This document shows positions 1 through 64,000 of a stretch of DNA of 64,000 bases, one piece after another. The translations under genes and the position numbers were made by a program. Below the pieces are notes generated by a model. It was given only the letters and a program-made list of their open reading frames with translations. It was not told the DNA's origin and ran no database searches. This DNA is from Odoribacter sp. Z80 (GTDB lineage Bacteria; Bacteroidota; Bacteroidia; Bacteroidales; Marinifilaceae). Numbering within the stretch: position 1 is the first letter of the stretch; every line of letters begins with the position of its first letter. The stretch covers positions 186,001-250,000 of the forward strand of contig NZ_QWEL01000003.1 in assembly GCF_009935865.1 (NCBI RefSeq), read 5' to 3'.

Positions 1-372
1 TTTTTGCAAACATACGAGACGACGCATCGTGCGGTAACGATTGGAAATGGAGGGCGATGCCAGTTCCCGTGATTCCCAACGGATACCGTCGGGGGCATTC
101 TCTGTCTTTTCCGTATAATCTATACTAATAACTTCATCCGCAGTATATTTCAACACTTCCTTGTCTTCCGGCGTCGCAGTCATCTTAAACGAGTAATTGC
201 TTTTTTTGAAATTGGAGGCCTCGGCATGCCATCCCCTTTTCACATAACCCTCCACTTTTTCACCCGACGTCAATGTCACCACCACGTGACGAAATTCCTG
301 GTCTTTCACTTTTTGTGCATCCACCTGCCGCACACACATACACAAAATTAATATCACTAAAAAAGATTTCAT
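1..372 (-). CDS. secreted protein of unknown function, 3' end outside window
   Basis: The reading frame opens with ATG at 372 and runs off the left edge, so only about 124 N-terminal residues are seen. The first 20 residues form a signal peptide (hydrophobic SFLVILILCMCV, then VDAQ). The mature part starts KVKDQEFRHVVVTL and continues with a charged, beta-rich sequence. I do not recognise a family. It follows the next upstream gene (stop at 384) by 11 nt, and both encode small secreted proteins whose mature parts open with a short beta-rich segment containing a G-x-V or G-Y-V step, so they may be distant paralogues in one operon. Function unknown. Confidence 0.7.
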   Translation of the reverse strand, partial: MKSFLVILILCMCVRQVDAQKVKDQEFRHVVVTLTSGEKVEGYVKRGWHAEASNFKKSNYSFKMTATPEDKEVLKYTADEVISIDYTEKTENAPDGIRWESRELASPSISNRYRTMRRLVCLQK

Positions 373-383
373 AATTATATGTT

Positions 384-1010
384 TTAAGGTTGATTTCCAA
401 TGTGATAATCCCGCAACATCAGTACTGTTTTATCACGCCATGTATCGGAATTGCGGATACGAGCACACAAGGCCGCATCGTCAGCCACATAACGGCAAAT
501 TCGTTCTCGAAAAGCATTTCCCGTCCGCGACTTCACTCTCCCAAGTGAATAATAGGCGGTATCACCCGATTTCCGCAGATAATAAACCACCTGAGAACGA
601 CCGAAAATGCGTTTCCGCTGATAAACCTGGATTCCGCCATTAGAAGCAATGCCATATCCCCGTCCGGAATAAACATAAGCACAGATATGCGGCGTAGAAA
701 AATAGAGCCAACACCAACCGATGCTTTCTGCCGGAATGAATTTCCTCCGGTGCTCAGGTGTCCGCGGATGCCAACAAACTATCGAATCAATCCCCTCTAT
801 CGGATAAATCTCTTTCTGTTTATCCCTGGTAAAAAGATTCCGAAACACTTTGACATCTCTGCCCCTTTTGGGAATATAGACACGGTCATTCCCCGAAAAT
901 CCGATACTGCTCCCTTCCTTGAAATAAACAATGCCCTCCACCGGAACGGCAGCCTGCCCCAAAAAGCAGCCCAAGCCCAACACGCATATTAAAAACAATT
1001 TCACACCCAT
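384..1010 (-). CDS. secreted protein of unknown function (208 aa)
   Basis: ATG start at 1010. Residues 1-20 (MGVKLFLICVLGLGCFLGQA) look like a cleavable signal peptide ending near QAA. The mature protein is basic, rich in Tyr, Arg and Trp (IGWCWLYFSTP, RICRYVADDAALC) and has no domain I can name; the C-terminal third contains paired Cys residues. It is first in a two-gene minus-strand unit with the truncated secreted protein 11 nt downstream. The divergent neighbour is topA. A periplasmic or surface location is inferred from the leader only. Confidence 0.7.
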   Translation of the reverse strand: MGVKLFLICVLGLGCFLGQAAVPVEGIVYFKEGSSIGFSGNDRVYIPKRGRDVKVFRNLFTRDKQKEIYPIEGIDSIVCWHPRTPEHRRKFIPAESIGWCWLYFSTPHICAYVYSGRGYGIASNGGIQVYQRKRIFGRSQVVYYLRKSGDTAYYSLGRVKSRTGNAFRERICRYVADDAALCARIRNSDTWRDKTVLMLRDYHIGNQP

Positions 1011-1179
1011 CTGATTTTTTGTGGTAAAAATATAGTAAATAAAATAAATTAACTAACTATATATCAAAATATTTTTACATCTCTTCCGTTTTCAGTCCCT
1101 CCTCATTCCAAGATGCCTCCGCCCACATTTTATTCCGTTACGATAAAACGAAAAATGCTGGGATTTTAATTTTTTTTCG

Positions 1180-1187
1180 TAGGTTTG
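1180..1187 (+). promoter_or_regulatory. putative -7 element of topA
   Basis: TAGGTTTG matches the Bacteroidota -7 consensus TAnnTTTG exactly, about 57 nt before the topA ATG. No clear TTTG is found at the -33 position, so this is a partial match. The rest of the 234-nt gap between the divergent genes is AT-rich and shows nothing else I can name. Confidence 0.45.
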
Positions 1188-1244
1188 TAGCCGATTTCAA
1201 AACGTTAACTTCGGTATGTAATGTACCTGCTATTTTGAAAGTAT

Positions 1245-3596
1245 ATGATTGAGAATTTAGTGATAGTGGAGTCTCCGGCAAAAGCCAAGACCATTGAGAA
1301 ATTTTTAGGGAATGGCTATACCGTAAAGTCGAGTTTCGGCCACATCCGCGATTTGGAGAAAAAGGATTTAGGAGTAGACATAGCACATCATTTTCAGCCC
1401 AAATATGAAATCTCTTCCGACAAGAAAACAGTTGTCAAAGAGCTGAAAGCATTAGCAAAAGAAGCCAAGACCGTATGGCTGGCTTCCGATGAAGACCGTG
1501 AAGGAGAGGCCATAGCATGGCATCTGTTTGAAGTGTTGAAATTAAAACCGGAGAATACCAAACGTATCGTATTCCACGAAATCACCAAAGATGCTATTCT
1601 GCATGCCATACAAAATCCCAGAAACATTGACAAAAATTTAGTGGACGCACAGCAAGCCCGCCGGGTATTGGACCGGCTGGTCGGGTTTGAAATGTCACCG
1701 GTGTTGTGGAAAAAGGTGAAACCTTCGCTTTCTGCCGGTCGGGTACAATCCGTTGCAGTCAAACTGATTGTAGAACGCGAAAGGGAAATCAATGCTTTCA
1801 AGGAACAGCCGTACTACCGCGTCACCGGAATTTTTGAAACGACCGACAAAGCCCAGTTGAAAGCTGAAGTGCAGGAACGGTTTTCCAATCAAGAAACCAC
1901 ACAAGCTTATTTGCAGGCGTGCAAAGAAGCAACGTTTCAAGTCGGAAGTGTAGAAACCAAACCCTCCATCCGGAAACCGGCACCACCGTTCACGACTTCC
2001 ACTTTGCAACAGGAAGCTTCCCGGAAATTAGGCTTTTCAGTATCGCAAACCATGTCCGTCGCTCAGAAGCTTTACGAACACGGATTGATTACTTATATGC
2101 GTACCGATTCAGTCAATCTTTCCGATCTGGCCATCCGAAGTGCTAAAGCCGTCATTTGTGAGACATTGGGCGAGAAATATTCCAAACCCCGCAATTTTGC
2201 CACCAAAACCAAAGGGGCACAAGAAGCTCACGAAGCCATTCGGCCCACGTATATGAATAAACCGGAAATTGAAGGCGACCACAACGAGAAGCAATTATAC
2301 GACTTGATTTATAAACGGACTTTAGCTTCTCAAATGGCAGAGGCCGAACTGGAAAAAACCAATATCACCATTCATCTGTCCAATCATTCCATTCCATTTA
2401 CCGCAACCGGAGAGGTTATTATTTTCGACGGTTTCCTGAAAGTATACATGGAATCACACGATGACGAAACCGAAGACGAACACAACGATTTATTACCGGC
2501 TTTAAACAAAAATGATTTCCTGAACCGGATTCACATCACCGCTTCGGAACAATACACCCAACACCCGCCCCGCTACACGGAAGCCAGTCTGGTGAAAAAA
2601 ATGGAAGCTTTGGGTATCGGGCGTCCTTCTACATATGCTCCGACCATCACTACTATTCAGAACCGGGGTTATATCATCCGGGAATCGCGGGACGGCGTTG
2701 TCCGGAATGTGGAACAAACCGAATTAAAAGGGAACGAGATTAAAACAAAAGCCATCCGGAAGATTTTCGGCGCAGAGAAGAAAAAACTCTTCCCCTCGGA
2801 TATGGGTATGGTCGTCACGGACTTCCTGTCCGAGCATTTCAAAAATATCATGGATTATAATTTCACCGCCCAAGCAGAAGAATCATTGGACCACATTGCA
2901 GAGGGTTCCGTAGAATGGCAGAAAATGATCGGTGAGTTCTATTCTCCTTTCCATGAAACGGTGGAAACTACACTAAAAAATTCTGAACGAAACAGCGGAC
3001 AACGCATATTGGGGACTGACCCTGCCACAGGAGAAACCGTCAGCGTGCGTATCGGACGATTCGGTCCGATGGCTCAAATCGGTGAAGGCGAAAAAGTAAG
3101 GTATGCCGGTTTGCAAAAAGGCCAGCTTATGGAAACCATCACCCTGGAAGAAGCCTTGACTTTATTTAAGTTTCCACGCAAACTGGGGCAATACGAAGAC
3201 CATGAGGTTGCAATCGGAATCGGACGCTTCGGTCCTTATATCAAACACAATAATGTATATGTATCGCTGAAAAAAGGAGAAGATGATCCCGGCACCATCA
3301 CGTTGGAAACAGCCATTCAACGGATTGAGGAAAAGCGGGAAGCTGACCGCAATCGTCTGATTAAAGCCTTTGACAACGGAGTACAAGTGTTAAACGGCCG
3401 GTTCGGACCCTATATTTCATACAATAAAACCAACTATAAAATTCCCAAAACACAAAAGGCGGAAGAACTGACTCTGGAAAAATGCATGGAGTTGATAGAA
3501 AAAGAAGGCAGCAAGAAAAAAGCCGGGAAAAACACCACCGGGAAAAAAGGGAAAACGACTGCCAGGAAAAGTAAAGGTTCATCAGCTTCCTCATAA
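1245..3596 (+). CDS. topA: DNA topoisomerase I
   Basis: Type IA topoisomerase that relaxes negative supercoils through a 5'-phosphotyrosine intermediate. The N-terminal Toprim domain shows VIVESPAKAKTIEKFLG (residues 6-22) and the acidic motif SDEDREGE (D82, D84, E88). The active-site Tyr is Y284 in LITYMRTDS. The C-terminal half carries repeated GRFGP-containing segments and no CxxC zinc fingers, as in many Bacteroidota TopA proteins, and ends in a Lys/Ser-rich tail (GKKGKTTARKSKG) likely to bind nucleic acid. Its 783 residues are normal for the family. It is transcribed away from the secreted-protein pair and followed by ppiD. Confidence 0.97.
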   Translation: MIENLVIVESPAKAKTIEKFLGNGYTVKSSFGHIRDLEKKDLGVDIAHHFQPKYEISSDKKTVVKELKALAKEAKTVWLASDEDREGEAIAWHLFEVLKLKPENTKRIVFHEITKDAILHAIQNPRNIDKNLVDAQQARRVLDRLVGFEMSPVLWKKVKPSLSAGRVQSVAVKLIVEREREINAFKEQPYYRVTGIFETTDKAQLKAEVQERFSNQETTQAYLQACKEATFQVGSVETKPSIRKPAPPFTTSTLQQEASRKLGFSVSQTMSVAQKLYEHGLITYMRTDSVNLSDLAIRSAKAVICETLGEKYSKPRNFATKTKGAQEAHEAIRPTYMNKPEIEGDHNEKQLYDLIYKRTLASQMAEAELEKTNITIHLSNHSIPFTATGEVIIFDGFLKVYMESHDDETEDEHNDLLPALNKNDFLNRIHITASEQYTQHPPRYTEASLVKKMEALGIGRPSTYAPTITTIQNRGYIIRESRDGVVRNVEQTELKGNEIKTKAIRKIFGAEKKKLFPSDMGMVVTDFLSEHFKNIMDYNFTAQAEESLDHIAEGSVEWQKMIGEFYSPFHETVETTLKNSERNSGQRILGTDPATGETVSVRIGRFGPMAQIGEGEKVRYAGLQKGQLMETITLEEALTLFKFPRKLGQYEDHEVAIGIGRFGPYIKHNNVYVSLKKGEDDPGTITLETAIQRIEEKREADRNRLIKAFDNGVQVLNGRFGPYISYNKTNYKIPKTQKAEELTLEKCMELIEKEGSKKKAGKNTTGKKGKTTARKSKGSSASS

Positions 3597-3615
3597 ACAA
3601 GAAGAAGGCAAAATA

Positions 3616-3647
3616 TTTGCACAACACTACACTTTTGTCTATCTTCG
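3616..3647 (+). promoter_or_regulatory. putative promoter of ppiD
   Basis: TTTG at 3616-3619, a 20-nt spacer, then TATCTTCG at 3640-3647 (one mismatch to TAnnTTTG). This is the best two-element promoter match in the first 10 kb and sits 50 nt before the ppiD ATG, so ppiD probably has its own transcription start although it follows topA. Confidence 0.6.
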
Positions 3648-3697
3648 TAGCCTCAAAATGACTTAACTAAGTTAAAAACGTTAAATATTTCATATAA

Positions 3698-5821
3698 ATG
3701 GCAACATTACAAACAATCAGAGATCGCGGCGGATTACTTGTCAGTATTGTTATCGGAGTATCCCTGCTGGCATTTATCGTAGGAGATGCATTAAGTTCAG
3801 GCTCTCAAATATTAGGAAATGAAAAGAACCAGATTGGTCAAATTGCAGGAGAAGACATTTCCATTATGGATTACCAAAATGAGGTTGCCAAAAACGAAGA
3901 ATTGGTAAAAATGATGAACGGATTGTCTGCTCTTAACGAAGAGCAGCAAACTATGCTCAGAAACAATACCTGGCAAAAAATGATTATGGAAAAACTGTTG
4001 AACCAGGAATATGAAGCGCTGGGATTGACAGTTGGAAATGAAGAGTTGTATGACATTTTGCTCGGAGAAAACATAAGTCCGTTTATCCGCCAGCAATTCA
4101 CCGACCCGAACACTGGCGTAATGGATATCGACCGTGCCCGTATGACTATCAGGAATATCATTGAGACTCCGGGATATTCCCGTGACAAAGCAGTGTGGTT
4201 AAACATGGAAAAAGAAGCCGGAGAAAACCGGAAAAGTGAAAAATACAATGCTCTTCTGGCCAAATCATTGTTTACCACAGATGTACAGGCAGAAGAAAAT
4301 GTCGCAGGAAATGCTACTAAAACGGACATCAGTTATATTGTTAAAAATTACAGCACGATTGATGACTCAACCATTCAGGTGAGCAACAGCGAGATTAAAG
4401 ATTATTACAACAAATATCAGCAAAGATTTCCGCAAACCGAAGCCAGAAGAATTGCTTATGTAAATTTCGATATTGAACCTTCGGGGGAAGATTTCACTGA
4501 AACGAAAGCAGCAGTGGAAGAATTGGTGGAGGAATTTACGGAAGCAAGCGACCCCATTGATTTTGTTAATCTGACTTCCGACCAAAAAGCGGACCAGAAT
4601 TATTACAAGAAATCAGAAATTGCCAATGACAGTCTGGCCGACTTTCTGTTCAGCCATCAATCCGGAGTATTTGGACCTTACATGGAAAACAATGCTTACA
4701 AAATTTCCCGGATTGCACAGACCAGAATGTTGCCGGATTCCGTAAGAGCCCGTCACATCCTGATTGCCCCGCAAAACAACAACTACCCTGAAGCTTTAAA
4801 AGTAGCCGACAGTCTGGCCAATTTATTACGCAAGGGAGCAAACTTTGAACAAATAGCGAGGGAAAACTCAGCGGACCAGAATTCTGCAATCAACGGCGGA
4901 GACCTGGGTTGGTTCGACCAGAAAACAATGGTACAACCATTCAGTGATACCGTTTTCTTCGCACAGAAAAATGAAATCAAAGTGGTTTTGACTCAATTCG
5001 GGGCACACGTAGTTCAGGTTACTGACCGGGCTAAACCCGTAGAAAAGATTCAAATAGCTACCATAGAAAAAGAAATTATTCCTTCTACCAAGACAACAAA
5101 TGCCATTTACAACAATGCACGTACTTTTGCAAGTAATATTGCAAGTCCGGATGACTTTAACAAACAGGTAGAGGAATCAAATCTTATCAAACGTCTGGCA
5201 ACCGTGGACAAGAATGAGAAAACCATTGCAGGGATGACCAATGCACGGGATATGATCCGCCAGATTTACCTGACCGAAGAGCCGGGAATGGTGTACACGA
5301 AGGACGGTTCCATCATTTTTGAAAATGGAAATACTTATACTGTAGCCATACTGACTGAAATAGACGAGGAGGGTATTTCCCCGCTTTCAAAAGTAGCCGG
5401 AAGAATTAAACAAATTCTGATTCAGAAAAAGAAAGCCGAATTGTTGGAGAAAGAATTAAATGCGGCCAAAAGCAGCAGCGAAAGCCTTCTTTCCATAGCT
5501 CAGAAAACGGGGACAGAAGTAAAAGAAGCCAACGATATCAGTTTTAATACTTTCCAAATCCCCGGAGCAGGTATAGAACCTAAGGTAATAGCAGCGGCAG
5601 TAACTTTACCGGAAGGAGAGATTTCTGCCCCGATTGCCGGAAACCAAGGAGTATATTTAGTAGTTGTCAATAGCATCTCTTCTGATGAAATTACTCCTGA
5701 AATGCTTATGCAAGCTAAAAATGCCATGCAACAGGCAAACAACTACCGGTCAAATTACCAGGCCCTGCAGGCTATCCTGAAAAACGGAGCAGTAAAAGAC
5801 CAAAGGTATAAGTTCTATTAA
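3698..5821 (+). CDS. ppiD: membrane-anchored periplasmic peptidyl-prolyl isomerase (PpiD/SurA type)
   Basis: Periplasmic folding factor anchored in the inner membrane. Residues 12-30 form one membrane helix (GLLVSIVIGVSLLAFIVGD); a SurA_N-like chaperone region follows (about 40-250). A parvulin domain lies at about 348-445, with RARHILIAP at its start, the GGDLGWF motif near 400 and the FGAHVVQV strand near 434-441. The last 250 residues contain a second, divergent parvulin-like region. At 707 residues it matches Bacteroidota PpiD homologues. It probably helps folding of outer-membrane proteins. A terminator-like hairpin follows the stop at once. Confidence 0.9.
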   Translation: MATLQTIRDRGGLLVSIVIGVSLLAFIVGDALSSGSQILGNEKNQIGQIAGEDISIMDYQNEVAKNEELVKMMNGLSALNEEQQTMLRNNTWQKMIMEKLLNQEYEALGLTVGNEELYDILLGENISPFIRQQFTDPNTGVMDIDRARMTIRNIIETPGYSRDKAVWLNMEKEAGENRKSEKYNALLAKSLFTTDVQAEENVAGNATKTDISYIVKNYSTIDDSTIQVSNSEIKDYYNKYQQRFPQTEARRIAYVNFDIEPSGEDFTETKAAVEELVEEFTEASDPIDFVNLTSDQKADQNYYKKSEIANDSLADFLFSHQSGVFGPYMENNAYKISRIAQTRMLPDSVRARHILIAPQNNNYPEALKVADSLANLLRKGANFEQIARENSADQNSAINGGDLGWFDQKTMVQPFSDTVFFAQKNEIKVVLTQFGAHVVQVTDRAKPVEKIQIATIEKEIIPSTKTTNAIYNNARTFASNIASPDDFNKQVEESNLIKRLATVDKNEKTIAGMTNARDMIRQIYLTEEPGMVYTKDGSIIFENGNTYTVAILTEIDEEGISPLSKVAGRIKQILIQKKKAELLEKELNAAKSSSESLLSIAQKTGTEVKEANDISFNTFQIPGAGIEPKVIAAAVTLPEGEISAPIAGNQGVYLVVVNSISSDEITPEMLMQAKNAMQQANNYRSNYQALQAILKNGAVKDQRYKFY

Positions 5822-5842
5822 CAGCCACAAAAGTTATCTTCG

Positions 5843-5870
5843 ATGCCAGACAGAAACCCCTGTCTGGCAT
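5843..5870 (+). terminator. terminator-like hairpin after ppiD
   Basis: Perfect 11-bp inverted repeat, ATGCCAGACAG and CTGTCTGGCAT, with a 6-nt loop. No strong T-run follows (TGCTATTTC), so termination may be weak. The first in-frame ATG of the downstream glycosyltransferase lies in the left arm, which argues against that ATG as its start. Confidence 0.6.
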
Positions 5871-5899
5871 TGCTATTTCAAAAGCATATTCAGGCCATC

Positions 5900-6988
5900 A
5901 TGATGAACATTGAAGATCTAAAATTCAATTGCAAATATTTCAAAGGTTATATCCCTTGCCTTCCCAACAAGCAAAAAGGAGAGATATGCGATACCTGCCG
6001 CAGTTACATCCCCGTGGATAAACGAATTCTGATTATCAAGTTAGGAGCTACAGGCGATGTCATCCGTACCACTCCCCTTGTTGTAAAGTATAAAACACTT
6101 TACCCCAATTGCCATATTACGTGGTTGACTCACTCCCCTGCGGTACTGCCACCGGACAAAATTGATGAAATTCTGAAATATGACTTTACCTCTGTCTTTA
6201 ATATCCGGCACAATACATACGATATAGCCATTAACCTGGACAAGGAACAGGAAGCCTGTCTGTTACTGAAAGAAGTGGAAGCCTGCGAAAAGTATGGTTA
6301 TACGTGGGAGGACAATCATATTGCTTTAGCAACACCGGCTGCAGAAGCCAAATTAATGACCGGTTTGTTCGACCAGGTTTCCAGAGAAAATAAAAAACAT
6401 TATCTGGAAGAAATCTTTGAAATTTGCCACCTCACTTTCAATGATGAACCCTATCTGTTGAATTATGACCCGGAATTAGTTCACCGTTTTGATTATATCC
6501 GGGAACTTGCCGGCACGAAGAAAATTGTAGGCCTGAATACAGGTTGCGGAGCCCGATGGAAAACCCGCCTATGGACCAAAGCCAACTGGATGGAATTAAG
6601 CCGTCTGCTGGAAAAACAAGGATATTTTGTCATGTTCATAGGAGGAGAAGCTGAGGATGCCCTAAACCAGGAAATGGCACAGGAAACAAAGATTTTTTAT
6701 CCGGGTCACTTTTCGCTGGAAGAGTTCATTGCGCTGAGTTCGCTTTGTACTATCGTCGTTACTCAGGTGTCGATGATGATGCACATTGCCACAGCATTGG
6801 AGAAGAAACTGGTTTTGATAAATAATATCTTTAACAGTCATGAATTCTATATGTATCACCGGGGAATCATTATAGAACCGCCGAGTGGTTGTGACTGCTA
6901 TTACGGTATTACCTGCAAACGCGCTCACCGCTGTATGGAAGACATTACTCCTGAGATGCTGGCAGAAGCCGTCAGAAAAGTGGATTAA
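5900..6988 (+). CDS. glycosyltransferase family 9 (heptosyltransferase-like) protein with Cys-rich N-terminus
   Basis: GT-B fold glycosyltransferase of the ADP-heptose:LPS heptosyltransferase family, likely cytoplasmic and acting on a surface glycan. The GT9 opening LIIKLGATGDVIRTTPL is at about residues 44-60, and the C-terminal donor-binding half has GLNTGCGARWKTRLW and FIGGEAEDA. The first 35 residues carry four Cys (C11, C20, C30 and C33, as CDTC), and a second cluster, GCDCYYGITCKRAHRC, lies near the C-terminus; together they suggest a metal site. I chose ATG 5900 (or 5903) because the longer frame begins inside a terminator hairpin. It is a single gene between ppiD and convergent fabH. 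The acceptor is unknown. Confidence 0.85.
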   Translation: MMNIEDLKFNCKYFKGYIPCLPNKQKGEICDTCRSYIPVDKRILIIKLGATGDVIRTTPLVVKYKTLYPNCHITWLTHSPAVLPPDKIDEILKYDFTSVFNIRHNTYDIAINLDKEQEACLLLKEVEACEKYGYTWEDNHIALATPAAEAKLMTGLFDQVSRENKKHYLEEIFEICHLTFNDEPYLLNYDPELVHRFDYIRELAGTKKIVGLNTGCGARWKTRLWTKANWMELSRLLEKQGYFVMFIGGEAEDALNQEMAQETKIFYPGHFSLEEFIALSSLCTIVVTQVSMMMHIATALEKKLVLINNIFNSHEFYMYHRGIIIEPPSGCDCYYGITCKRAHRCMEDITPEMLAEAVRKVD

Positions 6989-7027
6989 AAACAACCCCTG
7001 AAAGCAGATACTTCCAGGGGTTGTTTA
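6988..7027. terminator. bidirectional terminator between glycosyltransferase and fabH
   Basis: Inverted repeat AACAACCCCTG / CAGGGGTTGTT with a 14-nt loop, A-run before and TTT after. It lies between two convergent stops and can serve both strands. Confidence 0.85.
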
Positions 7028-7044
7028 TGTATAGAAAGAAAAGT

Positions 7045-8046
7045 CTATTTTTGAGGATCATAAGCCCATTTCAACCAAACGGCACCCCAGGTAAACCCAG
7101 CTCCAAAAGCCGCCAGGATCAGGTTATCCCCTTTACGCAACTGATGTTCCCATTCATACAAACACAAAGGAATGGTTGCAGAGGTTGTATTCCCATATTT
7201 CTGGATATTAATCATCACTTTAGAGGGGTCCAATCCCATGCGGTCACCGGTTGCCGCAATAATACGGAGATTAGCCTGATGGGGGACCAACCAGGCAATA
7301 TCATCTGCCGTCAGATGATTTTTTTCCATAATTTCGGCAGCCGTATCCGCCATTTTAGTCACAGCATGTTTAAACACAAACTGCCCGTCCTGGTAAATAA
7401 AATGTTCCCGGTTCGTTACTGTTTCCAAAGAAGGGGGATTCAGGGACCCTCCGGCTTTCATGTATAAATGATCCCGTCCCATACCGTCAGAACGCAGGAT
7501 ATGGTCCATCACACCCAGTTCTTCTTCTGTAGGCTCAAGCAATACGGCGGCGGCGGCATCACCAAACAAAGGGCAAGTCTTCCGGTCTGTGTAGTCTGTA
7601 ATCACAGACATTTTCTCACATCCCACAAAAACCACTTTTTTATATCTTCCACTCTCCACATATTGAGTAGCAGTAACCAATCCAAAGATAAATCCGGAAC
7701 AGCCGGCATTTAAATCGAATCCGAACGCATTTTTGATTCCGACCATATCCGAGATAACCTGAGCATTGGCGGGGAAATGCATATCGGGAGTCACAGTGGC
7801 ACAGATTATCAAATCTACGTCCTCCGGTTTGGTTCCCGTCTTTTTCAAAAGGTCTTCCACAGCCCGGGCTCCCATCCAAGCACTTCCTTTGGCGGAATCT
7901 TTCAGAATCCTTCTCTCTTTGATTCCAACCCGGGTCATAATCCATTCATCGGAAGTATCTACCATCCGACTCAGTTCCTCATTATTGAGAATATAGTCGG
8001 GATAATACGCCCCAACACCGGTAATGACGGCTTTCTGCCTATTCAT
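7045..8046 (-). CDS. fabH: 3-oxoacyl-[acyl-carrier-protein] synthase III (KAS III)
   Basis: Condenses acyl-CoA with malonyl-ACP to start type II fatty acid synthesis. The catalytic triad is visible: Cys in NAGCSGF (C116), His in VPHQANLR (H256) and Asn in YGNTTSA (N286). Length 333 residues is normal. I chose ATG 8046 ([16 protein letters not shown]) because it best fits homologue N-termini; an ATG at 8052 and a TTG at 8061 lie just upstream. It follows rpmF and yceD on the same strand; the plsX gene usual at this place in many bacteria is absent. A perfect hairpin lies in the leader. Confidence 0.96.
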
Positions 8047-8070
8047 CTGCATAGTTATCAAGATTTATAT

Positions 8071-8100
8071 GATATACCCTCAATCTGCCAAGGGTATATC
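8071..8100 (-). repeat. perfect hairpin in the fabH leader
   Basis: GATATACCCT and AGGGTATATC form a 10-bp stem with a 10-nt loop, 25 nt before the fabH ATG on the minus strand. It has no T-run on the fabH side. It could be an operator for a dimeric repressor or an mRNA leader structure. Confidence 0.5.
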
Positions 8101-8113
8101 CTGAATGATTTAA

Positions 8114-8152
8114 ACAAGCTTAGCCCCCTAAATGATAGGAGGCCGGCTTTGT
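8114..8152 (-). terminator. imperfect hairpin after rpmF
   Basis: Arms ACAAGC...GCC-CCTA and TAGG-GGC...GCTTTGT can pair with small interior loops. On the minus strand it is followed by GTTTAAAT. It may end or attenuate yceD-rpmF transcription before fabH. Pairing was judged by eye only. Confidence 0.4.
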
Positions 8153-8182
8153 ATAATTAAAACAATTCTTCTGGTGGCAAGA

Positions 8183-8368
8183 TTATGCTACTACTGCTTT
8201 TTCAATAGCCAACTTTCCTCTGTAATATCCACATTCAGGACATACCGTATGATACTGTACAGCAGCACCACAGTTAGAACACTTAGCAATAGCCGTTACC
8301 GTAATCGCATCATGCGTTCTTCTCTTATTTCTTCTCTGTTTTGAGGTTCGATGTTTGGGATGTGCCAT
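8183..8368 (-). CDS. rpmF: 50S ribosomal protein L32
   Basis: 61-residue basic ribosomal protein. It begins MAHPKHRTSKQRRNKRRTHD and has the zinc-ribbon Cys pairs CSNC (30-33) and CPEC (43-46), so this is the zinc-binding (C+) form. Its start lies 12 nt after the yceD stop, the classical yceD-rpmF arrangement. Confidence 0.98.
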   Translation of the reverse strand: MAHPKHRTSKQRRNKRRTHDAITVTAIAKCSNCGAAVQYHTVCPECGYYRGKLAIEKAVVA

Positions 8369-8380
8369 TTCTTTGTTATT

Positions 8381-8899
8381 TTAGTTATTAATTAATTTTT
8401 TCAGTTCATTCCATCTTGGGTCTATGGGCTTTTCGTCCTCTTTTCTTACATATTTTTGCAAGACGTCTTTCATATCTTCATCACATTGTCCTTCCGGATG
8501 AACAACCCGCATGGGATAATGGAGCATATAAGTCTCATAAAGATATGTACTCAAGTCCAGAAAATCATCGTCCGGCGATACGACAATATAATCATCTTCA
8601 TTCCCTTCTTCCCGCTCGCTTTGTTTCACATAGAGATTCATTTTCCCTTCCAGGGGAATGTTTACCTCACCCAAACAGCGGTCACAAAGAGCTATCACCG
8701 AGCCTTTCATGCTGAGCCTGACTTCCATTAAAAGTGAACTTTTCACAATCTCCACCTTCGCGTCTATTCTGCCTTTTGTTTCCTTCGTGGCTTCAAAACA
8801 ACTGAAAAACGCCTCGTCCAGTACAAATTCAAAAGAGTGTTTGCCCTCTCCCAATCCCCTGAACGCTATCTTATATTCTCTCAATCTGTCCACTAACAT
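8381..8899 (-). CDS. yceD: YceD/DUF177 family protein
   Basis: Member of the YceD (DUF177) family, linked to 23S rRNA accumulation and almost always encoded beside rpmF. The ending GEVNIPLEGKMNLYV...DDDFLDLSTYLYETYMLHYPMRVVHPEG resembles other members, with a Cys pair (CDRC) near the middle. I placed the start at ATG 8899 (MLVDRLREYKIAF), because an upstream ATG at 8917 overlaps the predicted -7 element. 172 residues. The exact biochemical role is not known. Confidence 0.88.
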   Translation of the reverse strand: MLVDRLREYKIAFRGLGEGKHSFEFVLDEAFFSCFEATKETKGRIDAKVEIVKSSLLMEVRLSMKGSVIALCDRCLGEVNIPLEGKMNLYVKQSEREEGNEDDYIVVSPDDDFLDLSTYLYETYMLHYPMRVVHPEGQCDEDMKDVLQKYVRKEDEKPIDPRWNELKKLINN

Positions 8900-8914
8900 A
8901 GAAGTAAAACGGCG

Positions 8915-8922
8915 CAAAGATA
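8915..8922 (-). promoter_or_regulatory. -7 element of yceD-rpmF
   Basis: On the minus strand TATCTTTG matches TAnnTTTG exactly, 15 nt before the chosen yceD ATG. A TTTG lies 24 nt further upstream, longer than the usual spacer. The element decides the yceD start. Confidence 0.5.
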
Positions 8923-8964
8923 ATAGAAAAAGTAGAAATTAAAAAACAAAAAGTAAAAAATATC

Positions 8965-9882
8965 TTACCTGTATTTCCCGCTATCTTCCAGCATACTCAA
9001 ATAGCTGGCATAGCGGCTTTCACTGATTTCACCCTTCCCTACTGCATCCATAACCGCACATCCCGGTTCGTGCGTATGGGTACAATTATAAAAACGGCAA
9101 TCTCCGGCTTTAGCAAAAATCTCCCGGAAGAAATGGGAAATCTCTTCCTTTTTCATATCTACCGTACCAAAACTTCGTACACCCGGAGTATCAATAATAA
9201 ATCCGCCCTCTTTCAAAGGAAACATCTCTGCAAAAGTGGTGGTATGCTTTCCGGAATCATGGGCATCCGATATGACCGCAGTCTTCAATCCCAGGCCGGG
9301 AGCCAGGCTGTTGATTAAAGAAGACTTCCCGACACCCGACAACCCGGACAATACAGTCACTTTATGACACACCAGTTCCCGGATTTCATCCATATTTTCT
9401 CCCGTTGTCACCGATATTCCGTAACATTTATAACCGATATTCCGGTATATGGCCATGAGACTCTCCCCTTTATCGCGGGTTTCACCTTCATATAAATCAA
9501 TTTTATTAAAAACCAACACAGCCGGTATGGCATATGCTTCCGCAGTAGCCAAAAAACGGTCAATGAAAACAGTGGAGGTAACCGGATGATTTACTGTCAC
9601 CACCAACAAGGCCTGGTCGACATTGGAGGCAAGAATATGAGCTTCCTTTGACAAATTGGTGGATTTGCGAATGATGTAATTTCGTCTCGGCCGGATACCC
9701 GTAATAACAGACTCTACCCCATTTTCTTCCACTTCCACCTGATCCCCGACAGCAACAGGATTGGTAGTCCGGATCTCCCCCATACGAAATTTCCCCCGAA
9801 TACGGCATTCTACTGTTCTTTCGTCCTCCAGACGAACCAAATACCAGCTTCCGGTCGATTTTACAACGATACCTTCTTTCAT
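8965..9882 (-). CDS. rsgA: ribosome small subunit-dependent GTPase A
   Basis: Circularly permuted GTPase that checks 30S maturation. An N-terminal OB fold (residues 1-65) precedes G motifs in permuted order: NKID (126-129), GLSGVGKSS (180-188) and DTPG (231-234). The C-terminal zinc site has C262, C267, H269 or H271 and C275 in CRFYNCTHTHEPGC. I chose ATG 9882; the longer frame runs into the divergent rdgB gene, and 305 residues is the family norm. Confidence 0.96.
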   Translation of the reverse strand: MKEGIVVKSTGSWYLVRLEDERTVECRIRGKFRMGEIRTTNPVAVGDQVEVEENGVESVITGIRPRRNYIIRKSTNLSKEAHILASNVDQALLVVTVNHPVTSTVFIDRFLATAEAYAIPAVLVFNKIDLYEGETRDKGESLMAIYRNIGYKCYGISVTTGENMDEIRELVCHKVTVLSGLSGVGKSSLINSLAPGLGLKTAVISDAHDSGKHTTTFAEMFPLKEGGFIIDTPGVRSFGTVDMKKEEISHFFREIFAKAGDCRFYNCTHTHEPGCAVMDAVGKGEISESRYASYLSMLEDSGKYR

Positions 9883-9903
9883 AAAAACATTATTAGGCCA
9901 TGA

Positions 9904-9911
9904 CAAAGCTA
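9904..9911 (-). promoter_or_regulatory. -7 element of rsgA
   Basis: Minus-strand TAGCTTTG is an exact TAnnTTTG match, 21 nt before the rsgA ATG. No good -33 element is seen. Confidence 0.45.
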
Positions 9912-9939
9912 AAAAATAAAATGATTCAACGATTATTTT

Positions 9940-9947
9940 TAACTTTG
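9940..9947 (+). promoter_or_regulatory. -7 element of rdgB
   Basis: TAACTTTG is an exact TAnnTTTG match, 32 nt before the rdgB ATG and divergent from the rsgA element. No TTTG is seen at the expected spacing. Confidence 0.45.
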
Positions 9948-9979
9948 CAGAAACGAAAGAAGCTAAAAACACAGATGAC

Positions 9980-10564
9980 ATGAAATTGGTTTTTGCAACA
10001 AATAACACCCACAAGCTGGAAGAAATCAGCCGGCTCTTAAAAGGGAAACACGAAATCATTTCCTTAGCAACAATAGGTTGCCACGATGATATTCCTGAAG
10101 ACCAGAACACCCTTGAAGGCAATGCCTTGCAAAAAGCGCGTTACATCAAAGAACATTTCGGATATGATTGTTTTGCCGACGACACCGGTTTAGAAGTAGA
10201 AGCATTGGATAATCGTCCGGGGATTTACTCTGCCCGCTATGCCGGACCGGCAAAAGATTCCCTCGAAAATATGAAAAAGGTGATGTCGGAAATGGAAGGA
10301 CAGAAAAACCGGAAAGCCTGTTTCCGTACTGTGATCGCTTTAATCCTGAACGGGCAGGAGCATTTGTTTGAAGGCCGGGTGGACGGAGAAATCCTGCCTC
10401 AACAGCAAGGCGAAGCCGGATTCGGCTACGACCCTATTTTTCGTCCGGAGGGTTACCGGGAAAGTTTTGCAGAAATGCCTATGGAAGAAAAAAACAAAAT
10501 CAGTCACCGGGGCAAGGCCACCCGGCAACTGGCAGAATTTCTCAAGACAGCGGAACGGAATTAA
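9980..10564 (+). CDS. rdgB: XTP/dITP pyrophosphatase
   Basis: Cleaves non-canonical purine nucleoside triphosphates (XTP, ITP, dITP) to monophosphates, keeping them out of DNA and RNA. The Ham1 signature is complete: [12 protein letters not shown] at the N-terminus, the catalytic-loop region [33 protein letters not shown], and SHRGKA near the end. Its 194 residues are typical. recO begins 10 nt after the stop, so the two are probably cotranscribed. Confidence 0.97.
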
Positions 10565-10574
10565 AAAAAGGAAA

Positions 10575-11288
10575 GTGGAACTGGTCAAAGCCATCATATT
10601 AAAAACAAGCCAATATACAGATACCCAGAAAATCATCCACGTCTATTCATTGGAGAAGGGAGCGCTTTCTTTTATCTCCCCGTCTTTTGTATTCAAGCGG
10701 AAAAATCAGCCCATACAGTTAATGCAATTGGTTGAAATAGAATATTTCGTCAATGAAAAGGGAGGACTTCATAAATTACGTACCATTTCTCCGTTGATCA
10801 ATCTACCCGCCCTTTATTCCGACATTTTCCGGATGAACATTTTATTATTATGGAGTGAGATCCTCCATCTGATTCTGCGCCAGGAAGGGAAAAACGAAGT
10901 GCTTTTCCACTACATCAGCCGGTCGGCAGAATACCTTAACACCACACAACGGGACATTGCCAATTTTAATCTGTTATTTCTTTACCGGCTGGCCGGTCCG
11001 TTGGGTTTTCATATCAATACCTCCACCTGGCAGGAGGGATATGTATTTGACATACAGGAGGGACATTTCTGTCCCCCGGATATCGTCCGGCCTTATCTTT
11101 CCGGACCTCACACGGCAAAAGTGATTTATCAACTCTGTACCTGCGAAACGGGAAAACTAAAAGATATTCCGTTAAACCGGGAAGCCCGCAATATCCTTTT
11201 AGATGTTGTCTTACTGTTTTACAGCATTCATCTGAACCTGAATTTTAACATCAGAAGCATTCAGATTATCCGGGAAGTTTTTAAATAA
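10575..11288 (+). CDS. recO: DNA repair protein RecO
   Basis: Recombination mediator that loads RecA with RecR. The N-terminal OB fold begins VELVKAIILKTSQYTDTQKIIHVYSLEKG, matching RecO openings. The likely start is GTG 10575, with a purine-rich AAAAAAAGGAAA before it; the longer frame would lie inside rdgB. There is no clear C-terminal zinc motif, as in many Bacteroidota RecO proteins. 237 residues. A 157-nt gap follows before the large transporter operon. Confidence 0.9.
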   Translation: MELVKAIILKTSQYTDTQKIIHVYSLEKGALSFISPSFVFKRKNQPIQLMQLVEIEYFVNEKGGLHKLRTISPLINLPALYSDIFRMNILLLWSEILHLILRQEGKNEVLFHYISRSAEYLNTTQRDIANFNLLFLYRLAGPLGFHINTSTWQEGYVFDIQEGHFCPPDIVRPYLSGPHTAKVIYQLCTCETGKLKDIPLNREARNILLDVVLLFYSIHLNLNFNIRSIQIIREVFK

Positions 11289-11373
11289 TAGAGAAGGAAC
11301 ATGCGTCAGGAATAAACTTTTCTCCGGTTTTACTGTCTCATATATGGTAATGTCGTTAAAAAAATGCAAAAAC

Positions 11374-11395
11374 AAGTTTTGGAAAGCCAAAACTT
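11374..11395. promoter_or_regulatory. perfect inverted repeat before the transporter operon
   Basis: AAGTTTTGG-aaag-CCAAAACTT, two 9-bp arms around 4 nt. It could be an operator for a dimeric regulator of the hybrid operon or a weak terminator for recO. A -7-like TACTTTTA (one mismatch) lies downstream at 11408-11415, which favours an operator. The remaining gap shows nothing else. Confidence 0.45.
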
Positions 11396-11444
11396 AACAT
11401 CTTTTATTACTTTTATCACATCTATTTAGGTGTAATTCTGCATT

Positions 11445-12371
11445 ATGAATATAAAAATTAAAAACCTTACTAAAATATATCCGGACGGCCACAAGGCATT
11501 AAACAGTCTGAATTTAGAGATAGAGCCCGGAATGTTCGGATTATTAGGTCCTAATGGTGCCGGAAAAACTTCTCTGATGCGAATTATGACCTTATTACAG
11601 AATCCCTCCTCAGGAACCATTCTTTTTGATGATTATGACATCTTGCGTGACCGGAAAGCCATCCGTTCGATATTAGGTTACCTGCCGCAGGATTTCCGTT
11701 TTTTTGAAAAATTAAAGACCTGGGAATTTTTAGATTACGGGGCAGGTCTGGCCGGTATAAAAGGAACGCGGCACAGGGCCGAAGTGGTGGATGAAATGTT
11801 AAGGAAAGTGGGGCTTTATGAAGTGCGCGACCGGTGGGCGAACCGTTTATCCGGCGGTATGAAGCGACGGCTTGGTATAGCGCAAGCCATTGTGGGAAAC
11901 CCGAAAGTCATTATCGTTGACGAGCCGACCACCGGATTAGACCCGGAGGAACGGATCCGCTTCCGGAATATCCTGTCGGACGTGAGCAATAAAGATGTTA
12001 TTATTATCCTTTCCACCCACATTGTCGGCGATATATCCAGCACGTGCAAGAAATTGGCTTTACTGAACCGGGGAGAACTGAAATTTGAAGGCTCTCCGGA
12101 CGACATGATAGCTCTGGCTACAGGCAAAGTGTGGGAAATCTTTGTTACAGACCATGAATTGCAACAGGTTAAGGAAAAATATCCGATTATTTCCACCATT
12201 CCTACAGAAGGAGGCTGGGAAATCCAGGTAGTAGCAGAAGAAATGGAAGGGTTCTGCGGCAAACCCGTCACACCCAACATCGAACATGCTTATGTTTATT
12301 TTATGGACTATCTGCTAAAGGATAAGATGGACATGTACAGTGAAAAGATAGGAGGCGAACTATTTAATTAA
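11445..12371 (+). CDS. ABC transporter ATP-binding protein, first gene of hybrid export operon
   Basis: Stand-alone nucleotide-binding subunit of an ABC-2-type exporter. The A-loop Tyr lies in LTKIYPDG; Walker A is GPNGAGKTS (about residues 36-44), Q-loop LPQDF, signature LSGGMKRRLGIAQA, Walker B VIIVDEP followed by TTGLDP, and H-loop STHI. A C-terminal extension of about 80 residues follows. Its ATPase core is closely similar by eye to the ATPase part of the RND fusion five genes downstream (shared MFGLLGPNGAGKT, GYLPQ, WEFL, GLDPxERIRFRN), so the two are likely paralogues that pair. First gene of a seven-gene run with gaps of at most 24 nt. Confidence 0.95.
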   Translation: MNIKIKNLTKIYPDGHKALNSLNLEIEPGMFGLLGPNGAGKTSLMRIMTLLQNPSSGTILFDDYDILRDRKAIRSILGYLPQDFRFFEKLKTWEFLDYGAGLAGIKGTRHRAEVVDEMLRKVGLYEVRDRWANRLSGGMKRRLGIAQAIVGNPKVIIVDEPTTGLDPEERIRFRNILSDVSNKDVIIILSTHIVGDISSTCKKLALLNRGELKFEGSPDDMIALATGKVWEIFVTDHELQQVKEKYPIISTIPTEGGWEIQVVAEEMEGFCGKPVTPNIEHAYVYFMDYLLKDKMDMYSEKIGGELFN

Positions 12372-12395
12372 CCTGAATGACGAAAGAAAAATAAA

Positions 12396-15300
12396 ATGAC
12401 TCTGCACAATATCAATATCATAGCCCGATATGAAGTTAAATTGCTGAAAAGAAGCTGGCTTTTCCGGATTTTTGCCCTATTGGCTTTATTAGGCATCACT
12501 TTGATTACGTTAGGGTATCAAAGTTCAGTTTTTGGTTTAGACACGGTATGGCCCCGCCTGGCAGTCTCATCTCTGATGCCTTTCTGCAATATTTTTTTCT
12601 ATAACATCGCCCAATCCGTTATTGTTATTTTCCTTGCGGGAAGTTTTCTGAAAAGAGATAAAAAGTTAGATACGGCAGAGGTCATCTATGTCCGGCCCAT
12701 GAGCAATGCGGACTACATCATAGGAAAAACCTGGGGAATCGTAAAAGTATTTCTCGGTTTAAACCTGCTTTCCCTGTTCATCACTGCCTTTTTCAATATC
12801 GTCATCAACCACTCCCCTTTCAGTTGGTTCCCTTATGTATTTTACCTGTTTACCATTTCGCTGCCCTCCTTGCTTTTTGTATTAGGCCTGTCTTTCACAG
12901 TCATGTGCCTGTTGAAAAATCAGGCAGTGACCTTTATTCTTATGTTAGGTCTCACCGGTACCATATTTTTTTATCTTTCCGATACTTTATCCGGTGTCTT
13001 TGATTTTTTCGGAACATGTATCCCCACCATTTTTTCAGACGTCACCGGCCACAGCAACTTAGGATTGTTTCTGCTGCAACGGACCATCTACCTGCTTAGC
13101 GGAGCAGGTTTTATCGGTTTTACCATCGCATTGGTAAAAAGACTTCCGCATAAACCGTGGAAAAATTCCATAATCTATGCAATCAGCTGTTTATTAGTAT
13201 TAGCAGGAATAGCAGCGGGTTTGCTTTATGTCCTTGACTACAACCATCAGATCCGTCTGCGCAACGAATATGCTGCTACTTTCAACAAATATTCCCGGGC
13301 AAACCCGGTTTCCGTCATCAACCATGACCTGACCATCGTTCCTACAGGAAAACAACTCCAGGGAGAGAGTATTCTAAAAGTGAAAAACAGGCACTCCCAA
13401 TCTATCGAAGAGATTATCCTTTATCTGAACCCTTCATTGAAAGTGAAAGGTTTAAAAGCCGGAAACGAGGAATTGACCTTCACCCGGGAGAACCAGGTTA
13501 TCCTCATTCATAAGCAACTGGATGCAGGAGAAGAATTCACCTTTACCCTCCACTATCAGGGAAGCATTGATGAAAACATTTGCTATACGGATGTATCGGA
13601 AAAAGACTATACCGACAACACCGTTCCCCAGGCATTCTATCGTTTGGGCAAACGGTATGCCTGGTTAGAGCAGGACTTTACCCTGCTGACTCCCGAATGT
13701 ATCTGGTATCCCGTAACAATTGCCCCTGTCCATCCTGCAGAACCATACAACATCCAGAAAAATTTTGTCCATTACACCCTGACGGTCATTCCGCCAAAAG
13801 AGAAAACAGTGCTTTCGCAAGGGGAAAGCACCTCAAATGGCGATACAATCATTTTTACCAACCGGCATCCCCTGCCCGGCATCAGTCTGACGATTGCCGA
13901 TTATGACAAGAAATCTTTACAAATTGATTCAACCCTTTATGAAATCTACTATTTCAAAGGTCATGATTATTTTTCTTCTCATTTTTCCGCTTTACATGAT
14001 ACATTGCCCGGTGTCATCCGGGATCTTAAGAATGATGCGGAATTTTTAAATGGCCGCGACTACCCTTTCAGCAAATTCGTACTGGCAGAAACTCCTGTGC
14101 ATTTTGCCACCTATGTACGAAACTGGAAAGGATATACTGAATACGTTATGCCTGAAATCGTTTTTATTCCGGAACGAGGCGCTACCCTGAATTCTGATTT
14201 CAATGTCGAAAAAAGGCGGGTAGCCCGCCGGGGACGTCACAATCAAATGCCTCTCAGCGAAGAAGAAACCGCCATTCAGGTCTTCAACAGGTTCATGGAA
14301 AATTTTTTCAATGAAAATATACAATACGGATGGGACTGGCAAAACCAGTACATAAACAAACTGAATATCACTCCGCTTTTTTATTCTCATACCGGCTTCA
14401 TCCTTTCCGAGCAATATCCTATTCTGGACATAGTCCTGAATACGGTACAAAATGTTGCAAACACCTCTAACGTATTCCATTTCTGGGAAGGTATCATCAA
14501 TAATAAACAAAGGGCAAACCTGTATCTGGAGAATCATAGTTTCAGGGATGCCATTTCGAGTCCGGAATTAAAACCGGAAATTTTTTACGAATTGTTGAAA
14601 TTAAAAAGTATTGCCCTGAGAAATTACATTCAAACCCAAATACCACGGGATGACTTCAATCGTTTCCTGAAAGATTTTTTTGAAAGGAACCATTTTTCTG
14701 ATATACCTTTTGAAACTTTTGAAGCAGAATTTGAAGCAAAATTCGGGATTTCCCTTTCGGACTTCATCCCCCAATGGTATACGGAAGACCATTCACCGAC
14801 CATTCTGATACGGGAAGTGGATGCCAATCAGGTTGTCATAGATGATGAAACTAAATATCAAATCAGGTTTAAAGTTTATAATCCTTCCGATGTAGACGCT
14901 ATCATCACAGCCGAAATCCGGCAGGGAGGCGGTTTTCAGGGAGGCATAGAACCTGACAAAACGGGAAATTACCAGATTCCGGCACAACAAGCCCGTGAAA
15001 TTAAAATTATTGCAGACAACCGCCCCGCCAGCATCACCATCAATACGAATATTTCACATAATCTGCCGACAACTCATATTTTCAATTTTTCCAAAATCGA
15101 GAATATCATTTCGGACACGCTCGCCGGAAGTTTCGTTATCTCTCCGGCTCTCTTTGCCCCTAATCCCCATGAAATCATCATAGACAATGAAGACAGCGGT
15201 TTTCAAACCATTGCTTCCAATAAACGACATAAGTTAAAAGACCTTTTCCAAAAACAGGAACAGGAAAAGTATAAAAACTTCATGCCGTGGTGGACGCCAA

Positions 15301-15707
15301 CAAAATGGACCGCCATTGCTGCCGACTATTGCTATGGGGAAACTGTCCAGTCCGCCGTTTACAAAAGCAAGGGCAGCGGGCTGAATTCTGTAGAATGGCG
15401 GACAGAACTTCCCGGAGAAGGCTATTACGACGTATCTGTCTGGAATCCCAAGACCGGAGGTTCCTTCGGTATGAATTTCGGCCGCCGTAACCGGAGGGAC
15501 CGGGAAGAGAGAAATCAGACCTATGTAGTGGCATATGACCAGGAAAAAGAATCCATTACGCTTGATATGGAACAAGAAGATTCTGGATGGGTGTCATTAG
15601 GCAGTTTTTATTTCCCGAAAGGAGAGGTGAAAATCACATTGACAGATGATGTATCAGGTTCTTATGTCATCGCAGACGCTGTTAAATTTACAAGAATCAA
15701 TGAATAA
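12396..15707 (+). CDS. ABC-2 permease with M1-peptidase-like ectodomain and golvesin-like C-terminus
   Basis: 1103-residue membrane protein. Residues 20-280 hold about seven hydrophobic segments of an ABC-2 permease (20-40, 62-84, 112-136, 146-172, 177-197, 228-248, 258-280). The rest, about 820 residues, is predicted extracytoplasmic. Residues 300-500 resemble the N-terminal beta domain of permease/M1 aminopeptidase fusions. The helical 540-795 region lacks HExxH (at the place expected there is EEETAIQVFNRF), so peptidase activity is unlikely. Residues 965-1103 (WTAIAADYCY, GYYDVSVW, GWVSLGSFYF, DDVSGSYVIADAVKF) look like a golvesin/xanthan-lyase-type carbohydrate-binding fold. Its stop overlaps the next gene by 8 nt. 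Domain names rest on recalled family patterns. Confidence 0.85.
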   Translation: MTLHNINIIARYEVKLLKRSWLFRIFALLALLGITLITLGYQSSVFGLDTVWPRLAVSSLMPFCNIFFYNIAQSVIVIFLAGSFLKRDKKLDTAEVIYVRPMSNADYIIGKTWGIVKVFLGLNLLSLFITAFFNIVINHSPFSWFPYVFYLFTISLPSLLFVLGLSFTVMCLLKNQAVTFILMLGLTGTIFFYLSDTLSGVFDFFGTCIPTIFSDVTGHSNLGLFLLQRTIYLLSGAGFIGFTIALVKRLPHKPWKNSIIYAISCLLVLAGIAAGLLYVLDYNHQIRLRNEYAATFNKYSRANPVSVINHDLTIVPTGKQLQGESILKVKNRHSQSIEEIILYLNPSLKVKGLKAGNEELTFTRENQVILIHKQLDAGEEFTFTLHYQGSIDENICYTDVSEKDYTDNTVPQAFYRLGKRYAWLEQDFTLLTPECIWYPVTIAPVHPAEPYNIQKNFVHYTLTVIPPKEKTVLSQGESTSNGDTIIFTNRHPLPGISLTIADYDKKSLQIDSTLYEIYYFKGHDYFSSHFSALHDTLPGVIRDLKNDAEFLNGRDYPFSKFVLAETPVHFATYVRNWKGYTEYVMPEIVFIPERGATLNSDFNVEKRRVARRGRHNQMPLSEEETAIQVFNRFMENFFNENIQYGWDWQNQYINKLNITPLFYSHTGFILSEQYPILDIVLNTVQNVANTSNVFHFWEGIINNKQRANLYLENHSFRDAISSPELKPEIFYELLKLKSIALRNYIQTQIPRDDFNRFLKDFFERNHFSDIPFETFEAEFEAKFGISLSDFIPQWYTEDHSPTILIREVDANQVVIDDETKYQIRFKVYNPSDVDAIITAEIRQGGGFQGGIEPDKTGNYQIPAQQAREIKIIADNRPASITINTNISHNLPTTHIFNFSKIENIISDTLAGSFVISPALFAPNPHEIIIDNEDSGFQTIASNKRHKLKDLFQKQEQEKYKNFMPWWTPTKWTAIAADYCYGETVQSAVYKSKGSGLNSVEWRTELPGEGYYDVSVWNPKTGGSFGMNFGRRNRRDREERNQTYVVAYDQEKESITLDMEQEDSGWVSLGSFYFPKGEVKITLTDDVSGSYVIADAVKFTRINE

Positions 15708-17199
15708 AATGAATCATTTATTAAATAAACCTTCTATGTTAAAACAAACCTTCATCCTGGTTTTTCTGTTTTTTTCGGGCATGAGTCATTCTTTTGCCCA
15801 GGAGATTTTAACACTGGATAAAGCCCTGAGTATTGCTTTTGAACACAGTCCTTCGCTGATTCAAAGTAAACTCAGTCTTGAACAAAGAGAGTTAAACCTA
15901 AAAGCACAGGATGCCTCACTGAAATCCCAATTCTCATTGGATATCAATCCTTTCAATTACACCCGTAATAATCAATACGACAGTTATAATAGCAACTGGT
16001 ATGCCAACGAAATCATGAGTTCTTCCGCTTCGTTAGGCATCCGCCAGCCTATCAAGTGGACCGACGGAACCATTTCCCTTGTAAATGATTTATCCTGGCA
16101 GGACGCTTCCAACAAAACTTCCGGAGGAAAAAATACTTCTTTCAATCACAATCTGTCCCTCCGGTTAGAGCAACCTCTTTTCACCTACAACCGGACGAAG
16201 ATGCAGTTGAAGGAATTGGAGTATGCTTTAGAAAATGCCAAATTGAGCTATGCCATGCAGGAGTTAAACATAGAGAAAAACGTCACAACTCAATTTTACA
16301 GTGTTTATCAGAAACAAAAAGACCTGAATACAGCCCGGGATGAATATCACAATCAAAAACAAAATTACGACATCATCAAAAACAAGGTGGAAGCCGGTCT
16401 GGTTGCCAGGGAAGAATTATATCAGGCAGAAGTGAATCTGGCCACCAGTGAATCAAGTGTTTATTCGGCAGAAATCGACTATGAAAACTCAAAAGACAAT
16501 TTTAAACTTTTATTGGGTATTTCCTTGGATGAAGACATCATGGTGTTGCCCAATACCGATATTGTAACGGTCAACGTAAATTCGGACGATGCCACGAAAT
16601 ATGCCTTAGAGCAACGTATGGAACTCCGGCAAAAGCAGATTACCCTTGAACAGGATGTTTTCAATATTATCCGTGCCAAAGCTGAAAATGAGTTTAAAGG
16701 TAATCTGTCTGCCCGCATAGCTATGGACGCTTTAAGCGGAAAAGTGAAAAATCTGTACGACAATCCTACGGATAACGAGCAAATCGGAATCAGCCTGACC
16801 ATACCTATTTTTGACTGGGGGGCTAAAAAAGCAAAGGTAAAATCCAGTCAGTTGGCTATGGAATCGAATCAAATCGACATGGATGAGGAGAAGAAGAATA
16901 TCACCATAGGGGTACGTCAGATTTGCCGGAATCTGCCGATATTAATCCGTCAGATTGAAATTAAAAAAAAGAGCATTGAAAATGCGGAACACAGCTATGA
17001 AATAAACCTGGAGAAATACAGAAACGGCACCCTTACGGGTATGGAACTCCAACAATACCAGACCCAGCTGACAAACGCCAAACAAGCCTATACGAATGCT
17101 GTTATCAGCTATAAACTGGAAGTCCTTAATTTAAAGATACAGACTCTCTGGGATTTTGAAAGCAATAAATCCTATTTACCCGTAGACCTTTTGAAATAA
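15700..17199 (+). CDS. TolC-family outer membrane efflux protein
   Basis: Outer-membrane channel with a long periplasmic alpha-barrel. A signal peptide ends at SHSFAQ, followed by the usual opening EILTLDKALSIAFEHSPSLIQSK. Two OEP repeats follow, with long coiled-coil helices (QELNIEKNVTTQFYSVYQKQKDLNTARDEY and the matching NAEHSYEINLEKYRNGTLTGMELQQYQTQL). I chose ATG 15700, which overlaps the permease stop by 8 nt and suggests translational coupling; ATG 15709 is the alternative. 499 residues. It would be the outer-membrane exit duct of the operon. Confidence 0.92.
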   Translation: MNKMNHLLNKPSMLKQTFILVFLFFSGMSHSFAQEILTLDKALSIAFEHSPSLIQSKLSLEQRELNLKAQDASLKSQFSLDINPFNYTRNNQYDSYNSNWYANEIMSSSASLGIRQPIKWTDGTISLVNDLSWQDASNKTSGGKNTSFNHNLSLRLEQPLFTYNRTKMQLKELEYALENAKLSYAMQELNIEKNVTTQFYSVYQKQKDLNTARDEYHNQKQNYDIIKNKVEAGLVAREELYQAEVNLATSESSVYSAEIDYENSKDNFKLLLGISLDEDIMVLPNTDIVTVNVNSDDATKYALEQRMELRQKQITLEQDVFNIIRAKAENEFKGNLSARIAMDALSGKVKNLYDNPTDNEQIGISLTIPIFDWGAKKAKVKSSQLAMESNQIDMDEEKKNITIGVRQICRNLPILIRQIEIKKKSIENAEHSYEINLEKYRNGTLTGMELQQYQTQLTNAKQAYTNAVISYKLEVLNLKIQTLWDFESNKSYLPVDLLK

Positions 17200-17213
17200 A
17201 AACACATATTACA

Positions 17214-18272
17214 ATGAACAGATATTTAAAAATCAGCAGTATTATCGGTTTTGGACTATTGGTTGTTTCATGCAGGAATAATCAGGGAAACTCGGCAGCC
17301 GAAACCACTACCCCCGTATGGATTGAAGATGTACAATACAGAAATATCGAGGAGTATATTACAACAACGGGGACAGCCAAAGCAACCAAAACCATTGAGT
17401 TGAAATCGGAAACCAACGGAGCTTACCGTCTTCAAACTAATCCCAAAACGGGCCGTCCTTATCAATTGGGCGATATTGTGGAAGCCGGAGCTGTGATTGT
17501 CCGCCTGGAGAATCAGGAATATGAGAATAACGTTCAGTTGGAAAGTAAAAAATTACAAATTGAGATTACCGAAAAAGAATGGGAAGGACAAAAAGTATTG
17601 TATGAGAAAGGAGGAGCAACACAAAAAGACGTAACCAATGCAGAAAATTCGTACATCAATGCCAAGCTTGCCCTTGAGAATGCCTATATTACTTTAAATA
17701 AATTAAATATCAAGGCACCTTTCAAGGGAGTCATTGTCGCCCTGCCCTATTTCACTCCGCAGGTGGAGGTGGCTTCCGGAAGTACTATCGCCGAATTAAT
17801 GGATTACAGTAAAATGTATATAGAAACTCAATTCCCGGAAAATGCCTTAACAAAATTGGCAGTCGGTCAACCGGTACATGTGACGAATTATAATATTAAA
17901 TCGGATACGTTAAAAGGACGGCTGACACAACTTTCCCCGGCCATCAATGAAGATACGCGCACTTTCTCCGGCTATATCGCCATTGACAATCCTGACCTGA
18001 AACTGCGTCCCGGTATGTTTGCCAAGGCTGACGTAGTGACGATACGGAAAGATTCTGTGTTGTCAATTCCGAAAAATATCATCAAAAACCGGCGTGGAGG
18101 GAAATTAGTGTATACCGTCGACCGGAACAGTGCTACCGAGAAAGTTATCCGAACGGGTATCAGCGACGACAAATACATTGAAATTGAAACCGGTCTGGAA
18201 CCAGGGGATAAAATTGTCATCAAAGGTTATGAATGGCTGCGTAACCGGAGCAAAGTGAAAGTAATGAAATAA
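17214..18272 (+). CDS. RND-type membrane fusion (adaptor) lipoprotein
   Basis: Periplasmic adaptor linking inner-membrane pump and TolC channel. The leader ends in the lipobox LVVSC, with C20 as the lipidated residue. A lipoyl/barrel-sandwich half (ETNGAYRLQ..., GDIVEAGAVIVRLENQEYE) is followed by a short alpha-hairpin (about 95-160), the returning strand LNIKAPFKGVIVAL, a beta-barrel and the membrane-proximal domain (DKYIEIETGLEPGDKIVIKGYEWLR). 352 residues, 14 nt after the channel gene and 16 nt before the first RND gene. Confidence 0.94.
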   Translation: MNRYLKISSIIGFGLLVVSCRNNQGNSAAETTTPVWIEDVQYRNIEEYITTTGTAKATKTIELKSETNGAYRLQTNPKTGRPYQLGDIVEAGAVIVRLENQEYENNVQLESKKLQIEITEKEWEGQKVLYEKGGATQKDVTNAENSYINAKLALENAYITLNKLNIKAPFKGVIVALPYFTPQVEVASGSTIAELMDYSKMYIETQFPENALTKLAVGQPVHVTNYNIKSDTLKGRLTQLSPAINEDTRTFSGYIAIDNPDLKLRPGMFAKADVVTIRKDSVLSIPKNIIKNRRGGKLVYTVDRNSATEKVIRTGISDDKYIEIETGLEPGDKIVIKGYEWLRNRSKVKVMK

Positions 18273-18288
18273 TCAGCACCTTACCATT

Positions 18289-21200
18289 ATGATGGGAATA
18301 ACTAAATTTGCCGTAAAATACCCGGTCAGTGTATTAATGATTACCCTCGGAGTATGTCTGTTGGGCCTCATTTCCTATAATAAACTGGGAACGGATCTTT
18401 TTCCTGATTTAAAAAATCCGTCCCTTTACATTGATTTGCAGGCTGGCGAACGTCCGCCTGAAGAAATCGAGAAACAATTCGTACAAAGAATAGAGTCCAT
18501 GGCAGCCCGCCAGGAAGGGGTAAAAAACGTCAGTAGCAGCAGTAAAGCGGGAGGTGCTACCATTACCGTGGAATATGACTGGGACCAGGATATGGATGCG
18601 GCTTTTCTTGACCTTCAGCGCAGTATGTCGCAAATTGCCCAGAATGAGGAAATCACTTCACTGAATGTGAGCCGGTATGATGCGAATGCTACTCCAGTGA
18701 TGGTTATCTCCATGAGTCACAAGGAGATTAAAGATATGAACGAATTGCGCAAAATTGCAGAAAATTATATGCGCAGTGAGTTTGTGCGTTTAGACGGTGT
18801 TGCTGATTTACAACTAAACGGTCAGGAAGAGGCTTATGTGGAAATCAAAACCAATGCCTATATGTTAGAAGCTTTTCACCTGACAGCCGAAACAGTGGCT
18901 GCCAAAATTGAAAGCATGAACCGAAATGTGTCGGGAGGGATCATTGTCCACAACGACATTCAATATACCATAAAAGGGGTTAATCTGATTGAGAATTTAG
19001 AAGATATTGCCAATATCATAGTTGCCTTTAAAACCCCTTCGGACACGGAAGGAGAAACCTCCAATATAAAAGCTCCCGTCTATCTGAAAGACATTGCGAC
19101 TATAGAACTGAAAAATAAAGACCCGAAAAATCTGACCCGCTATAACGGGGAACGTTGTCTGAGTATCAGTATTTATAAGGAGAATAAGTACAATACTGTG
19201 AAAGCGGTGGAAAATATCACGGCAAAACTGGATGAGCTTCGAAAAAGCATGCCGGGTTATGAATTTCATATCATCAGCAACCAAGGAGATTTTATCGGAG
19301 CTTCCATCGGGGAAGTGAAAGATTCTGCCGTAATGGGTATTTTGCTGGCTATGATTATTCTTTATGTCTTTCTGCGCCGCATCAATACAACTCTGATTGT
19401 CAGTATATCCATACCGGTGTCTATCATAACCACCTTCAATCTCATGTATTTTAACGGTCTGACCATTAACATCATGACTTTAGGAGGACTGGCATTAGGA
19501 GCAGGAATGCTGATAGACAATGCCATTGTGGTAATGGAAAACATTTACCGTCATCTGGAAAACGGACTTTCTCCCAAAGAGGCGGCAATAAAAGGTACTT
19601 CCGAAGTCGCAGGAGCCATTACTTCCAGTACACTAACTACCATTGTCGTTTTTCTGCCTATTGTTTATATTCAAGGCGCTGCGGGCGAATTATTCAAAGA
19701 ACAGGCCTGGACGGTTTCTTTTTCCCTGCTTTCTTCCCTGTTTGTAGCTATCTTGCTGATTCCTATGCTGGCATCCCGGTACATTACCCGTCCCAACATC
19801 CAGAAAGAATCCATACAAATCAAAGGATATGGAAATTTTGTCGGAAGATTACTGAAACACCGTTATTTAGTGGTAGCAATATCTGTCATTCTGATTGCAG
19901 GCAGTTATATGCTGGTTCCTTTGTTGGATATGGAATTCATGCCGAAAGCCGAATCCAAAGAATTTTCCACTTTCATCACACTGGAACCGGGCACACGCCT
20001 CCAAAGTACAGACCATGCCGCCGCCACGCTTGAAAATATGATTACTGACCTGGCCGGCAATGAGCTGGAATGGATTTTCACACAGGTAGGTCCTTCCAAC
20101 ACGGAAAGCGAAAGCGGAGGCAAACTGGAGGAAGAAAATCAGGCAGAAATCAAGGTAAAACTGAAAAATGACGCCCGACTCAGCGCAGACTATCTCATCT
20201 CGGCTCTCAACCATCACTACACCTTTCCCGAAGGGATAGAAATTTCCTTTGAGAAAGAACAATCTGCCCTGCAAAGCATATTAGGAACGGAAGGCGCTCC
20301 CGTTGTAATAGAAGTCAAAGGGGAGGAGTTGGAGCTGATAGAAGAACTAAGTACGGAAATAAAAGAAAAACTGTCTTCCGTAGCGGGACTTTATAACATC
20401 CATACTTCCATGGAAAAAGGAGCCCCTGAAGTAAACATCTCCATCGACCGCCTGAAAAGTGGCATCTATGGAGTGGATATAGCCTCTGTAGCCTCTCAGG
20501 TAAAGGACAAACTAAACGGTAAAACAGCCAGTAATTTCAACACAGAAGGAGAACCCATCGACATTGAAATCCGTGTACCGGAAATTTCCTTAGAAGAATT
20601 ACAAAATGTAGAAATCAACCAGGGAGATAAGAAATACCGGTTAGGCGAAATCGCAGATATCTCCGTCACCATGGCTCCGAAAGAAATCAACCGAAACAAC
20701 CAAAACCGTACAGGCAAAGTGACTGCCATGTTGGAAAAGGAGTATACCCTCAGCGGGGTAACACCGGATATTCTGGAGAAATTAGAAGAAATCCAATTCC
20801 CTGCTAAATACTCGGCAAAAATCACAGGGGAAGAAGAAAAGCGGGCAGAATCTTTCAATGGCTTGTCGTTTGCATTGCTTCTTTCCATCGTACTGGTTTA
20901 TATGGTGATGGCTTCGCAATTCGAATCCCTGCGGCATCCGTTCACCATACTGCTGACTATTCCCTTAGCCGGTGTAGGCTGTATTTACGCTTTTCTGCTA
21001 ACAGGGGCATCCCTGAACATGATGGCCTTTATCGGAATCATTATGTTGGCTGGTATTGCCGTAAATAACTCCATTCTATTAGTAGATGCAGCCAATAAAC
21101 TGAAATCAAGCGGATTAAACCTCACGGAAGCCATCAAAGCCGCCGCACAACAGCGCATCCGGCCAATTATGATGACCAGCCTGACCACGATACTGGCCTT

Positions 21201-21348
21201 ATTACCCATGTGCTTTGGTTTCGGAGAAGGAGCCTCCCTGCGTTCTCCGATGGCTTTAGCTGTTATCGGAGGGTTATTTACTTCCACTGTTATGACCCTG
21301 GTAGTCATACCATGTGTCTACTACCTGTTTGACAAAAAAGAAAAGTAA
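18289..21348 (+). CDS. RND efflux transporter, first pump subunit of hybrid operon
   Basis: AcrB/HAE1-like inner-membrane pump of 1019 residues with the usual two-fold repeat: a first helix at about 12-30, a large periplasmic loop, helices 345-500, a second loop and helices 865-1015. The helix-4 motif is GMLIDNAIVVMENI (D410, N411), so the second Asp of the AcrB pair is Asn. The helix-10 position of AcrB Lys940 is also Asn (AVNNSILLVD, N926). These substitutions occur in a known RND subclade. ATG 18292 is an alternative start. It lies 20 nt before the second RND gene and may form a mixed trimer with it, as MdtB and MdtC do. Confidence 0.95.
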   Translation: MMGITKFAVKYPVSVLMITLGVCLLGLISYNKLGTDLFPDLKNPSLYIDLQAGERPPEEIEKQFVQRIESMAARQEGVKNVSSSSKAGGATITVEYDWDQDMDAAFLDLQRSMSQIAQNEEITSLNVSRYDANATPVMVISMSHKEIKDMNELRKIAENYMRSEFVRLDGVADLQLNGQEEAYVEIKTNAYMLEAFHLTAETVAAKIESMNRNVSGGIIVHNDIQYTIKGVNLIENLEDIANIIVAFKTPSDTEGETSNIKAPVYLKDIATIELKNKDPKNLTRYNGERCLSISIYKENKYNTVKAVENITAKLDELRKSMPGYEFHIISNQGDFIGASIGEVKDSAVMGILLAMIILYVFLRRINTTLIVSISIPVSIITTFNLMYFNGLTINIMTLGGLALGAGMLIDNAIVVMENIYRHLENGLSPKEAAIKGTSEVAGAITSSTLTTIVVFLPIVYIQGAAGELFKEQAWTVSFSLLSSLFVAILLIPMLASRYITRPNIQKESIQIKGYGNFVGRLLKHRYLVVAISVILIAGSYMLVPLLDMEFMPKAESKEFSTFITLEPGTRLQSTDHAAATLENMITDLAGNELEWIFTQVGPSNTESESGGKLEEENQAEIKVKLKNDARLSADYLISALNHHYTFPEGIEISFEKEQSALQSILGTEGAPVVIEVKGEELELIEELSTEIKEKLSSVAGLYNIHTSMEKGAPEVNISIDRLKSGIYGVDIASVASQVKDKLNGKTASNFNTEGEPIDIEIRVPEISLEELQNVEINQGDKKYRLGEIADISVTMAPKEINRNNQNRTGKVTAMLEKEYTLSGVTPDILEKLEEIQFPAKYSAKITGEEEKRAESFNGLSFALLLSIVLVYMVMASQFESLRHPFTILLTIPLAGVGCIYAFLLTGASLNMMAFIGIIMLAGIAVNNSILLVDAANKLKSSGLNLTEAIKAAAQQRIRPIMMTSLTTILALLPMCFGFGEGASLRSPMALAVIGGLFTSTVMTLVVIPCVYYLFDKKEK

Positions 21349-21368
21349 GAAAAGGGAATGCATATTCA

Positions 21369-24300
21369 ATGATGATGAAGAAATTGATTAATCGTAAAGT
21401 TCTGATTTCCATGCTATTCATCGGTTTAACCATGATGGGATGGTTCTCGTACAGATATTTACCGATGGAATTATACCCTGACGCAGAGTTTCCGGCCCTC
21501 AATGTAAATATCACTGCCAAAACAGAACTTGATCCGGAATATATTAAGAACCAGGCGGCCATACCGGTAGAAGGAGTTATCAGCGGCATGGAAGGCGTAG
21601 AAGAAATCAATACCCGGATTTCCACCCAGAATGCCCGAATCCTGGTTTCTTTTACCAAAAACACCAACATTAAATATGCTTATCTGAAACTGGAAGAAAA
21701 AATCAAAATTTTAGCCAAGAATCTGCCGGAAGAGTTTACGGTGCAAGTGAATAAAGCAGGGAGCAACATGGCCAGCGACCAGTTTATGACACTTCAGATT
21801 CTGGGAGAAGAAGACATTGATTATGTCCGGAACATTACAGACAGTGACATTGCGCCGGTATTGGAAAGCACGGATGGCGTTGCTTCCGTGGTTGTCCTCG
21901 GCGGCCGGCAAAAAAGCATCGAAATTCTCTTAGACCAGGAGAAATGCAAGGCTTTAAACATTACCAACTCACAAATCAGTTCCCTGATTAGCAAAAACAT
22001 GTCGGAAAAAACTTTTGCCGGCTCTGTCTATCAAAATGTGAAGCGTTATTTTGTCAATGTAACAGCAGAATACCTGCAAACGGAAGACCTGGGAAATATC
22101 GTTGTGGCTTCCGGACCGGTGCTGCTAAAAGACATTGCAGACATTCATTTCGGTATCAAAGAGGAAGAATCCTATTCACGGGTGAACGGGAAGGAAGTCA
22201 TCACTTGCATTATAGCCAAATCTCCGTTAGTGAACATCATAGACTTGTCTAAACGCATCCGGAAAGAAATCGGCCAATTAAATGAAGAATTAGCTTCCAG
22301 GGGAATTTCCATAAAAGTAGATACCGACGTGGCAGAAACCATGAATGAAAATATCAATACCATCATCAATCTGGGTATAACAGGAGCTATCCTGGCGATT
22401 TTTATTCTTTATCTTTTTCTGCGCAATTTCAAAATTGTCACTTTCATTGCCTTTGCTATCCCCATCTCGGTTTTTTCTGCCTTCTATTTCTTTTATTTCT
22501 TCGGGATCAGCATCAATACCCTTACATTGACCGGTATAGCCTTAGCAGTCGGCATGTTATTGGATAATTCGGTTGTCGTCATGGAAAATATATTCCGTCT
22601 CAGGGCCATCGGCATCCCGGCGGAGCAGGCAGCCGTGCAAGGAACCAAAGAGGTGACCAAAGCAATCATTGCCGCCACCGCCACGACCATAACGGTATTT
22701 CTCCCTTTTCTCTTCTCAGATGACTTTTTGTTGAAACTTATCGGCGAGCACATCGGTGTATCTATCATCACCACCCTGATATTATCCTTAGTTGTAGCAT
22801 TACTGCTGATTCCCATGGCAGTGAATCAATTCATGAGAAAACAAGGGGAAAAAGTGAATTTCAGCACCCTCTCTATTCATAGCCGGCCGGTACAGATTTA
22901 CATTGTTCTGTTGAAAATGTGCCTGAGGAAACCGGCAGGGGTCATTTTTTCTGCCATCCTTCTTTTATTGGTGACGGTTGCATTGTCCCTGACAATGACG
23001 ATGAATACGTTGAAAGAGATTGAAACAGATACATTCAATCTCTACCTGACCTTCCCCAACGGAAATACCCTTAACCGTACGGACGAGGTAGTCAGATCTT
23101 ACGAAGAACGCTTAGATGAAATTCCCGAAATCAAACAATACAGCACTAAAATTTATGCCAATGATGCCAGTGTCACTATCAAGCTTCACGAAGATTATGA
23201 GAAAATCGGAAAGAAATCTTTAGATGAACTGAAAAATATAGTGATTTCCCAAACTCAGGGACTACGTATCAGCAATGTCAGTTTTGAAGCCATCGAAAGC
23301 AGTGAAAATTTCCAGGGCGGAGGCGGCAGTGCTCTGATGGGTGGAGGAGATAAATTACTGAGAAAAATGGGAATGGGAAGCCAAAGTGAAAAAATAGTCA
23401 TTAAAGGCCAGGATTTTGAAAAAATGGCTAATCTGGCCGAACTTCTCGAATATCAGGTAAAGGAACTGGACAATGTAAGTTATGCCTATATCAGTTATTC
23501 CCGCGGGAAACCGGAAGCCCGGATTATTTTCGACCAATACCTGATGGGAATTTATGACGTTGCTCCTACCCATGTCGTCAGCGAACTGGTTAATTTCGCC
23601 CCGCAAAATACGACTTCCATCAAATACAAAGCCGGAGAGGAGGAATATGATATTATTATTAAAGATAAAGAATTGTCACTCAAAAAAGAGGAGGAAAATG
23701 AAACTCCCGTCAGAAACCTCGAAGACCTCCGGAATCTCCAGGTGAGTAATGCCCAGAACTCCATTATTGACTTACAGAATTTCAGCAATATCCGTCTGGG
23801 ATGGGGACGAAGTAATATCATACGGGTTAATCAAGACCAGGAGATTACGGTCAATTACCGTTTCAATTCGGATGTCAACGAATCGAAAGATGTGCTGACT
23901 GCTGCCCGGGACGAAATCGACGAATTGGTCCAGCAAACCGACATCCCGACAGGGGTAGCGGTGGAAATCGTCCATGAAGAAGATGAAACCGGCGAGTTCA
24001 CCTTCCTGATTCTGGCAGCTTTTATCCTCATCTATATGATTCTGGCTTCTGTCTTCGAATCTTTGACTGCTCCTGTCGTTCTGATGTTTGCCATACCGCT
24101 GGCAGCCATCGGTTCTTTGCTGGCACTCCTGTTTACGAGCAATTCGTTAATGAATGCCAACGTGCTTATTGGCGTTATCATCCTAATCGGTATTGTCGTC
24201 AACAACAGTATTATTCTGATTGACTATGCTTCCCAATTGCGACGCCAGGGGAACCGTAAACCCCGGGCTCTCCTGATAGCAGGGATTTCGCGTTTGCGAC

Positions 24301-26123
24301 CTATTCTGATTACCGCTATCACCACAATTGTGGCTATGCTTCCGTTAGCCATGGGGAAAGGTGAATTTGTTGCCGGTCTGGGTGCTCCTTTTGCGATAAC
24401 AGTCATCGGTGGCCTGACTATGAGTACTTTGCTGACTTTAGTGATTATTCCCACTTTGTATTCAGGCCTGGAGGATGCCCTGTTGCGTTTAAGAACTCAG
24501 AGGCTGTTTATGAAAATCCTGCAAACTGCCCTTCTGATACTGGCTATTACAGGTATTTATTTCCTCAGTCCTTCTTTAATCACACGTTTAGGATACTTAG
24601 CCGGGGCCGTAATCCTGATTCCTGCTGCCACATGGTTTATGGAAACGAGTTTACGTCAAGCCAACAGCCGCATTATCGCTCCGGAAGAAGAAATTCATAT
24701 CTCCATTCGTAATCTGGTCAAAATATACGGCCGCCCCAACGAATTCCAAAGGGAATGGCTCTCCGGCCAGCGTACACGCGAAAGATTAGGCATTAAAGAA
24801 GAATATCATACGTTAAAGGACTTGCAGCCGCTTGTCTGGTTACTGCCCCTCACCGCATTTATGGTTTACTTCACCTACTCTTACCAGACATTACCTTTCT
24901 GGGCTGTTGTTTTTGCCATTTGCACCTGGTTATTGGTCAATCAGGTTATTTCTGCCGGCAAATCGTATTTTGCCTGGAACAATAAACGGATTGCCTTCCA
25001 GTGTATGCACGCAGCAGCTGTGATGGTATACTACGTTTCTCCGCTGCTTTCATTAATCTGCATTGCCGTAAAATTTTCCGATTCAAAGATTGCGACTTTA
25101 TTGGGTCTGCTCTGGTATATTTCCATTGCTGCACATTATCTGTCCAAACGCATCCATAAATACAACATTAATATCGACCAGATAGAAGGACGTTTCCGGA
25201 ACATTAAAAAAGCCGTTTATCAGGCAACTGCTAAAATCCCGTTTCTGGGCTATAAAAAAGCACCTTTCAAAGCTCTTAACGCAGTGTCTATGGATATTCA
25301 CACGGGTATGTTCGGACTATTAGGCCCCAACGGTGCCGGTAAAACCACCCTCATGCGCATCATCTGCGGTATTTTTGAACAGAGTTACGGAAAAATATTC
25401 ATCAACGGTATTGATACTCAAAAGAAAAGAGAAGAATTACAGGGGTTAATCGGTTATTTACCCCAGGAATTCGGTACTTATGAAAATCTCACCTCCTGGG
25501 AATTTTTAGAATATCAGGCCCTACTGAAAGGCATCTACCAGCCTGATGTCCGGAAACAGCGCATTACGGAAGTGCTGGAAGCCGTACATATGTATGAAAA
25601 CAAAGACAAGAAAATCGGCGGTTTCTCCGGTGGCATGAAACAACGGATCGGAATTGCACAAACCCTGCTCAACCTGCCCCGCATCCTTGTGGTAGACGAA
25701 CCGACAGCAGGCCTTGATCCAAGAGAACGCATCCGTTTCCGTAACCTGCTTGTGGAACTTTCCCGGAACCGGATTGTCATTTTTTCTACCCATATCATCG
25801 AAGACATTGCCAGTTCGTGTAACCAGGTGGGAGTTATTAATAAAGGTTCGCTGAAATACCACGGGACACCTTCGGATATGGTAAATATTGCGCAAAACGT
25901 CACCTGGACATTCGAGATTCCGGCCCGGGAATTTGCAAAACTACCGGCAGACCTTCTGATTGTTCACCACATCCGCAACGGAGAATACATTAAAGTAAGA
26001 TGTTTATCTGAAGTTCAGCCTGTACCGGATGCCGTCCGGACCGCCCCTCTCCTGGAAGATTCTTATTTGTGGCTGCTCCGAAACGTTAAATTAGCCAATC
26101 ACGAACAAATTATCACACAATAA
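21369..26123 (+). CDS. RND transporter fused to an ABC ATPase domain interrupted by a membrane segment
   Basis: A single uninterrupted frame of 1584 residues. Residues 1-1035 are a full RND pump (helix-4 motif GMLLDNSVVVMENI with D399/N400, helix-10 motif GIVVNNSIILID with N945). Two further hydrophobic segments follow (about 1048-1064 and 1074-1090). Residues 1110-1121 (HISIRNLVKIYG) match the first strand and A-loop Tyr of an ABC ATPase. Residues 1122-1297 are inserted, with about four hydrophobic segments (1154-1170, 1176-1192, 1211-1233, 1240-1258). The ATPase resumes at FKALNAVSMDI: Walker A 1319-1327, Q-loop YLPQEF, signature FSGGMKQ (1419-1425), Walker B VVDEP (1441-1445), H1475. All catalytic motifs are intact. 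ATG 21375 is an alternative start. Architecture is read from the sequence; function is inferred. Confidence 0.93.
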   Translation: MMMKKLINRKVLISMLFIGLTMMGWFSYRYLPMELYPDAEFPALNVNITAKTELDPEYIKNQAAIPVEGVISGMEGVEEINTRISTQNARILVSFTKNTNIKYAYLKLEEKIKILAKNLPEEFTVQVNKAGSNMASDQFMTLQILGEEDIDYVRNITDSDIAPVLESTDGVASVVVLGGRQKSIEILLDQEKCKALNITNSQISSLISKNMSEKTFAGSVYQNVKRYFVNVTAEYLQTEDLGNIVVASGPVLLKDIADIHFGIKEEESYSRVNGKEVITCIIAKSPLVNIIDLSKRIRKEIGQLNEELASRGISIKVDTDVAETMNENINTIINLGITGAILAIFILYLFLRNFKIVTFIAFAIPISVFSAFYFFYFFGISINTLTLTGIALAVGMLLDNSVVVMENIFRLRAIGIPAEQAAVQGTKEVTKAIIAATATTITVFLPFLFSDDFLLKLIGEHIGVSIITTLILSLVVALLLIPMAVNQFMRKQGEKVNFSTLSIHSRPVQIYIVLLKMCLRKPAGVIFSAILLLLVTVALSLTMTMNTLKEIETDTFNLYLTFPNGNTLNRTDEVVRSYEERLDEIPEIKQYSTKIYANDASVTIKLHEDYEKIGKKSLDELKNIVISQTQGLRISNVSFEAIESSENFQGGGGSALMGGGDKLLRKMGMGSQSEKIVIKGQDFEKMANLAELLEYQVKELDNVSYAYISYSRGKPEARIIFDQYLMGIYDVAPTHVVSELVNFAPQNTTSIKYKAGEEEYDIIIKDKELSLKKEEENETPVRNLEDLRNLQVSNAQNSIIDLQNFSNIRLGWGRSNIIRVNQDQEITVNYRFNSDVNESKDVLTAARDEIDELVQQTDIPTGVAVEIVHEEDETGEFTFLILAAFILIYMILASVFESLTAPVVLMFAIPLAAIGSLLALLFTSNSLMNANVLIGVIILIGIVVNNSIILIDYASQLRRQGNRKPRALLIAGISRLRPILITAITTIVAMLPLAMGKGEFVAGLGAPFAITVIGGLTMSTLLTLVIIPTLYSGLEDALLRLRTQRLFMKILQTALLILAITGIYFLSPSLITRLGYLAGAVILIPAATWFMETSLRQANSRIIAPEEEIHISIRNLVKIYGRPNEFQREWLSGQRTRERLGIKEEYHTLKDLQPLVWLLPLTAFMVYFTYSYQTLPFWAVVFAICTWLLVNQVISAGKSYFAWNNKRIAFQCMHAAAVMVYYVSPLLSLICIAVKFSDSKIATLLGLLWYISIAAHYLSKRIHKYNINIDQIEGRFRNIKKAVYQATAKIPFLGYKKAPFKALNAVSMDIHTGMFGLLGPNGAGKTTLMRIICGIFEQSYGKIFINGIDTQKKREELQGLIGYLPQEFGTYENLTSWEFLEYQALLKGIYQPDVRKQRITEVLEAVHMYENKDKKIGGFSGGMKQRIGIAQTLLNLPRILVVDEPTAGLDPRERIRFRNLLVELSRNRIVIFSTHIIEDIASSCNQVGVINKGSLKYHGTPSDMVNIAQNVTWTFEIPAREFAKLPADLLIVHHIRNGEYIKVRCLSEVQPVPDAVRTAPLLEDSYLWLLRNVKLANHEQIITQ

Positions 26124-26142
26124 ACCACACCAGTCTGTCATC

Positions 26143-26847
26143 ATGAAATCCTATATCCTTTCACCAATAGCGAAACTGAGCCGGTATAATATCAAAATTA
26201 TCTTCGGGAATAAATTTATTTATTTCGTATTGAGTGCCATCGGTTTCTATATACTGACTGTCGGCATCAGTCTTTTTTCGGACAACGAAATAACCATGGC
26301 CAGCGGATATAACATGTTATTGGTGCCCTCCATCCTATTGGTTTTCTATCCGACCTGTTTCGGTATACAGAACGATCAGGATGCTAAAATTATAGAGATC
26401 ATTTTCGGCATACCGAACTATCGGTATAAAGTATGGCTTTTCCGGCTTATCATAGCCTATGCGATTTGTTTTTTGCTCACCCTGCTGCTGGCAATGCTTA
26501 CCGATTGGATGGTTGTTGAAGTTCCTCCTGTGGAACTCACTTTGCAGGTTATGGTTCCGGCTTTGTTTACCGGCATACTCTGTTTTATGCTCAGTACTTT
26601 TATCCGAAACGGAAACGGAACTGCCGTTATGATTATCATCATCGGTATGCTCCTGTTTGTACTTCACAAAGTCTTAGGCATCAGCAAATGGAATCTTTTC
26701 CTAAACCCTTTTGACGTACCATTAGATAAAAATCCGAGAATTTTCTACAATACGGTTTTCGACAACCGACTGCTGATTCTTTGTGCCACGTTAGTGTGCC
26801 TGTTGACCGGCCTCTATAAAACCCAGAACCGCGAAAAGTTTATATAG
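26143..26847 (+). CDS. ABC-2-type permease, last gene of hybrid operon
   Basis: 234-residue integral membrane protein with about six hydrophobic segments (roughly 27-46, 57-76, 98-121, 133-152, 158-178, 212-226). The N-terminus SPIAKLSRYNIKIIFGNKFIYFVL resembles the entry of ABC-2 permeases. It lies 19 nt after the RND-ATPase fusion, so it probably serves as a second transmembrane partner with the large permease. Its stop overlaps the convergent dnaG end by 8 nt. I do not recognise a narrower family. Confidence 0.8.
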   Translation: MKSYILSPIAKLSRYNIKIIFGNKFIYFVLSAIGFYILTVGISLFSDNEITMASGYNMLLVPSILLVFYPTCFGIQNDQDAKIIEIIFGIPNYRYKVWLFRLIIAYAICFLLTLLLAMLTDWMVVEVPPVELTLQVMVPALFTGILCFMLSTFIRNGNGTAVMIIIIGMLLFVLHKVLGISKWNLFLNPFDVPLDKNPRIFYNTVFDNRLLILCATLVCLLTGLYKTQNREKFI

Positions 26848-28780
26848 TTCGCTTCAATTTTTCATTCAAGCGCGTACGGACTTTGACGAGTGTATTTTTT
26901 TTCTTCATCCAGTCCAATAATTCATCCATATCGCCTCTGTTCTGGCATTCCAGTATTTTATCGTCTGCTTCCCAGCACATGATTTCAATCCGGCGCATTT
27001 TATAATTATCCACGATCTTCGGAAGTAATGCCGCCAACAGCATCTCTTCAGTCCGGAAAGAAGTTTCTCTGACGGTCCATATTTTGCTCAATTCATAAGG
27101 TTCACTCAAAATATCAGCCACAATTGCACTGATCTCCGGATCCGGGTGTCCAATGAAATATTTGGCCGGAATAAAACCTTCAGACCGGAAATTGCGGCGA
27201 TATTCGCTTTGTATCTCCCTGAAACGGGGATTTAACATAAGCAACTCATCTTCCGCCAACTCGCTGATAATGTACTCTCCCACACTGACCGAATAAGTAG
27301 CTCCTTCTTGTTTCTCCTCATAAAACTCCAGACTGCCGAATAATAACAGGTAGCGGATCAGCATCATTTCTTCCGTTTCACAAGAAGTGACATCGTAAGC
27401 CTTTGAACGTTCTGAAATCACAACAGAAGGCTGTTGTTCCGCTATCTTATAAGGAAGCGGTGCAGCAGATTCCCCATTTTTTACCTTTCGAATCCGGGCA
27501 ATCTCATTGTATAACACCTTCTCCTCCACTTTCATTCGGCTGGCAGTCTCCTGCACATATACCGAACGGGTAATATTGTCCGGAATCAGAGAAATACTTT
27601 TAACGATATCGGTAATCAGTTTTGCCCGTTCAATGGGGTCATTCCCGGCTTGCTCCAGCAGCAATTTCGTTTTAAAATGGATAAAGTCGGTTTCATGATC
27701 AGTGATATACTCCAAGACTTCGGTAGCTGTGTGAGACTGAGCAAAAGAATCCGGGTCTTCACCTTCCGGCAGGGAAACCACCCTAACGTTTAATCCCTCT
27801 TCCAACACCAAATCAATCCCCCTTAAAGAAGCCTTTATCCCGGCGGCATCCCCGTCATAAATAATCGTCACATTGGAAGTTAACCTTCGGATAAGCCGGA
27901 TTTGTTCGACAGTAAGGGATGTTCCGGAAGAAGCCACCGTATTTTCTATTCCTTTCTGATGGAAGGAAATCACATCGAGATACCCTTCCACAAGGTAACA
28001 CCGATTATGTTGTACAATGCTTCTTTTGGCAAAAAAGATTCCGTAAAGGGTACGGCTCTTGTGATAAATTTCCGATTCCGGAGAATTGAGGTATTTGGCA
28101 CTTTTTTTATCGTTGGTCATGATACGACCACCGAAGGCAATAATCTTACCGGCCAAATCCCGTACCGGAAACATAACCCTGGCGCGAAACCGGTCAAACA
28201 GTCCCCGATCCGATTCTATGGTCAGCCCTGTCTTTACCAGGAAGTCTTGCTTATATCCTTTTTGTAAAGCAGACTTCGTAAAACCATCCCACACTTCGGG
28301 ACAATATCCCAATCCAAATTTCCGGATGGTTTCATCATCCAATCCCCTCTGACGGAAATACCCCAAACCGACCGATTGCCCTTCATCTGTATGCCACAAT
28401 TGGTCCACAAAAAATTCCTCCGCATAATTCGTGACTATCAGCATACTCTCCCGTTCCGATTTTTCCTGTCTTTCCTGTTCGGAGAGTTCCTTTTCCTCTA
28501 TGATGATATTGTATTTGGCAGCCAGCCAGCGTAACGCCTCTACATACGATAACTGTTCATGTTCCATGATGAAATTCACGGCATTTCCACCCTTACCACA
28601 CCCAAAGCATTTATAAATTCCCTTGGCCGGAGAAACTGTGAACGACCCTGTTTTTTCATTATGAAACGGACAACAACCCACATAATTCACTCCCCGCTTT
28701 TTTAAACTCACAAAATCGGAAACAACCTCATAAATATCAGCTGTATCAAAAATTTTTTGTATGGTCGTCTGGTCAATCAT
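26840..28780 (-). CDS. dnaG: DNA primase
   Basis: Makes RNA primers for replication. The CHC2 zinc finger is at residues 37-61 (C37-PF-H40 and C58-FG-C61), the catalytic core follows, and the Toprim domain has VEGYLDVISFHQKG and YDGDAAGIKA. The C-terminal region would bind DnaB helicase. I chose ATG 28780 (MIDQTTIQKIFDTADI); the longer frame extends through a predicted -7 element. 646 residues is normal. Confidence 0.97.
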   Translation of the reverse strand: MIDQTTIQKIFDTADIYEVVSDFVSLKKRGVNYVGCCPFHNEKTGSFTVSPAKGIYKCFGCGKGGNAVNFIMEHEQLSYVEALRWLAAKYNIIIEEKELSEQERQEKSERESMLIVTNYAEEFFVDQLWHTDEGQSVGLGYFRQRGLDDETIRKFGLGYCPEVWDGFTKSALQKGYKQDFLVKTGLTIESDRGLFDRFRARVMFPVRDLAGKIIAFGGRIMTNDKKSAKYLNSPESEIYHKSRTLYGIFFAKRSIVQHNRCYLVEGYLDVISFHQKGIENTVASSGTSLTVEQIRLIRRLTSNVTIIYDGDAAGIKASLRGIDLVLEEGLNVRVVSLPEGEDPDSFAQSHTATEVLEYITDHETDFIHFKTKLLLEQAGNDPIERAKLITDIVKSISLIPDNITRSVYVQETASRMKVEEKVLYNEIARIRKVKNGESAAPLPYKIAEQQPSVVISERSKAYDVTSCETEEMMLIRYLLLFGSLEFYEEKQEGATYSVSVGEYIISELAEDELLMLNPRFREIQSEYRRNFRSEGFIPAKYFIGHPDPEISAIVADILSEPYELSKIWTVRETSFRTEEMLLAALLPKIVDNYKMRRIEIMCWEADDKILECQNRGDMDELLDWMKKKNTLVKVRTRLNEKLKRTI

Positions 28781-28784
28781 GCAA

Positions 28785-28792
28785 CAAAAATA
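28785..28792 (-). promoter_or_regulatory. -7 element of dnaG
   Basis: Minus-strand TATTTTTG matches TAnnTTTG, only 4 nt before the dnaG ATG, which implies a very short leader. No -33 TTTG at normal spacing; AT-rich context makes chance matches likelier. Confidence 0.35.
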
Positions 28793-28917
28793 CAAAAACA
28801 AATATTGATAGTATATTTCATACATATATAAATAAAAACTTTTCAGGTCCATTTTTATAAGATATCTTACCTAAATATTTTTAACAAGATTTCAATTTCA
28901 TTTTGGCACGATTTTTG

Positions 28918-28925
28918 TACTTTTG
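28918..28925 (+). promoter_or_regulatory. -7 element of the TetR gene
   Basis: TACTTTTG matches TAnnTTTG exactly, 85 nt before the chosen ATG. A long-frame ATG at 28903 lies upstream of this element and so is unlikely to be used. Confidence 0.45.
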
Positions 28926-29010
28926 CGATTCGCGGAAACACTTCACACGGATTTCGTTTCCATATATTGTTCGTACAAGATATAGAAAACTAAAATGTGT
29001 ACTAATTTAT

Positions 29011-29649
29011 ATGACAGAAAGTGAATTCTACCGGACAAAAGAAGAATTACTGGAAAATATTTCGGAATTATTCCTGAAATACGGTCTGCGCAGTACTTCT
29101 ATGGATGATATTTGTTCACATTTAAAAATTTCAAAAAAGACTTTATATCAATTTTTCAGCAACAAAGACGACCTGGTAGAACAAGTGCTGTTACAACGCA
29201 GAGATAGCCGGCGGATTCAGAAAGACCTGGAACAACTGAAACAACATAATTCCATAGAAATCATGCTATCCATCCGGGACCACATCATTACCAGCCTGAA
29301 CAGCCAAATGCCAGCCAATCTTTTCGATCTGAAAAAATATCATCCGGATATTTATCAACGGGTAAACGAAAAGGACCAGATATTCATTCAGAATCTGTTC
29401 CATGAAGTGATTGAAAAAGGCATTCGTGAAAGTTACTTTCGAAACGATATTCACCGGGAAGTACAGGTATATCTGTTTGTGAAGCAAATGGCCTTTCTGG
29501 GAGAACCGGAACTGATGAGTGAAATCAAATATCCGCTCGACATCATTGTTTCCACCATTGTAGAAAATGTGATCCGCAGTTTTGCCACCCCCCGAGGGAT
29601 AGAAGAATTAGAAAAATTACTTAATAAAACAAAAAAATATACAATATAA
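29011..29649 (+). CDS. TetR-family transcriptional regulator
   Basis: 212-residue regulator. The N-terminal TetR DNA-binding domain is clear: FLKYGLRSTSMDDICSHLKISKKTLYQFFSNKDDLVEQVL at about residues 19-58, with the helix-turn-helix around DICSHLKISKKTLYQFF. The C-terminal ligand/dimer domain is divergent. It precedes the tolC-like, adaptor and RND genes of the second pump operon on the same strand, and a palindrome lies in the intervening spacer, so it is probably their local repressor; the ligand is unknown. The start MTESEFYRTKEELLENI is preferred because the -7 element lies between it and the longer start. Confidence 0.92.
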   Translation: MTESEFYRTKEELLENISELFLKYGLRSTSMDDICSHLKISKKTLYQFFSNKDDLVEQVLLQRRDSRRIQKDLEQLKQHNSIEIMLSIRDHIITSLNSQMPANLFDLKKYHPDIYQRVNEKDQIFIQNLFHEVIEKGIRESYFRNDIHREVQVYLFVKQMAFLGEPELMSEIKYPLDIIVSTIVENVIRSFATPRGIEELEKLLNKTKKYTI

Positions 29650-29694
29650 ATTTGTAATAAAATAAGGAACGGAATAGCCCTAAAATAGTGGCAT

Positions 29695-29720
29695 ACAATT
29701 TGTAGGCTACAAGATATTGT
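29695..29720. promoter_or_regulatory. palindromic operator candidate before the second RND operon
   Basis: Core TTGTAG-G-CTACAA (29700-29712) flanked by ACAAT and ATTGT, which extends the two-fold symmetry. It is the only clear palindrome in the 113-nt spacer after the tetR gene and is of the size TetR dimers bind. Confidence 0.5.
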
Positions 29721-29762
29721 AAAAAATAGGAAAATAAATATAAAATCAATAATTAAAACAGA

Positions 29763-31052
29763 ATGAAAAGAGGAGTATTAATCACATTCATGGCAATTCT
29801 TATTCCCTGGTTGCTGCAAGCACAGGAAACCCCCAATGAACCTCAAAATCTGTCATTGGAGCAAGCCGTCACTTTTGCTGTAAAATACAACAAGGAACTG
29901 CAGGTTTCCCAGAAAAATATAGAATTGAGGAACAAAATGGTTACGGAAGCTATTTCACAAGGCTTACCCCAAATTAACGCAGGTCTGGATTACGTTACCT
30001 ACTTCGGAAAGAAGATGGACATTATGGGCAGTTCCATGGATATGTCCTCATCCACTTTAAACGGTAGTATTTCGCAATTGCTTTTCAGCGGACAATGGAT
30101 TCTGGGTATTCAAACCAGTAAAATTGCCAAGCAGATCGCTGCGCAAGAAGTAGATTTAACCGAACTGGACATTAAAGAAACGGTATACAATTCCTATTAT
30201 ACGATCCTGGCCAGTGAGCGCCTCATGGAAATTGTAAAGGAAAACCTGGAGAATATGAATAAAATCCAGGCACATACCGAGAATATGTACAAAGCAGGTA
30301 CGGCAGAAATCACCGATGTAGACCAAATCCGCATTACGGTGGGACAATTGAAAAACAGTTTGCTGGTTATGCAACGAACGGTGGACGTTAACTATAATCT
30401 GCTCCGCCTCCAACTTGGATTACAAGCCGGAACCCCCATTACCCTGACCGATGCTTTTGAAAAATTTCTGGAGGAAGGCAGTTTTCTCCAACTGGCTCTC
30501 CAACCGTTTGACCTGAACAAAAATACACAATATCAGCTGATGCAAACCCAGGAAGAGCTCCAGAAAAAAATGGTGGGTTTAAAAAAATGGGCCTATGCTC
30601 CTACTTTGTCAGCAAACTATAATTTTAACCACAAATTGCTGGCTCCGGGCTTCAATATGAGTTTAAAACATTCAGCCACATTCACATTGAACGTCCCCAT
30701 TTTCTCCGGCCTGCAACGAAAAGCACAGTTGGACCAGGAAAAAATCACCCTGGAACAGACGGTTTTAAACAAAAGCCTACTGGAAGATCAATTGTATTTA
30801 CAGGAAGAACAATACAAATTTGCCCTGAGAAATGCATTGGAAGATTATAATCTGCAAAAAGAAAACATCGAAGTAGCTAAAAAGGTATTGAACAATTACC
30901 AGTATAAATACAATGCCGGAGCTGTTTCCAGCCTGGACCTGACCCAGGCCAACAACAACTACCTGACGGCTGAAAATAACTATACTTCTGCCTGTCTGAC
31001 ATTGCTACAAGCCCAGACTCAATTGGAAAAATTGTATAACGAATTAAAATAA
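29763..31052 (+). CDS. TolC-family outer membrane protein of second RND pump
   Basis: 429-residue outer-membrane efflux protein. The signal peptide ends near LLQAQE; the mature part opens NLSLEQAVTFAVKYNKELQVSQKNIELRNKMVTEA. Two OEP repeats follow, with coiled-coil helices and the late motif KYNAGAVSSLDLTQANNNYLTAENNY. It starts the pump operon, 24 nt before the adaptor gene. Order (channel, adaptor, RND) matches the XepCAB-like pumps of Porphyromonas and other Bacteroidales. Confidence 0.93.
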   Translation: MKRGVLITFMAILIPWLLQAQETPNEPQNLSLEQAVTFAVKYNKELQVSQKNIELRNKMVTEAISQGLPQINAGLDYVTYFGKKMDIMGSSMDMSSSTLNGSISQLLFSGQWILGIQTSKIAKQIAAQEVDLTELDIKETVYNSYYTILASERLMEIVKENLENMNKIQAHTENMYKAGTAEITDVDQIRITVGQLKNSLLVMQRTVDVNYNLLRLQLGLQAGTPITLTDAFEKFLEEGSFLQLALQPFDLNKNTQYQLMQTQEELQKKMVGLKKWAYAPTLSANYNFNHKLLAPGFNMSLKHSATFTLNVPIFSGLQRKAQLDQEKITLEQTVLNKSLLEDQLYLQEEQYKFALRNALEDYNLQKENIEVAKKVLNNYQYKYNAGAVSSLDLTQANNNYLTAENNYTSACLTLLQAQTQLEKLYNELK

Positions 31053-31076
31053 GAAATAACATAAATACAAAACACA

Positions 31077-32114
31077 ATGATAAAGAACGTTATTTTATCT
31101 ACCCTTACCATTGCTGTGTTAGCCGGATGTTCCGGAAAAAAAGACGCAGAAAAAGATGCAAAAACAGTGGAAGCGATTCCGGTGAAAATACAAAAACTGG
31201 AAAAACAGAACATTGCCCGTACTCTCGACTATACAGCGAATCTGCAAGCCGACGAACAGGTTTATTACGCACCCGCTGCGGCCGGACGAATTTCAAAAAT
31301 TTATGTTGAAGTAGGCGACCGCATCAAGAAAGGACAGTTGTTGGTGGAAATGGACAGAACTAACCTGCAACAGGCTGAAGTTCAATTGAAAAACCTGGAA
31401 GCAGAATACAACCGGGCTAAAATGTTGAATGAAACTCAGAGTATCAGCAAGCAAGCATACGATGCAGCCATCACACAATATGAAGTAGCTAAAGCAAATG
31501 TGGACTTTCTGAAAGAAAATACCCAAATGCTGGCTCCTTTCAACGGTGTGGTTACCGGCAAATATTTTGAAAACGGAGAAGTATATACCGGAGCTGCTTT
31601 CGGCGGAGCTTCCAAACCTTCTATTATTGCCATTGAAAAAATCAACCCACTGAAAGCTTATGTGAATTTATCCGAACAATATTTCCTATCTGTGAAAAAA
31701 GGCACCAAAGTGGAATTGAAAAGCAGCCTTTTCCCTGACCGGGTATTTGAAGGAACTGTAAGTATTGTTTATCCGACCATTGATCCGGCTTCCCGTACTT
31801 TCACCGTAGAAGTGAAAATTCCAAACGATGACGAATCCTTACGTCCGGGTATGTACGGAACCATTAATTTCTTCATCGGTAACACGGAAACTGTTGTGGC
31901 TCCGGCTATTGCCGTACTGAAATTACAGGGAGCAAATGACCGTTACGTATTCGTGAACAAAGATGGGAAAGCCAAACGTGTACCTGTGATATTGGGCAAG
32001 CGCTTTGAGGATAAAGTAGAATTAATCAGCGACCAGATTCAGGAAGGGGATGAGTTGATTGTTGTCGGTCAGGGACGCTTAGTAGACGGCTCTCCCGTAT
32101 CAGTTACCCGATAA
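31077..32114 (+). CDS. RND adaptor lipoprotein of second pump
   Basis: 345-residue membrane fusion protein. The lipobox LAGC places the lipidated Cys at C18, followed by a Lys/Asp-rich linker. A lipoyl half (AAAGRISKIYVEVGDRIKKGQLLVEMDRTNLQQAE), a hairpin, the return strand LAPFNGVVTGKY, a barrel and a membrane-proximal domain ending VGQGRLVDGSPVSVTR complete the fold. 80 nt separate it from the RND gene, and this spacer can form a stem-loop. Confidence 0.95.
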   Translation: MIKNVILSTLTIAVLAGCSGKKDAEKDAKTVEAIPVKIQKLEKQNIARTLDYTANLQADEQVYYAPAAAGRISKIYVEVGDRIKKGQLLVEMDRTNLQQAEVQLKNLEAEYNRAKMLNETQSISKQAYDAAITQYEVAKANVDFLKENTQMLAPFNGVVTGKYFENGEVYTGAAFGGASKPSIIAIEKINPLKAYVNLSEQYFLSVKKGTKVELKSSLFPDRVFEGTVSIVYPTIDPASRTFTVEVKIPNDDESLRPGMYGTINFFIGNTETVVAPAIAVLKLQGANDRYVFVNKDGKAKRVPVILGKRFEDKVELISDQIQEGDELIVVGQGRLVDGSPVSVTR

Positions 32115-32121
32115 TCCCTTT

Positions 32122-32163
32122 AATTTATCCTTACGGTCTCCAAAAACCGTAAAGCCATAAATT
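32122..32163 (+). repeat. intercistronic stem-loop between adaptor and RND genes
   Basis: Outer arms AATTTAT/ATAAATT and inner arms TTACGG/CCGTAA pair with a 2-nt/4-nt interior loop and a 10-nt apical loop. No T-run follows, so it is more likely to affect mRNA processing or differential expression than full termination. Confidence 0.5.
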
Positions 32164-32194
32164 ATAAAATAACAGTCTTATAAATTAAAAGAAT

Positions 32195-35100
32195 ATGAGT
32201 ATATACAATACAGCGGTCAATAAGCCCATTTCCACCCTCATGGTATTTATAGCCATTATGGTATTGGGTATTGCCTCTTATATACAGTTGCCGGTGGACC
32301 AGTACCCGAAAATGGACCCGCCTTATATTACGGTGATGGCAACTTATCCGGGAGCCAATGCCTCGGATATTGAAGAAAACGTAGCAAAGATTCTGGAGGA
32401 CCAGTTAAACTCTGTAGATAATCTGAAAGAAATGACCTCTACTTCCTATGACAACCTGGCGGTTATCTCCTTGGAATTTGAATGGGAAGTCAATCTGGAT
32501 GAAGCCTCCAACGATGTGCGCGATGCCGTGGATAAAGCTATGCAAAACTTGCCGGACGATATTGACCGTCCGACCATCATGCGTTTCAATACGTCTATGA
32601 TGCCTATCCTGATTTATGCGGTGACAGCCGATGAATCTTACCCCGGTATCGACAAAATCCTGGATGATAAATTAATCACCCGCTTGAACCGTGTAGACGG
32701 AGTTGCTTCCGTCATTGTTGCCGGTTCCCCGCAACGGGTGGTATATGTGGACCTGGACCCCAATCAGCTTGACGCCTATAATCTGACACTGGAACAAATC
32801 GGTAACAAGATTCTGGCAGAAAATAAAGATGTCTCTTCCGGTAGTGTGAAAATGGGTGAAATGGACTACACCCTGCGCGTTGAAGGTGAATTCGAAGAAA
32901 GTGCCCAAATCAAAGATATTGTTTTGGGAACACAAAACGACAAAACCATTTTTCTGCACGATGTAGCCCGTGTAAGAGACACCATCAAGGACATTACCCT
33001 GGAACAAACCATTAACCGGGGAAAAGGAGGCGTTTTATTGATTACAAAACAAACCGACGCCAACGCCGTAGCTGTGGCAAAACAAGCAAAAAAAGAACTG
33101 GAATTAGCCCAGAAAGAATTGCCGCCCGACATTAAATTTCAAATCATCTCGGATAATTCAGACTTTATTGTCAAGTCCATCAACAATCTTCAGGAAACAT
33201 TGATGTATGCCCTAATCTTCGTCGTCTTAGTGGTATTTCTGTTCCTGGGGCGCTGGCGGGCCACTTTTATTATCGCTCTGACTATCCCGATTTCATTGAT
33301 TGTAGCTTTCATTTATCTGTTTGCGACAGGCGAATCACTGAATGTTATCTCACTGTCTTCGCTTTCTATTGCCATCGGTATGGTTGTGGACGATGCCATT
33401 GTTGTTCTGGAGAACATCACCAAACACATTGACCGGGGCAGCCGTCCGCGCGAAGCTGCCAAATACGGGACAAATGAAGTATGGCTGTCGGTTATTGTTA
33501 CCACGCTGGTTACAGTAGCTGTATTCTTCCCCTTAACTTTGGTGACCGGAATGACAGGTATTTTGTTTAAACAATTGGGTTGGATTGTATGTATCACTGT
33601 TTGTACGTCCACTGTAACGGCTATTTCATTGACCCCCATGCTCTGTTCCCAGATCATGAGAATTCAGGAAAAAACCACTAACGGCAAATTCAGTTTCTAT
33701 CATTTCGTATCTACCCAGCTTGACCATCTGGACGCTTTCTATGAAAAACTGATCCGGTGGGTACTTTATCATAAAACAGTTGTCATCTGTTTGATGCTCG
33801 CTTTGTTTGTCGGTTCATTCTTTTTACTCAGATTCATCAAAACCGACTTCATGCCCCAAAATGACCAAAGTTCTATGAACGTCTATGTCAAGATGCAATC
33901 CGGGCAGCGGGTGGAAGTAACCAAAAATGTAGCTTTGCAAATTGATTCCGTTATTCGCTCCCAGATTCCGGAAATTACCATCATAAACCTCTCCTATGGT
34001 AGTGAGGAAGAAGCTTCTTTTGCTTCCATGATGAACAGCACCGGTAATAACATTCTGAATATGCGTATACGTACGGTAGACATTAAAGAACGCAACCGAA
34101 GCATATTTGAAATTGCCGATCAGGTGCGCGGAATCCTGAAAAGTTTCCCCGATGTTCTGCAATACACTGTCAGTACTTCTTCCAGTGGCGGTTCTATGGG
34201 CGGAAACTCCGTAGACATTGAAATTATGGGTCATGATTTCAATACCACGACCCGTTTGGCTCACAGCATTGCCCAGCAAGCCCGTAACATCCCAGGTGCT
34301 GAAGATATTAAAATCAGCCGGGATGAAGATAAATCGGAGTTGCAGGTCGTTCTTGACCAGGACAAACTGGCCCGCCACGGTCTGACCACCAGCCAGGTAG
34401 GTAGTTATCTGCGTAACCGTATCTATGGATTCAGAAACAGTAAATTCAAAGAAAACGGAGAGGAGTATGACATTATTGTCCGTTTGGATGAAAAATACCG
34501 TTCTTCCCTGACTGAAGTGGAAAATATCCAACTGATTGACGGACACGGTCAAAAAATACGTCTGAAAGAATTAGGCGAAATCAAGGAATATTTCTCTCCA
34601 CCTAATATCGAACGTAAAAGTAAACAGCGTTTGCTGAAAGTATCCATTACTCCGGCAGCCGGTGTCGCCCTTGGAGATATTGCCCTCGGAGCACAAAACA
34701 TCATCAACAACATGGAGGATGTACCTCAGGATGTCACCATGTATATCGGAGGTAGTTATGAAGATCAGCAGGAATCTTTCTCTTCTCTGGTGTGGTTATT
34801 GTTATTATCGCTGATGTTGGTCTACATTGTGATGGCTGCTCAGTTCGAATCTTTCAAAATGCCGGTTATCATCATGCTGGCTATTCCGTTCGCCTTCACC
34901 GGTGTTATTCTGGCATTGCTGATCACCAACACTACATTAAGTATTGTTGCGGCCCTTGGAGCAGTTATGTTGGTAGGTATTGTAACTAAAAACGGTATCG
35001 TACTTATCGACTTTATCAACCTGATGCGGGAACGGGGAGTACGCTTGTATGACGCCATCGCACAAGCTTGCCGCTCTCGTCTGCGTCCGGTGTTGATGAC

Positions 35101-35356
35101 CTCTCTGACCACAATCCTGGGTATGGTGCCGATGGCTATCAGTGCCGGAGAAGGTTCCGAAACCTGGCGTCCTATGGGGGTTGCCGTAATCGGCGGTATG
35201 GTGTTCTCTACAATCATCACGATGATTATCGTTCCTGCTGCTTATGCTGCCATGGATAAGAGCGGTAGCCGGAATAAGAAAAAAGCACTTGAAAAACAAT
35301 TCAAGTTTATGAGTGATTTCGATCCGGAAAGAGACCTACCCCAAAAAAGTAATTGA
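32195..35356 (+). CDS. RND multidrug efflux transporter (HAE1 family)
   Basis: 1053-residue AcrB-type pump. The proton relay is complete: Asp pair at residues 399-400 in GMVVDDAIVVLENI, and Lys932 in GIVTKNGIVLIDF, equal to AcrB D407/D408 and K940. Twelve helices and two large periplasmic loops fit the family. It is the pump of the TetR-linked operon. Comparison with the two RND proteins of the hybrid operon, where Asn replaces one Asp and the Lys, shows that they belong to a different subclade. Confidence 0.97.
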   Translation: MSIYNTAVNKPISTLMVFIAIMVLGIASYIQLPVDQYPKMDPPYITVMATYPGANASDIEENVAKILEDQLNSVDNLKEMTSTSYDNLAVISLEFEWEVNLDEASNDVRDAVDKAMQNLPDDIDRPTIMRFNTSMMPILIYAVTADESYPGIDKILDDKLITRLNRVDGVASVIVAGSPQRVVYVDLDPNQLDAYNLTLEQIGNKILAENKDVSSGSVKMGEMDYTLRVEGEFEESAQIKDIVLGTQNDKTIFLHDVARVRDTIKDITLEQTINRGKGGVLLITKQTDANAVAVAKQAKKELELAQKELPPDIKFQIISDNSDFIVKSINNLQETLMYALIFVVLVVFLFLGRWRATFIIALTIPISLIVAFIYLFATGESLNVISLSSLSIAIGMVVDDAIVVLENITKHIDRGSRPREAAKYGTNEVWLSVIVTTLVTVAVFFPLTLVTGMTGILFKQLGWIVCITVCTSTVTAISLTPMLCSQIMRIQEKTTNGKFSFYHFVSTQLDHLDAFYEKLIRWVLYHKTVVICLMLALFVGSFFLLRFIKTDFMPQNDQSSMNVYVKMQSGQRVEVTKNVALQIDSVIRSQIPEITIINLSYGSEEEASFASMMNSTGNNILNMRIRTVDIKERNRSIFEIADQVRGILKSFPDVLQYTVSTSSSGGSMGGNSVDIEIMGHDFNTTTRLAHSIAQQARNIPGAEDIKISRDEDKSELQVVLDQDKLARHGLTTSQVGSYLRNRIYGFRNSKFKENGEEYDIIVRLDEKYRSSLTEVENIQLIDGHGQKIRLKELGEIKEYFSPPNIERKSKQRLLKVSITPAAGVALGDIALGAQNIINNMEDVPQDVTMYIGGSYEDQQESFSSLVWLLLLSLMLVYIVMAAQFESFKMPVIIMLAIPFAFTGVILALLITNTTLSIVAALGAVMLVGIVTKNGIVLIDFINLMRERGVRLYDAIAQACRSRLRPVLMTSLTTILGMVPMAISAGEGSETWRPMGVAVIGGMVFSTIITMIIVPAAYAAMDKSGSRNKKKALEKQFKFMSDFDPERDLPQKSN

Positions 35357-35365
35357 CCATTCCAA

Positions 35366-35405
35366 ATTTACGATAACAGATTTTAACCGGTCTGTTATCG
35401 TAAAT
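35366..35405. repeat. 15-bp perfect stem-loop after the RND gene
   Basis: ATTTACGATAACAGA and TCTGTTATCGTAAAT, with a 10-nt loop, lie 10 nt after the RND stop and 22 nt before the PII-like gene. No T-run follows (CATAAATC). It may partly terminate transcription or protect the 3' end of the pump mRNA. Confidence 0.6.
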
Positions 35406-35427
35406 CATAAATCAAAAAGCAATCAAA

Positions 35428-35724
35428 ATGAAGAAAGCAGTATTTATTACATACAACCAGGCTTTAACAGAAAGGGTGGCTTATATCCTCGAAAAACTGC
35501 AAATCCGTGGATTCACCCAATGGCCTTTAATTAACGGGGCGGGAACGACTGACGGTGAACCCCGTATGGGAAGCCACACATGGCCGGAAATGAACTCGGC
35601 CACCCTCACCATCGTAGATGAAGAAATGGTACCTCTTCTTTTAAAATACGTGAAAAAGTTGGATGAAGTAAACAAAGAGAACGGTATCCGGGCTTTTGTC
35701 TGGGACATTACGGACATGTATTGA
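35428..35724 (+). CDS. small PII-like protein encoded behind the RND pump
   Basis: 98-residue soluble protein (KKAVFITYNQALTERVAYILEKLQIRGFTQWPLINGAG, then LTIVDEEMVPLLLKYVKKLDE). The beta-alpha-beta pattern with a long loop between strands suggests a ferredoxin-like/PII-like fold, as in small proteins encoded next to RND pumps (for example DUF3240). This fold assignment is inference. Its place after channel, adaptor and pump suggests a cytosolic modulator or sensor for the pump. A strong terminator follows, so it is the last gene of the operon. Confidence 0.75.
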   Translation: MKKAVFITYNQALTERVAYILEKLQIRGFTQWPLINGAGTTDGEPRMGSHTWPEMNSATLTIVDEEMVPLLLKYVKKLDEVNKENGIRAFVWDITDMY

Positions 35725-35749
35725 TTATCCATACCGGGAAATGACAAAG

Positions 35750-35786
35750 AAAGTGCTGACAGTCTCCGACAGTCAGCACTTTTTTT
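35750..35786 (+). terminator. rho-independent terminator of the second pump operon
   Basis: AAAGTGCTGAC and GTCAGCACTTT, 11-bp stem with an 11-nt loop, followed by a run of T. It lies 25 nt after the PII-like gene stop. Confidence 0.9.
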
Positions 35787-35855
35787 ACGGCCTCTGGACA
35801 AGAAAAGAAGTTTTATTATTACTTTTACCTCTGGAAATCATTAATTGCCTCTACC

Positions 35856-36320
35856 ATGGAAGACCGTATTCAAAAAGCTGTCGAACTCTTTAAACAAGGT
35901 TACAATTGTTCACAATCCATATGTGCAGCTTTTGCAGATATGTATGGTTATACAGAAGAACAGGCACTCCGTATGTCGGCTTCTTTCGGAGGAGGAATCG
36001 GCCGGATGCGAATGACCTGCGGTGCTGCCTGCGGTATGTTTATATTAGCCGGATTAGAAACCGGATGTACAGATGGCAAAGATAAAGATGGCAAAGAAGC
36101 AAACTACAGACTTGTACAACAATTGGCCGATGAGTTTGCCCACCGAAACGGTTCTTTAATCTGTGCGGAATTATTAGGATTAAGCAAAAAAAAACATGAC
36201 GACCCTGTACCAGAAGCCAGGACGCAGGAATATTACAAAAAACGTCCCTGTACCAAAACCATAGAAGAAGCTGCCCGTATCTGGGTCCAATACCTCAAAT
36301 CTTCTTCCAACGGGCAATAA
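35856..36320 (+). CDS. C_GCAxxG_C_C family protein
   Basis: 154-residue cytosolic protein of the C_GCAxxG_C_C family, a presumed redox or metal protein of unknown reaction. The family Cys pattern is visible: GYNCSQSICAAF, then TCGAACGMFILAGLETGC, C at NGSLICAELLG and C in KKRPCTKTI. Six or seven Cys in all could hold an Fe-S centre or metal, which is inference. It is a single gene between a terminator and the YitT gene. Confidence 0.85.
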   Translation: MEDRIQKAVELFKQGYNCSQSICAAFADMYGYTEEQALRMSASFGGGIGRMRMTCGAACGMFILAGLETGCTDGKDKDGKEANYRLVQQLADEFAHRNGSLICAELLGLSKKKHDDPVPEARTQEYYKKRPCTKTIEEAARIWVQYLKSSSNGQ

Positions 36321-36557
36321 AAATGGTATACGGATATTTAAGAATCTCTCTTCACAAACTTCAAACGTTTCCGAAAAGGAATCCGGATTTTGTATAAATA
36401 TGTGCGATTTTGTATGAATATGCAAATAAAATTTTATGCATAATTCTAATAATCAATCAGATATTCCGTTTTCAAAATTTGGGATATGCTAAGAAAATGC
36501 CAAAAACAATTTATAATTTTGGCTGTGCAAAATCATAAACCTTAATCATTATTCAGC
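36321..36557. other. gene-free gap before yitT-like gene
   Basis: AT-rich spacer. The only signal I see is TAATTTTG at 36514-36521, an exact TAnnTTTG match 36 nt before the next ATG and therefore a candidate -7 element. No terminator-like hairpin is obvious after the Cys-motif gene. Confidence 0.4.
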
Positions 36558-37469
36558 ATGGGATTCGTTACCAAAGAAAAACTTTTTTCCAAAGATTTTT
36601 TTATCACCTACGCCTGGTTGTTAGGCGGATGTTTTGTTTTCGCATTAGGAGCAGTCATGTTTGCAGAGCCTTACGGTTTTGCTCCGGGAGGGACATATGG
36701 TTTATCTATGGTATTCCATCATTTGTGGGGATGGGAAACTGAGGTTGCCGCATTATGCATGGATATTCCTTTGTTGTTGCTGGGTATTTATTTTCTGGGG
36801 GGTATGTTCGGTGTAAAAACCATTATCTGCACTTTTGCCATTCCGGCTTTTATGTGGCTTATCCACCAAACTTACGGTTATGCAGCCTTGCTGGAACCGG
36901 AAATCACAGAACGGAGCCTATTGAACGAACAATTGTTATCCGCCATCTTCGGAGGCATCGTATACGGAGTGGGTATAGGTATGATTTTTAAAGCCCGGGC
37001 TACTTCCGGCGGGTCAGACATTATTTCCATGATTCTAAACAAATATACCCATATCTCTTTAGGGACTTTGGTTATTATCGTTGATTGTACCATCACGCTG
37101 ACTACGGTTGTCGCTTTCGGAGACTGGCGCCTGCCCATGTATTCGTGGATTATCGTTTTTATTGAAGGCAAAGTCATAGACCTTGTCATAGACGGAGCTA
37201 CCGTCCATAAGACCCTGATGATTGTCACAGACCAATACGAAACGGTAAAACAGGTTATCCTTAATGATATCAACCGGGGAGCCACTTTATTGCCTGCTGT
37301 CGGCATGTATAAAGGAGAAAAACGGAACATGATTTATACTGTCCTCACCCGCCGGGAAATGATGGTACTCCGTCACCGCATTGCAGAAATTGACCCCGAC
37401 GCTTTCATTAATATCATGGATTCCAAAGAAATTCTGGGAAAAGGTTTTAAATCTTTACAAGAAGACTAA
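36558..37469 (+). CDS. YitT family membrane protein
   Basis: 303 residues: an N-terminal membrane half with five or six hydrophobic segments (residues 15-225; GGTYGLSMVFHHL, ATSGGSDIISMILNKYT) and a C-terminal soluble DUF2179 domain (about 225-295; GATLLPAVGMYKGEKRNMIYTVLTRREM). This two-part layout defines the YitT/DUF161 family. The transported substrate, if any, is not established. A short inverted repeat follows the stop. Confidence 0.92.
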   Translation: MGFVTKEKLFSKDFFITYAWLLGGCFVFALGAVMFAEPYGFAPGGTYGLSMVFHHLWGWETEVAALCMDIPLLLLGIYFLGGMFGVKTIICTFAIPAFMWLIHQTYGYAALLEPEITERSLLNEQLLSAIFGGIVYGVGIGMIFKARATSGGSDIISMILNKYTHISLGTLVIIVDCTITLTTVVAFGDWRLPMYSWIIVFIEGKVIDLVIDGATVHKTLMIVTDQYETVKQVILNDINRGATLLPAVGMYKGEKRNMIYTVLTRREMMVLRHRIAEIDPDAFINIMDSKEILGKGFKSLQED

Positions 37470-37500
37470 TCCGTACTTTCTTGTGTTACAACATACGGAT
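37469..37500 (+). terminator. weak inverted repeat after yitT-like gene
   Basis: ATCCGTA and TACGGAT form a 7-bp stem with an 18-nt loop, followed by TTTCGG. The left arm touches the stop codon. Low GC and short stem make it a modest terminator. Confidence 0.4.
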
Positions 37501-37515
37501 TTCGGGGTGAATTGG

Positions 37516-37523
37516 TATATTTG
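37516..37523 (+). promoter_or_regulatory. -7 element of the FecCD-type permease gene
   Basis: TATATTTG matches TAnnTTTG exactly, 20 nt before the permease ATG. No TTTG at the -33 position. Confidence 0.4.
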
Positions 37524-37543
37524 CACAACGGAACCGGTTTTGT

Positions 37544-38554
37544 ATGCAGAAAAAATATTACAGGTGGCTTTTATTCCTGGGCATTCTCTTGTGCCTGACG
37601 GGAACAGCGGTAATGCTGGCTTTATGTATCGGCGAAATCAACTATTCCCCCAAAGAACTGTTCCACATATTATGCGGAAACGGGAATGACATCCGGGCCG
37701 AAATCCTCTGGAAATTAAGATTTCCCCGGATATTGCTGGGAATGATTGTGGGAGGTGCGCTCAGTTTATCAGGAGCCATTCTGCAAGGCATTTTCCGGAA
37801 TCCCTTAGTGGAACCTTATACTTTAGGTATTTCCGGAGGTGCTTCTTTAGGCGTTGTTTTCATCATTGTTTTCTCCCTTGAATTCATGTGGGGAAGCCTG
37901 ACCCTACCGCTATCCGGATTTCTTGGAGCCTTAGGAACCCTTATCCTGATCTACCTGATAGCGATGAAAAAACGCTCGGTACAAATCAAAACCTTACTTT
38001 TAACAGGAGTGATGATTAGTTTCCTGTCCTCTTCCGTGATGATGCTTATGCTTTCAATTACCCGCGTAGATAAATTAAAAGGTATCATGTTCTGGATTAT
38101 GGGAGGCCTGAATGAAACAAATGGTTTTCTGATCGGGGCTGTCGGTGTAATAGCTATTCTGGTCCTCCTCCTTTCCATAGGATATGCACCCACCCTAAAT
38201 GTCATGCGTTTAGGCATGGAAAGAGCCACACAGTTAGGAGTCAACACAGAGAAAAGCGTACGCATTCTGTTTATTTTCAGCTCTCTCTTAACCGGCATTT
38301 GTGTTTCCGTAGCCGGAGTCATCGGTTTTGTCGGCTTGATTATTCCCCAATTAATACGGTATATTGTAGGAACAGACTACAGAATTTTATTAATCAGTTC
38401 TTTTCTCGGCGGTGGTATCTTTTTAGTGTTATGTGACATTCTGGCCCGAACCCTCATCGCTCCGAATGAGCTTCCGATTGGCGTCATTACCGGAATCACC
38501 GGAGGCGTCCTTTTTATTTTAGTGATGGCCAGAGGAAACAAAAACTCAGTATGA
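37544..38554 (+). CDS. FecCD/BtuC-family ABC permease (cobalamin or siderophore uptake)
   Basis: 336-residue inner-membrane permease with about ten helices. Typical family segments are RFPRILLGMIVGGALSLSGAILQGIFRNPLVEPYTLGISGGASLG and GVIGFVGLIIPQLIRYIVG, the latter part of the ATPase-coupling region. It overlaps the ATPase gene by 4 nt (ATGA). No binding protein is encoded in this operon; the nearest one, behind a cobalamin riboswitch, is 3.7 kb downstream. Corrinoid transport is therefore likely, but iron chelates cannot be excluded. Confidence 0.93.
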   Translation: MQKKYYRWLLFLGILLCLTGTAVMLALCIGEINYSPKELFHILCGNGNDIRAEILWKLRFPRILLGMIVGGALSLSGAILQGIFRNPLVEPYTLGISGGASLGVVFIIVFSLEFMWGSLTLPLSGFLGALGTLILIYLIAMKKRSVQIKTLLLTGVMISFLSSSVMMLMLSITRVDKLKGIMFWIMGGLNETNGFLIGAVGVIAILVLLLSIGYAPTLNVMRLGMERATQLGVNTEKSVRILFIFSSLLTGICVSVAGVIGFVGLIIPQLIRYIVGTDYRILLISSFLGGGIFLVLCDILARTLIAPNELPIGVITGITGGVLFILVMARGNKNSV

Positions 38555-39378
38555 AAGCGGAATCATCAGCTATAAAAGTAAAAGGACTCAGTTGCGGCTA
38601 TGGAAATAAATTCCATATTACTGATATCCATTTTGAAGTTCCGGTCGGATGCTTTACTTCGGTTATCGGTCCGAACGGGGCTGGTAAAACCACCCTGTTC
38701 CGGGGAATATCGGGGTTATTGCCTGCAAACAAAGGCTCCGTGGAAATCGAGCATACCGAACTCTCCCGAATGTCACACAAAGAACGGGCCCGAAAAATAG
38801 CCATTGTCAATCAAACGGTCGAAGCCGGAAATATGACTATGGAAGATTATGTCCTGATGGGGCGTATGCCTTACCGGAGCCCTTTTCAATTCTTCGATAC
38901 CCCGGAAGATTACGCCATAGCTGAAGAAAATATGCGTCTGACAGGGACCTGGAATAAAAAAGACAAATTCATGAACCGGCTGAGCGGAGGAGAACAGCAA
39001 CTGGCTGCCATCGCACGGGCACTGACTCAAAAAACCAATATCCTGCTACTGGACGAGCCTACAGCACACCTGGATATTTCCCATCAAATGAAGGTTTTGA
39101 ACCTAATTCAGCGGCTAAACAAAGAGAATCACCTCACCGTTCTGCTCATTATTCATGACTTAAACCTGGCCAGTGAATACAGCGACCACCTGATTCTGCT
39201 AAACAAAGGAAAGATTTTTACCCAGGGGACACCACAGGAAGTACTGACTTACGACCACATCGAGGAAGTATACGATACGATGGTCGTCAGCCAGCCCAAT
39301 CCCATTTCCGGCAAACCCTTTATTTTTCCCGTGTCTGCCAATGCACTTGAATCTTCGCGTAAATCAAATACTTTATAA
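38551..39378 (+). CDS. FecE/BtuD-family ABC ATPase
   Basis: 275-residue ATP-binding subunit. Walker A is GPNGAGKTT, the signature LSGGEQQLAAIARALTQ, Walker B ILLLDEP followed by TAHLD, and H-loop IIHDLN. It is translationally coupled to the permease by the ATGA overlap. Its stop overlaps that of the convergent PepSY-like gene by 6 nt. The C-terminal 40 residues are variable. Confidence 0.94.
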   Translation: MKAESSAIKVKGLSCGYGNKFHITDIHFEVPVGCFTSVIGPNGAGKTTLFRGISGLLPANKGSVEIEHTELSRMSHKERARKIAIVNQTVEAGNMTMEDYVLMGRMPYRSPFQFFDTPEDYAIAEENMRLTGTWNKKDKFMNRLSGGEQQLAAIARALTQKTNILLLDEPTAHLDISHQMKVLNLIQRLNKENHLTVLLIIHDLNLASEYSDHLILLNKGKIFTQGTPQEVLTYDHIEEVYDTMVVSQPNPISGKPFIFPVSANALESSRKSNTL

Positions 39379-40224
39379 AACGATATTCCCTTCCCCATCA
39401 ATGTTTAACGTCATGTCACGGCCAGGTGCCACTGTCTCTTTTAACACAAAATGATACCATCCCCGGGAAGGATATTGCTGGTAACTCACTGACTTCACTG
39501 TAAACATATCATAAGCCGGATTATCCAAAACGCTCTTTACGACCTGAGGCACTTTTTCCAGCAATACCGGCCATTCCGTATATTGCCAGGCCATAGTGCT
39601 GTTAAAATACACTTCCTTCACCGTTTCTCCATCCAATAAATTCACAACATAAGAAGCATCCGATAATTTTCCAACTTCGGTTATATACCCGTTTTTATAA
39701 GAAACAGAAATAAAACTACGAATAGCCTGCGGCACATCATTCCCATCAAAATCTGCAATAACATCCCAATGCCGGAAAATATCCTGGTCCGTCCACAGGG
39801 TCACTTCTTCTTTGCCTTGCTCCAGCTCTACCCCATACCAATCAGGATAATCCAACCGTTCCAGTACAGTCGCATACATCTCCGGACGCCAGGTGGCAGG
39901 CGGATAATTCAGATTATTGGCAACATACTCTTTTACCTCTACAGGTAAAGTAGTATAAACAACTGAATGTTCGGATTGCAGCCATTTCCCTGAAGCATTA
40001 TACCATGCTTCATATTCCACCTGATTCAGGGTAAAATCCACCTGAGAAAAACTTCCCTTTTTTTCCCATTTCACATTGGCCGCTGCCGGATATTTCGCCA
40101 GAAATGCCCGTTCTACAACAGGAGTAGGAAATCCGGGATTTCCGTTATCATCGGAATTACTACTTCCACAGGCTGTTGCCAAGGCCACTATTAAAGCTCC
40201 AAAAATAAATCCATTTGTTTTCAT
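39373..40224 (-). CDS. PepSY-like (DUF2874) lipoprotein
   Basis: 283-residue lipoprotein. The leader ends in LATAC, giving a lipidated Cys near residue 19, then an Asn/Asp/Ser-rich linker. The mature part contains repeated DUF2874-type units: an amphipathic helix (VVERAFLAKYPAAANVKWEKKG, VPQAIRSFISVSYKNGYI, VPQVVKSVLDNPAYDMFTV) followed by strands with WYNASGKW-like turns. Such proteins are common on Bacteroidota envelopes; their function is not known. I chose ATG 40224 so that the signal peptide starts correctly. Convergent with the ATPase gene. Confidence 0.85.
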   Translation of the reverse strand: MKTNGFIFGALIVALATACGSSNSDDNGNPGFPTPVVERAFLAKYPAAANVKWEKKGSFSQVDFTLNQVEYEAWYNASGKWLQSEHSVVYTTLPVEVKEYVANNLNYPPATWRPEMYATVLERLDYPDWYGVELEQGKEEVTLWTDQDIFRHWDVIADFDGNDVPQAIRSFISVSYKNGYITEVGKLSDASYVVNLLDGETVKEVYFNSTMAWQYTEWPVLLEKVPQVVKSVLDNPAYDMFTVKSVSYQQYPSRGWYHFVLKETVAPGRDMTLNIDGEGNIVL

Positions 40225-40295
40225 ATATTTTATTTTACTTTTCAATATATAACGTAACAAATGGATAAATGTTTGTTTTAAAACGAAACGAATAG

Positions 40296-41249
40296 TTAAA
40301 GAGGCCGGTTTTTATACATATCTTCAAAATTGGAATAAGTACCATTGATTTTCCGGGCTTCCTCCCCATCCGGATTCAGCTCCATTGCTTTCTTCATATC
40401 TTCAAAAGAACCGTTTTTATCTCCTTTCATCAGCCGGGCCCGTCCCCTTTCGTTATAGGCTTTTGCAAAATCAGGTTTTAATTCGATAGCTTCGTCAAAA
40501 AGAGCAATGGCCTCATCCGGTTGTCCCCACGCCATATAAAGGTTTCCCAATTGTAAATAGGCCTGTTCATTAAAAGGGTTCAGTTCCGTTACATACCGAT
40601 AATCTTTTTCGGCTGCCTTACCATCACCTAAAGCTTCCTGTAAACGTCCCCGAACCAAATAAGCATTTTCCTCTTCCGGTAAAAGCCCTACCACTTTCTC
40701 CGCATCCTCCATCCCATCTTTATAATCCTTTGTGTCAAACATCACCTCCGCCCTCAATAAATGAGCTTCTGCAAAATTTTCTTTTAAACGGATGGCTTGT
40801 GACAGACTTACAATAGCCCCCAACCAATCGCCGGCAGCCTTTTGGGCCTTTCCTTGCAAAAAATAGGCAGTCGCATCAGCCGCATCAAGCATTACAGCTC
40901 TCTCACAATCAGCAATAGCCTCTGTATAGTTTTCAGTTACAAAGTTCAAATTTGCCCGCAACAACAACACAGGAACATTTCCGGGTTCAGCCTCCACCAA
41001 GCGTCCGGCCACAGAAATAGCTTCTTCCATACGGTCCTCCCGGGTATAAGCATGTACCAGATTTTCCAGTACTTCCCCATCTTCCTGCAGCTTCAACGCT
41101 TCATTAAAACAACGGATGGCATAAGTGTTCTTTCCCATTTTTAACGCCTTGATACCATCATATTTCAATACATCAAAATTGCGTGCCGCTTTTTCTTCCG
41201 CTGAAGTTTCCGTTTCACCGAAAAAGAGAGATTTAAAAAAATTAGCCAT
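40296..41249 (-). CDS. tetratricopeptide repeat protein
   Basis: 317-residue cytosolic protein made mostly of TPR repeats: about eight 34-residue units with W/L-G-Y-A-F/P spacing, for example YAIRCFNEALKLQEDGEV, DWLGAIVSLSQAIRLKENFAEAHLLRA and QPDEAIALFDEAIELKPDFAKAYNERG. There is no signal peptide; the N-terminus is MANFFKSLFFGETETSAEEK. TPRs mediate protein contacts; the partner is unknown. I chose ATG 41249 because a longer frame starts inside the -7 element at 41274-41281. Confidence 0.88.
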   Translation of the reverse strand: MANFFKSLFFGETETSAEEKAARNFDVLKYDGIKALKMGKNTYAIRCFNEALKLQEDGEVLENLVHAYTREDRMEEAISVAGRLVEAEPGNVPVLLLRANLNFVTENYTEAIADCERAVMLDAADATAYFLQGKAQKAAGDWLGAIVSLSQAIRLKENFAEAHLLRAEVMFDTKDYKDGMEDAEKVVGLLPEEENAYLVRGRLQEALGDGKAAEKDYRYVTELNPFNEQAYLQLGNLYMAWGQPDEAIALFDEAIELKPDFAKAYNERGRARLMKGDKNGSFEDMKKAMELNPDGEEARKINGTYSNFEDMYKNRPL

Positions 41250-41273
41250 AATCTTTGCTTTACATTCAAATAG

Positions 41274-41281
41274 CAAAAATA
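41274..41281 (-). promoter_or_regulatory. -7 element of the TPR gene
   Basis: Minus-strand TATTTTTG matches TAnnTTTG, 24 nt before the chosen TPR start. No clear -33 element. Confidence 0.4.
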
Positions 41282-41312
41282 ATATTTTTCTCCTAATCCT
41301 CTCCGGGATTTC

Positions 41313-41518
41313 TTATTCAGGGACATAGATAACCTCACCGTTTTCCAGTTCATCGGTCAATTTGTCCAATTCGCCCTGGCGATGTTCCCCATCGAAATCG
41401 TCTGGAAATTCACAAAAGCCACCCGTATCACACTGAACCAGGTGACATAGCTCCGTCTCCCCAGGAATAGGACCATCAGCACGGCCGAAATCAGTATTAC
41501 TTTTTTCTTCATTTTCAT
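41313..41518 (-). pseudogene. frameshifted gene for a small Cys-containing secreted peptide
   Basis: From ATG 41518 the frame encodes a leader (MKMKKKVILISAVLMVLFLG) and then degenerates (RRSYVTWFSVIR). In a second frame a convincing acidic tail appears: ETELCHLVQCDTGGFCEF, PDDFDGEHRQGELDKLTDEL, ENGEVIYVPE, stop at 41313. Adding one G to the GGGG run after the leader would join both into a peptide of about 68 residues with three Cys. Overall form (short Lys-rich leader, Cys-containing tail) resembles NVEAL-type Bacteroidota peptides, but I cannot confirm the family. It lies just upstream of the TPR gene. It may be a pseudogene, a phase-variable gene or an assembly error. Confidence 0.55.
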
Positions 41519-41539
41519 TTGCTTAAAATTTCAATAAAT

Positions 41540-41584
41540 CTGCCGGCATGAATGCCCGCCTCCCCAGCGCCTTCATGCCGGCAG
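41540..41584. repeat. 13-bp perfect inverted repeat
   Basis: CTGCCGGCATGAA and TTCATGCCGGCAG, with a 19-nt GC-rich loop, directly upstream of the small peptide gene and about 100 nt before the riboswitch promoter on the other strand. It might be a terminator, as the minus side is followed by AT-rich sequence, or an operator between the divergent units. The remaining 100 nt up to the riboswitch promoter show nothing else. Confidence 0.55.
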
Positions 41585-41688
41585 TCAAAAATATATTACC
41601 ACGCAACTGCTAACAATACCTAAAAATCGTGAATTCTTTCGGAGAAATTTCCCATGAATGAAGAAAAGCATTTGAAAATAAAAATCTG

Positions 41689-41719
41689 TTTCGATTTTTC
41701 AATTATTTGCCTATCTTTG
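41689..41719 (+). promoter_or_regulatory. promoter of the cobalamin riboswitch transcript
   Basis: TTTC at 41689-41692, a 19-nt spacer and TATCTTTG at 41712-41719, an exact -7 match. The riboswitch begins a few nt downstream, as expected for its transcription start. Confidence 0.6.
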
Positions 41720-41721
41720 TC

Positions 41722-41902
41722 AGGATTGGTTTTCCTACTGCCATTCGACAGAGGAAATAAAAGGGAATCGGGTGAAAATCCCGGACAGGCCCCGCTGCTG
41801 TAAATCTCAATACAAAGCGTCCGGACAATACTCCTGCCACTGTCTGCTTATGCACGACGGGAAGGCGTCCGAACCGAGACAAGTCAGAAGACCTGCCAAT
41901 CA
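41722..41902 (+). promoter_or_regulatory. cobalamin riboswitch
   Basis: Adenosylcobalamin-type aptamer. The conserved core GGGAATCGGGTGAAAATCCCG, then GGACAGGCCCCGCTGCTGTAA, is followed after a peripheral region by the B12-box-like GTCAGAAGACCTGCC. The closing P1 stem can form from GATTGG (41724-41729) and CCAATC (41896-41901). It lies in the leader of the substrate-binding-protein gene and should switch that gene off when corrinoid is plentiful. Confidence 0.93.
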
Positions 41903-41970
41903 TAGCAACCGTCTGTGCTCTCGCGGACTTAGAGCCGGACACCTGCACTTATATATTTACTGTACTGTTA

Positions 41971-42083
41971 AAAACACCGGAAATGGAAATCAACAGGAAG
42001 TTATATTGTCAAAAGTGGCCGGCAATATAGCGTTGATTTTCATTTGAAGGATCCGTTTACCGCATCCTGCCGGTGTTTTTTTT
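41971..42083 (+). terminator. three-way-junction terminator after the riboswitch
   Basis: Outer arms AAAACACCGG and CCGGTGTTTT close the structure and run into eight T. Inside, AAATGGAAATCAAC pairs with GTTGATTTTCATTT (one G-U) and encloses TATATTG/CAATATA, while GGAT/ATCC forms a second small hairpin. This is probably the expression platform of the riboswitch. A further hairpin, TCACAGG/CCTGTGA, lies at 42103-42126. The rest, up to the gene at 42267, shows no clear signal. Confidence 0.75.
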
Positions 42084-42266
42084 CAAAATCTGAAAAAAGA
42101 AATCACAGGCCGGTTAAAACCTGTGACTTCGCAACTATAAATTAATCAATAAAACGCTCCTGATTTCGATATGACAAAAATAGAGTAAAAACGAAAATCC
42201 TTAAATCCCTTGAAGTAGGTATTTTTTACTTTATCATGATTTATCTGTTTAAACTGAACTCCCAAT

Positions 42267-43076
42267 ATGAAAATACGTTGCAGCTTCCTTAGTTTCATTG
42301 TCTTGGCTTTTTTCTGCTACAAACTCCCAGCTGAAAATTATCGCCGTATCATCTCCCTGGCACAGTCCGTCACCAACAACCTCTATCTCTTAGGAGCTCA
42401 GGACAAACTCATCGGATGTACCAAATATTGTACAATCGCCCGAAAAGACAACATCCCGATTGTTGCGGACGCCCTGACGGTGAACATCGAAAAAGTAGTC
42501 AGCATGCAACCTGATTTAGTCATTACCTCGGGACTTACTCCTCCCCGGATTTTAAATGCTATAGAAAAAATGGGAATTCGTACTTTACGTTTCCAACCAC
42601 CACGGGATTTTGAAGAACTTTGCCAGCAACTGGAAAAACTGGGAGAACTCTGTGACAAAACCGAAACTGCCCGGCAATATATCCGCGAGAGCCGCGAACG
42701 CTTGACACAATTACCCCAGCCTATGAAAAACAAAACCGTTTTCATGGAACTTGGCAACAATCCCCTGTATTCGGTTTTACCAGGAAGTTTTATGAACGAC
42801 TATATTACACTTCTGGGCGGACAAAATATCTTCAATGACTTAACAAACGATATGGTGTCCAAAGAAACCGTTCTTCTGAGAAATCCGGATATTATTATAG
42901 TTGTCTCCATGAACGGAGCAGGAAGGCAAGAAATCGAATCCTGGAAACAATATACACATCTCCGGGCTGTCAGCCATAACCGCTTATTCCTGATTGACGC
43001 AGAAGAAGCATGTGTCCCGACGCCGGTCACTTTTATAAACGTCCTGGAAAAATTAATTCAGGATTTAAAACTATAA
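42267..43076 (+). CDS. BtuF-like periplasmic substrate-binding protein
   Basis: 269-residue class III binding protein with a signal peptide (leader through KLPAENYRR). It has the two-lobed layout: RIISLAQSVTNNLYLLGAQDKLIGCTKYC, then QPDLVITSG in lobe one, and NPLYSVLPGSFMNDYITLLGGQNIF and NPDIIIVVS in lobe two. It lies behind a cobalamin riboswitch, so a corrinoid is the likely ligand, delivered to a BtuCD-type transporter such as the one encoded 3 kb upstream. There is no lipobox. Its stop overlaps convergent queH. Confidence 0.88.
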   Translation: MKIRCSFLSFIVLAFFCYKLPAENYRRIISLAQSVTNNLYLLGAQDKLIGCTKYCTIARKDNIPIVADALTVNIEKVVSMQPDLVITSGLTPPRILNAIEKMGIRTLRFQPPRDFEELCQQLEKLGELCDKTETARQYIRESRERLTQLPQPMKNKTVFMELGNNPLYSVLPGSFMNDYITLLGGQNIFNDLTNDMVSKETVLLRNPDIIIVVSMNGAGRQEIESWKQYTHLRAVSHNRLFLIDAEEACVPTPVTFINVLEKLIQDLKL

Positions 43077-43622
43077 ATCCCCGTTCTTCTTCGGAATGGA
43101 AAATTCACAGCCGCAATATTGCTGATTATAAAAACCGTTTTCAGCTAATAAAGCCCGGCGACGCTCACTCAGGCCATCTTTACGCCAATTTTTTTCCAAA
43201 AACTCCACTCCTTCAAATTGAGAAGCAGCCCAATGCCCGGCCTCTGCAATCTGTTCCAGGCTTTTCCAGCGCGAAGAAGCCAGTGTGGTGGCAAAATACC
43301 CCAAATGACGTTCAGAAGCCAACCGCGACGTTGCCAGCAAACGTACCTTAAAACACTGTAAACAACGCTTTCCCCGCTCCGGTTCATTTTCCAATCCCCT
43401 GATGTCTTTTAGCCACTTTTCATGACTGTAATCACCGTCCACTATCTCCAACCCTAAAGTCTGAGCATAACGGGTACATTCAGATTTACGAATATGATAT
43501 TCCTCCAAAGGATAGATATTCGGATTAAAATAATACAATACCGGCCGAACATCATTCTTCATCAGCCACTCTATGATAGCTGCAGAACAAGGTGCGCAAC
43601 AGGTATGAAGCAATAAATCCAT
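43071..43622 (-). CDS. queH: epoxyqueuosine reductase QueH
   Basis: Catalyses the last step of queuosine synthesis in tRNA without cobalamin, unlike QueG. The family Cys set is present: HTCCAPC near the N-terminus (C8, C9, C12), CLQC in the middle and YCGCEF near the C-terminus, which together bind an Fe-S cluster and metal. 183 residues. I chose ATG 43622 (MDLLLHTCCAPC) over a TTG 9 nt upstream. Convergent with the binding-protein gene. Confidence 0.94.
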   Translation of the reverse strand: MDLLLHTCCAPCSAAIIEWLMKNDVRPVLYYFNPNIYPLEEYHIRKSECTRYAQTLGLEIVDGDYSHEKWLKDIRGLENEPERGKRCLQCFKVRLLATSRLASERHLGYFATTLASSRWKSLEQIAEAGHWAASQFEGVEFLEKNWRKDGLSERRRALLAENGFYNQQYCGCEFSIPKKNGDL

Positions 43623-43684
43623 CGGAAACAAATTTTAACCCTACAAAGATAAAACCTTAGGACCGAATAAAGAATTACCGGCGT

Positions 43685-44716
43685 TTAATTTCTCCTGCGC
43701 TTTCCTCGTTTATACAAACCATGCTGAATAACAGAACGCCCCGGATTCACTAAATAAGTTAAATCCAACAAAGGAATACAGGCGAATCTTGTCCGGTCGC
43801 CCACATTCATATAAGCCCCCTTGGCGGCCACAGATATACCCAAACGACGCGATACATAAGCCGTCAGCCTGAGATTAGCCTCCGCCGCATATTCTTTCTT
43901 TAAATCCAAAGAATAAAATAACCCATTGAGGCTATAATGAAACCGCTTCCCCATATATGAATCAAACTGTAATCCGCCATAATACAGCACTTGCCCATCC
44001 AATAAACGGGTATGGTAAAGTAAATGAGCATAATCAAATGAATGCACATCAGCATTCCTCCTTCCCAGATAAAATTCAGTACCGATTCTCATGGTAAGGA
44101 TTCTTTCCGGCGGCGGATCAGGACATCCCCATACCTTCGGATTCATCAGCCAGGAAAACAGAAATTCATGACGCATGGCAAACCCATGTTCTATTTTAAC
44201 AGAATCCGGAACCAATGATTTAAAACCCGTACACTGTAAAATCTTCAATCCGGGATAGGTATAATACAAAGAGTGTTCAGAAGCCAAAGCAAAACGCTTA
44301 TTTGCCCACCAAAGGTGTTTCAATCCGATATTGGGCAAAATAGGTTCCTCCGCTATCCGGAACAATAATTCCGTCTTGCGGGAAAAACCAATCCTGCTCG
44401 GATTAACAAGGCTGATCTCGGCAGCATCGGAAGGCAAAATGCCTGCTGTACCAGTATGCCAGGAAGAAATTTCAGGAAAACCTTTACTCTTATCCGGAAT
44501 TTTCCGGGGATTCCATCTCAATTCCGTATCAGGCACTTTCTCGACACGCTGTTTTTTGGCCTGCCGTTCCAGTGCTTTCTGTTCCTTTGTTTTCGAAGGT
44601 AGTTTCCGTTGAGCATCCACTTCTCCTATCCCGATGCACAAAACCAGGACAAGACATATTCCTGCTTTCATTCCACAACAAAAACTCAAATCAATCATTC
44701 TATTGGATAAATTCAT
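43685..44716 (-). CDS. predicted outer-membrane protein of unknown function
   Basis: About 343 residues. A signal peptide is plain if translation starts at ATG 44671 (leader MKAGICLVLVLCIGIG, EVDAQ); ATG 44716 adds 15 residues and lies 9 nt after the nadD stop. A basic linker (KTKEQKALERQAKKQR) is followed by a Tyr/Leu/Phe-rich region with alternating strands (YYGGLQFDSYMGKRFHYSLNGL, ANLRLTAYVSRRLGIS), which suggests a beta-barrel. I recognise no named family. Probably cotranscribed with nadD, gmk and yicC. Confidence 0.7.
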   Translation of the reverse strand: MNLSNRMIDLSFCCGMKAGICLVLVLCIGIGEVDAQRKLPSKTKEQKALERQAKKQRVEKVPDTELRWNPRKIPDKSKGFPEISSWHTGTAGILPSDAAEISLVNPSRIGFSRKTELLFRIAEEPILPNIGLKHLWWANKRFALASEHSLYYTYPGLKILQCTGFKSLVPDSVKIEHGFAMRHEFLFSWLMNPKVWGCPDPPPERILTMRIGTEFYLGRRNADVHSFDYAHLLYHTRLLDGQVLYYGGLQFDSYMGKRFHYSLNGLFYSLDLKKEYAAEANLRLTAYVSRRLGISVAAKGAYMNVGDRTRFACIPLLDLTYLVNPGRSVIQHGLYKRGKRRRN

Positions 44717-44724
44717 ATTCCCTG

Positions 44725-45303
44725 TCAACAAAGTAAATCTCTGTAATATTTTTCAGTCTTACCAACAATTCCTTGCGGTACAAACTCTGAAATATTCTCC
44801 CCTTTCCTTATTTTTTCCCGGATTTCGGTGGAAGAAATTCCGGTCATGGGGGCATCTACAACTTTAACTCCGGCCTCCAAAGGATTTATAAACGTATTTC
44901 CCGGCCTGGGGTAAACAAATACAGGGCATTCCGATATAATCTGCCGGTAATTTTTCCACTCATGAAAATGGAGCAAATTATCTTCTCCCATAATCAAAGC
45001 GAATTTTTCTTCCGGATAGTCTGTCTTCAAAACCTGCAAGGTCTGGTATGTGTAAGAAGGACGTGGCATAAAAAATTCCACATCGGAAGCCTTCATTCGC
45101 TTTTCTCCCCTGATGGCCTCACCAACCAATTCCAAACGTTTTTTTTCATCCAGCAGTGTCACATCTGTCTTCCAGGGATTCAAAGGAGATACCACAAACC
45201 AAACCTGTCCGCAATGTCCTTCATCCAATAAATACCTGGCAATAGACAAATGTCCGTTATGAACCGGATTAAAAGAACCAAAAAAAAGTCCCACTGAAAC
45301 CAT
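44725..45303 (-). CDS. nadD: nicotinate-nucleotide adenylyltransferase
   Basis: Adenylates nicotinate mononucleotide in NAD synthesis. The nucleotidyltransferase motif GLFFGSFNPVHNGHL is at the N-terminus, and the second motif appears as ISSTEIREKIRKG. 192 residues. I chose ATG 45303; a TTG lies 18 nt upstream. It follows gmk by 27 nt. Confidence 0.95.
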   Translation of the reverse strand: MVSVGLFFGSFNPVHNGHLSIARYLLDEGHCGQVWFVVSPLNPWKTDVTLLDEKKRLELVGEAIRGEKRMKASDVEFFMPRPSYTYQTLQVLKTDYPEEKFALIMGEDNLLHFHEWKNYRQIISECPVFVYPRPGNTFINPLEAGVKVVDAPMTGISSTEIREKIRKGENISEFVPQGIVGKTEKYYRDLLC

Positions 45304-45330
45304 AGAACATCCTGTATTCAAACCACGAAC

Positions 45331-45897
45331 TTACTGCTGTCCCAGGAAATTCTTCACTTTTTCCTCCGCCTCACTCAACGCCTCTTCCAGACAGTCATTC
45401 ACAATAACGGTATCAAACTGAGGCGCAAAACCCATTTCGTATTCCGCCTTAGCAACCCGTTGTGCAATCTTATCCAAAGCATCCGTACCCCGTCCAATCA
45501 AACGTTGTTCCAATACAGCAACAGAAACAGGCTGAATAAAAACAGACAATGCTTCGGGTCCAAACTTTTTCTTTAAATTAACCCCACCAACTACGTCTAC
45601 GTCAAATATAACAGCGTTACCCCGATTCCAAATCCGTTCTACCTCGCTTTTTAAGGTTCCGTAATAACATCCCGGATAAACTTCTTCATATTCGAGAAAG
45701 TCACCTGCAGCAATACGGCTTTCAAACTCCGTCTGAGTAAAAAAATAGTATTCTTTGCCATTTTGTTCTTCCCCACGGGGAGCACGACAGGTTGCCGAGA
45801 TTGAAAACTCCAATCCCAAATGCCTCCCTAACAAATAATTTATAATCGTACTCTTACCCGCTCCACTCGGGGCAGAAAAAATAATTACTTTTCCCAT
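45331..45897 (-). CDS. gmk: guanylate kinase
   Basis: Phosphorylates GMP to GDP. P-loop SAPSGAGKST at residues 7-16; GMP-site segments TCRAPRGEEQNGKEYYF and EYEEVYPGCYYGT; DVDVVGG downstream. I chose ATG 45897 (MGKVIIFSAPSG), the usual N-terminus; ATG 45906 would add MKF. 188 residues. It lies between yicC and nadD on the same strand. Confidence 0.96.
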   Translation of the reverse strand: MGKVIIFSAPSGAGKSTIINYLLGRHLGLEFSISATCRAPRGEEQNGKEYYFFTQTEFESRIAAGDFLEYEEVYPGCYYGTLKSEVERIWNRGNAVIFDVDVVGGVNLKKKFGPEALSVFIQPVSVAVLEQRLIGRGTDALDKIAQRVAKAEYEMGFAPQFDTVIVNDCLEEALSEAEEKVKNFLGQQ

Positions 45898-45954
45898 AAA
45901 TTTCATAATTAAAGGCCGTTTCCCATATTCTGTCACATCTCCATGTGGCAATAA

Positions 45955-46833
45955 CTAAAGGACATTTAAACTCTGTTCCTTAATCTTTTCCAATTCATCT
46001 TTCATCCCAACCACTAATTTCTGAATATCATGGTCATTGGCTTTAGAACCCATGGTATTGATTTCACGCCCGATTTCCTGAGCTATAAAACCCAGTTTCC
46101 GTCCGGGTGCTTCTTCCTTTTCCACGGTTTCCAGAAAATATTTACAATGATTTGCCAAGCGGACCTTTTCCTCCGTAATATCCAATTTCTCCAGATAATA
46201 GATAATCTCCTGTTCCAGACGATTCTGGTCTATATTTTTCACATCTGTCCATTCGCTGATTTTCTCCTGTAATTTCTGGCGGATTATTTCAACTCGCCTC
46301 ACTTCAAATTGAGGCACTTCAGATGCCAGTTTCTGAATAAGTTCTATCCGGTGATTTATATCTTTAATTAAAGCTTTTCCCTCCTGAATACGAAACGCAT
46401 CAATTGCCTCCAGAGCTTTCTCTATCCCAGCTTTCAACATCCCCCATTCCTCTTCATTCAGTTCCTCAGCTTTCTGTTGCAAAGTATCCGGGAAACGCAT
46501 CACAGATTGCAACAATTCATTCCTATCGGGCTCGATGCCCAATTGTCCGGCAAGAGCCAGCATCTGATTAAAGTATTGCATGATTACAGAACTGTTAATC
46601 ATCACATCCTTATCTGTTTCTGAGTTATCAAAATAGATACACATATCTATCTTACCTCTCTCCAGTTTGTCCTTCACCATTCCCCGGATTTCCATCTCTT
46701 TTTCTTTATAAAGATTAGGAATCCGCAAGCTTAAATCCAGTTGTTTTGAATTTAAACTTTTCATTTCAATAATAATTTTTTTAGTTCCGGTTTCTACCGT
46801 AGTTTTTCCAAAACCGGTCATTGATTTTACCAT
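45955..46833 (-). CDS. yicC: YicC family endoribonuclease
   Basis: 292-residue protein with the family N-terminus MVKSMTGFGKT and EMKSLNSKQLDL, and the C-terminal DUF1732 part (HCKYFLETVEKEEAPGRKLGFIAQEIGREINTMGSKA). E. coli YicC is an endoribonuclease that influences RNA decay; the same role is presumed. It is encoded directly before gmk, a conserved pairing. I chose ATG 46833, the standard start. Confidence 0.95.
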   Translation of the reverse strand: MVKSMTGFGKTTVETGTKKIIIEMKSLNSKQLDLSLRIPNLYKEKEMEIRGMVKDKLERGKIDMCIYFDNSETDKDVMINSSVIMQYFNQMLALAGQLGIEPDRNELLQSVMRFPDTLQQKAEELNEEEWGMLKAGIEKALEAIDAFRIQEGKALIKDINHRIELIQKLASEVPQFEVRRVEIIRQKLQEKISEWTDVKNIDQNRLEQEIIYYLEKLDITEEKVRLANHCKYFLETVEKEEAPGRKLGFIAQEIGREINTMGSKANDHDIQKLVVGMKDELEKIKEQSLNVL

Positions 46834-46856
46834 GATGTTTATTTTTGATTCTTCTG

Positions 46857-46864
46857 CAAAAGTA
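46857..46864 (-). promoter_or_regulatory. -7 element of yicC-gmk-nadD
   Basis: Minus-strand TACTTTTG matches TAnnTTTG exactly, 23 nt before the yicC ATG. No good -33 element. Confidence 0.45.
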
Positions 46865-46912
46865 ACGATTTGTTCGTAAAATTTCGATTCATCTTTCAAC
46901 CTATCCTTCCCA

Positions 46913-46944
46913 TTTTCCCGATTTCGCTTTTTTTTCTATCTTTA
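46913..46944 (+). promoter_or_regulatory. putative lepA promoter
   Basis: TTTT, a 20-nt spacer and TATCTTTA (one mismatch in each element), 28 nt before the lepA ATG and divergent from the yicC element. Confidence 0.4.
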
Positions 46945-46972
46945 TCCCCGAATTAAACTTGAAAATAAACAG

Positions 46973-48760
46973 ATGGAAAATATACGCAACTTCTGTATCA
47001 TTGCACACATCGACCACGGGAAAAGCACATTGGCAGATCGTTTGCTGGAGTACACCGGAACAGTAACCGGGAAAGACCTTCAGGCGCAAGTGCTGGATGA
47101 TATGGACCTGGAACGCGAACGGGGCATTACCATCAAAAGCCATGCAATCCAGATGGATTATACCTATCAAGGGCAAAAATACGTCCTAAATCTGATTGAC
47201 ACCCCGGGACACGTTGATTTCTCCTATGAGGTATCCCGCTCTATAGCTGCATGTGAAGGAGCATTGCTCATCGTAGATGCAACCCAGGGGATTCAGGCTC
47301 AAACCATCTCCAATTTATACCTGGCCGTAGAAAACAATCTGGAAATCATTCCGGTATTAAATAAAATGGACATGCCTAATGCCATGCCGGAAGAAGTTAA
47401 AGACCAGATTGTCGAACTTTTGGGTTGCAAACGGGACGACATTATCGAAGCCAGCGGGAAAACAGGTCAGGGAGTTGAAGAAATATTACATGCTATCGTT
47501 GAACGCATTCCTCATCCGGAAGGATTCCCTAACCAACCTTTACAAGCACTGATTTTTGACTCGGAATTCAATTCTTTCCGGGGCATTATTACCTATTGCC
47601 GAATTATCAACGGAAGTTTACATACCGGCGACCTGGTAAAATTCGTCAATACTGGCAAAGAATATACAGCCGATGAAATCGGAGTATTACGCTTGAAACC
47701 GGAACCCCGGGCAACTCTGGAAAGCGGAAATGTAGGCTACATCATCTCCGGCATCAAAACTTCGTCGGAAGTGAAAGTGGGAGATACCATTACCCATGTT
47801 CATCAACCCTGCGATGTGGCCATTGACGGATTTGAAGAAGTAAAACCTATGGTATATGCGGGAATCTACCCCATTGAATCCGAAGACTACGAAGACTTGC
47901 GGGCTTCCATCGAGAAATTGCAGCTCAATGACGCCTCCCTGACTTTTGAACCGGAGTCGTCGGCAGCACTTGGTTTTGGCTTCCGCTGCGGGTTTCTGGG
48001 TATGCTACACATGGAAATTATCCAGGAGCGCTTAGACCGGGAGTTCAATATGAATGTCATTACCACCGTTCCCAATGTTATGTATATGGCACACACAACG
48101 AAAGGAGAAGTGTATGAAATGCACAATCCATCGGACATGCCGCCTGCAAGTACACTGGATTTTATAGAAGAACCCTTCATCCGGGCCCAAATCATCACAC
48201 CGGCAGATTATATCGGGCCCATTATGACCCTTTGCTTAGGTAAACGGGGTATATTGATTAACCAGCAATATCACACCGGCAACCGGATTGAAATCACCTA
48301 TGAAATGCCATTAGGAGAAATCGTATTCGATTTTTACGATAAACTCAAAAGCATCACCAAGGGATACGCCTCTTTCGATTATTACCAAATCGGCTACCGG
48401 AAAGCGAACTTAGTAAAACTGGATATTTTATTAAACGGCGAATCTGTCGACGCTTTATCAGCCTTAATCCATTTCGACAATGCCTATGCTTTCGGACGAC
48501 GAATTTGTGAAAAACTGAAAGACCTGATCCCACGCCAACAATTTGATATTGCCGTACAGGCGGCAATCGGAGCCAAGGTTATTGCCCGCGAAACCATCAA
48601 AGCCGTTCGCAAAGATGTCACTGCCAAATGTTACGGGGGTGACATTTCCAGAAAACGAAAACTATTGGAAAAACAAAAAGCAGGAAAAAAACGAATGAAA
48701 CAAATCGGAAACGTAGAAGTTCCGCAAAAAGCATTCCTGGCCGTACTGAAATTAGATTAA
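46973..48760 (+). CDS. lepA: elongation factor 4 (back-translocating GTPase LepA)
   Basis: Ribosome-binding GTPase of 595 residues. G1 AHIDHGKST (11-19), G2 ERGITIKS, G3 DTPGHVDF and G4 NKMD are all present, and the LepA-specific C-terminus ([22 protein letters not shown]) is complete. It is transcribed away from yicC; the C26 peptidase gene starts 17 nt after its stop. Confidence 0.98.
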
Positions 48761-48777
48761 CCTGCCATAAATGTTTC

Positions 48778-49500
48778 ATGAATCCGGTTATTGGTATCAG
48801 CACAAATTTCCTGACCGTAGAGAAAGGAAAATTCCTCGGGATGGAGCGTATCTTTGTTAACAAAGATTATGTAGATGCAATTGTTCAGGCAGGAGGTTCT
48901 CCGCTCCTGTTACCACCTTTGGAGAATCCGGATATAGTCCGGCAATATATCGGACTTTGTGATGGCTTCATCCTTGCCGGAGGTGGAGACATTAACCCGA
49001 TTCTTTATGGCGAATCCCCTCATCCGGCGTTGGAAGAATTCCATACTGCACTTGACCGTTCGCAATGGCTTCTGACAGAAGAAATCCTGAAAGCCGACAA
49101 ACCTTTATTGGCCATCTGCCGCGGCATGCAATTGTTAAATGTAGTACAAGGTGGTACCCTCTGGCAAGACATCGCTGCCATAGATCACCCGGTCATGCTG
49201 CATAGTCAATACGGTCCCCGCGCAGACATATTCCACCCGGTCCGGATTACTCCCAACACCAGGACAGAACAGCTATTCGGAGAAAAAATCGACGTAAACA
49301 GTTTTCATCATCAGTGCCTGAATAAATTAGGAAAAGACCTGATAATTGCAGCCGTAGCACCCGACGGCATTTGTGAAGCCATTGAAATGCCGGGCCGCCG
49401 TTTTGTTATAGGCATACAATGGCATCCGGAAATGCTGCTCAACACTTCCTGTCAAATGTCACCGTTATTCCGTGAATTGATTCGTTCTTGCCTTACTTAA
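48778..49500 (+). CDS. gamma-glutamyl-gamma-aminobutyrate hydrolase family (peptidase C26) protein
   Basis: 240-residue class I glutamine amidotransferase-like hydrolase. The nucleophile is C114 in AICRGMQLLNV, with H216 and E218 in GIQWHPEM. FILAGGGDINPILYGE (about 64-79) is typical of the PuuD group. It probably cleaves a gamma-glutamyl amide, perhaps linked to polyamine use, but the substrate is not clear from the sequence. It lies between lepA and the amidohydrolase gene, 17 and 35 nt away. Confidence 0.88.
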   Translation: MNPVIGISTNFLTVEKGKFLGMERIFVNKDYVDAIVQAGGSPLLLPPLENPDIVRQYIGLCDGFILAGGGDINPILYGESPHPALEEFHTALDRSQWLLTEEILKADKPLLAICRGMQLLNVVQGGTLWQDIAAIDHPVMLHSQYGPRADIFHPVRITPNTRTEQLFGEKIDVNSFHHQCLNKLGKDLIIAAVAPDGICEAIEMPGRRFVIGIQWHPEMLLNTSCQMSPLFRELIRSCLT

Positions 49501-49535
49501 CAAACAGAGGAGTTGATAAAACCAATCATCATATC

Positions 49536-50834
49536 ATGTCTAAAAAACTCATCTATAACGCCCATATCATCACCATGAATGCCAGCCTGGAAATCATTCC
49601 AAACGGTTGCATTCTTATTGAAAACGGAAAAATCAAAAACATCTGCTCCGGACAATTGAAAGATCCGGATGCAGAACTGATTGACGCCCAAGGCATGTTT
49701 GTTATGCCCGGTTTCATCAACACACATACACATATCCCGATGACTATGTTACGCGGATATGCCGATGATCTGCCCTTACATACCTGGCTCACCGAACATA
49801 TTTTCCCGGCGGAAGCCCGGTTTGTGACTCCGGAAAATGTACGTATCGCCACCCGGCTGGCTTTGATTGAAATGATTAAATCGGGCACCGTATGCTTCAA
49901 TGACATGTACTTTTTTGAAGACGTCATTGCCGAAGAAGCAAAAAAAGCTGGCATCCGCGGAGTGTTAGGAGAATCTTTAATTGATTTTCCTACTCCGAGC
50001 TTCCATACAGTAGAAGAAGGATTGGCATTAAGTAAAGCATTGATTTGCAAATGGCAGGGAGATTCACTCATCCATCCGTCCGTTTGTGCCCACGCACCTT
50101 ATACCTGTTGCCGGAAAACATTACAACAGGCAAAACAACTCGCTGACCAATCCAATACTATCCTTCAGATTCATATAGCAGAAACCCGCAAAGAAGTTGA
50201 TGACATCACCGCTCAAACAGGAATGCCACCAGCTGAATATCTGCATTCAATCGGGTTACTGGACCGGAATGTCATCGCTGCCCATGGCGTATGGCTAAAC
50301 CCGCAAGAAACAGAATTATTTGCTTCGACACAAACTTCTATCGCCCATTGCCCCAAGAGCAACCTTAAACTGGCCAGTGGTATTGCCGATACATACAGTT
50401 ACCTCCAGGCCGGAATTACAGTCAGTATTGGCACTGACGGGACAGCCAGTAACAATACATTGGACATGACAGAAGAAATGCGGTTTGCCGCCCTGCTTCC
50501 AAAAGTAAAACACGATGACCCTGAGGCCGTAAACGCCAGAACAGCTCTACAAATGGCAACGATTAACGGAGCCAAAGCCTTAGGCCTGGAACAAATCACC
50601 GGTTCCTTGGAAAAAGGCAAAAGTGCAGATCTAATTTTCATCCATGCCGACTCTTCCAATATGCTGCCTGTCTATGACGAATATTCTGCCATTGTGTATG
50701 CCATGAACAGTAAAAACATCCGCTCTTCCATGGTAAACGGAGAATGGCTCATGCGTAACCGCGAACTTTGTCACTTAGATAAAAACGAAACACTGGAAGC
50801 GATAAAACAATTGGCTTCAACCATCAAACATTAA
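49536..50834 (+). CDS. amidohydrolase, MtaD/5'-deoxyadenosine deaminase-like
   Basis: 432-residue metal-dependent deaminase. The metal ligands are H64 and H66 in GFINTHTHIPMTMLRG, a His in LQIHIAETR, a His in IAAHGVW and an Asp in IGTDGTASNN. DLPLHTWLTEHIFPAE is characteristic of S-adenosylhomocysteine/methylthioadenosine deaminases; related members act on 5'-deoxyadenosine or guanine. I chose ATG 49536 (MSKKLIYNAHIITM), since the longer frame begins with TTG inside the preceding gene. Confidence 0.9.
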   Translation: MSKKLIYNAHIITMNASLEIIPNGCILIENGKIKNICSGQLKDPDAELIDAQGMFVMPGFINTHTHIPMTMLRGYADDLPLHTWLTEHIFPAEARFVTPENVRIATRLALIEMIKSGTVCFNDMYFFEDVIAEEAKKAGIRGVLGESLIDFPTPSFHTVEEGLALSKALICKWQGDSLIHPSVCAHAPYTCCRKTLQQAKQLADQSNTILQIHIAETRKEVDDITAQTGMPPAEYLHSIGLLDRNVIAAHGVWLNPQETELFASTQTSIAHCPKSNLKLASGIADTYSYLQAGITVSIGTDGTASNNTLDMTEEMRFAALLPKVKHDDPEAVNARTALQMATINGAKALGLEQITGSLEKGKSADLIFIHADSSNMLPVYDEYSAIVYAMNSKNIRSSMVNGEWLMRNRELCHLDKNETLEAIKQLASTIKH

Positions 50835-50861
50835 ATACTTTTCAGCGGATTTCATTCCTGA

Positions 50862-50894
50862 ATTGTGAATTTATGTGTTTATTTATTAATTTCG
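50862..50894 (+). promoter_or_regulatory. putative promoter of the DUF3078 gene
   Basis: ATTG at 50862-50865, a 21-nt spacer and TAATTTCG at 50887-50894 (one mismatch per element), 26 nt before the ATG. Confidence 0.4.
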
Positions 50895-50920
50895 CGCACA
50901 AAATCAAAATTCACAATCCA

Positions 50921-51799
50921 ATGAAAACTTCTGTTATATTTATTCTTTTATTGGCTGCCTTCGCGCACTCCACACAAGCTTCCGCACACTTCAACCGGGA
51001 CTCCAGCTGGACTTACGGAGGAAATACAGGAATCAACCTCAATCAAGTAAGTTTGAGCAACTGGGCTGCGGGTGGCGAGAACGCAATCGGCTTTGATATA
51101 CTGTTCAATTACAGTGCCGATTACAAAAAAAACAAACACCTCTGGCAAAATCGTTTAGAAATGGCCTACGGTCTGAATCAAACAGAAACGAGCGGGACCA
51201 AAAAAACAAATGATAAACTTTACTATTCTTCGACCTACGGTTATGAAATGACCAGAAATTTGTATCTGAGTGCCTTGTTAAATTTCAACACTCAATTTGC
51301 CAAAGGATATGATTATAAGTCAGAACCCCGTACTTATATTTCACGTTTTATGTCACCGGGGTATGTTATCACCGGTTTAGGTATCACGTGGAATCCCAAA
51401 GCCTGGATTACTGCAACCTTGTCAGCCATTTCCTGGAGAGGAACTTTTGTCGATAGCAGAATCCTTTCCTCTGAAGGAGCCTTCGGCGTAGAACCCGGAA
51501 AACACCTTTTCTCAGAAATGGGTGGTAACCTGAAAGTGGAAATGAAATATGAATTTCTGAAAAACATGACCATCTATTCCCGCGTAGACCTTTTTTCCAA
51601 TTATCTGGAAAAACCCAAAAACATTGATGTCCGTTGGGATGTTCAGTTAAACATGACGGTAAATAAATGGTTCTCAGCCAACATCACAACAAACATGATT
51701 TATGATGATGACACCAAGATATTACAAAAAGACGGAAGTAAAGGTCCCCGGCTTCAATTCAAAGAAAGCTTAGGCATCGGTTTTCAAGTAAACTTCTGA
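50921..51799 (+). CDS. DUF3078 outer-membrane protein
   Basis: 292 residues with a signal peptide (leader to STQASA). The mature part opens with the family pattern SSWTYGGNTGINLNQVSLSNWAAGGENAIG and continues as amphipathic strands ending in VNF, typical of outer-membrane beta-barrels. Function unknown. I chose ATG 50921, which places the leader correctly; an upstream ATG at 50873 precedes the predicted -7 element. The agmatinase-family gene follows after 31 nt. Confidence 0.88.
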   Translation: MKTSVIFILLLAAFAHSTQASAHFNRDSSWTYGGNTGINLNQVSLSNWAAGGENAIGFDILFNYSADYKKNKHLWQNRLEMAYGLNQTETSGTKKTNDKLYYSSTYGYEMTRNLYLSALLNFNTQFAKGYDYKSEPRTYISRFMSPGYVITGLGITWNPKAWITATLSAISWRGTFVDSRILSSEGAFGVEPGKHLFSEMGGNLKVEMKYEFLKNMTIYSRVDLFSNYLEKPKNIDVRWDVQLNMTVNKWFSANITTNMIYDDDTKILQKDGSKGPRLQFKESLGIGFQVNF

Positions 51800-51830
51800 T
51801 ATTTTAAATCAATTATTAAACACAAGCATC

Positions 51831-52691
51831 ATGGAAAAAACATGTTACGGAGATTTTGAAGAAAAATACCGGGATTATGAAACAGCAGAAATTGCCATTT
51901 TACCAGTACCCTATGACGGAACAAGTACATGGTTAAAAGGTGCGGATAAAGGCCCGCAAGCTATACTGGAAGCCTCTCCTAACATGGAATTCTATGATAT
52001 TGAAACAGATTCCGAGGTATATACACATGGCATTGCCACTCTGGAGCCGGTTACAGAGGATGCTTCTCCCGAAGCAATGGCCGAAGAAGTGGAAAGAAGA
52101 GTGGATGCGATACTCGCAGACAAGAAATTTCCGGTCTTATTAGGTGGGGAACATTCCGTCAGTATCGGAGCCTTCAAGGCAATAGCCAAACATTACGACA
52201 CATTCTCCATCCTTCAATTGGATGCCCACTCCGATATGCGGGACGAATACGAGGGTTCACCCTATAATCATGCCTGCGTCATGGCCAGGGGAAAAGAAAT
52301 CACGGAGAGCATCGCCCAGGTTGGCATTCGCAGTACCGCTTCAGAGGAAAAGCATAATATTGAGCCTGGCCGTATTTTTTATGCTCATGAAATTAAAGAA
52401 ACGGGAAATTCCACCTGGATGTATGAAGTATCTCAGAAACTGCATGACAATGTTTATATTACAATCGACCTGGACGTTCTGGACCCTGCCTACATGCCGT
52501 CAACAGGAACTCCGGAACCGGACGGTCTCACTTATCGGGAAATTCTTAATTTTCTAAAACTGATAAATGCCCGGCATAATATTATCGGCCTGGATGTCGT
52601 TGAATTGTGCCCGAACGAAGTGAACAAAGCTCCCGATTTCCTTGCTGCAAAATTAATTTACCAAATTCTGAGCATTCGCTTTAAGTCATAA
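51831..52691 (+). CDS. speB: agmatinase (ureohydrolase family)
   Basis: 286-residue Mn-dependent ureohydrolase. The metal ligands are complete: H108 in GGEHS, D131, H133 and D135 in LDAHSD, and D213 and D215 in IDLDVLDP. PVPYDGTSTWLKGADKGP is typical of agmatinases, which convert agmatine to putrescine and urea. An arginine decarboxylase gene at the right edge supplies agmatine, which supports this call over guanidinobutyrase or formiminoglutamase. The rhomboid gene starts 7 nt after the stop. Confidence 0.9.
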   Translation: MEKTCYGDFEEKYRDYETAEIAILPVPYDGTSTWLKGADKGPQAILEASPNMEFYDIETDSEVYTHGIATLEPVTEDASPEAMAEEVERRVDAILADKKFPVLLGGEHSVSIGAFKAIAKHYDTFSILQLDAHSDMRDEYEGSPYNHACVMARGKEITESIAQVGIRSTASEEKHNIEPGRIFYAHEIKETGNSTWMYEVSQKLHDNVYITIDLDVLDPAYMPSTGTPEPDGLTYREILNFLKLINARHNIIGLDVVELCPNEVNKAPDFLAAKLIYQILSIRFKS

Positions 52692-52698
52692 ATGATTG

Positions 52699-53301
52699 AT
52701 GTTTCCCATGTTCACCTATATCATCATCGCCGCAACAGTCATTATTTCCTTTACCTGTTTTAAAGACAACCAACTTTTCAATAAACTGGCTTTAAAACCT
52801 TTCCGGATCATACATTCCGGCGAATGGTTCCGAATCATTTCACACGGTTTTGTTCACGGCGACGGAATGCATTTATTCGTAAATATGTTCACCTTCTGGT
52901 CGTTCGGACAATATATGGAAAAAGCATTCCAATATTTCGGAATCGGGTCATGGGCCTTCCTCATCCTTTATTTCGGCGGAATGATTGTGGCTTCCCTGCA
53001 TGACGTTATCCGTTACCGCAATGCATCCTGGTATACTTCTATCGGAGCATCAGGTGCCGTTTCAGCAGTTTTATTCAGTGCTATCTTCCTGAATCCCTGG
53101 GATAAAATTTTACTTTTTGCAGCTATTCCTATCCCGGGAATCCTTTTCGGAGGATTATATCTATTCTATTGCCAGTACATGGCCCGACGCGGAGGAGATA
53201 GCATCAATCACAATGCCCATTTCTATGGCGCTCTTTACGGATTTGTATTTCCTGCTTTGCTGAAACCTGAATTATTTACAGCTTTTTTAAGACATTTCTA
53301 A
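52699..53301 (+). CDS. rhomboid family intramembrane serine protease
   Basis: 200 residues, about six helices. Catalytic Ser118 in IGASGAVSA and His174 in NHNAHFYGALYG, with the oxyanion-side HxxxN pair H58/N62 in MHLFVNMFTFW. Cleaves membrane-spanning substrates; the target is unknown. ATG 52699 is preferred to the TTG just before it; ATG 52708 is possible. Likely cotranscribed with the agmatinase gene. Confidence 0.92.
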   Translation: MFPMFTYIIIAATVIISFTCFKDNQLFNKLALKPFRIIHSGEWFRIISHGFVHGDGMHLFVNMFTFWSFGQYMEKAFQYFGIGSWAFLILYFGGMIVASLHDVIRYRNASWYTSIGASGAVSAVLFSAIFLNPWDKILLFAAIPIPGILFGGLYLFYCQYMARRGGDSINHNAHFYGALYGFVFPALLKPELFTAFLRHF

Positions 53302-53331
53302 TAAAAGAATAATATATATATGCTTCTAAAT

Positions 53332-53362
53332 TTTGAACATCTTAAAATCAAATGTACATTTG
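53332..53362 (+). promoter_or_regulatory. full promoter before a small membrane protein gene
   Basis: TTTG at 53332-53335, a 19-nt spacer and TACATTTG at 53355-53362. Both elements match the consensus exactly, one of the best promoter matches in the window. Confidence 0.65.
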
Positions 53363-53392
53363 TCTCAAGTTCATTTGCTAATATCCTGAACC

Positions 53393-53533
53393 TTGAAGAC
53401 AAAAAAACACGAACAATATAAAGATAAGTTATTTGTTCTCCTGCTCATAATCATTCTATTGTGTTACACATATTATGAAGCGGAAAAGCGAACAACACCT
53501 TCTCCTTCCGGTCTGTGCGAACAACCTCATTGA
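53393..53533 (+). CDS. small membrane protein (46 aa), TTG start
   Basis: Too short for routine gene calls. From TTG 53393 the frame reads KTKKHEQYKDK, a helix LFVLLLIIILLCYTYY, then EAEKRTTPSPSGLCEQPH and a TGA stop. A Lys-rich N-terminus, a single helix and a short polar tail fit a small inner-membrane protein. An in-frame TGA 6 nt upstream makes TTG the only start. A complete promoter lies 30 nt before it. No family recognised; expression is not proven. Confidence 0.5.
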   Translation: MKTKKHEQYKDKLFVLLLIIILLCYTYYEAEKRTTPSPSGLCEQPH

Positions 53534-53547
53534 AACTTTATTAAGCC

Positions 53548-54930
53548 TTATAAAGTAGTATAAACAAAAAAACGCGTCCCTCTTTGGGGTGCCGGAATAA
53601 TTACTTCCTGTCTGACAACTGTATCCATACCGGTAAATTGCAATTCCATCCGGTTTTCTTCGGCTTGCAGAGGCACCCGGGTATAGGAAACAGAATAGGG
53701 AAGTGTCTGCCAGTTCCTGGTATCGGCTTTTTCTGTGAAAGCATTAGCCAACCCCACCGCAAAACCCAGCCATTCATTTTCTTTAGAAACAGCCTGCTTC
53801 ACTCCCTGTTTTATAGCTACCCTCAACAAAGAGTTGGCAAATTCACGCACCATTCGGTCATGCAAGGTTTTAAAGGCTATCTGGTTAATATCCTCCGCCT
53901 TCTGTAATGGATAATCCTCTCTACGATAGGTCAGTAGCCCCTGAGAATACAGGGGAGGACGTTCTACATATTTTGGAAATACAGCTCTCACCACATTTAA
54001 ATTTGCCAAAGAATTGCGGTCGCTGTCACTATATCCGCTTCCCCAGAAAAAAGGGAAAGTCAAACCTAACTCTTCATTATGAAAAACAATAGCTCCGTCT
54101 CCTCTCTGAATTTTTGTAAAGGTCACTCCCCATTCAGCCTTTACAGGTCCGAAACCATTCAGCCAAAAAAATACCAGCTGACCGAAAGAAGAGGCATTCT
54201 CCGGAACATACCGCATCCCGAACTCCGTCTCATACTGACTCAATTCGGTCTGAAAACCGCAAAGATAGGCCGTTCGTAATAAATCTTTCTTCAATTGTTC
54301 AGGAGAAGATAATCCGAAATTCCGGATATAATCACTTTGATAAGTGTCATAAGCATTCCGATAAGCGATAAAGGCATTATTCCAATCACCGGCCGCATCA
54401 TAAATCAACCCCATCAACAATTGTGCAAAAGCATCCCGCTGATAACGATTTTTGTGGTCCGGATATTTATCATTCAATTGCTGCAAACGAATATTGATTT
54501 TTCTAACTTCAACCAAAGCATCCTCCATGTTATTCATTTGAAGATAATTCAATGCCTTATAGAAATTAATCATAATCACTTCAAAATCCTCCGGTTTATA
54601 CGGACGTATTTCGGGATTTGAAACCAACACGGCAGCTTCAGTAAAAATATTCTTTTGTTGGTCTTCCGTGAGACGTTCAGCCATATCAAAAAACTGATTA
54701 CTCAGTTCATACCGTCCCAGCATAAAATTGACATATCCCTGATTCAGACAATAAAGAATCCTATTTTTCTTCTGAGCCTGCTTTTTATCTTTTTGTAAAA
54801 TCTTTTCCGCTTGTCCGAACTCACCTTTCCCAACAGCTTCCTGAAAGGCCATAGTACGCTGATACCAGGTAGCACATCCCCATGCCACCTGACACATTAT
54901 AAAAAATAAGAGAAAGCGGAAATACCTCAT
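53548..54930 (-). CDS. COG3014-type lipoprotein with TPR-like repeats
   Basis: 460-residue lipoprotein. The leader ends VAWGC, so C19 would be lipidated. Residues 25-220 form helical repeats (GEFGQAEKILQKDKK, GRYELSNQFFDMAERL, MEDALVEVRKINIRLQQL). The C-terminal half is beta-rich and includes a hydrophobic helix (ANSLLRVAIKQGVKQAV). It is encoded with an LpoB homologue in many Gram-negatives, and here the genes overlap by 1 nt (TAATG), so a shared envelope role is likely. The last 30 residues end in VVRQEVIIPAPQRGTRFFVY. Confidence 0.82.
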   Translation of the reverse strand: MRYFRFLLFFIMCQVAWGCATWYQRTMAFQEAVGKGEFGQAEKILQKDKKQAQKKNRILYCLNQGYVNFMLGRYELSNQFFDMAERLTEDQQKNIFTEAAVLVSNPEIRPYKPEDFEVIMINFYKALNYLQMNNMEDALVEVRKINIRLQQLNDKYPDHKNRYQRDAFAQLLMGLIYDAAGDWNNAFIAYRNAYDTYQSDYIRNFGLSSPEQLKKDLLRTAYLCGFQTELSQYETEFGMRYVPENASSFGQLVFFWLNGFGPVKAEWGVTFTKIQRGDGAIVFHNEELGLTFPFFWGSGYSDSDRNSLANLNVVRAVFPKYVERPPLYSQGLLTYRREDYPLQKAEDINQIAFKTLHDRMVREFANSLLRVAIKQGVKQAVSKENEWLGFAVGLANAFTEKADTRNWQTLPYSVSYTRVPLQAEENRMELQFTGMDTVVRQEVIIPAPQRGTRFFVYTTL

Positions 54931-55538
54931 TAAAATGCCCGATCGCTGACCTGTTTTTTTATTTTTTTATCTCCCATCCATACCACTTCATTGGTTTCCA
55001 GATTCGTCAATTCCAGGTCAATTTGATAATAGACTACTTTTTCCTTCTTATAGCTGTCTACAATACTATTGATTGTACCTTGTAACATAAAATCCGCCCC
55101 CAGTTCCAACCCCCATTTTTTAGCCGTTTCAGGAGAAGTATACCCTTGATTCTGTTCTTCCCGTTCCGTTCTGAGCTCCTGTCGCTTCTCTCCTGCCTGT
55201 ACCAAACGAACACTGCCATTTTTAATAATTGCTTTCTCGATATCCTTAATAAAAGTCTCCGAGTTGATATGTTCATGGCTTTTGTTTGTAACAGTACCCA
55301 CTACGACCACAGGCCGCATCTGATTATGCCGACTCTCGTACACCGGCAGCCATCTGGCACCCAGTAAATCCTGAATCATCTCTTCGGAAACCAGACGGGA
55401 ATCGGTATCATTCCACCGTCCGCTCAAATCTATCACTTCATTTGTATTTACCCTGGAAACTTTACGGTCAGCACAGCTACTCAAAGCCATACCCATCCCT
55501 AAAACAATCATCACAACAAAAATCTTTTTCATCATCAT
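54930..55538 (-). CDS. lpoB: LpoB-like penicillin-binding protein activator
   Basis: 202-residue lipoprotein with lipobox ALSSC (C23). The folded part contains family segments: DLSGRWNDTDSRLVSEEMIQDLL, VVVGTVTNKSHEHINSETF, GADFMLQGTINSIVD and YYQIDLELTNLETNEVVWMG. In E. coli LpoB stimulates PBP1b from the outer membrane. No PBP gene is nearby, and Bacteroidota members may act on other partners. First of a two-gene unit with the COG3014 protein. Confidence 0.88.
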   Translation of the reverse strand: MMMKKIFVVMIVLGMGMALSSCADRKVSRVNTNEVIDLSGRWNDTDSRLVSEEMIQDLLGARWLPVYESRHNQMRPVVVVGTVTNKSHEHINSETFIKDIEKAIIKNGSVRLVQAGEKRQELRTEREEQNQGYTSPETAKKWGLELGADFMLQGTINSIVDSYKKEKVVYYQIDLELTNLETNEVVWMGDKKIKKQVSDRAF

Positions 55539-55584
55539 TTATCTTTTAATCCTGTATAATTTATCAATTCTTATGCCATTCTGT

Positions 55585-56463
55585 TTATTCGCCCTCTATT
55601 ACCGAACCAGGTAAGGTTTTCGCAGCTCTCGCCACCATGATCCCGCTCTGAGAAGAAATTCCCTGCATATATTCCTGCAAAGGCCGGGGACTGATCATTA
55701 CTTTTTTCCCCTGACTCGAAGCATGCAACAGATAAATTTCTCCGTCCTGCTCCAGGGCAAATCCCAAATGAGAGGTATCCAACCCCTTTATCGTCGTCGT
55801 TATCAAAATGATATCCCCGTTTTTTATCCGATTACAAGACTCAGAAAGCTTTTCTTTGGGAATATAATAATACGTCCTTCCGTTGATTTCAGTTTCGATT
55901 TTTTTTATTCCATCCAGCAACTTTTTATCCTTGAGAGGAGGATAACGGTCGGCATGCTCAGACATAAAACACACTTCCGGATGATAAGGTGTTCCCCCTG
56001 CAAATTGTGTAATATCCGTCAGAAAACGTGCTTTCTGCATTTCAAACAACCAATCCGAAGAATAATGAAGCCGGGAGATGTAATCTACAATCTCCCCATT
56101 CCTATACCTCAGTTTCACTATATTCTCAACAAAAGCCGTCTGCATCCGGGACTCATACTTTTCCAACAACGCAAGGGCCAGCACATTTTCCACAAAAGTC
56201 ACACAATCCAATTCACGCAAATTGATAACAGGTAAATTCTCTTTAGCCACATTTAAAGTATTTCTCTGATAAGGAGTCCCCAGAAAAAAACGTGCAATAA
56301 CAGGTATTCTCCGGTTTACGGTCAGTTCAGCAAGACGGTGCCGATTAGCATAAGACCAGAAAGCAGACAACACCTTCCGGTCCGCATGCGAAATATTAAC
56401 GGCATGGCACATGAAAGAATTCCCTAAAAAAATCAAATGCAAAATTAAAAGTATACGAACCAT
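55585..56463 (-). CDS. DUF1460 N-acetylmuramoyl-L-alanine amidase-like protein
   Basis: 292-residue exported protein, leader through CHAVNIS. The DUF1460 core with its catalytic Cys is LRELDCVTFVENVLALALL (an NlpC/P60-like fold); the catalytic His is likely in KGLDTSHLGFAL. Members cleave peptidoglycan or recycle its fragments. I chose ATG 56463 (MVRILLILHLIFL); a TTG lies 21 nt upstream. The spacing to LpoB (46 nt) suggests a joint envelope unit. Confidence 0.88.
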   Translation of the reverse strand: MVRILLILHLIFLGNSFMCHAVNISHADRKVLSAFWSYANRHRLAELTVNRRIPVIARFFLGTPYQRNTLNVAKENLPVINLRELDCVTFVENVLALALLEKYESRMQTAFVENIVKLRYRNGEIVDYISRLHYSSDWLFEMQKARFLTDITQFAGGTPYHPEVCFMSEHADRYPPLKDKKLLDGIKKIETEINGRTYYYIPKEKLSESCNRIKNGDIILITTTIKGLDTSHLGFALEQDGEIYLLHASSQGKKVMISPRPLQEYMQGISSQSGIMVARAAKTLPGSVIEGE

Positions 56464-56650
56464 ACTCCATACAGCTAAAAACAAACTTTCTTATCTACAA
56501 AGCTATAATAATCCATACAATCTGCCTCAAGAATAACTATTAATTTTAATCCGGAAACAGCTCATTTTTTATATACACTTTATCAGAAAAGATATTTTTA
56601 CCGAAATAATGTTTAAGTTTGTCTGTACAAGACCAAGAAAAATAAACAGT

Positions 56651-57481
56651 ATGAATCAACTCATTTATGTACTCTGCATGATGCTGGTCATAACTTCATG
56701 CGTACCAAAAAAGAAATTCACCTTTGCAGAAAACGGACGCCTGGCAGCTCTCAGCCGGGAGCGCAGTTTAAATAAGGAACTTCTCCAACAAAAAAAAGAC
56801 AATCAATTATTGCAAGAAAAGCTCAGCCTTCTGGAAAAGGACACCACCCGGCAGGGAAAATCCATCCGGGAATACCGGGAAGCCCTTTCTTCCAATCTCT
56901 CAGAACAAGATAAACTGACTTTGCTTTTAAAAGAAAAAATGTCTAAACTGGCTGAACGGGAAGCCACGATCAATCAACTGCAAAGTGAAATCAACGCTCA
57001 AAACGAAAAAGTGGCAACTTTACTGAATAACGTAAAAGATGCTTTGCTGGGTTTTAACAATGATGAACTGACAGTGACTCAAAAAGACGGCAAAGTATAC
57101 GTAGCTATGTCGGACAAACTATTATTCGAATCCGGAAGTGCTCACGTAAACAAGCAGGGGAAAGACGCTTTGGGCAAACTGGCCGATGTATTGAAAAAAC
57201 AAAACGATATAGACATACTCATCGAAGGACATACCGACAACAAACCCATCAAAACCGTCCAATTCAAAGACAACTGGGACCTGAGTGTGGTTCGTGCAAC
57301 CTCTGTTGTCCGTATCCTTACGAAAGACTACGGAGTAAACCCCTTGCAAATTGTTCCTTCCGGACGTGGAGAATATATGCCCGTAGACACCAACGACTCT
57401 ACCGAAGGACGTGCCCGTAACCGGCGCACCGAAATTATTATGGCTCCTCGCTTAGATAAACTGATGGATATACTAAACTAA
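56651..57481 (+). CDS. OmpA-family peptidoglycan-binding lipoprotein
   Basis: 276-residue protein. Lipobox ITSC (C17), then a coiled coil (about 40-130; LSRERSLNKELLQQKKDNQLLQEK, ERE...INQLQSEINAQNEK), then an OmpA C-terminal domain with IDILIEGHTDNKPI, DLSVVRATSVVRIL and GRARNRRTEIIM, whose Asp and Arg bind diaminopimelate. It would tether the envelope to the wall. ATG 56651 gives the correct lipoprotein leader. A bidirectional terminator separates it from pheS. Confidence 0.92.
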   Translation: MNQLIYVLCMMLVITSCVPKKKFTFAENGRLAALSRERSLNKELLQQKKDNQLLQEKLSLLEKDTTRQGKSIREYREALSSNLSEQDKLTLLLKEKMSKLAEREATINQLQSEINAQNEKVATLLNNVKDALLGFNNDELTVTQKDGKVYVAMSDKLLFESGSAHVNKQGKDALGKLADVLKKQNDIDILIEGHTDNKPIKTVQFKDNWDLSVVRATSVVRILTKDYGVNPLQIVPSGRGEYMPVDTNDSTEGRARNRRTEIIMAPRLDKLMDILN

Positions 57482-57482
57482 A

Positions 57483-57521
57483 AAACCTGTCTGAAATTGT
57501 TTTACGCTTTCAGACAGGTTT
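57483..57521. terminator. bidirectional terminator between OmpA-like gene and pheS
   Basis: 14-bp perfect stem, AAACCTGTCTGAAA and TTTCAGACAGGTTT, 11-nt loop, with A/T runs on both sides and convergent stops either side. Confidence 0.92.
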
Positions 57522-57539
57522 ATTTGGTCACAATCACTT

Positions 57540-58559
57540 TTAAAAAGCAGCAGTAAACTGCTCTAAAAAGCGAATATCATTTTCAAAAAACAAACGCAGG
57601 TCCTTAATTCCGTATTTTAGCATTGTAATCCGTTCGATTCCCATTCCCAAGGCAAAACCGGTATACTTTTCCCGGTCAATACCATTCAATTCCAAAACAT
57701 TGGGATCGACCATACCACAACCTAAAATCTCCAGCCAGCCGGTTCCCTTACAAACATTACACCCTTTGCCATGACACAGGGAACAGGATACGTCCATTTC
57801 GGCAGAAGGCTCTGTAAACGGGAAGTAAGAAGGGCGAAGACGTATTTGCGTATCTGGTCCAAACAATTCCTTCGCAAAATAAGTCAACGTTTGTTTCAAA
57901 TCAGCAAAAGAAACATTCTCGTCTATATACAACGCTTCTATCTGATGGAAGATACAATGTGCACGGGCCGAAATCGCTTCATTACGGAACACCCGCCCCG
58001 GAGTAACTAAACGAATGGGCAGATCGTGAGTCTCCATATCGCGAACTTGTACCGAAGAAGTGTGAGTATGCAAAACAATATCCGGATTTTTTTCCAGGAA
58101 AAAGGTATCTTGCATATCCCGGGCCGGATGTTCCTCCGGGAAATTCAACGCGGAAAAATTATGCCAGTCATCTTCTATCTCAGGCCCTTCTGAAATGGTA
58201 AAACCCAACTTATTGAATATGGCCAGAATTTCATTCTTCACCACAGACAACGGATGACGACTGCCAATTTGTAAAAGATCTCCCGGTAAAGTCAGGTCAA
58301 GACCAGTCTTTCCGCTATCCATAGCACAAAGAGTATCTTTTAATGCATTGACTTTAGCCAAAGCAGCAGTTTTCAAATCATTCAAAGCCTTACCAATCTC
58401 CTTTTTCTGGTCAACAGATACCGTCTTAAATTCATCGAACAAGAGAGCTATAGTACCCTTTTTACTCAAATGTTTAATCCTGAATTGCTCTACTTCTTCC
58501 GGAGTGACTGCTGTAAAGCTTTCAATTTCAGCTATCAACTGATTAATCTTACCTAACAT
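57540..58559 (-). CDS. pheS: phenylalanine-tRNA ligase alpha subunit
   Basis: Class II aminoacyl-tRNA synthetase subunit, 339 residues. N-terminal coiled coil, then the catalytic core: motif 2 region HCIFHQIEALYIDENVSF, FTEPSAEMDVSC, the Cys pairs CSLCHGKGCNVC, LEILGCGMVDP and motif 3 GFALGMGIERITMLKYGI. I chose ATG 58559 (MLGKINQL) over the TTG at 58565. The pheT gene is not adjacent, as is common in Bacteroidota. Confidence 0.97.
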   Translation of the reverse strand: MLGKINQLIAEIESFTAVTPEEVEQFRIKHLSKKGTIALLFDEFKTVSVDQKKEIGKALNDLKTAALAKVNALKDTLCAMDSGKTGLDLTLPGDLLQIGSRHPLSVVKNEILAIFNKLGFTISEGPEIEDDWHNFSALNFPEEHPARDMQDTFFLEKNPDIVLHTHTSSVQVRDMETHDLPIRLVTPGRVFRNEAISARAHCIFHQIEALYIDENVSFADLKQTLTYFAKELFGPDTQIRLRPSYFPFTEPSAEMDVSCSLCHGKGCNVCKGTGWLEILGCGMVDPNVLELNGIDREKYTGFALGMGIERITMLKYGIKDLRLFFENDIRFLEQFTAAF

Positions 58560-58586
58560 TGCCAATATATTTGATTATCAAGGCTA

Positions 58587-58594
58587 CAAAACTA
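58587..58594 (-). promoter_or_regulatory. -7 element of pheS
   Basis: Minus-strand TAGTTTTG matches TAnnTTTG exactly, 27 nt before the pheS ATG. No good -33 TTTG. Confidence 0.45.
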
Positions 58595-58659
58595 ATTTAA
58601 TTAATTGAAAATTAAAAGCACCGATTCTGCGAAAACAAAAGAATTTTCGGAAAAGGTTT

Positions 58660-59040
58660 TCAACGCAATATCCGTTTTACCAAAGGATAACACAGGCATC
58701 CGGCCGCTCCACCCAACACATCCGCTACAAAATCCAGAATATCTCCACTCCGCTCGAAAAAGAAATGTTGTAATACCTCCAGTAATCCTCCATAAACCGC
58801 AGCTACACCTATTGCAATTCCATATATCATGCCTAAACCCAGAGAAGTTCTGCGTTCCAAAGGACAAATCAACAACAGCGAAAAAATAAAAAACATTCCG
58901 AAATGTACCACTTTATCCAAATGAGGAATATTCAAACGAGGGTCCGGAATATCTTCTCCCGGCAAAGCACATAAAACGAATATAATCAAAAACCATATTA
59001 CATTAGCCCATACAAAAATTCTGACACTCCCTTTCTCCAT
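58660..59040 (-). CDS. VanZ-family membrane protein
   Basis: 126 residues, four hydrophobic segments (9-25, 46-61, 68-88, 105-120). The VanZ pattern is visible: LCALPGEDIP, HLDKVVHFGMFFIFSLLL, YGGLLEVLQHFFFERSGDILDFVADVLGGAAG. Function not established; some members alter glycopeptide susceptibility or anchor polysaccharide steps. It starts 6 nt before the cyclophilin stop on the same strand. Confidence 0.9.
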   Translation of the reverse strand: MEKGSVRIFVWANVIWFLIIFVLCALPGEDIPDPRLNIPHLDKVVHFGMFFIFSLLLICPLERRTSLGLGMIYGIAIGVAAVYGGLLEVLQHFFFERSGDILDFVADVLGGAAGCLCYPLVKRILR

Positions 59041-59046
59041 CTTGCT

Positions 59047-59880
59047 TTAATTATTAAGAATTCTCACCTTTATTTTCACATCCGTCAAAGGCCGGTCATT
59101 TGAATCTGTAGGAAGAGAGGCTATTTTGTCTATTACCTCAAGCCCTTCAACCACTTCTCCGAAAACCGTATATTCTTTATCCAAATGATGTACTCCTCCT
59201 TCCTGTATGTAAGCCTGCTTTTTTTCTTCGGGCATATAAAGCTTATCGGGATGGAAATCCCACTCGAAAGCAATTTCTTGTTTGATTTTTTCCGCAATTT
59301 CTCGAAATTCTTTCACCTTTTTCTGCTTCCGTAAAGTATCTAAGATTGCTTTTTTCTCCGGAGTGTAATATTTCTTTTGAATAGCTCTCAAAATAGGTAC
59401 ATTCACCTGTTTCTCCAATATTTCCAATTCTTTAGGTTCATATTTACGTCCCTGTACAATATAAAACTGGGAAATATCCGATTCCTTGAAAAAATTCACC
59501 CGGTCCGGCTGACGCGGCGCAGCCAAAGCCCCCTTTTTATGATAATGTACCGGCTTGATTTCAGCATCTATCACCATGGGACGTCCATAACCGATAGCCT
59601 GGCCCTTTATGGCATTCTTACTGTCAGACGAGCCGCCTTGAATAACAAAATCTTTAATCACCCGGTAAAATAAAGTACCGTTGTAATGTCCCATCTTTGC
59701 CAAACGTACAAAATTGTCCCGGTGATTAGGCGTATCATTGTACAATCTAACCACCATCTGGCCGAGATTTGTCTCAATCACTGCCTTCACTTCTTTTTCC
59801 TGGGAAAAAACAGAAAAAGTGAATCCCCATAATACAATCCATAAAATAAATAATTTCTTTCTCATCATATCTTTGTTCAT
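59047..59880 (-). CDS. secreted cyclophilin-type peptidyl-prolyl isomerase
   Basis: 277 residues with a signal peptide ending near VFSQ. Cyclophilin core: VIETNLGQMVVRLYNDTPNHRDNFVRLA, GTLFYRVIKDFVIQGGSSDS, GALAAPRQ (in place of the usual active-site MARTS/ANSNPN segment), SQFYIVQGR and YTVFGEVVEGLEVIDKIA. A charged helical insert of about 95 residues (about 145-240; IRAIQKKYYTPEKKAILDTLRKQKKVKEF) lies between the last two core parts, as in other Bacteroidota members. Isomerase activity is probable but not certain. Confidence 0.88.
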   Translation of the reverse strand: MNKDMMRKKLFILWIVLWGFTFSVFSQEKEVKAVIETNLGQMVVRLYNDTPNHRDNFVRLAKMGHYNGTLFYRVIKDFVIQGGSSDSKNAIKGQAIGYGRPMVIDAEIKPVHYHKKGALAAPRQPDRVNFFKESDISQFYIVQGRKYEPKELEILEKQVNVPILRAIQKKYYTPEKKAILDTLRKQKKVKEFREIAEKIKQEIAFEWDFHPDKLYMPEEKKQAYIQEGGVHHLDKEYTVFGEVVEGLEVIDKIASLPTDSNDRPLTDVKIKVRILNN

Positions 59881-59890
59881 TTAACGGACC

Positions 59891-61093
59891 TTATGAAGTT
59901 AATTTATTAACCAGATACCTCACAGGAAAATAAGAAGCGCAATAACCAATTAAAAGGACAGTTACCAGAATACCCAGAATATCCCAGAAAACCAGTTTCA
60001 CTGGGTAAGCACTGATAATATAATTTCCACTTCCCAACGTAACCAGACCAAATTTTTCCTGCAACAAACAAATTCCGACTCCCAACAAAAGCCCCAAAAA
60101 AGCTCCGGTAAGAGTGATAAGACTTCCTTCAGTTTTAAAAACCGATATGATATTTTGATTAGTCATGCCCATTGCTTTATAAATACTCAAGTCTTCTTTC
60201 TTATCCAAAATAAGCATCGAAATTGACCCGACAATATTAAAAGAAGCAATAATCAGAATAAAAAGCAATACCATAAAAACAGCTAATTTTTCCGATTTCA
60301 TCATAGCATAAAATGCCCGATTCAATTCAAATTTATCACTGACCCGGTAATGCTCCGAAAGATTCTGCCGTAATTGTTGCTTCACCTGCGGTATGCATGA
60401 AGGATTTTGCAATTTAATCTCTATTTTGGATAACTTATTCTCCAGATTAAAAAGACGTTGCGCAAATTTTAAATCAGTCAAAACATATTGGTCGTCAATA
60501 TCCTGTTGAGAACTAAAAAAACCGGAAGGATAAAGATACCCTGTATTTAAAGCCGAAACATTGTTACCGGCATTTTTGTCCGGATAATAAAGGACCAGAG
60601 GAGTCAGAAAATGAAGTCCGATTCCCAATTTTGCCGCAACACCATAACCTACCACAGCCTTGTAACCATCACTGGTTTGCAATTGGAATTCCCCCTGTAC
60701 AATATTGTTCTCCAAATGTGTATGTTCGGCATAAGTTTCTTCTACCCCTTTGACCGTGACAGGGTCCAGTTTATCCCCATATTTCACCAAAGCTTTTTCC
60801 TCTACCACATTATTAAAATAAGCCATGGAAGTCACATCACCAAGAAGCCGGTAAACAGTGCTGTCAAACTGAATGAACTTTCCCGAAGAAGGCGAAAGCA
60901 CTAAATCAGGAGTAAAGCTGTCGGTATTTTTCTGCAATAAGACATCCATACCGTTAAACACGGACAGAATAACAATCAATGCCATGGTTCCAATGGTTAC
61001 TCCCACCACACTGATAATTGAGATAATATTTATAGCATTCTGTTTTTTCCTGGAAAACAGATAGCGTCCTGCAATAAAAAAAGACAGCTGCAT
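59891..61093 (-). CDS. LolC/LolE-family ABC permease
   Basis: 400-residue permease with one N-terminal helix (about 25-48), a large periplasmic domain and three C-terminal helices (about 275-300, 325-350, 372-392). The N-terminus FIAGRYLFSRKKQNAINIISIISVVGVTIGTMALIVILSVFNGM is typical of the lipoprotein-releasing family. LKDKKEDLSIYKAMGMTNQNIISVF is the coupling region. No ATPase gene is beside it. It most likely takes part in lipoprotein transfer to the outer membrane. Confidence 0.9.
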   Translation of the reverse strand: MQLSFFIAGRYLFSRKKQNAINIISIISVVGVTIGTMALIVILSVFNGMDVLLQKNTDSFTPDLVLSPSSGKFIQFDSTVYRLLGDVTSMAYFNNVVEEKALVKYGDKLDPVTVKGVEETYAEHTHLENNIVQGEFQLQTSDGYKAVVGYGVAAKLGIGLHFLTPLVLYYPDKNAGNNVSALNTGYLYPSGFFSSQQDIDDQYVLTDLKFAQRLFNLENKLSKIEIKLQNPSCIPQVKQQLRQNLSEHYRVSDKFELNRAFYAMMKSEKLAVFMVLLFILIIASFNIVGSISMLILDKKEDLSIYKAMGMTNQNIISVFKTEGSLITLTGAFLGLLLGVGICLLQEKFGLVTLGSGNYIISAYPVKLVFWDILGILVTVLLIGYCASYFPVRYLVNKLTS

Positions 61094-61105
61094 AAAACAG
61101 ACTGA

Positions 61106-61441
61106 TTACTTTAATAAATCGTTGATTTTATCTATATAATCCAAACTATCATCTACAAAGAAACGCAATTCCGGAACAATCCGCATCTGTTTACCTACCT
61201 TCTTGCCCAGGATAAACCGAATGGTTTTATTGTGTTCTTCTAAACTTTTCATGACTGCTTCCACCTGCTCAGAAGGAAAAATGCTAACATAAATCTTAGC
61301 ATAAGAAAGATCAGGACTAACCCGAACAGTGGTAACCGAAAGCATGGCACCCTGAATAAATTCTTTGCATTCCTGTTGAAACATTCCACTTAAATCTCTC
61401 TGAATCAATCTTGCAACTTTATTTTGTCTGATAGAATCCAT
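61106..61441 (-). CDS. rbfA: ribosome-binding factor A
   Basis: 111-residue KH-like protein for 30S maturation. Family segments: RQNKVARLIQRDLSGMFQQE, SVTTVRVSPDLSYAKIYVSIF and IRFILGKKVGKQMRIVPELRFFVDDSLDY. It begins the minus-strand unit rbfA, LolE-type permease, cyclophilin, VanZ, with gaps of at most 12 nt. Confidence 0.96.
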   Translation of the reverse strand: MDSIRQNKVARLIQRDLSGMFQQECKEFIQGAMLSVTTVRVSPDLSYAKIYVSIFPSEQVEAVMKSLEEHNKTIRFILGKKVGKQMRIVPELRFFVDDSLDYIDKINDLLK

Positions 61442-61504
61442 AAGTTTTCAATAGTTAATATAAAAAATTTCAACAAATATAGTGCTTTTTATTGAGACTT
61501 TTAT

Positions 61505-61512
61505 TACATTTG
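61505..61512 (+). promoter_or_regulatory. -7 element of tRNA-Pro
   Basis: TACATTTG matches TAnnTTTG exactly, ending 10 nt before the tRNA 5' end, a short distance suited to a stable RNA gene. Confidence 0.55.
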
Positions 61513-61522
61513 CCACCGCAAA

Positions 61523-61595
61523 CGAGATGTAGCGCAGTTGGTAGCGCGCCACGTTCGGGACGTGGAGGCCGCTGGTTCAAGTCCAGTCATCTCGA
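61523..61595 (+). tRNA. tRNA-Pro (CGG)
   Basis: 73 nt without an encoded CCA. Acceptor arms CGAGATG/CATCTCG pair fully; the C1-G72 pair is typical of tRNA-Pro. The D-arm is GCGCAGTTGGTAGCGC, the anticodon stem CCACG/CGTGG with loop TTCGGGA (anticodon CGG), and the T-arm CTGGTTCAAGTCCAG. It has its own promoter element and terminator. Confidence 0.97.
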
Positions 61596-61603
61596 CAGAA
61601 AAT

Positions 61604-61640
61604 AAAGGTAATTGACTATAACATGTCAATTACCTTTTTT
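61604..61640 (+). terminator. rho-independent terminator of tRNA-Pro
   Basis: AAAGGTAATTGAC and GTCAATTACCTTT, 13-bp stem with an 8-nt loop and six T at the end. The rest of the gap to 61820 holds a -7 match TACTTTTG at 61741-61748, probably for the next gene. Confidence 0.92.
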
Positions 61641-61819
61641 CTTTTCAAGATACGGGACAGAAACGAAAAGCAGACTGTCTTACAGAAGTGAAGCTTTCCT
61701 AAATAAACTAAATTCCGCAGAAAATCTGCTTTTTATCCATTACTTTTGTTCTACGGAAAAGGCTGAATCACAACAAATCAGGAGTTTTTTACGTATGCCA
61801 GACAAAATCTTAAAGGCTT

Positions 61820-62734
61820 ATGAAAAAAAAACTGATCTGGATATTGATTCTGCCGGCAATTGGATGGTTAACAACGAGTATTAAATTGGAAAAGTCCTTA
61901 CTATACGATAAACATACATTAAAAGACAACTATAAATATGGTAAAATCGAACGAGAATTTCAGTGGGATAAGATTACCGACAAAATAGATTCCCTGTCAG
62001 TGTTTAAAAAGAAAGCGAAAGAATTCGGTGCTTTAAACAACTATCATAACCGAAACGGCCAGGCTCCAATGGCCGATTCGGCAGTCCGGGAGAAGCATTA
62101 CCGGGAGATTCAGGATAAATACGGAGTTCGCCAGAATCAATCCGTTCCTTTATACCATCCGACTAATCTGACAATCCCGGCACGATACGGGCGAGACGGA
62201 AGTTTGGTTGCTATTGACCGGGATTCTGCCGGTTATTTATGGATACGTATGGCTAAATTAGAAGGGAAATGGATTGTTCCGGCAAAATATGTAGAACGAC
62301 TGGAAAAGACAGATTTTCAGAAATTAATTTTTATAGACCGGACTAACCAAAACATAGTCACTCTGGAAAAAGGTACTACCGCATGGTTAATTCGCAGCAT
62401 GAATCCGGTAACTACCGGCATGAAGCGACCTCCATATCATTGGGAAACTCCGACAGGAATTTATGTCGTACGGGGAAAATTGGAGAAGATGTATTATTTG
62501 AATGACGGTAACCATGAAATTGCTGGCTATGCTCCCTGGGCTACCCGCTTTTCAGGAGGTGCTTATTTACATGGTGTTCCGGTTGCCTACCCTAACCGGA
62601 AAGTGTATGAATGGAGCGGGTCATTGGGAACCACACCCCGTTCCCATATGTGCGTAAGAAACGCTACTTCACATGCAAAGTTTATTTTTGATTGGGCTCC
62701 AGTAGGAAAAACCCTTGTTATTGTATATGATTAA
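61820..62734 (+). CDS. L,D-transpeptidase (YkuD domain)
   Basis: 304-residue exported enzyme; the N-terminal hydrophobic segment (5-20) is a signal or anchor. The catalytic domain is C-terminal: YHWETPTGIYVVRGKLEK, YLHGVPVAYP and the active site SHMCVRN, with Cys278 as nucleophile. The usual Gly of SHGC is Met here. Such enzymes form 3-3 peptidoglycan crosslinks or attach proteins to the wall. A second, different L,D-transpeptidase starts 6 nt after its stop. Confidence 0.9.
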   Translation: MKKKLIWILILPAIGWLTTSIKLEKSLLYDKHTLKDNYKYGKIEREFQWDKITDKIDSLSVFKKKAKEFGALNNYHNRNGQAPMADSAVREKHYREIQDKYGVRQNQSVPLYHPTNLTIPARYGRDGSLVAIDRDSAGYLWIRMAKLEGKWIVPAKYVERLEKTDFQKLIFIDRTNQNIVTLEKGTTAWLIRSMNPVTTGMKRPPYHWETPTGIYVVRGKLEKMYYLNDGNHEIAGYAPWATRFSGGAYLHGVPVAYPNRKVYEWSGSLGTTPRSHMCVRNATSHAKFIFDWAPVGKTLVIVYD

Positions 62735-62740
62735 ACAAAA

Positions 62741-63403
62741 ATGAAAAAAATTAAATTCTTATTTTTATTGGTGTGCTGTTATAAATTTGTATGGGGCAAT
62801 CATCTGCCGGGAACCATGCAAACCGAAAGTCAGAAATTATATCAAGAGTTGAAATTAGAGGGAATTATCGGCTTTCCTGCCTTCCAACAGGCCATCGCCG
62901 GTTACAATAAATTCTCCGGAAATAAAAAGAATCATTTATTGGCTCTGATTGATTTTACCAAACCATCTACCGAAAAAAGATTTTGTGTTATTGATTTGAA
63001 ACAGAAGAAAATACTGTTTCCCTCTTATGTTGCTCACGGCAGGGGAAGCGGAGAAAAATACGCAGTTTCATTTTCCAACCAACCCGGTTCTTATAAAAGC
63101 TCTCTGGGATTTTACCGGACCGGAAACACTTATTCGGGTAAAAACGGTTATTCTTTACTGTTAGACGGTCTGGAGAAAGGAGTTAACGATAAAGCACGCG
63201 AACGGGCAATCGTCATCCACGGTGCCGCCTATGCCGATCCGACCGTATTAAACACCCAAAACCGTCTGGGCCGCAGTCTGGGATGTCCGGCTCTTCCCCC
63301 TGCCATCAGCCGGCAAGTCATTGACACAATCAAAGAAGGTGCTTTACTTTACATTCATGGAATAAACAACCCCCATTTTTATTCATCTTCTCTGTCCGGA
63401 TAA
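62741..63403 (+). CDS. murein L,D-transpeptidase catalytic domain protein (YkuD_2)
   Basis: 220 residues with a signal peptide ending near VWG. YkuD_2-type catalytic region: LLALIDFTKPSTEKRFCVIDL, VAHGRGSGEKYAVSFSNQPGSYKSSLGFY, IVIHGAAYA and the active site GRSLGCPALP with the nucleophile Cys. It is in tandem with a classical YkuD enzyme, 6 nt apart, so the pair is likely cotranscribed and acts on the same wall. Confidence 0.92.
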   Translation: MKKIKFLFLLVCCYKFVWGNHLPGTMQTESQKLYQELKLEGIIGFPAFQQAIAGYNKFSGNKKNHLLALIDFTKPSTEKRFCVIDLKQKKILFPSYVAHGRGSGEKYAVSFSNQPGSYKSSLGFYRTGNTYSGKNGYSLLLDGLEKGVNDKARERAIVIHGAAYADPTVLNTQNRLGRSLGCPALPPAISRQVIDTIKEGALLYIHGINNPHFYSSSLSG

Positions 63404-63466
63404 CTATCTGTGTTTTAAATCGTAATAATTTTCTAACGACACCTTTAAATTGTCAATTAATTACAG

Positions 63467-63474
63467 TAGATTTG
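63467..63474 (+). promoter_or_regulatory. -7 element of speA
   Basis: TAGATTTG matches TAnnTTTG exactly, 43 nt before the speA ATG. No TTTG at the -33 spacing. Confidence 0.5.
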
Positions 63475-63517
63475 CACGAAATTTAAAAAACAATTTTATC
63501 GACATCAACACAGGGAA

Positions 63518-64000
63518 ATGAGAAAATGGAGTATTGACGATTCAACAGAACTTTACAACATCAATGGTTGGGGGTTGAATTATTTTTCAATTAATGAAAA
63601 AGGGCATGTTGCAGTGACACCAAAATCAGGCGGACCTTCAATTGATTTAAAGGAATTAATGGAAGAATTACAGGTCCGCGATGTAGCAGCTCCGGTACTC
63701 TTAAGATTTCCGGACATCCTTGACAATCGAATAGAAAAAATCTCCAATTGTTTTGAATTTGCAGCCAAAGAATACGGATATACAGCCAAGAATTTTATTA
63801 TCTATCCCATTAAAGTCAACCAAATGCGTCCGGTGGTGGAAGAAATTGTCAGCCACGGAAATAAATTCAATATAGGACTTGAAGCCGGTTCTAAACCTGA
63901 ACTGCACGCAGTTCTCTCTATTGACATCGACGATGATGCCATGATTATTTGTAACGGCTATAAAGACGAAAGCTATATCGAATTAGCTCTGTTAGCCCAA
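63518..64000 (+). CDS. speA: biosynthetic arginine decarboxylase, 3' end outside window
   Basis: The first 161 codons only. MRKWSIDDSTELYNINGWGLNYFSINEKGHVAVTP is the standard SpeA opening. The PLP-binding Lys lies in IIYPIKVNQMRPVVEEI (about residue 107), and GLEAGSKPEL follows. Converts arginine to agmatine; together with the agmatinase-family gene at 51.8 kb it could give putrescine. ATG 63518 is the only good start. Confidence 0.95.
   Translation, partial: MRKWSIDDSTELYNINGWGLNYFSINEKGHVAVTPKSGGPSIDLKELMEELQVRDVAAPVLLRFPDILDNRIEKISNCFEFAAKEYGYTAKNFIIYPIKVNQMRPVVEEIVSHGNKFNIGLEAGSKPELHAVLSIDIDDDAMIICNGYKDESYIELALLAQ

Follow-up and report, generated by a model that had tools for sequence, protein, structure and literature searches.

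RND pumps and ABC exporters are usually regarded as two distinct engines that serve tripartite efflux as alternatives. Systems of the MdtABC/MuxABC type combine an adaptor with two different, adjacent RND permeases and a TolC-type partner, as does the locus of Odoribacter sp. Z80 described here; however, they include no ABC exporter genes and carry no ATPase on either RND protein, whereas in this locus six helices and an ABC ATPase domain (NBD) are attached to one of the two. MacAB-TolC likewise brings together an ABC exporter, an adaptor and TolC, but the NBD of MacB is fused to its own permease, which has another fold, and the system has no RND module. The locus does not belong to the MacB family, which is marked by an N-terminal NBD on a 4-TM permease: its fused domain, NBD2, lies at the C-terminus of an RND protein, and the permeases of the cluster match ABC-2 models. 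The ABC permease/M1-aminopeptidase exporters of the Bacteroidota, which are of the ABC-2 kind, possess the NBDs closest by profile and also have an M1-like domain following the second TMD half. Nevertheless, both TMD halves of these exporters are found in one protein and the HExxH motif is kept, while the cluster has separate genes and an apparently dead peptidase, and adds a golvesin domain and a second NBD fused to an RND protein. The nearest solved structures of NBD2 are from NosDFY and ABCA/DrrA-type ABC-2 transporters, which differ in having no RND partner and an NBD that is not split by a membrane insert. An ATP motor followed by an ion-gradient-driven protein of the RND superfamily, both acting on one substrate, is described for SecA and SecDF (PMC8277102); those are separate proteins serving protein translocation, and the likeness to the fusion is one of analogy only. 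A targeted look through part of this large review gave no report of an RND-ABC fusion, and no prior description was found in the open-licence literature; a mention in a database or a closed paper is possible. Each part of the cluster is of a known kind; no match was found for the covalent joining of the parts, for the split NBD or for the seven-gene hybrid as a conserved unit.

The fusion is encoded by gene six of seven closely spaced genes on the same strand, covering 11445-26847 of the window, i.e., the whole 64-kb stretch of DNA analyzed. The gaps between these genes measure 14-28 bases, apart from a short overlap caused by the upstream extension of the TolC frame. This seven-gene setting was overlooked in the earlier note. 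Besides the fusion, the cluster comprises:

11445..12371, + strand: NBD1, a stand-alone ABC ATPase of 308 aa and first gene of the cluster (Pfam ABC_tran, 106 bits), in the same place in relatives
12396..15707, + strand: PERM1, 1103 aa, with an ABC-2 TM half (residues ~1-300), an M1-peptidase-like part (~300-960) and a golvesin domain (970-1100)
15736..17199, + strand: TolC-type outer membrane factor (Pfam OEP, 145 bits)
17214..18272, + strand: MFP, the periplasmic adaptor subunit, 352 aa (NCBIfam RND_mfp, above cut-off)
18289..21348, + strand: RND1, a stand-alone RND permease of 1019 aa (Pfam ACR_tran, 756 bits), with MdtB as best solved relative
26143..26847, + strand: PERM2, 234 aa, the putative second ABC-2 type transmembrane half (ABC2_membrane_2/_3 in a minority of homologues)

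The TolC frame is open from 15646, but relatives align from about residue 31, and the ATG at 15736 is the probable start. A Bacteroidota promoter motif was looked for upstream of NBD1 and not found. The order NBD1, PERM1, TolC, MFP, RND1, RND2::NBD2, PERM2 recurred in 39 loci from different genomes as far as the contigs reach, with RND1 and the fusion gene adjacent in every cluster and the adaptor and outer membrane factor genes (MFP, TolC) upstream of them in the window, a conserved placement. NBD1, PERM1 and PERM2 accompany the fusion wherever the contig of a sampled locus extends far enough to include them. A divergent arrangement was seen in one genome (G322) with two clusters (L096, L097) of 27-48% identity, in which TolC lies at the end, behind the position of PERM2, and the fusion, about 30% identical to that of the window, is still present; PERM2 was not recognized by BLAST in L096.

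Two further gene groups were observed in the window. Just past a convergent dnaG lies a second, ordinary efflux operon (28903-35356) consisting of a TetR-type regulator, TolC, MFP and an RND permease with a canonical D-D-K relay, and a similar RND gene follows the hybrid cluster in several relatives (L060, L061, L068, L075, L076). The region 37544-43076 holds import genes of iron-siderophore/cobalamin type, judged by sequence appearance only:

37544-38554: putative import permease
38551-39378: putative import ATPase
42267-43076: putative import binding protein

The frame 21369-26123 (+) comprises 1584 uninterrupted codons encoding 1584 aa. The claim of the earlier note that a single frame of this length holds an RND pump as well as an ABC ATPase was borne out, as no stop interrupts it and both Pfam models are complete; furthermore, of the two findings named there as telling against the claim, neither a frame broken between the domains by a stop or frameshift nor absence of the fusion from relatives was seen. 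Homologues of the fusion were found in 32 of 35 genomes of the same family, some of them single-contig assemblies, and nearly all align end to end (the homologue of G003 ends at a contig end). Homologues in other families are about 46-50% identical. Of 294 genomes sampled from the order, 43 have the fusion, as do 6 of 394 genomes sampled across the phylum and 2 of 197 from another class; its spread beyond the order within the phylum is sporadic. The nearest named genomes are those of Odoribacter and Butyricimonas. Complete fusions measure 1532-1633 aa, truncated matches being due to contig ends or limits of the aligned stretch, and no complete unfused version was found in the sampled genomes of family, order, phylum and another class. 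An assembly or frameshift artefact is ruled out by the intact homologues in many genomes. Free-standing relatives of linker plus NBD were sought as well, but strong matches spanning the linker occur only in fused frames, the others being NBD-only or spurious extensions running through stops. Two further candidates were discarded: a 1324-aa frame at L165, taken at first for a further NBD fusion, arises spuriously from GC-rich DNA ahead of an ordinary NBD, and a 1488-aa RND frame in G484 proved to be an RND-TolC rather than an RND-ABC fusion. At L196:3402-7868 (-), a 1488-aa RND permease bears a TolC-like outer membrane factor domain at its C-terminus, and an adaptor gene adjoins.

Within the fusion the following segments were distinguished:

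21369..24482, + strand: RND2 module (residues 1-1038), a complete 12-TM RND permease (Pfam ACR_tran)
24483..24692, + strand: two extra transmembrane helices (residues 1039-1108)
24693..24731, + strand: detached strand 1 and A-loop of NBD2, ISIRNLVKIY (residues 1109-1121)
24732..25265, + strand: membrane insert within NBD2 (residues 1122-1299), predicted as an amphipathic helix and about four TM helices
25266..25898, + strand: NBD2 core (residues 1300-1510; Pfam ABC_tran), catalytic motifs all intact
25899..26123, + strand: C-terminal extension of NBD2 and stop (residues 1511-1584), with a conserved LEDSYLWLL motif

RND2 shows the full-length RND (HAE) architecture, made up of two TM repeats and two periplasmic ones. 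Pfam ACR_tran matches residues 2-1032 with 541 bits over model positions 1-1018 of 1021, and the best solved relative is again MdtB. The TM4 aspartate D399 (D407 of AcrB) is identical in all 38 full-length fusions and the TM11 arginine R975 (R971 of AcrB) is invariant among them; the equivalent of D408, by contrast, is N (rarely S/T) and that of K940 is N throughout, i.e., the full AcrB-type set D407, D408, K940 and R971 is absent from RND2. RND1 resembles it in that the TM11 arginine and the first of the two TM4 aspartates of AcrB are retained; neither RND protein has the TM10 lysine or the other TM4 aspartate in any relative. The same D-N-N pattern was met in 23 of 26 stand-alone RND proteins sampled across the phylum as a control. 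The relay variant thus reads as a subfamily trait, which excludes an AcrB-type relay but not membership of the RND family.

The segment joining RND2 to the NBD2 core was found to be more than a linker. The AlphaFold model places the two extra helices at residues 1046-1066 and 1070-1099, where hydropathy peaks at 1062 and 1083, and ISIRNLVKIY (1111-1120) was modelled as a strand. A strand-1 profile built from stand-alone NBD1 sequences only gave its best linker window at residue 1111 in 38 of 38 fusions, with a median score of 19.5 as compared to -1.7 at the second best window, and the A-loop tyrosine Y1120 is identical in all 38. ISIRNLVKIY thus supplies the first strand and the A-loop that the NBD2 core lacks. 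The NBD fold is not continuous: between the core and strand 1 with the A-loop lies a membrane insert of variable length (112-228 aa, median 180), whose amphipathic helix carries REWxSGxKxRERLG and for which four long helices were modelled. This corrects the earlier note, which had the ABC ATPase span residues 1110-1510 with intact motifs: the motifs are intact, but 1111-1120 stands apart from the core at 1300-1510, the detached strand and the insert having been overlooked. The topology closes, leading from the cytoplasmic RND C-terminus via two helices out and back to the strand, and via four helices out and back to the NBD. For residues 1039-1584, the AlphaFold model has intermediate confidence values (pLDDT 74, pTM 0.49); it supports the helix count, not the packing. 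A degenerate ABC TMD was considered as origin of the linker and rejected: profile comparison gave no similarity of the insert to PERM1, to PERM2 or to the two TMDs of the ABC permease/M1 proteins. At L113:11049-15647 (+) a fusion with a far shorter insert (112 aa as compared to the median of 180) was observed, which is useful for defining the minimal linker.

In the NBD2 core, Pfam ABC_tran covers residues 1303-1447 (complete model, 100 bits). Walker A K1325, Q-loop Q1366, signature S1420-G1421-G1422, Walker B D1443-E1444 and H-loop H1475 are identical in 38 of 38 full-length fusions, which were aligned from diverse genomes. The median identity to members from other families amounts to 74% for the NBD2 core and 69% for the detached strand, to 48% for RND2 and to 27-30% for the membrane linker. 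These values indicate strong selection on NBD2 for ATPase function, the conservation being as expected of a working enzyme, and the contrast between core and linker excludes chance as the source of the fusion. The closest solved relatives of NBD2 are TM_1403, ABCA transporters and NosF, all of the ABC-2/ABCA kind. The fused domain is 44% identical to NBD1; in the NBD tree the NBD1s and NBD2s of the clusters form separate groups on long branches, and an origin of NBD2 as a recent duplicate is not settled.

PERM1 and PERM2 are plausibly two halves of one ABC exporter, as judged by the following comparisons. Among PERM1 homologues, Golvesin_C was detected in 35 of 35, ABC2_membrane_2 in 17 and Peptidase_M1 in 13, and in the ABC permease/M1 proteins it is the second TMD to which the TM half corresponds (hhalign 98.8%). 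The match of PERM2, a small six-helix protein, to the TMDs of the same proteins is moderate (72% for the first half, 35% for the second); ABC2_membrane_2 or _3 is recognized in a minority of its 37 homologues, weakly but recurrently (best E 2e-8), and the sequence of the window's own PERM2 has no Pfam match. Where a genome lacks the cluster, the NBDs most similar to NBD1 and NBD2 are encoded beside a permease in which an active M1 peptidase follows a pair of ABC-2 halves, with HExxH kept in 18 of 20 inspected loci. By contrast, about 800 residues of PERM1 lie outside the membrane, and although the AlphaFold model (pLDDT 86) has the M1 aminopeptidases IRAP and ERAP1 as best PDB matches, the HExxH zinc motif is absent from 37 of 38 PERM1 sequences; in the remaining one (L058), a fortuitous match at residue 885 lies elsewhere than the equivalent site. 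The M1 domain of PERM1 is to all appearances degenerate, a dead peptidase whose zinc site was lost across the family; the M1 fold and the golvesin end may have been co-opted for peptide binding or docking.

Taken together, the cluster encodes a tripartite RND pump (RND1, RND2, MFP, TolC) with NBD2 covalently tied to RND2, and probably also the parts of one ABC-2 exporter (NBD1, NBD2, PERM1, PERM2), both TMDs included. With modest confidence, we read the fusion as the connecting piece of a hybrid ABC/RND trans-envelope exporter, in which NBD2 provides the ABC half with its second ATPase. NBD1 and NBD2 would form one two-site ATPase driving PERM1/PERM2, which would lift or flip the substrate at the inner membrane; the periplasmic domains of PERM1, i.e., the inactive M1 peptidase and the golvesin domain, would pass it to an MdtBC-like RND1/RND2 trimer, and this trimer would use the ion gradient to expel it via a shared MFP and TolC. 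The six extra helices would anchor NBD2 at the membrane by the RND and join both machines at fixed stoichiometry. The pairing of NBD1 with NBD2, the co-assembly of RND1 with RND2 and the common use of MFP and TolC are deduced from gene content, and a precedent for two RND subunits is given by MdtBC, which acts as an MdtB2C1 heterotrimer (PMC7015380). That ATP hydrolysis by the split, membrane-anchored NBD and the ion gradient of the RND are mechanically coupled in a single polypeptide, primary and secondary active transport being consecutive and obligatory strokes on one substrate of a dual-energy exporter, is a tentative extension that we would not expect to hold in most outcomes.

An MdtB2C-like trimer with two RND2 copies would have two NBD2s, and this could allow a homodimer of NBD2 instead of its pairing with NBD1. 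Such a homodimer, set side by side by the two RND2 copies, might gate the RND trimer or switch its assembly in an ATP-dependent manner, while the ABC-2 permeases are separate, co-transcribed and served by NBD1 alone; NBD2 retains every motif that a symmetric dimer needs and its linker is RND-tethered and membrane-embedded, but the constant company of NBD1, PERM1 and PERM2 is left unexplained, with PERM2 directly downstream and no cluster without them, and we regard this alternative as unlikely. Mechanotransmission has been proposed for MacB, LptB2FG and NosDFY. Here, ATP-driven motion of PERM1/PERM2 might move the pseudo-peptidase and golvesin domains of PERM1 and thereby load or gate the RND-MFP conduit with no transfer of substrate across the inner membrane. 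The large extramembrane part of PERM1 with its dead M1 fold and the presence of NosF among the nearest solved NBD relatives are in line with this, yet the resemblance is at the level of the fold only and PERM1 does not have the MacB fold, which makes it rather improbable.

The earlier note had offered two readings, and they fared differently. Its proposal of an ABC exporter beside the RND conduit is the better supported one, because the same operon encodes NBD1, PERM1 and PERM2, which are kept with the fusion. Nothing shows, however, that ATP energizes the RND. Hydrolysis by NBD2 in place of the proton gradient was initially suggested by the missing TM10 lysine, which together with the second TM4 aspartate is lacking from both RND proteins in all relatives, but this was dropped after the control: the lost lysine is not proof of an ATP-driven RND because the same pattern is common in stand-alone RND proteins, and D399 and R975 are invariant; direct energizing is therefore very unlikely. 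Finally, adjacent genes often fuse into a single polypeptide in evolution, and the join might be a neutral tether with no functional coupling, or a sequencing or assembly error. Against this, the two parts are fused in all sampled complete clusters from several families and classes with invariant motifs, the split form was found in none of the sampled genomes and linker-plus-NBD matches are confined to fused frames, so that this last explanation is hardly credible.

The conserved covalent join, in an operon with full sets of both engines, makes the question of whether they work as a single machine directly testable. Moreover, the NBD of every member tolerates a multi-helix membrane insert between the A-loop strand and the core, which is unusual for the NBD fold. 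Since the cluster is present in gut genera (Odoribacter, Butyricimonas), it may matter to how these commensals tolerate drugs and bile.
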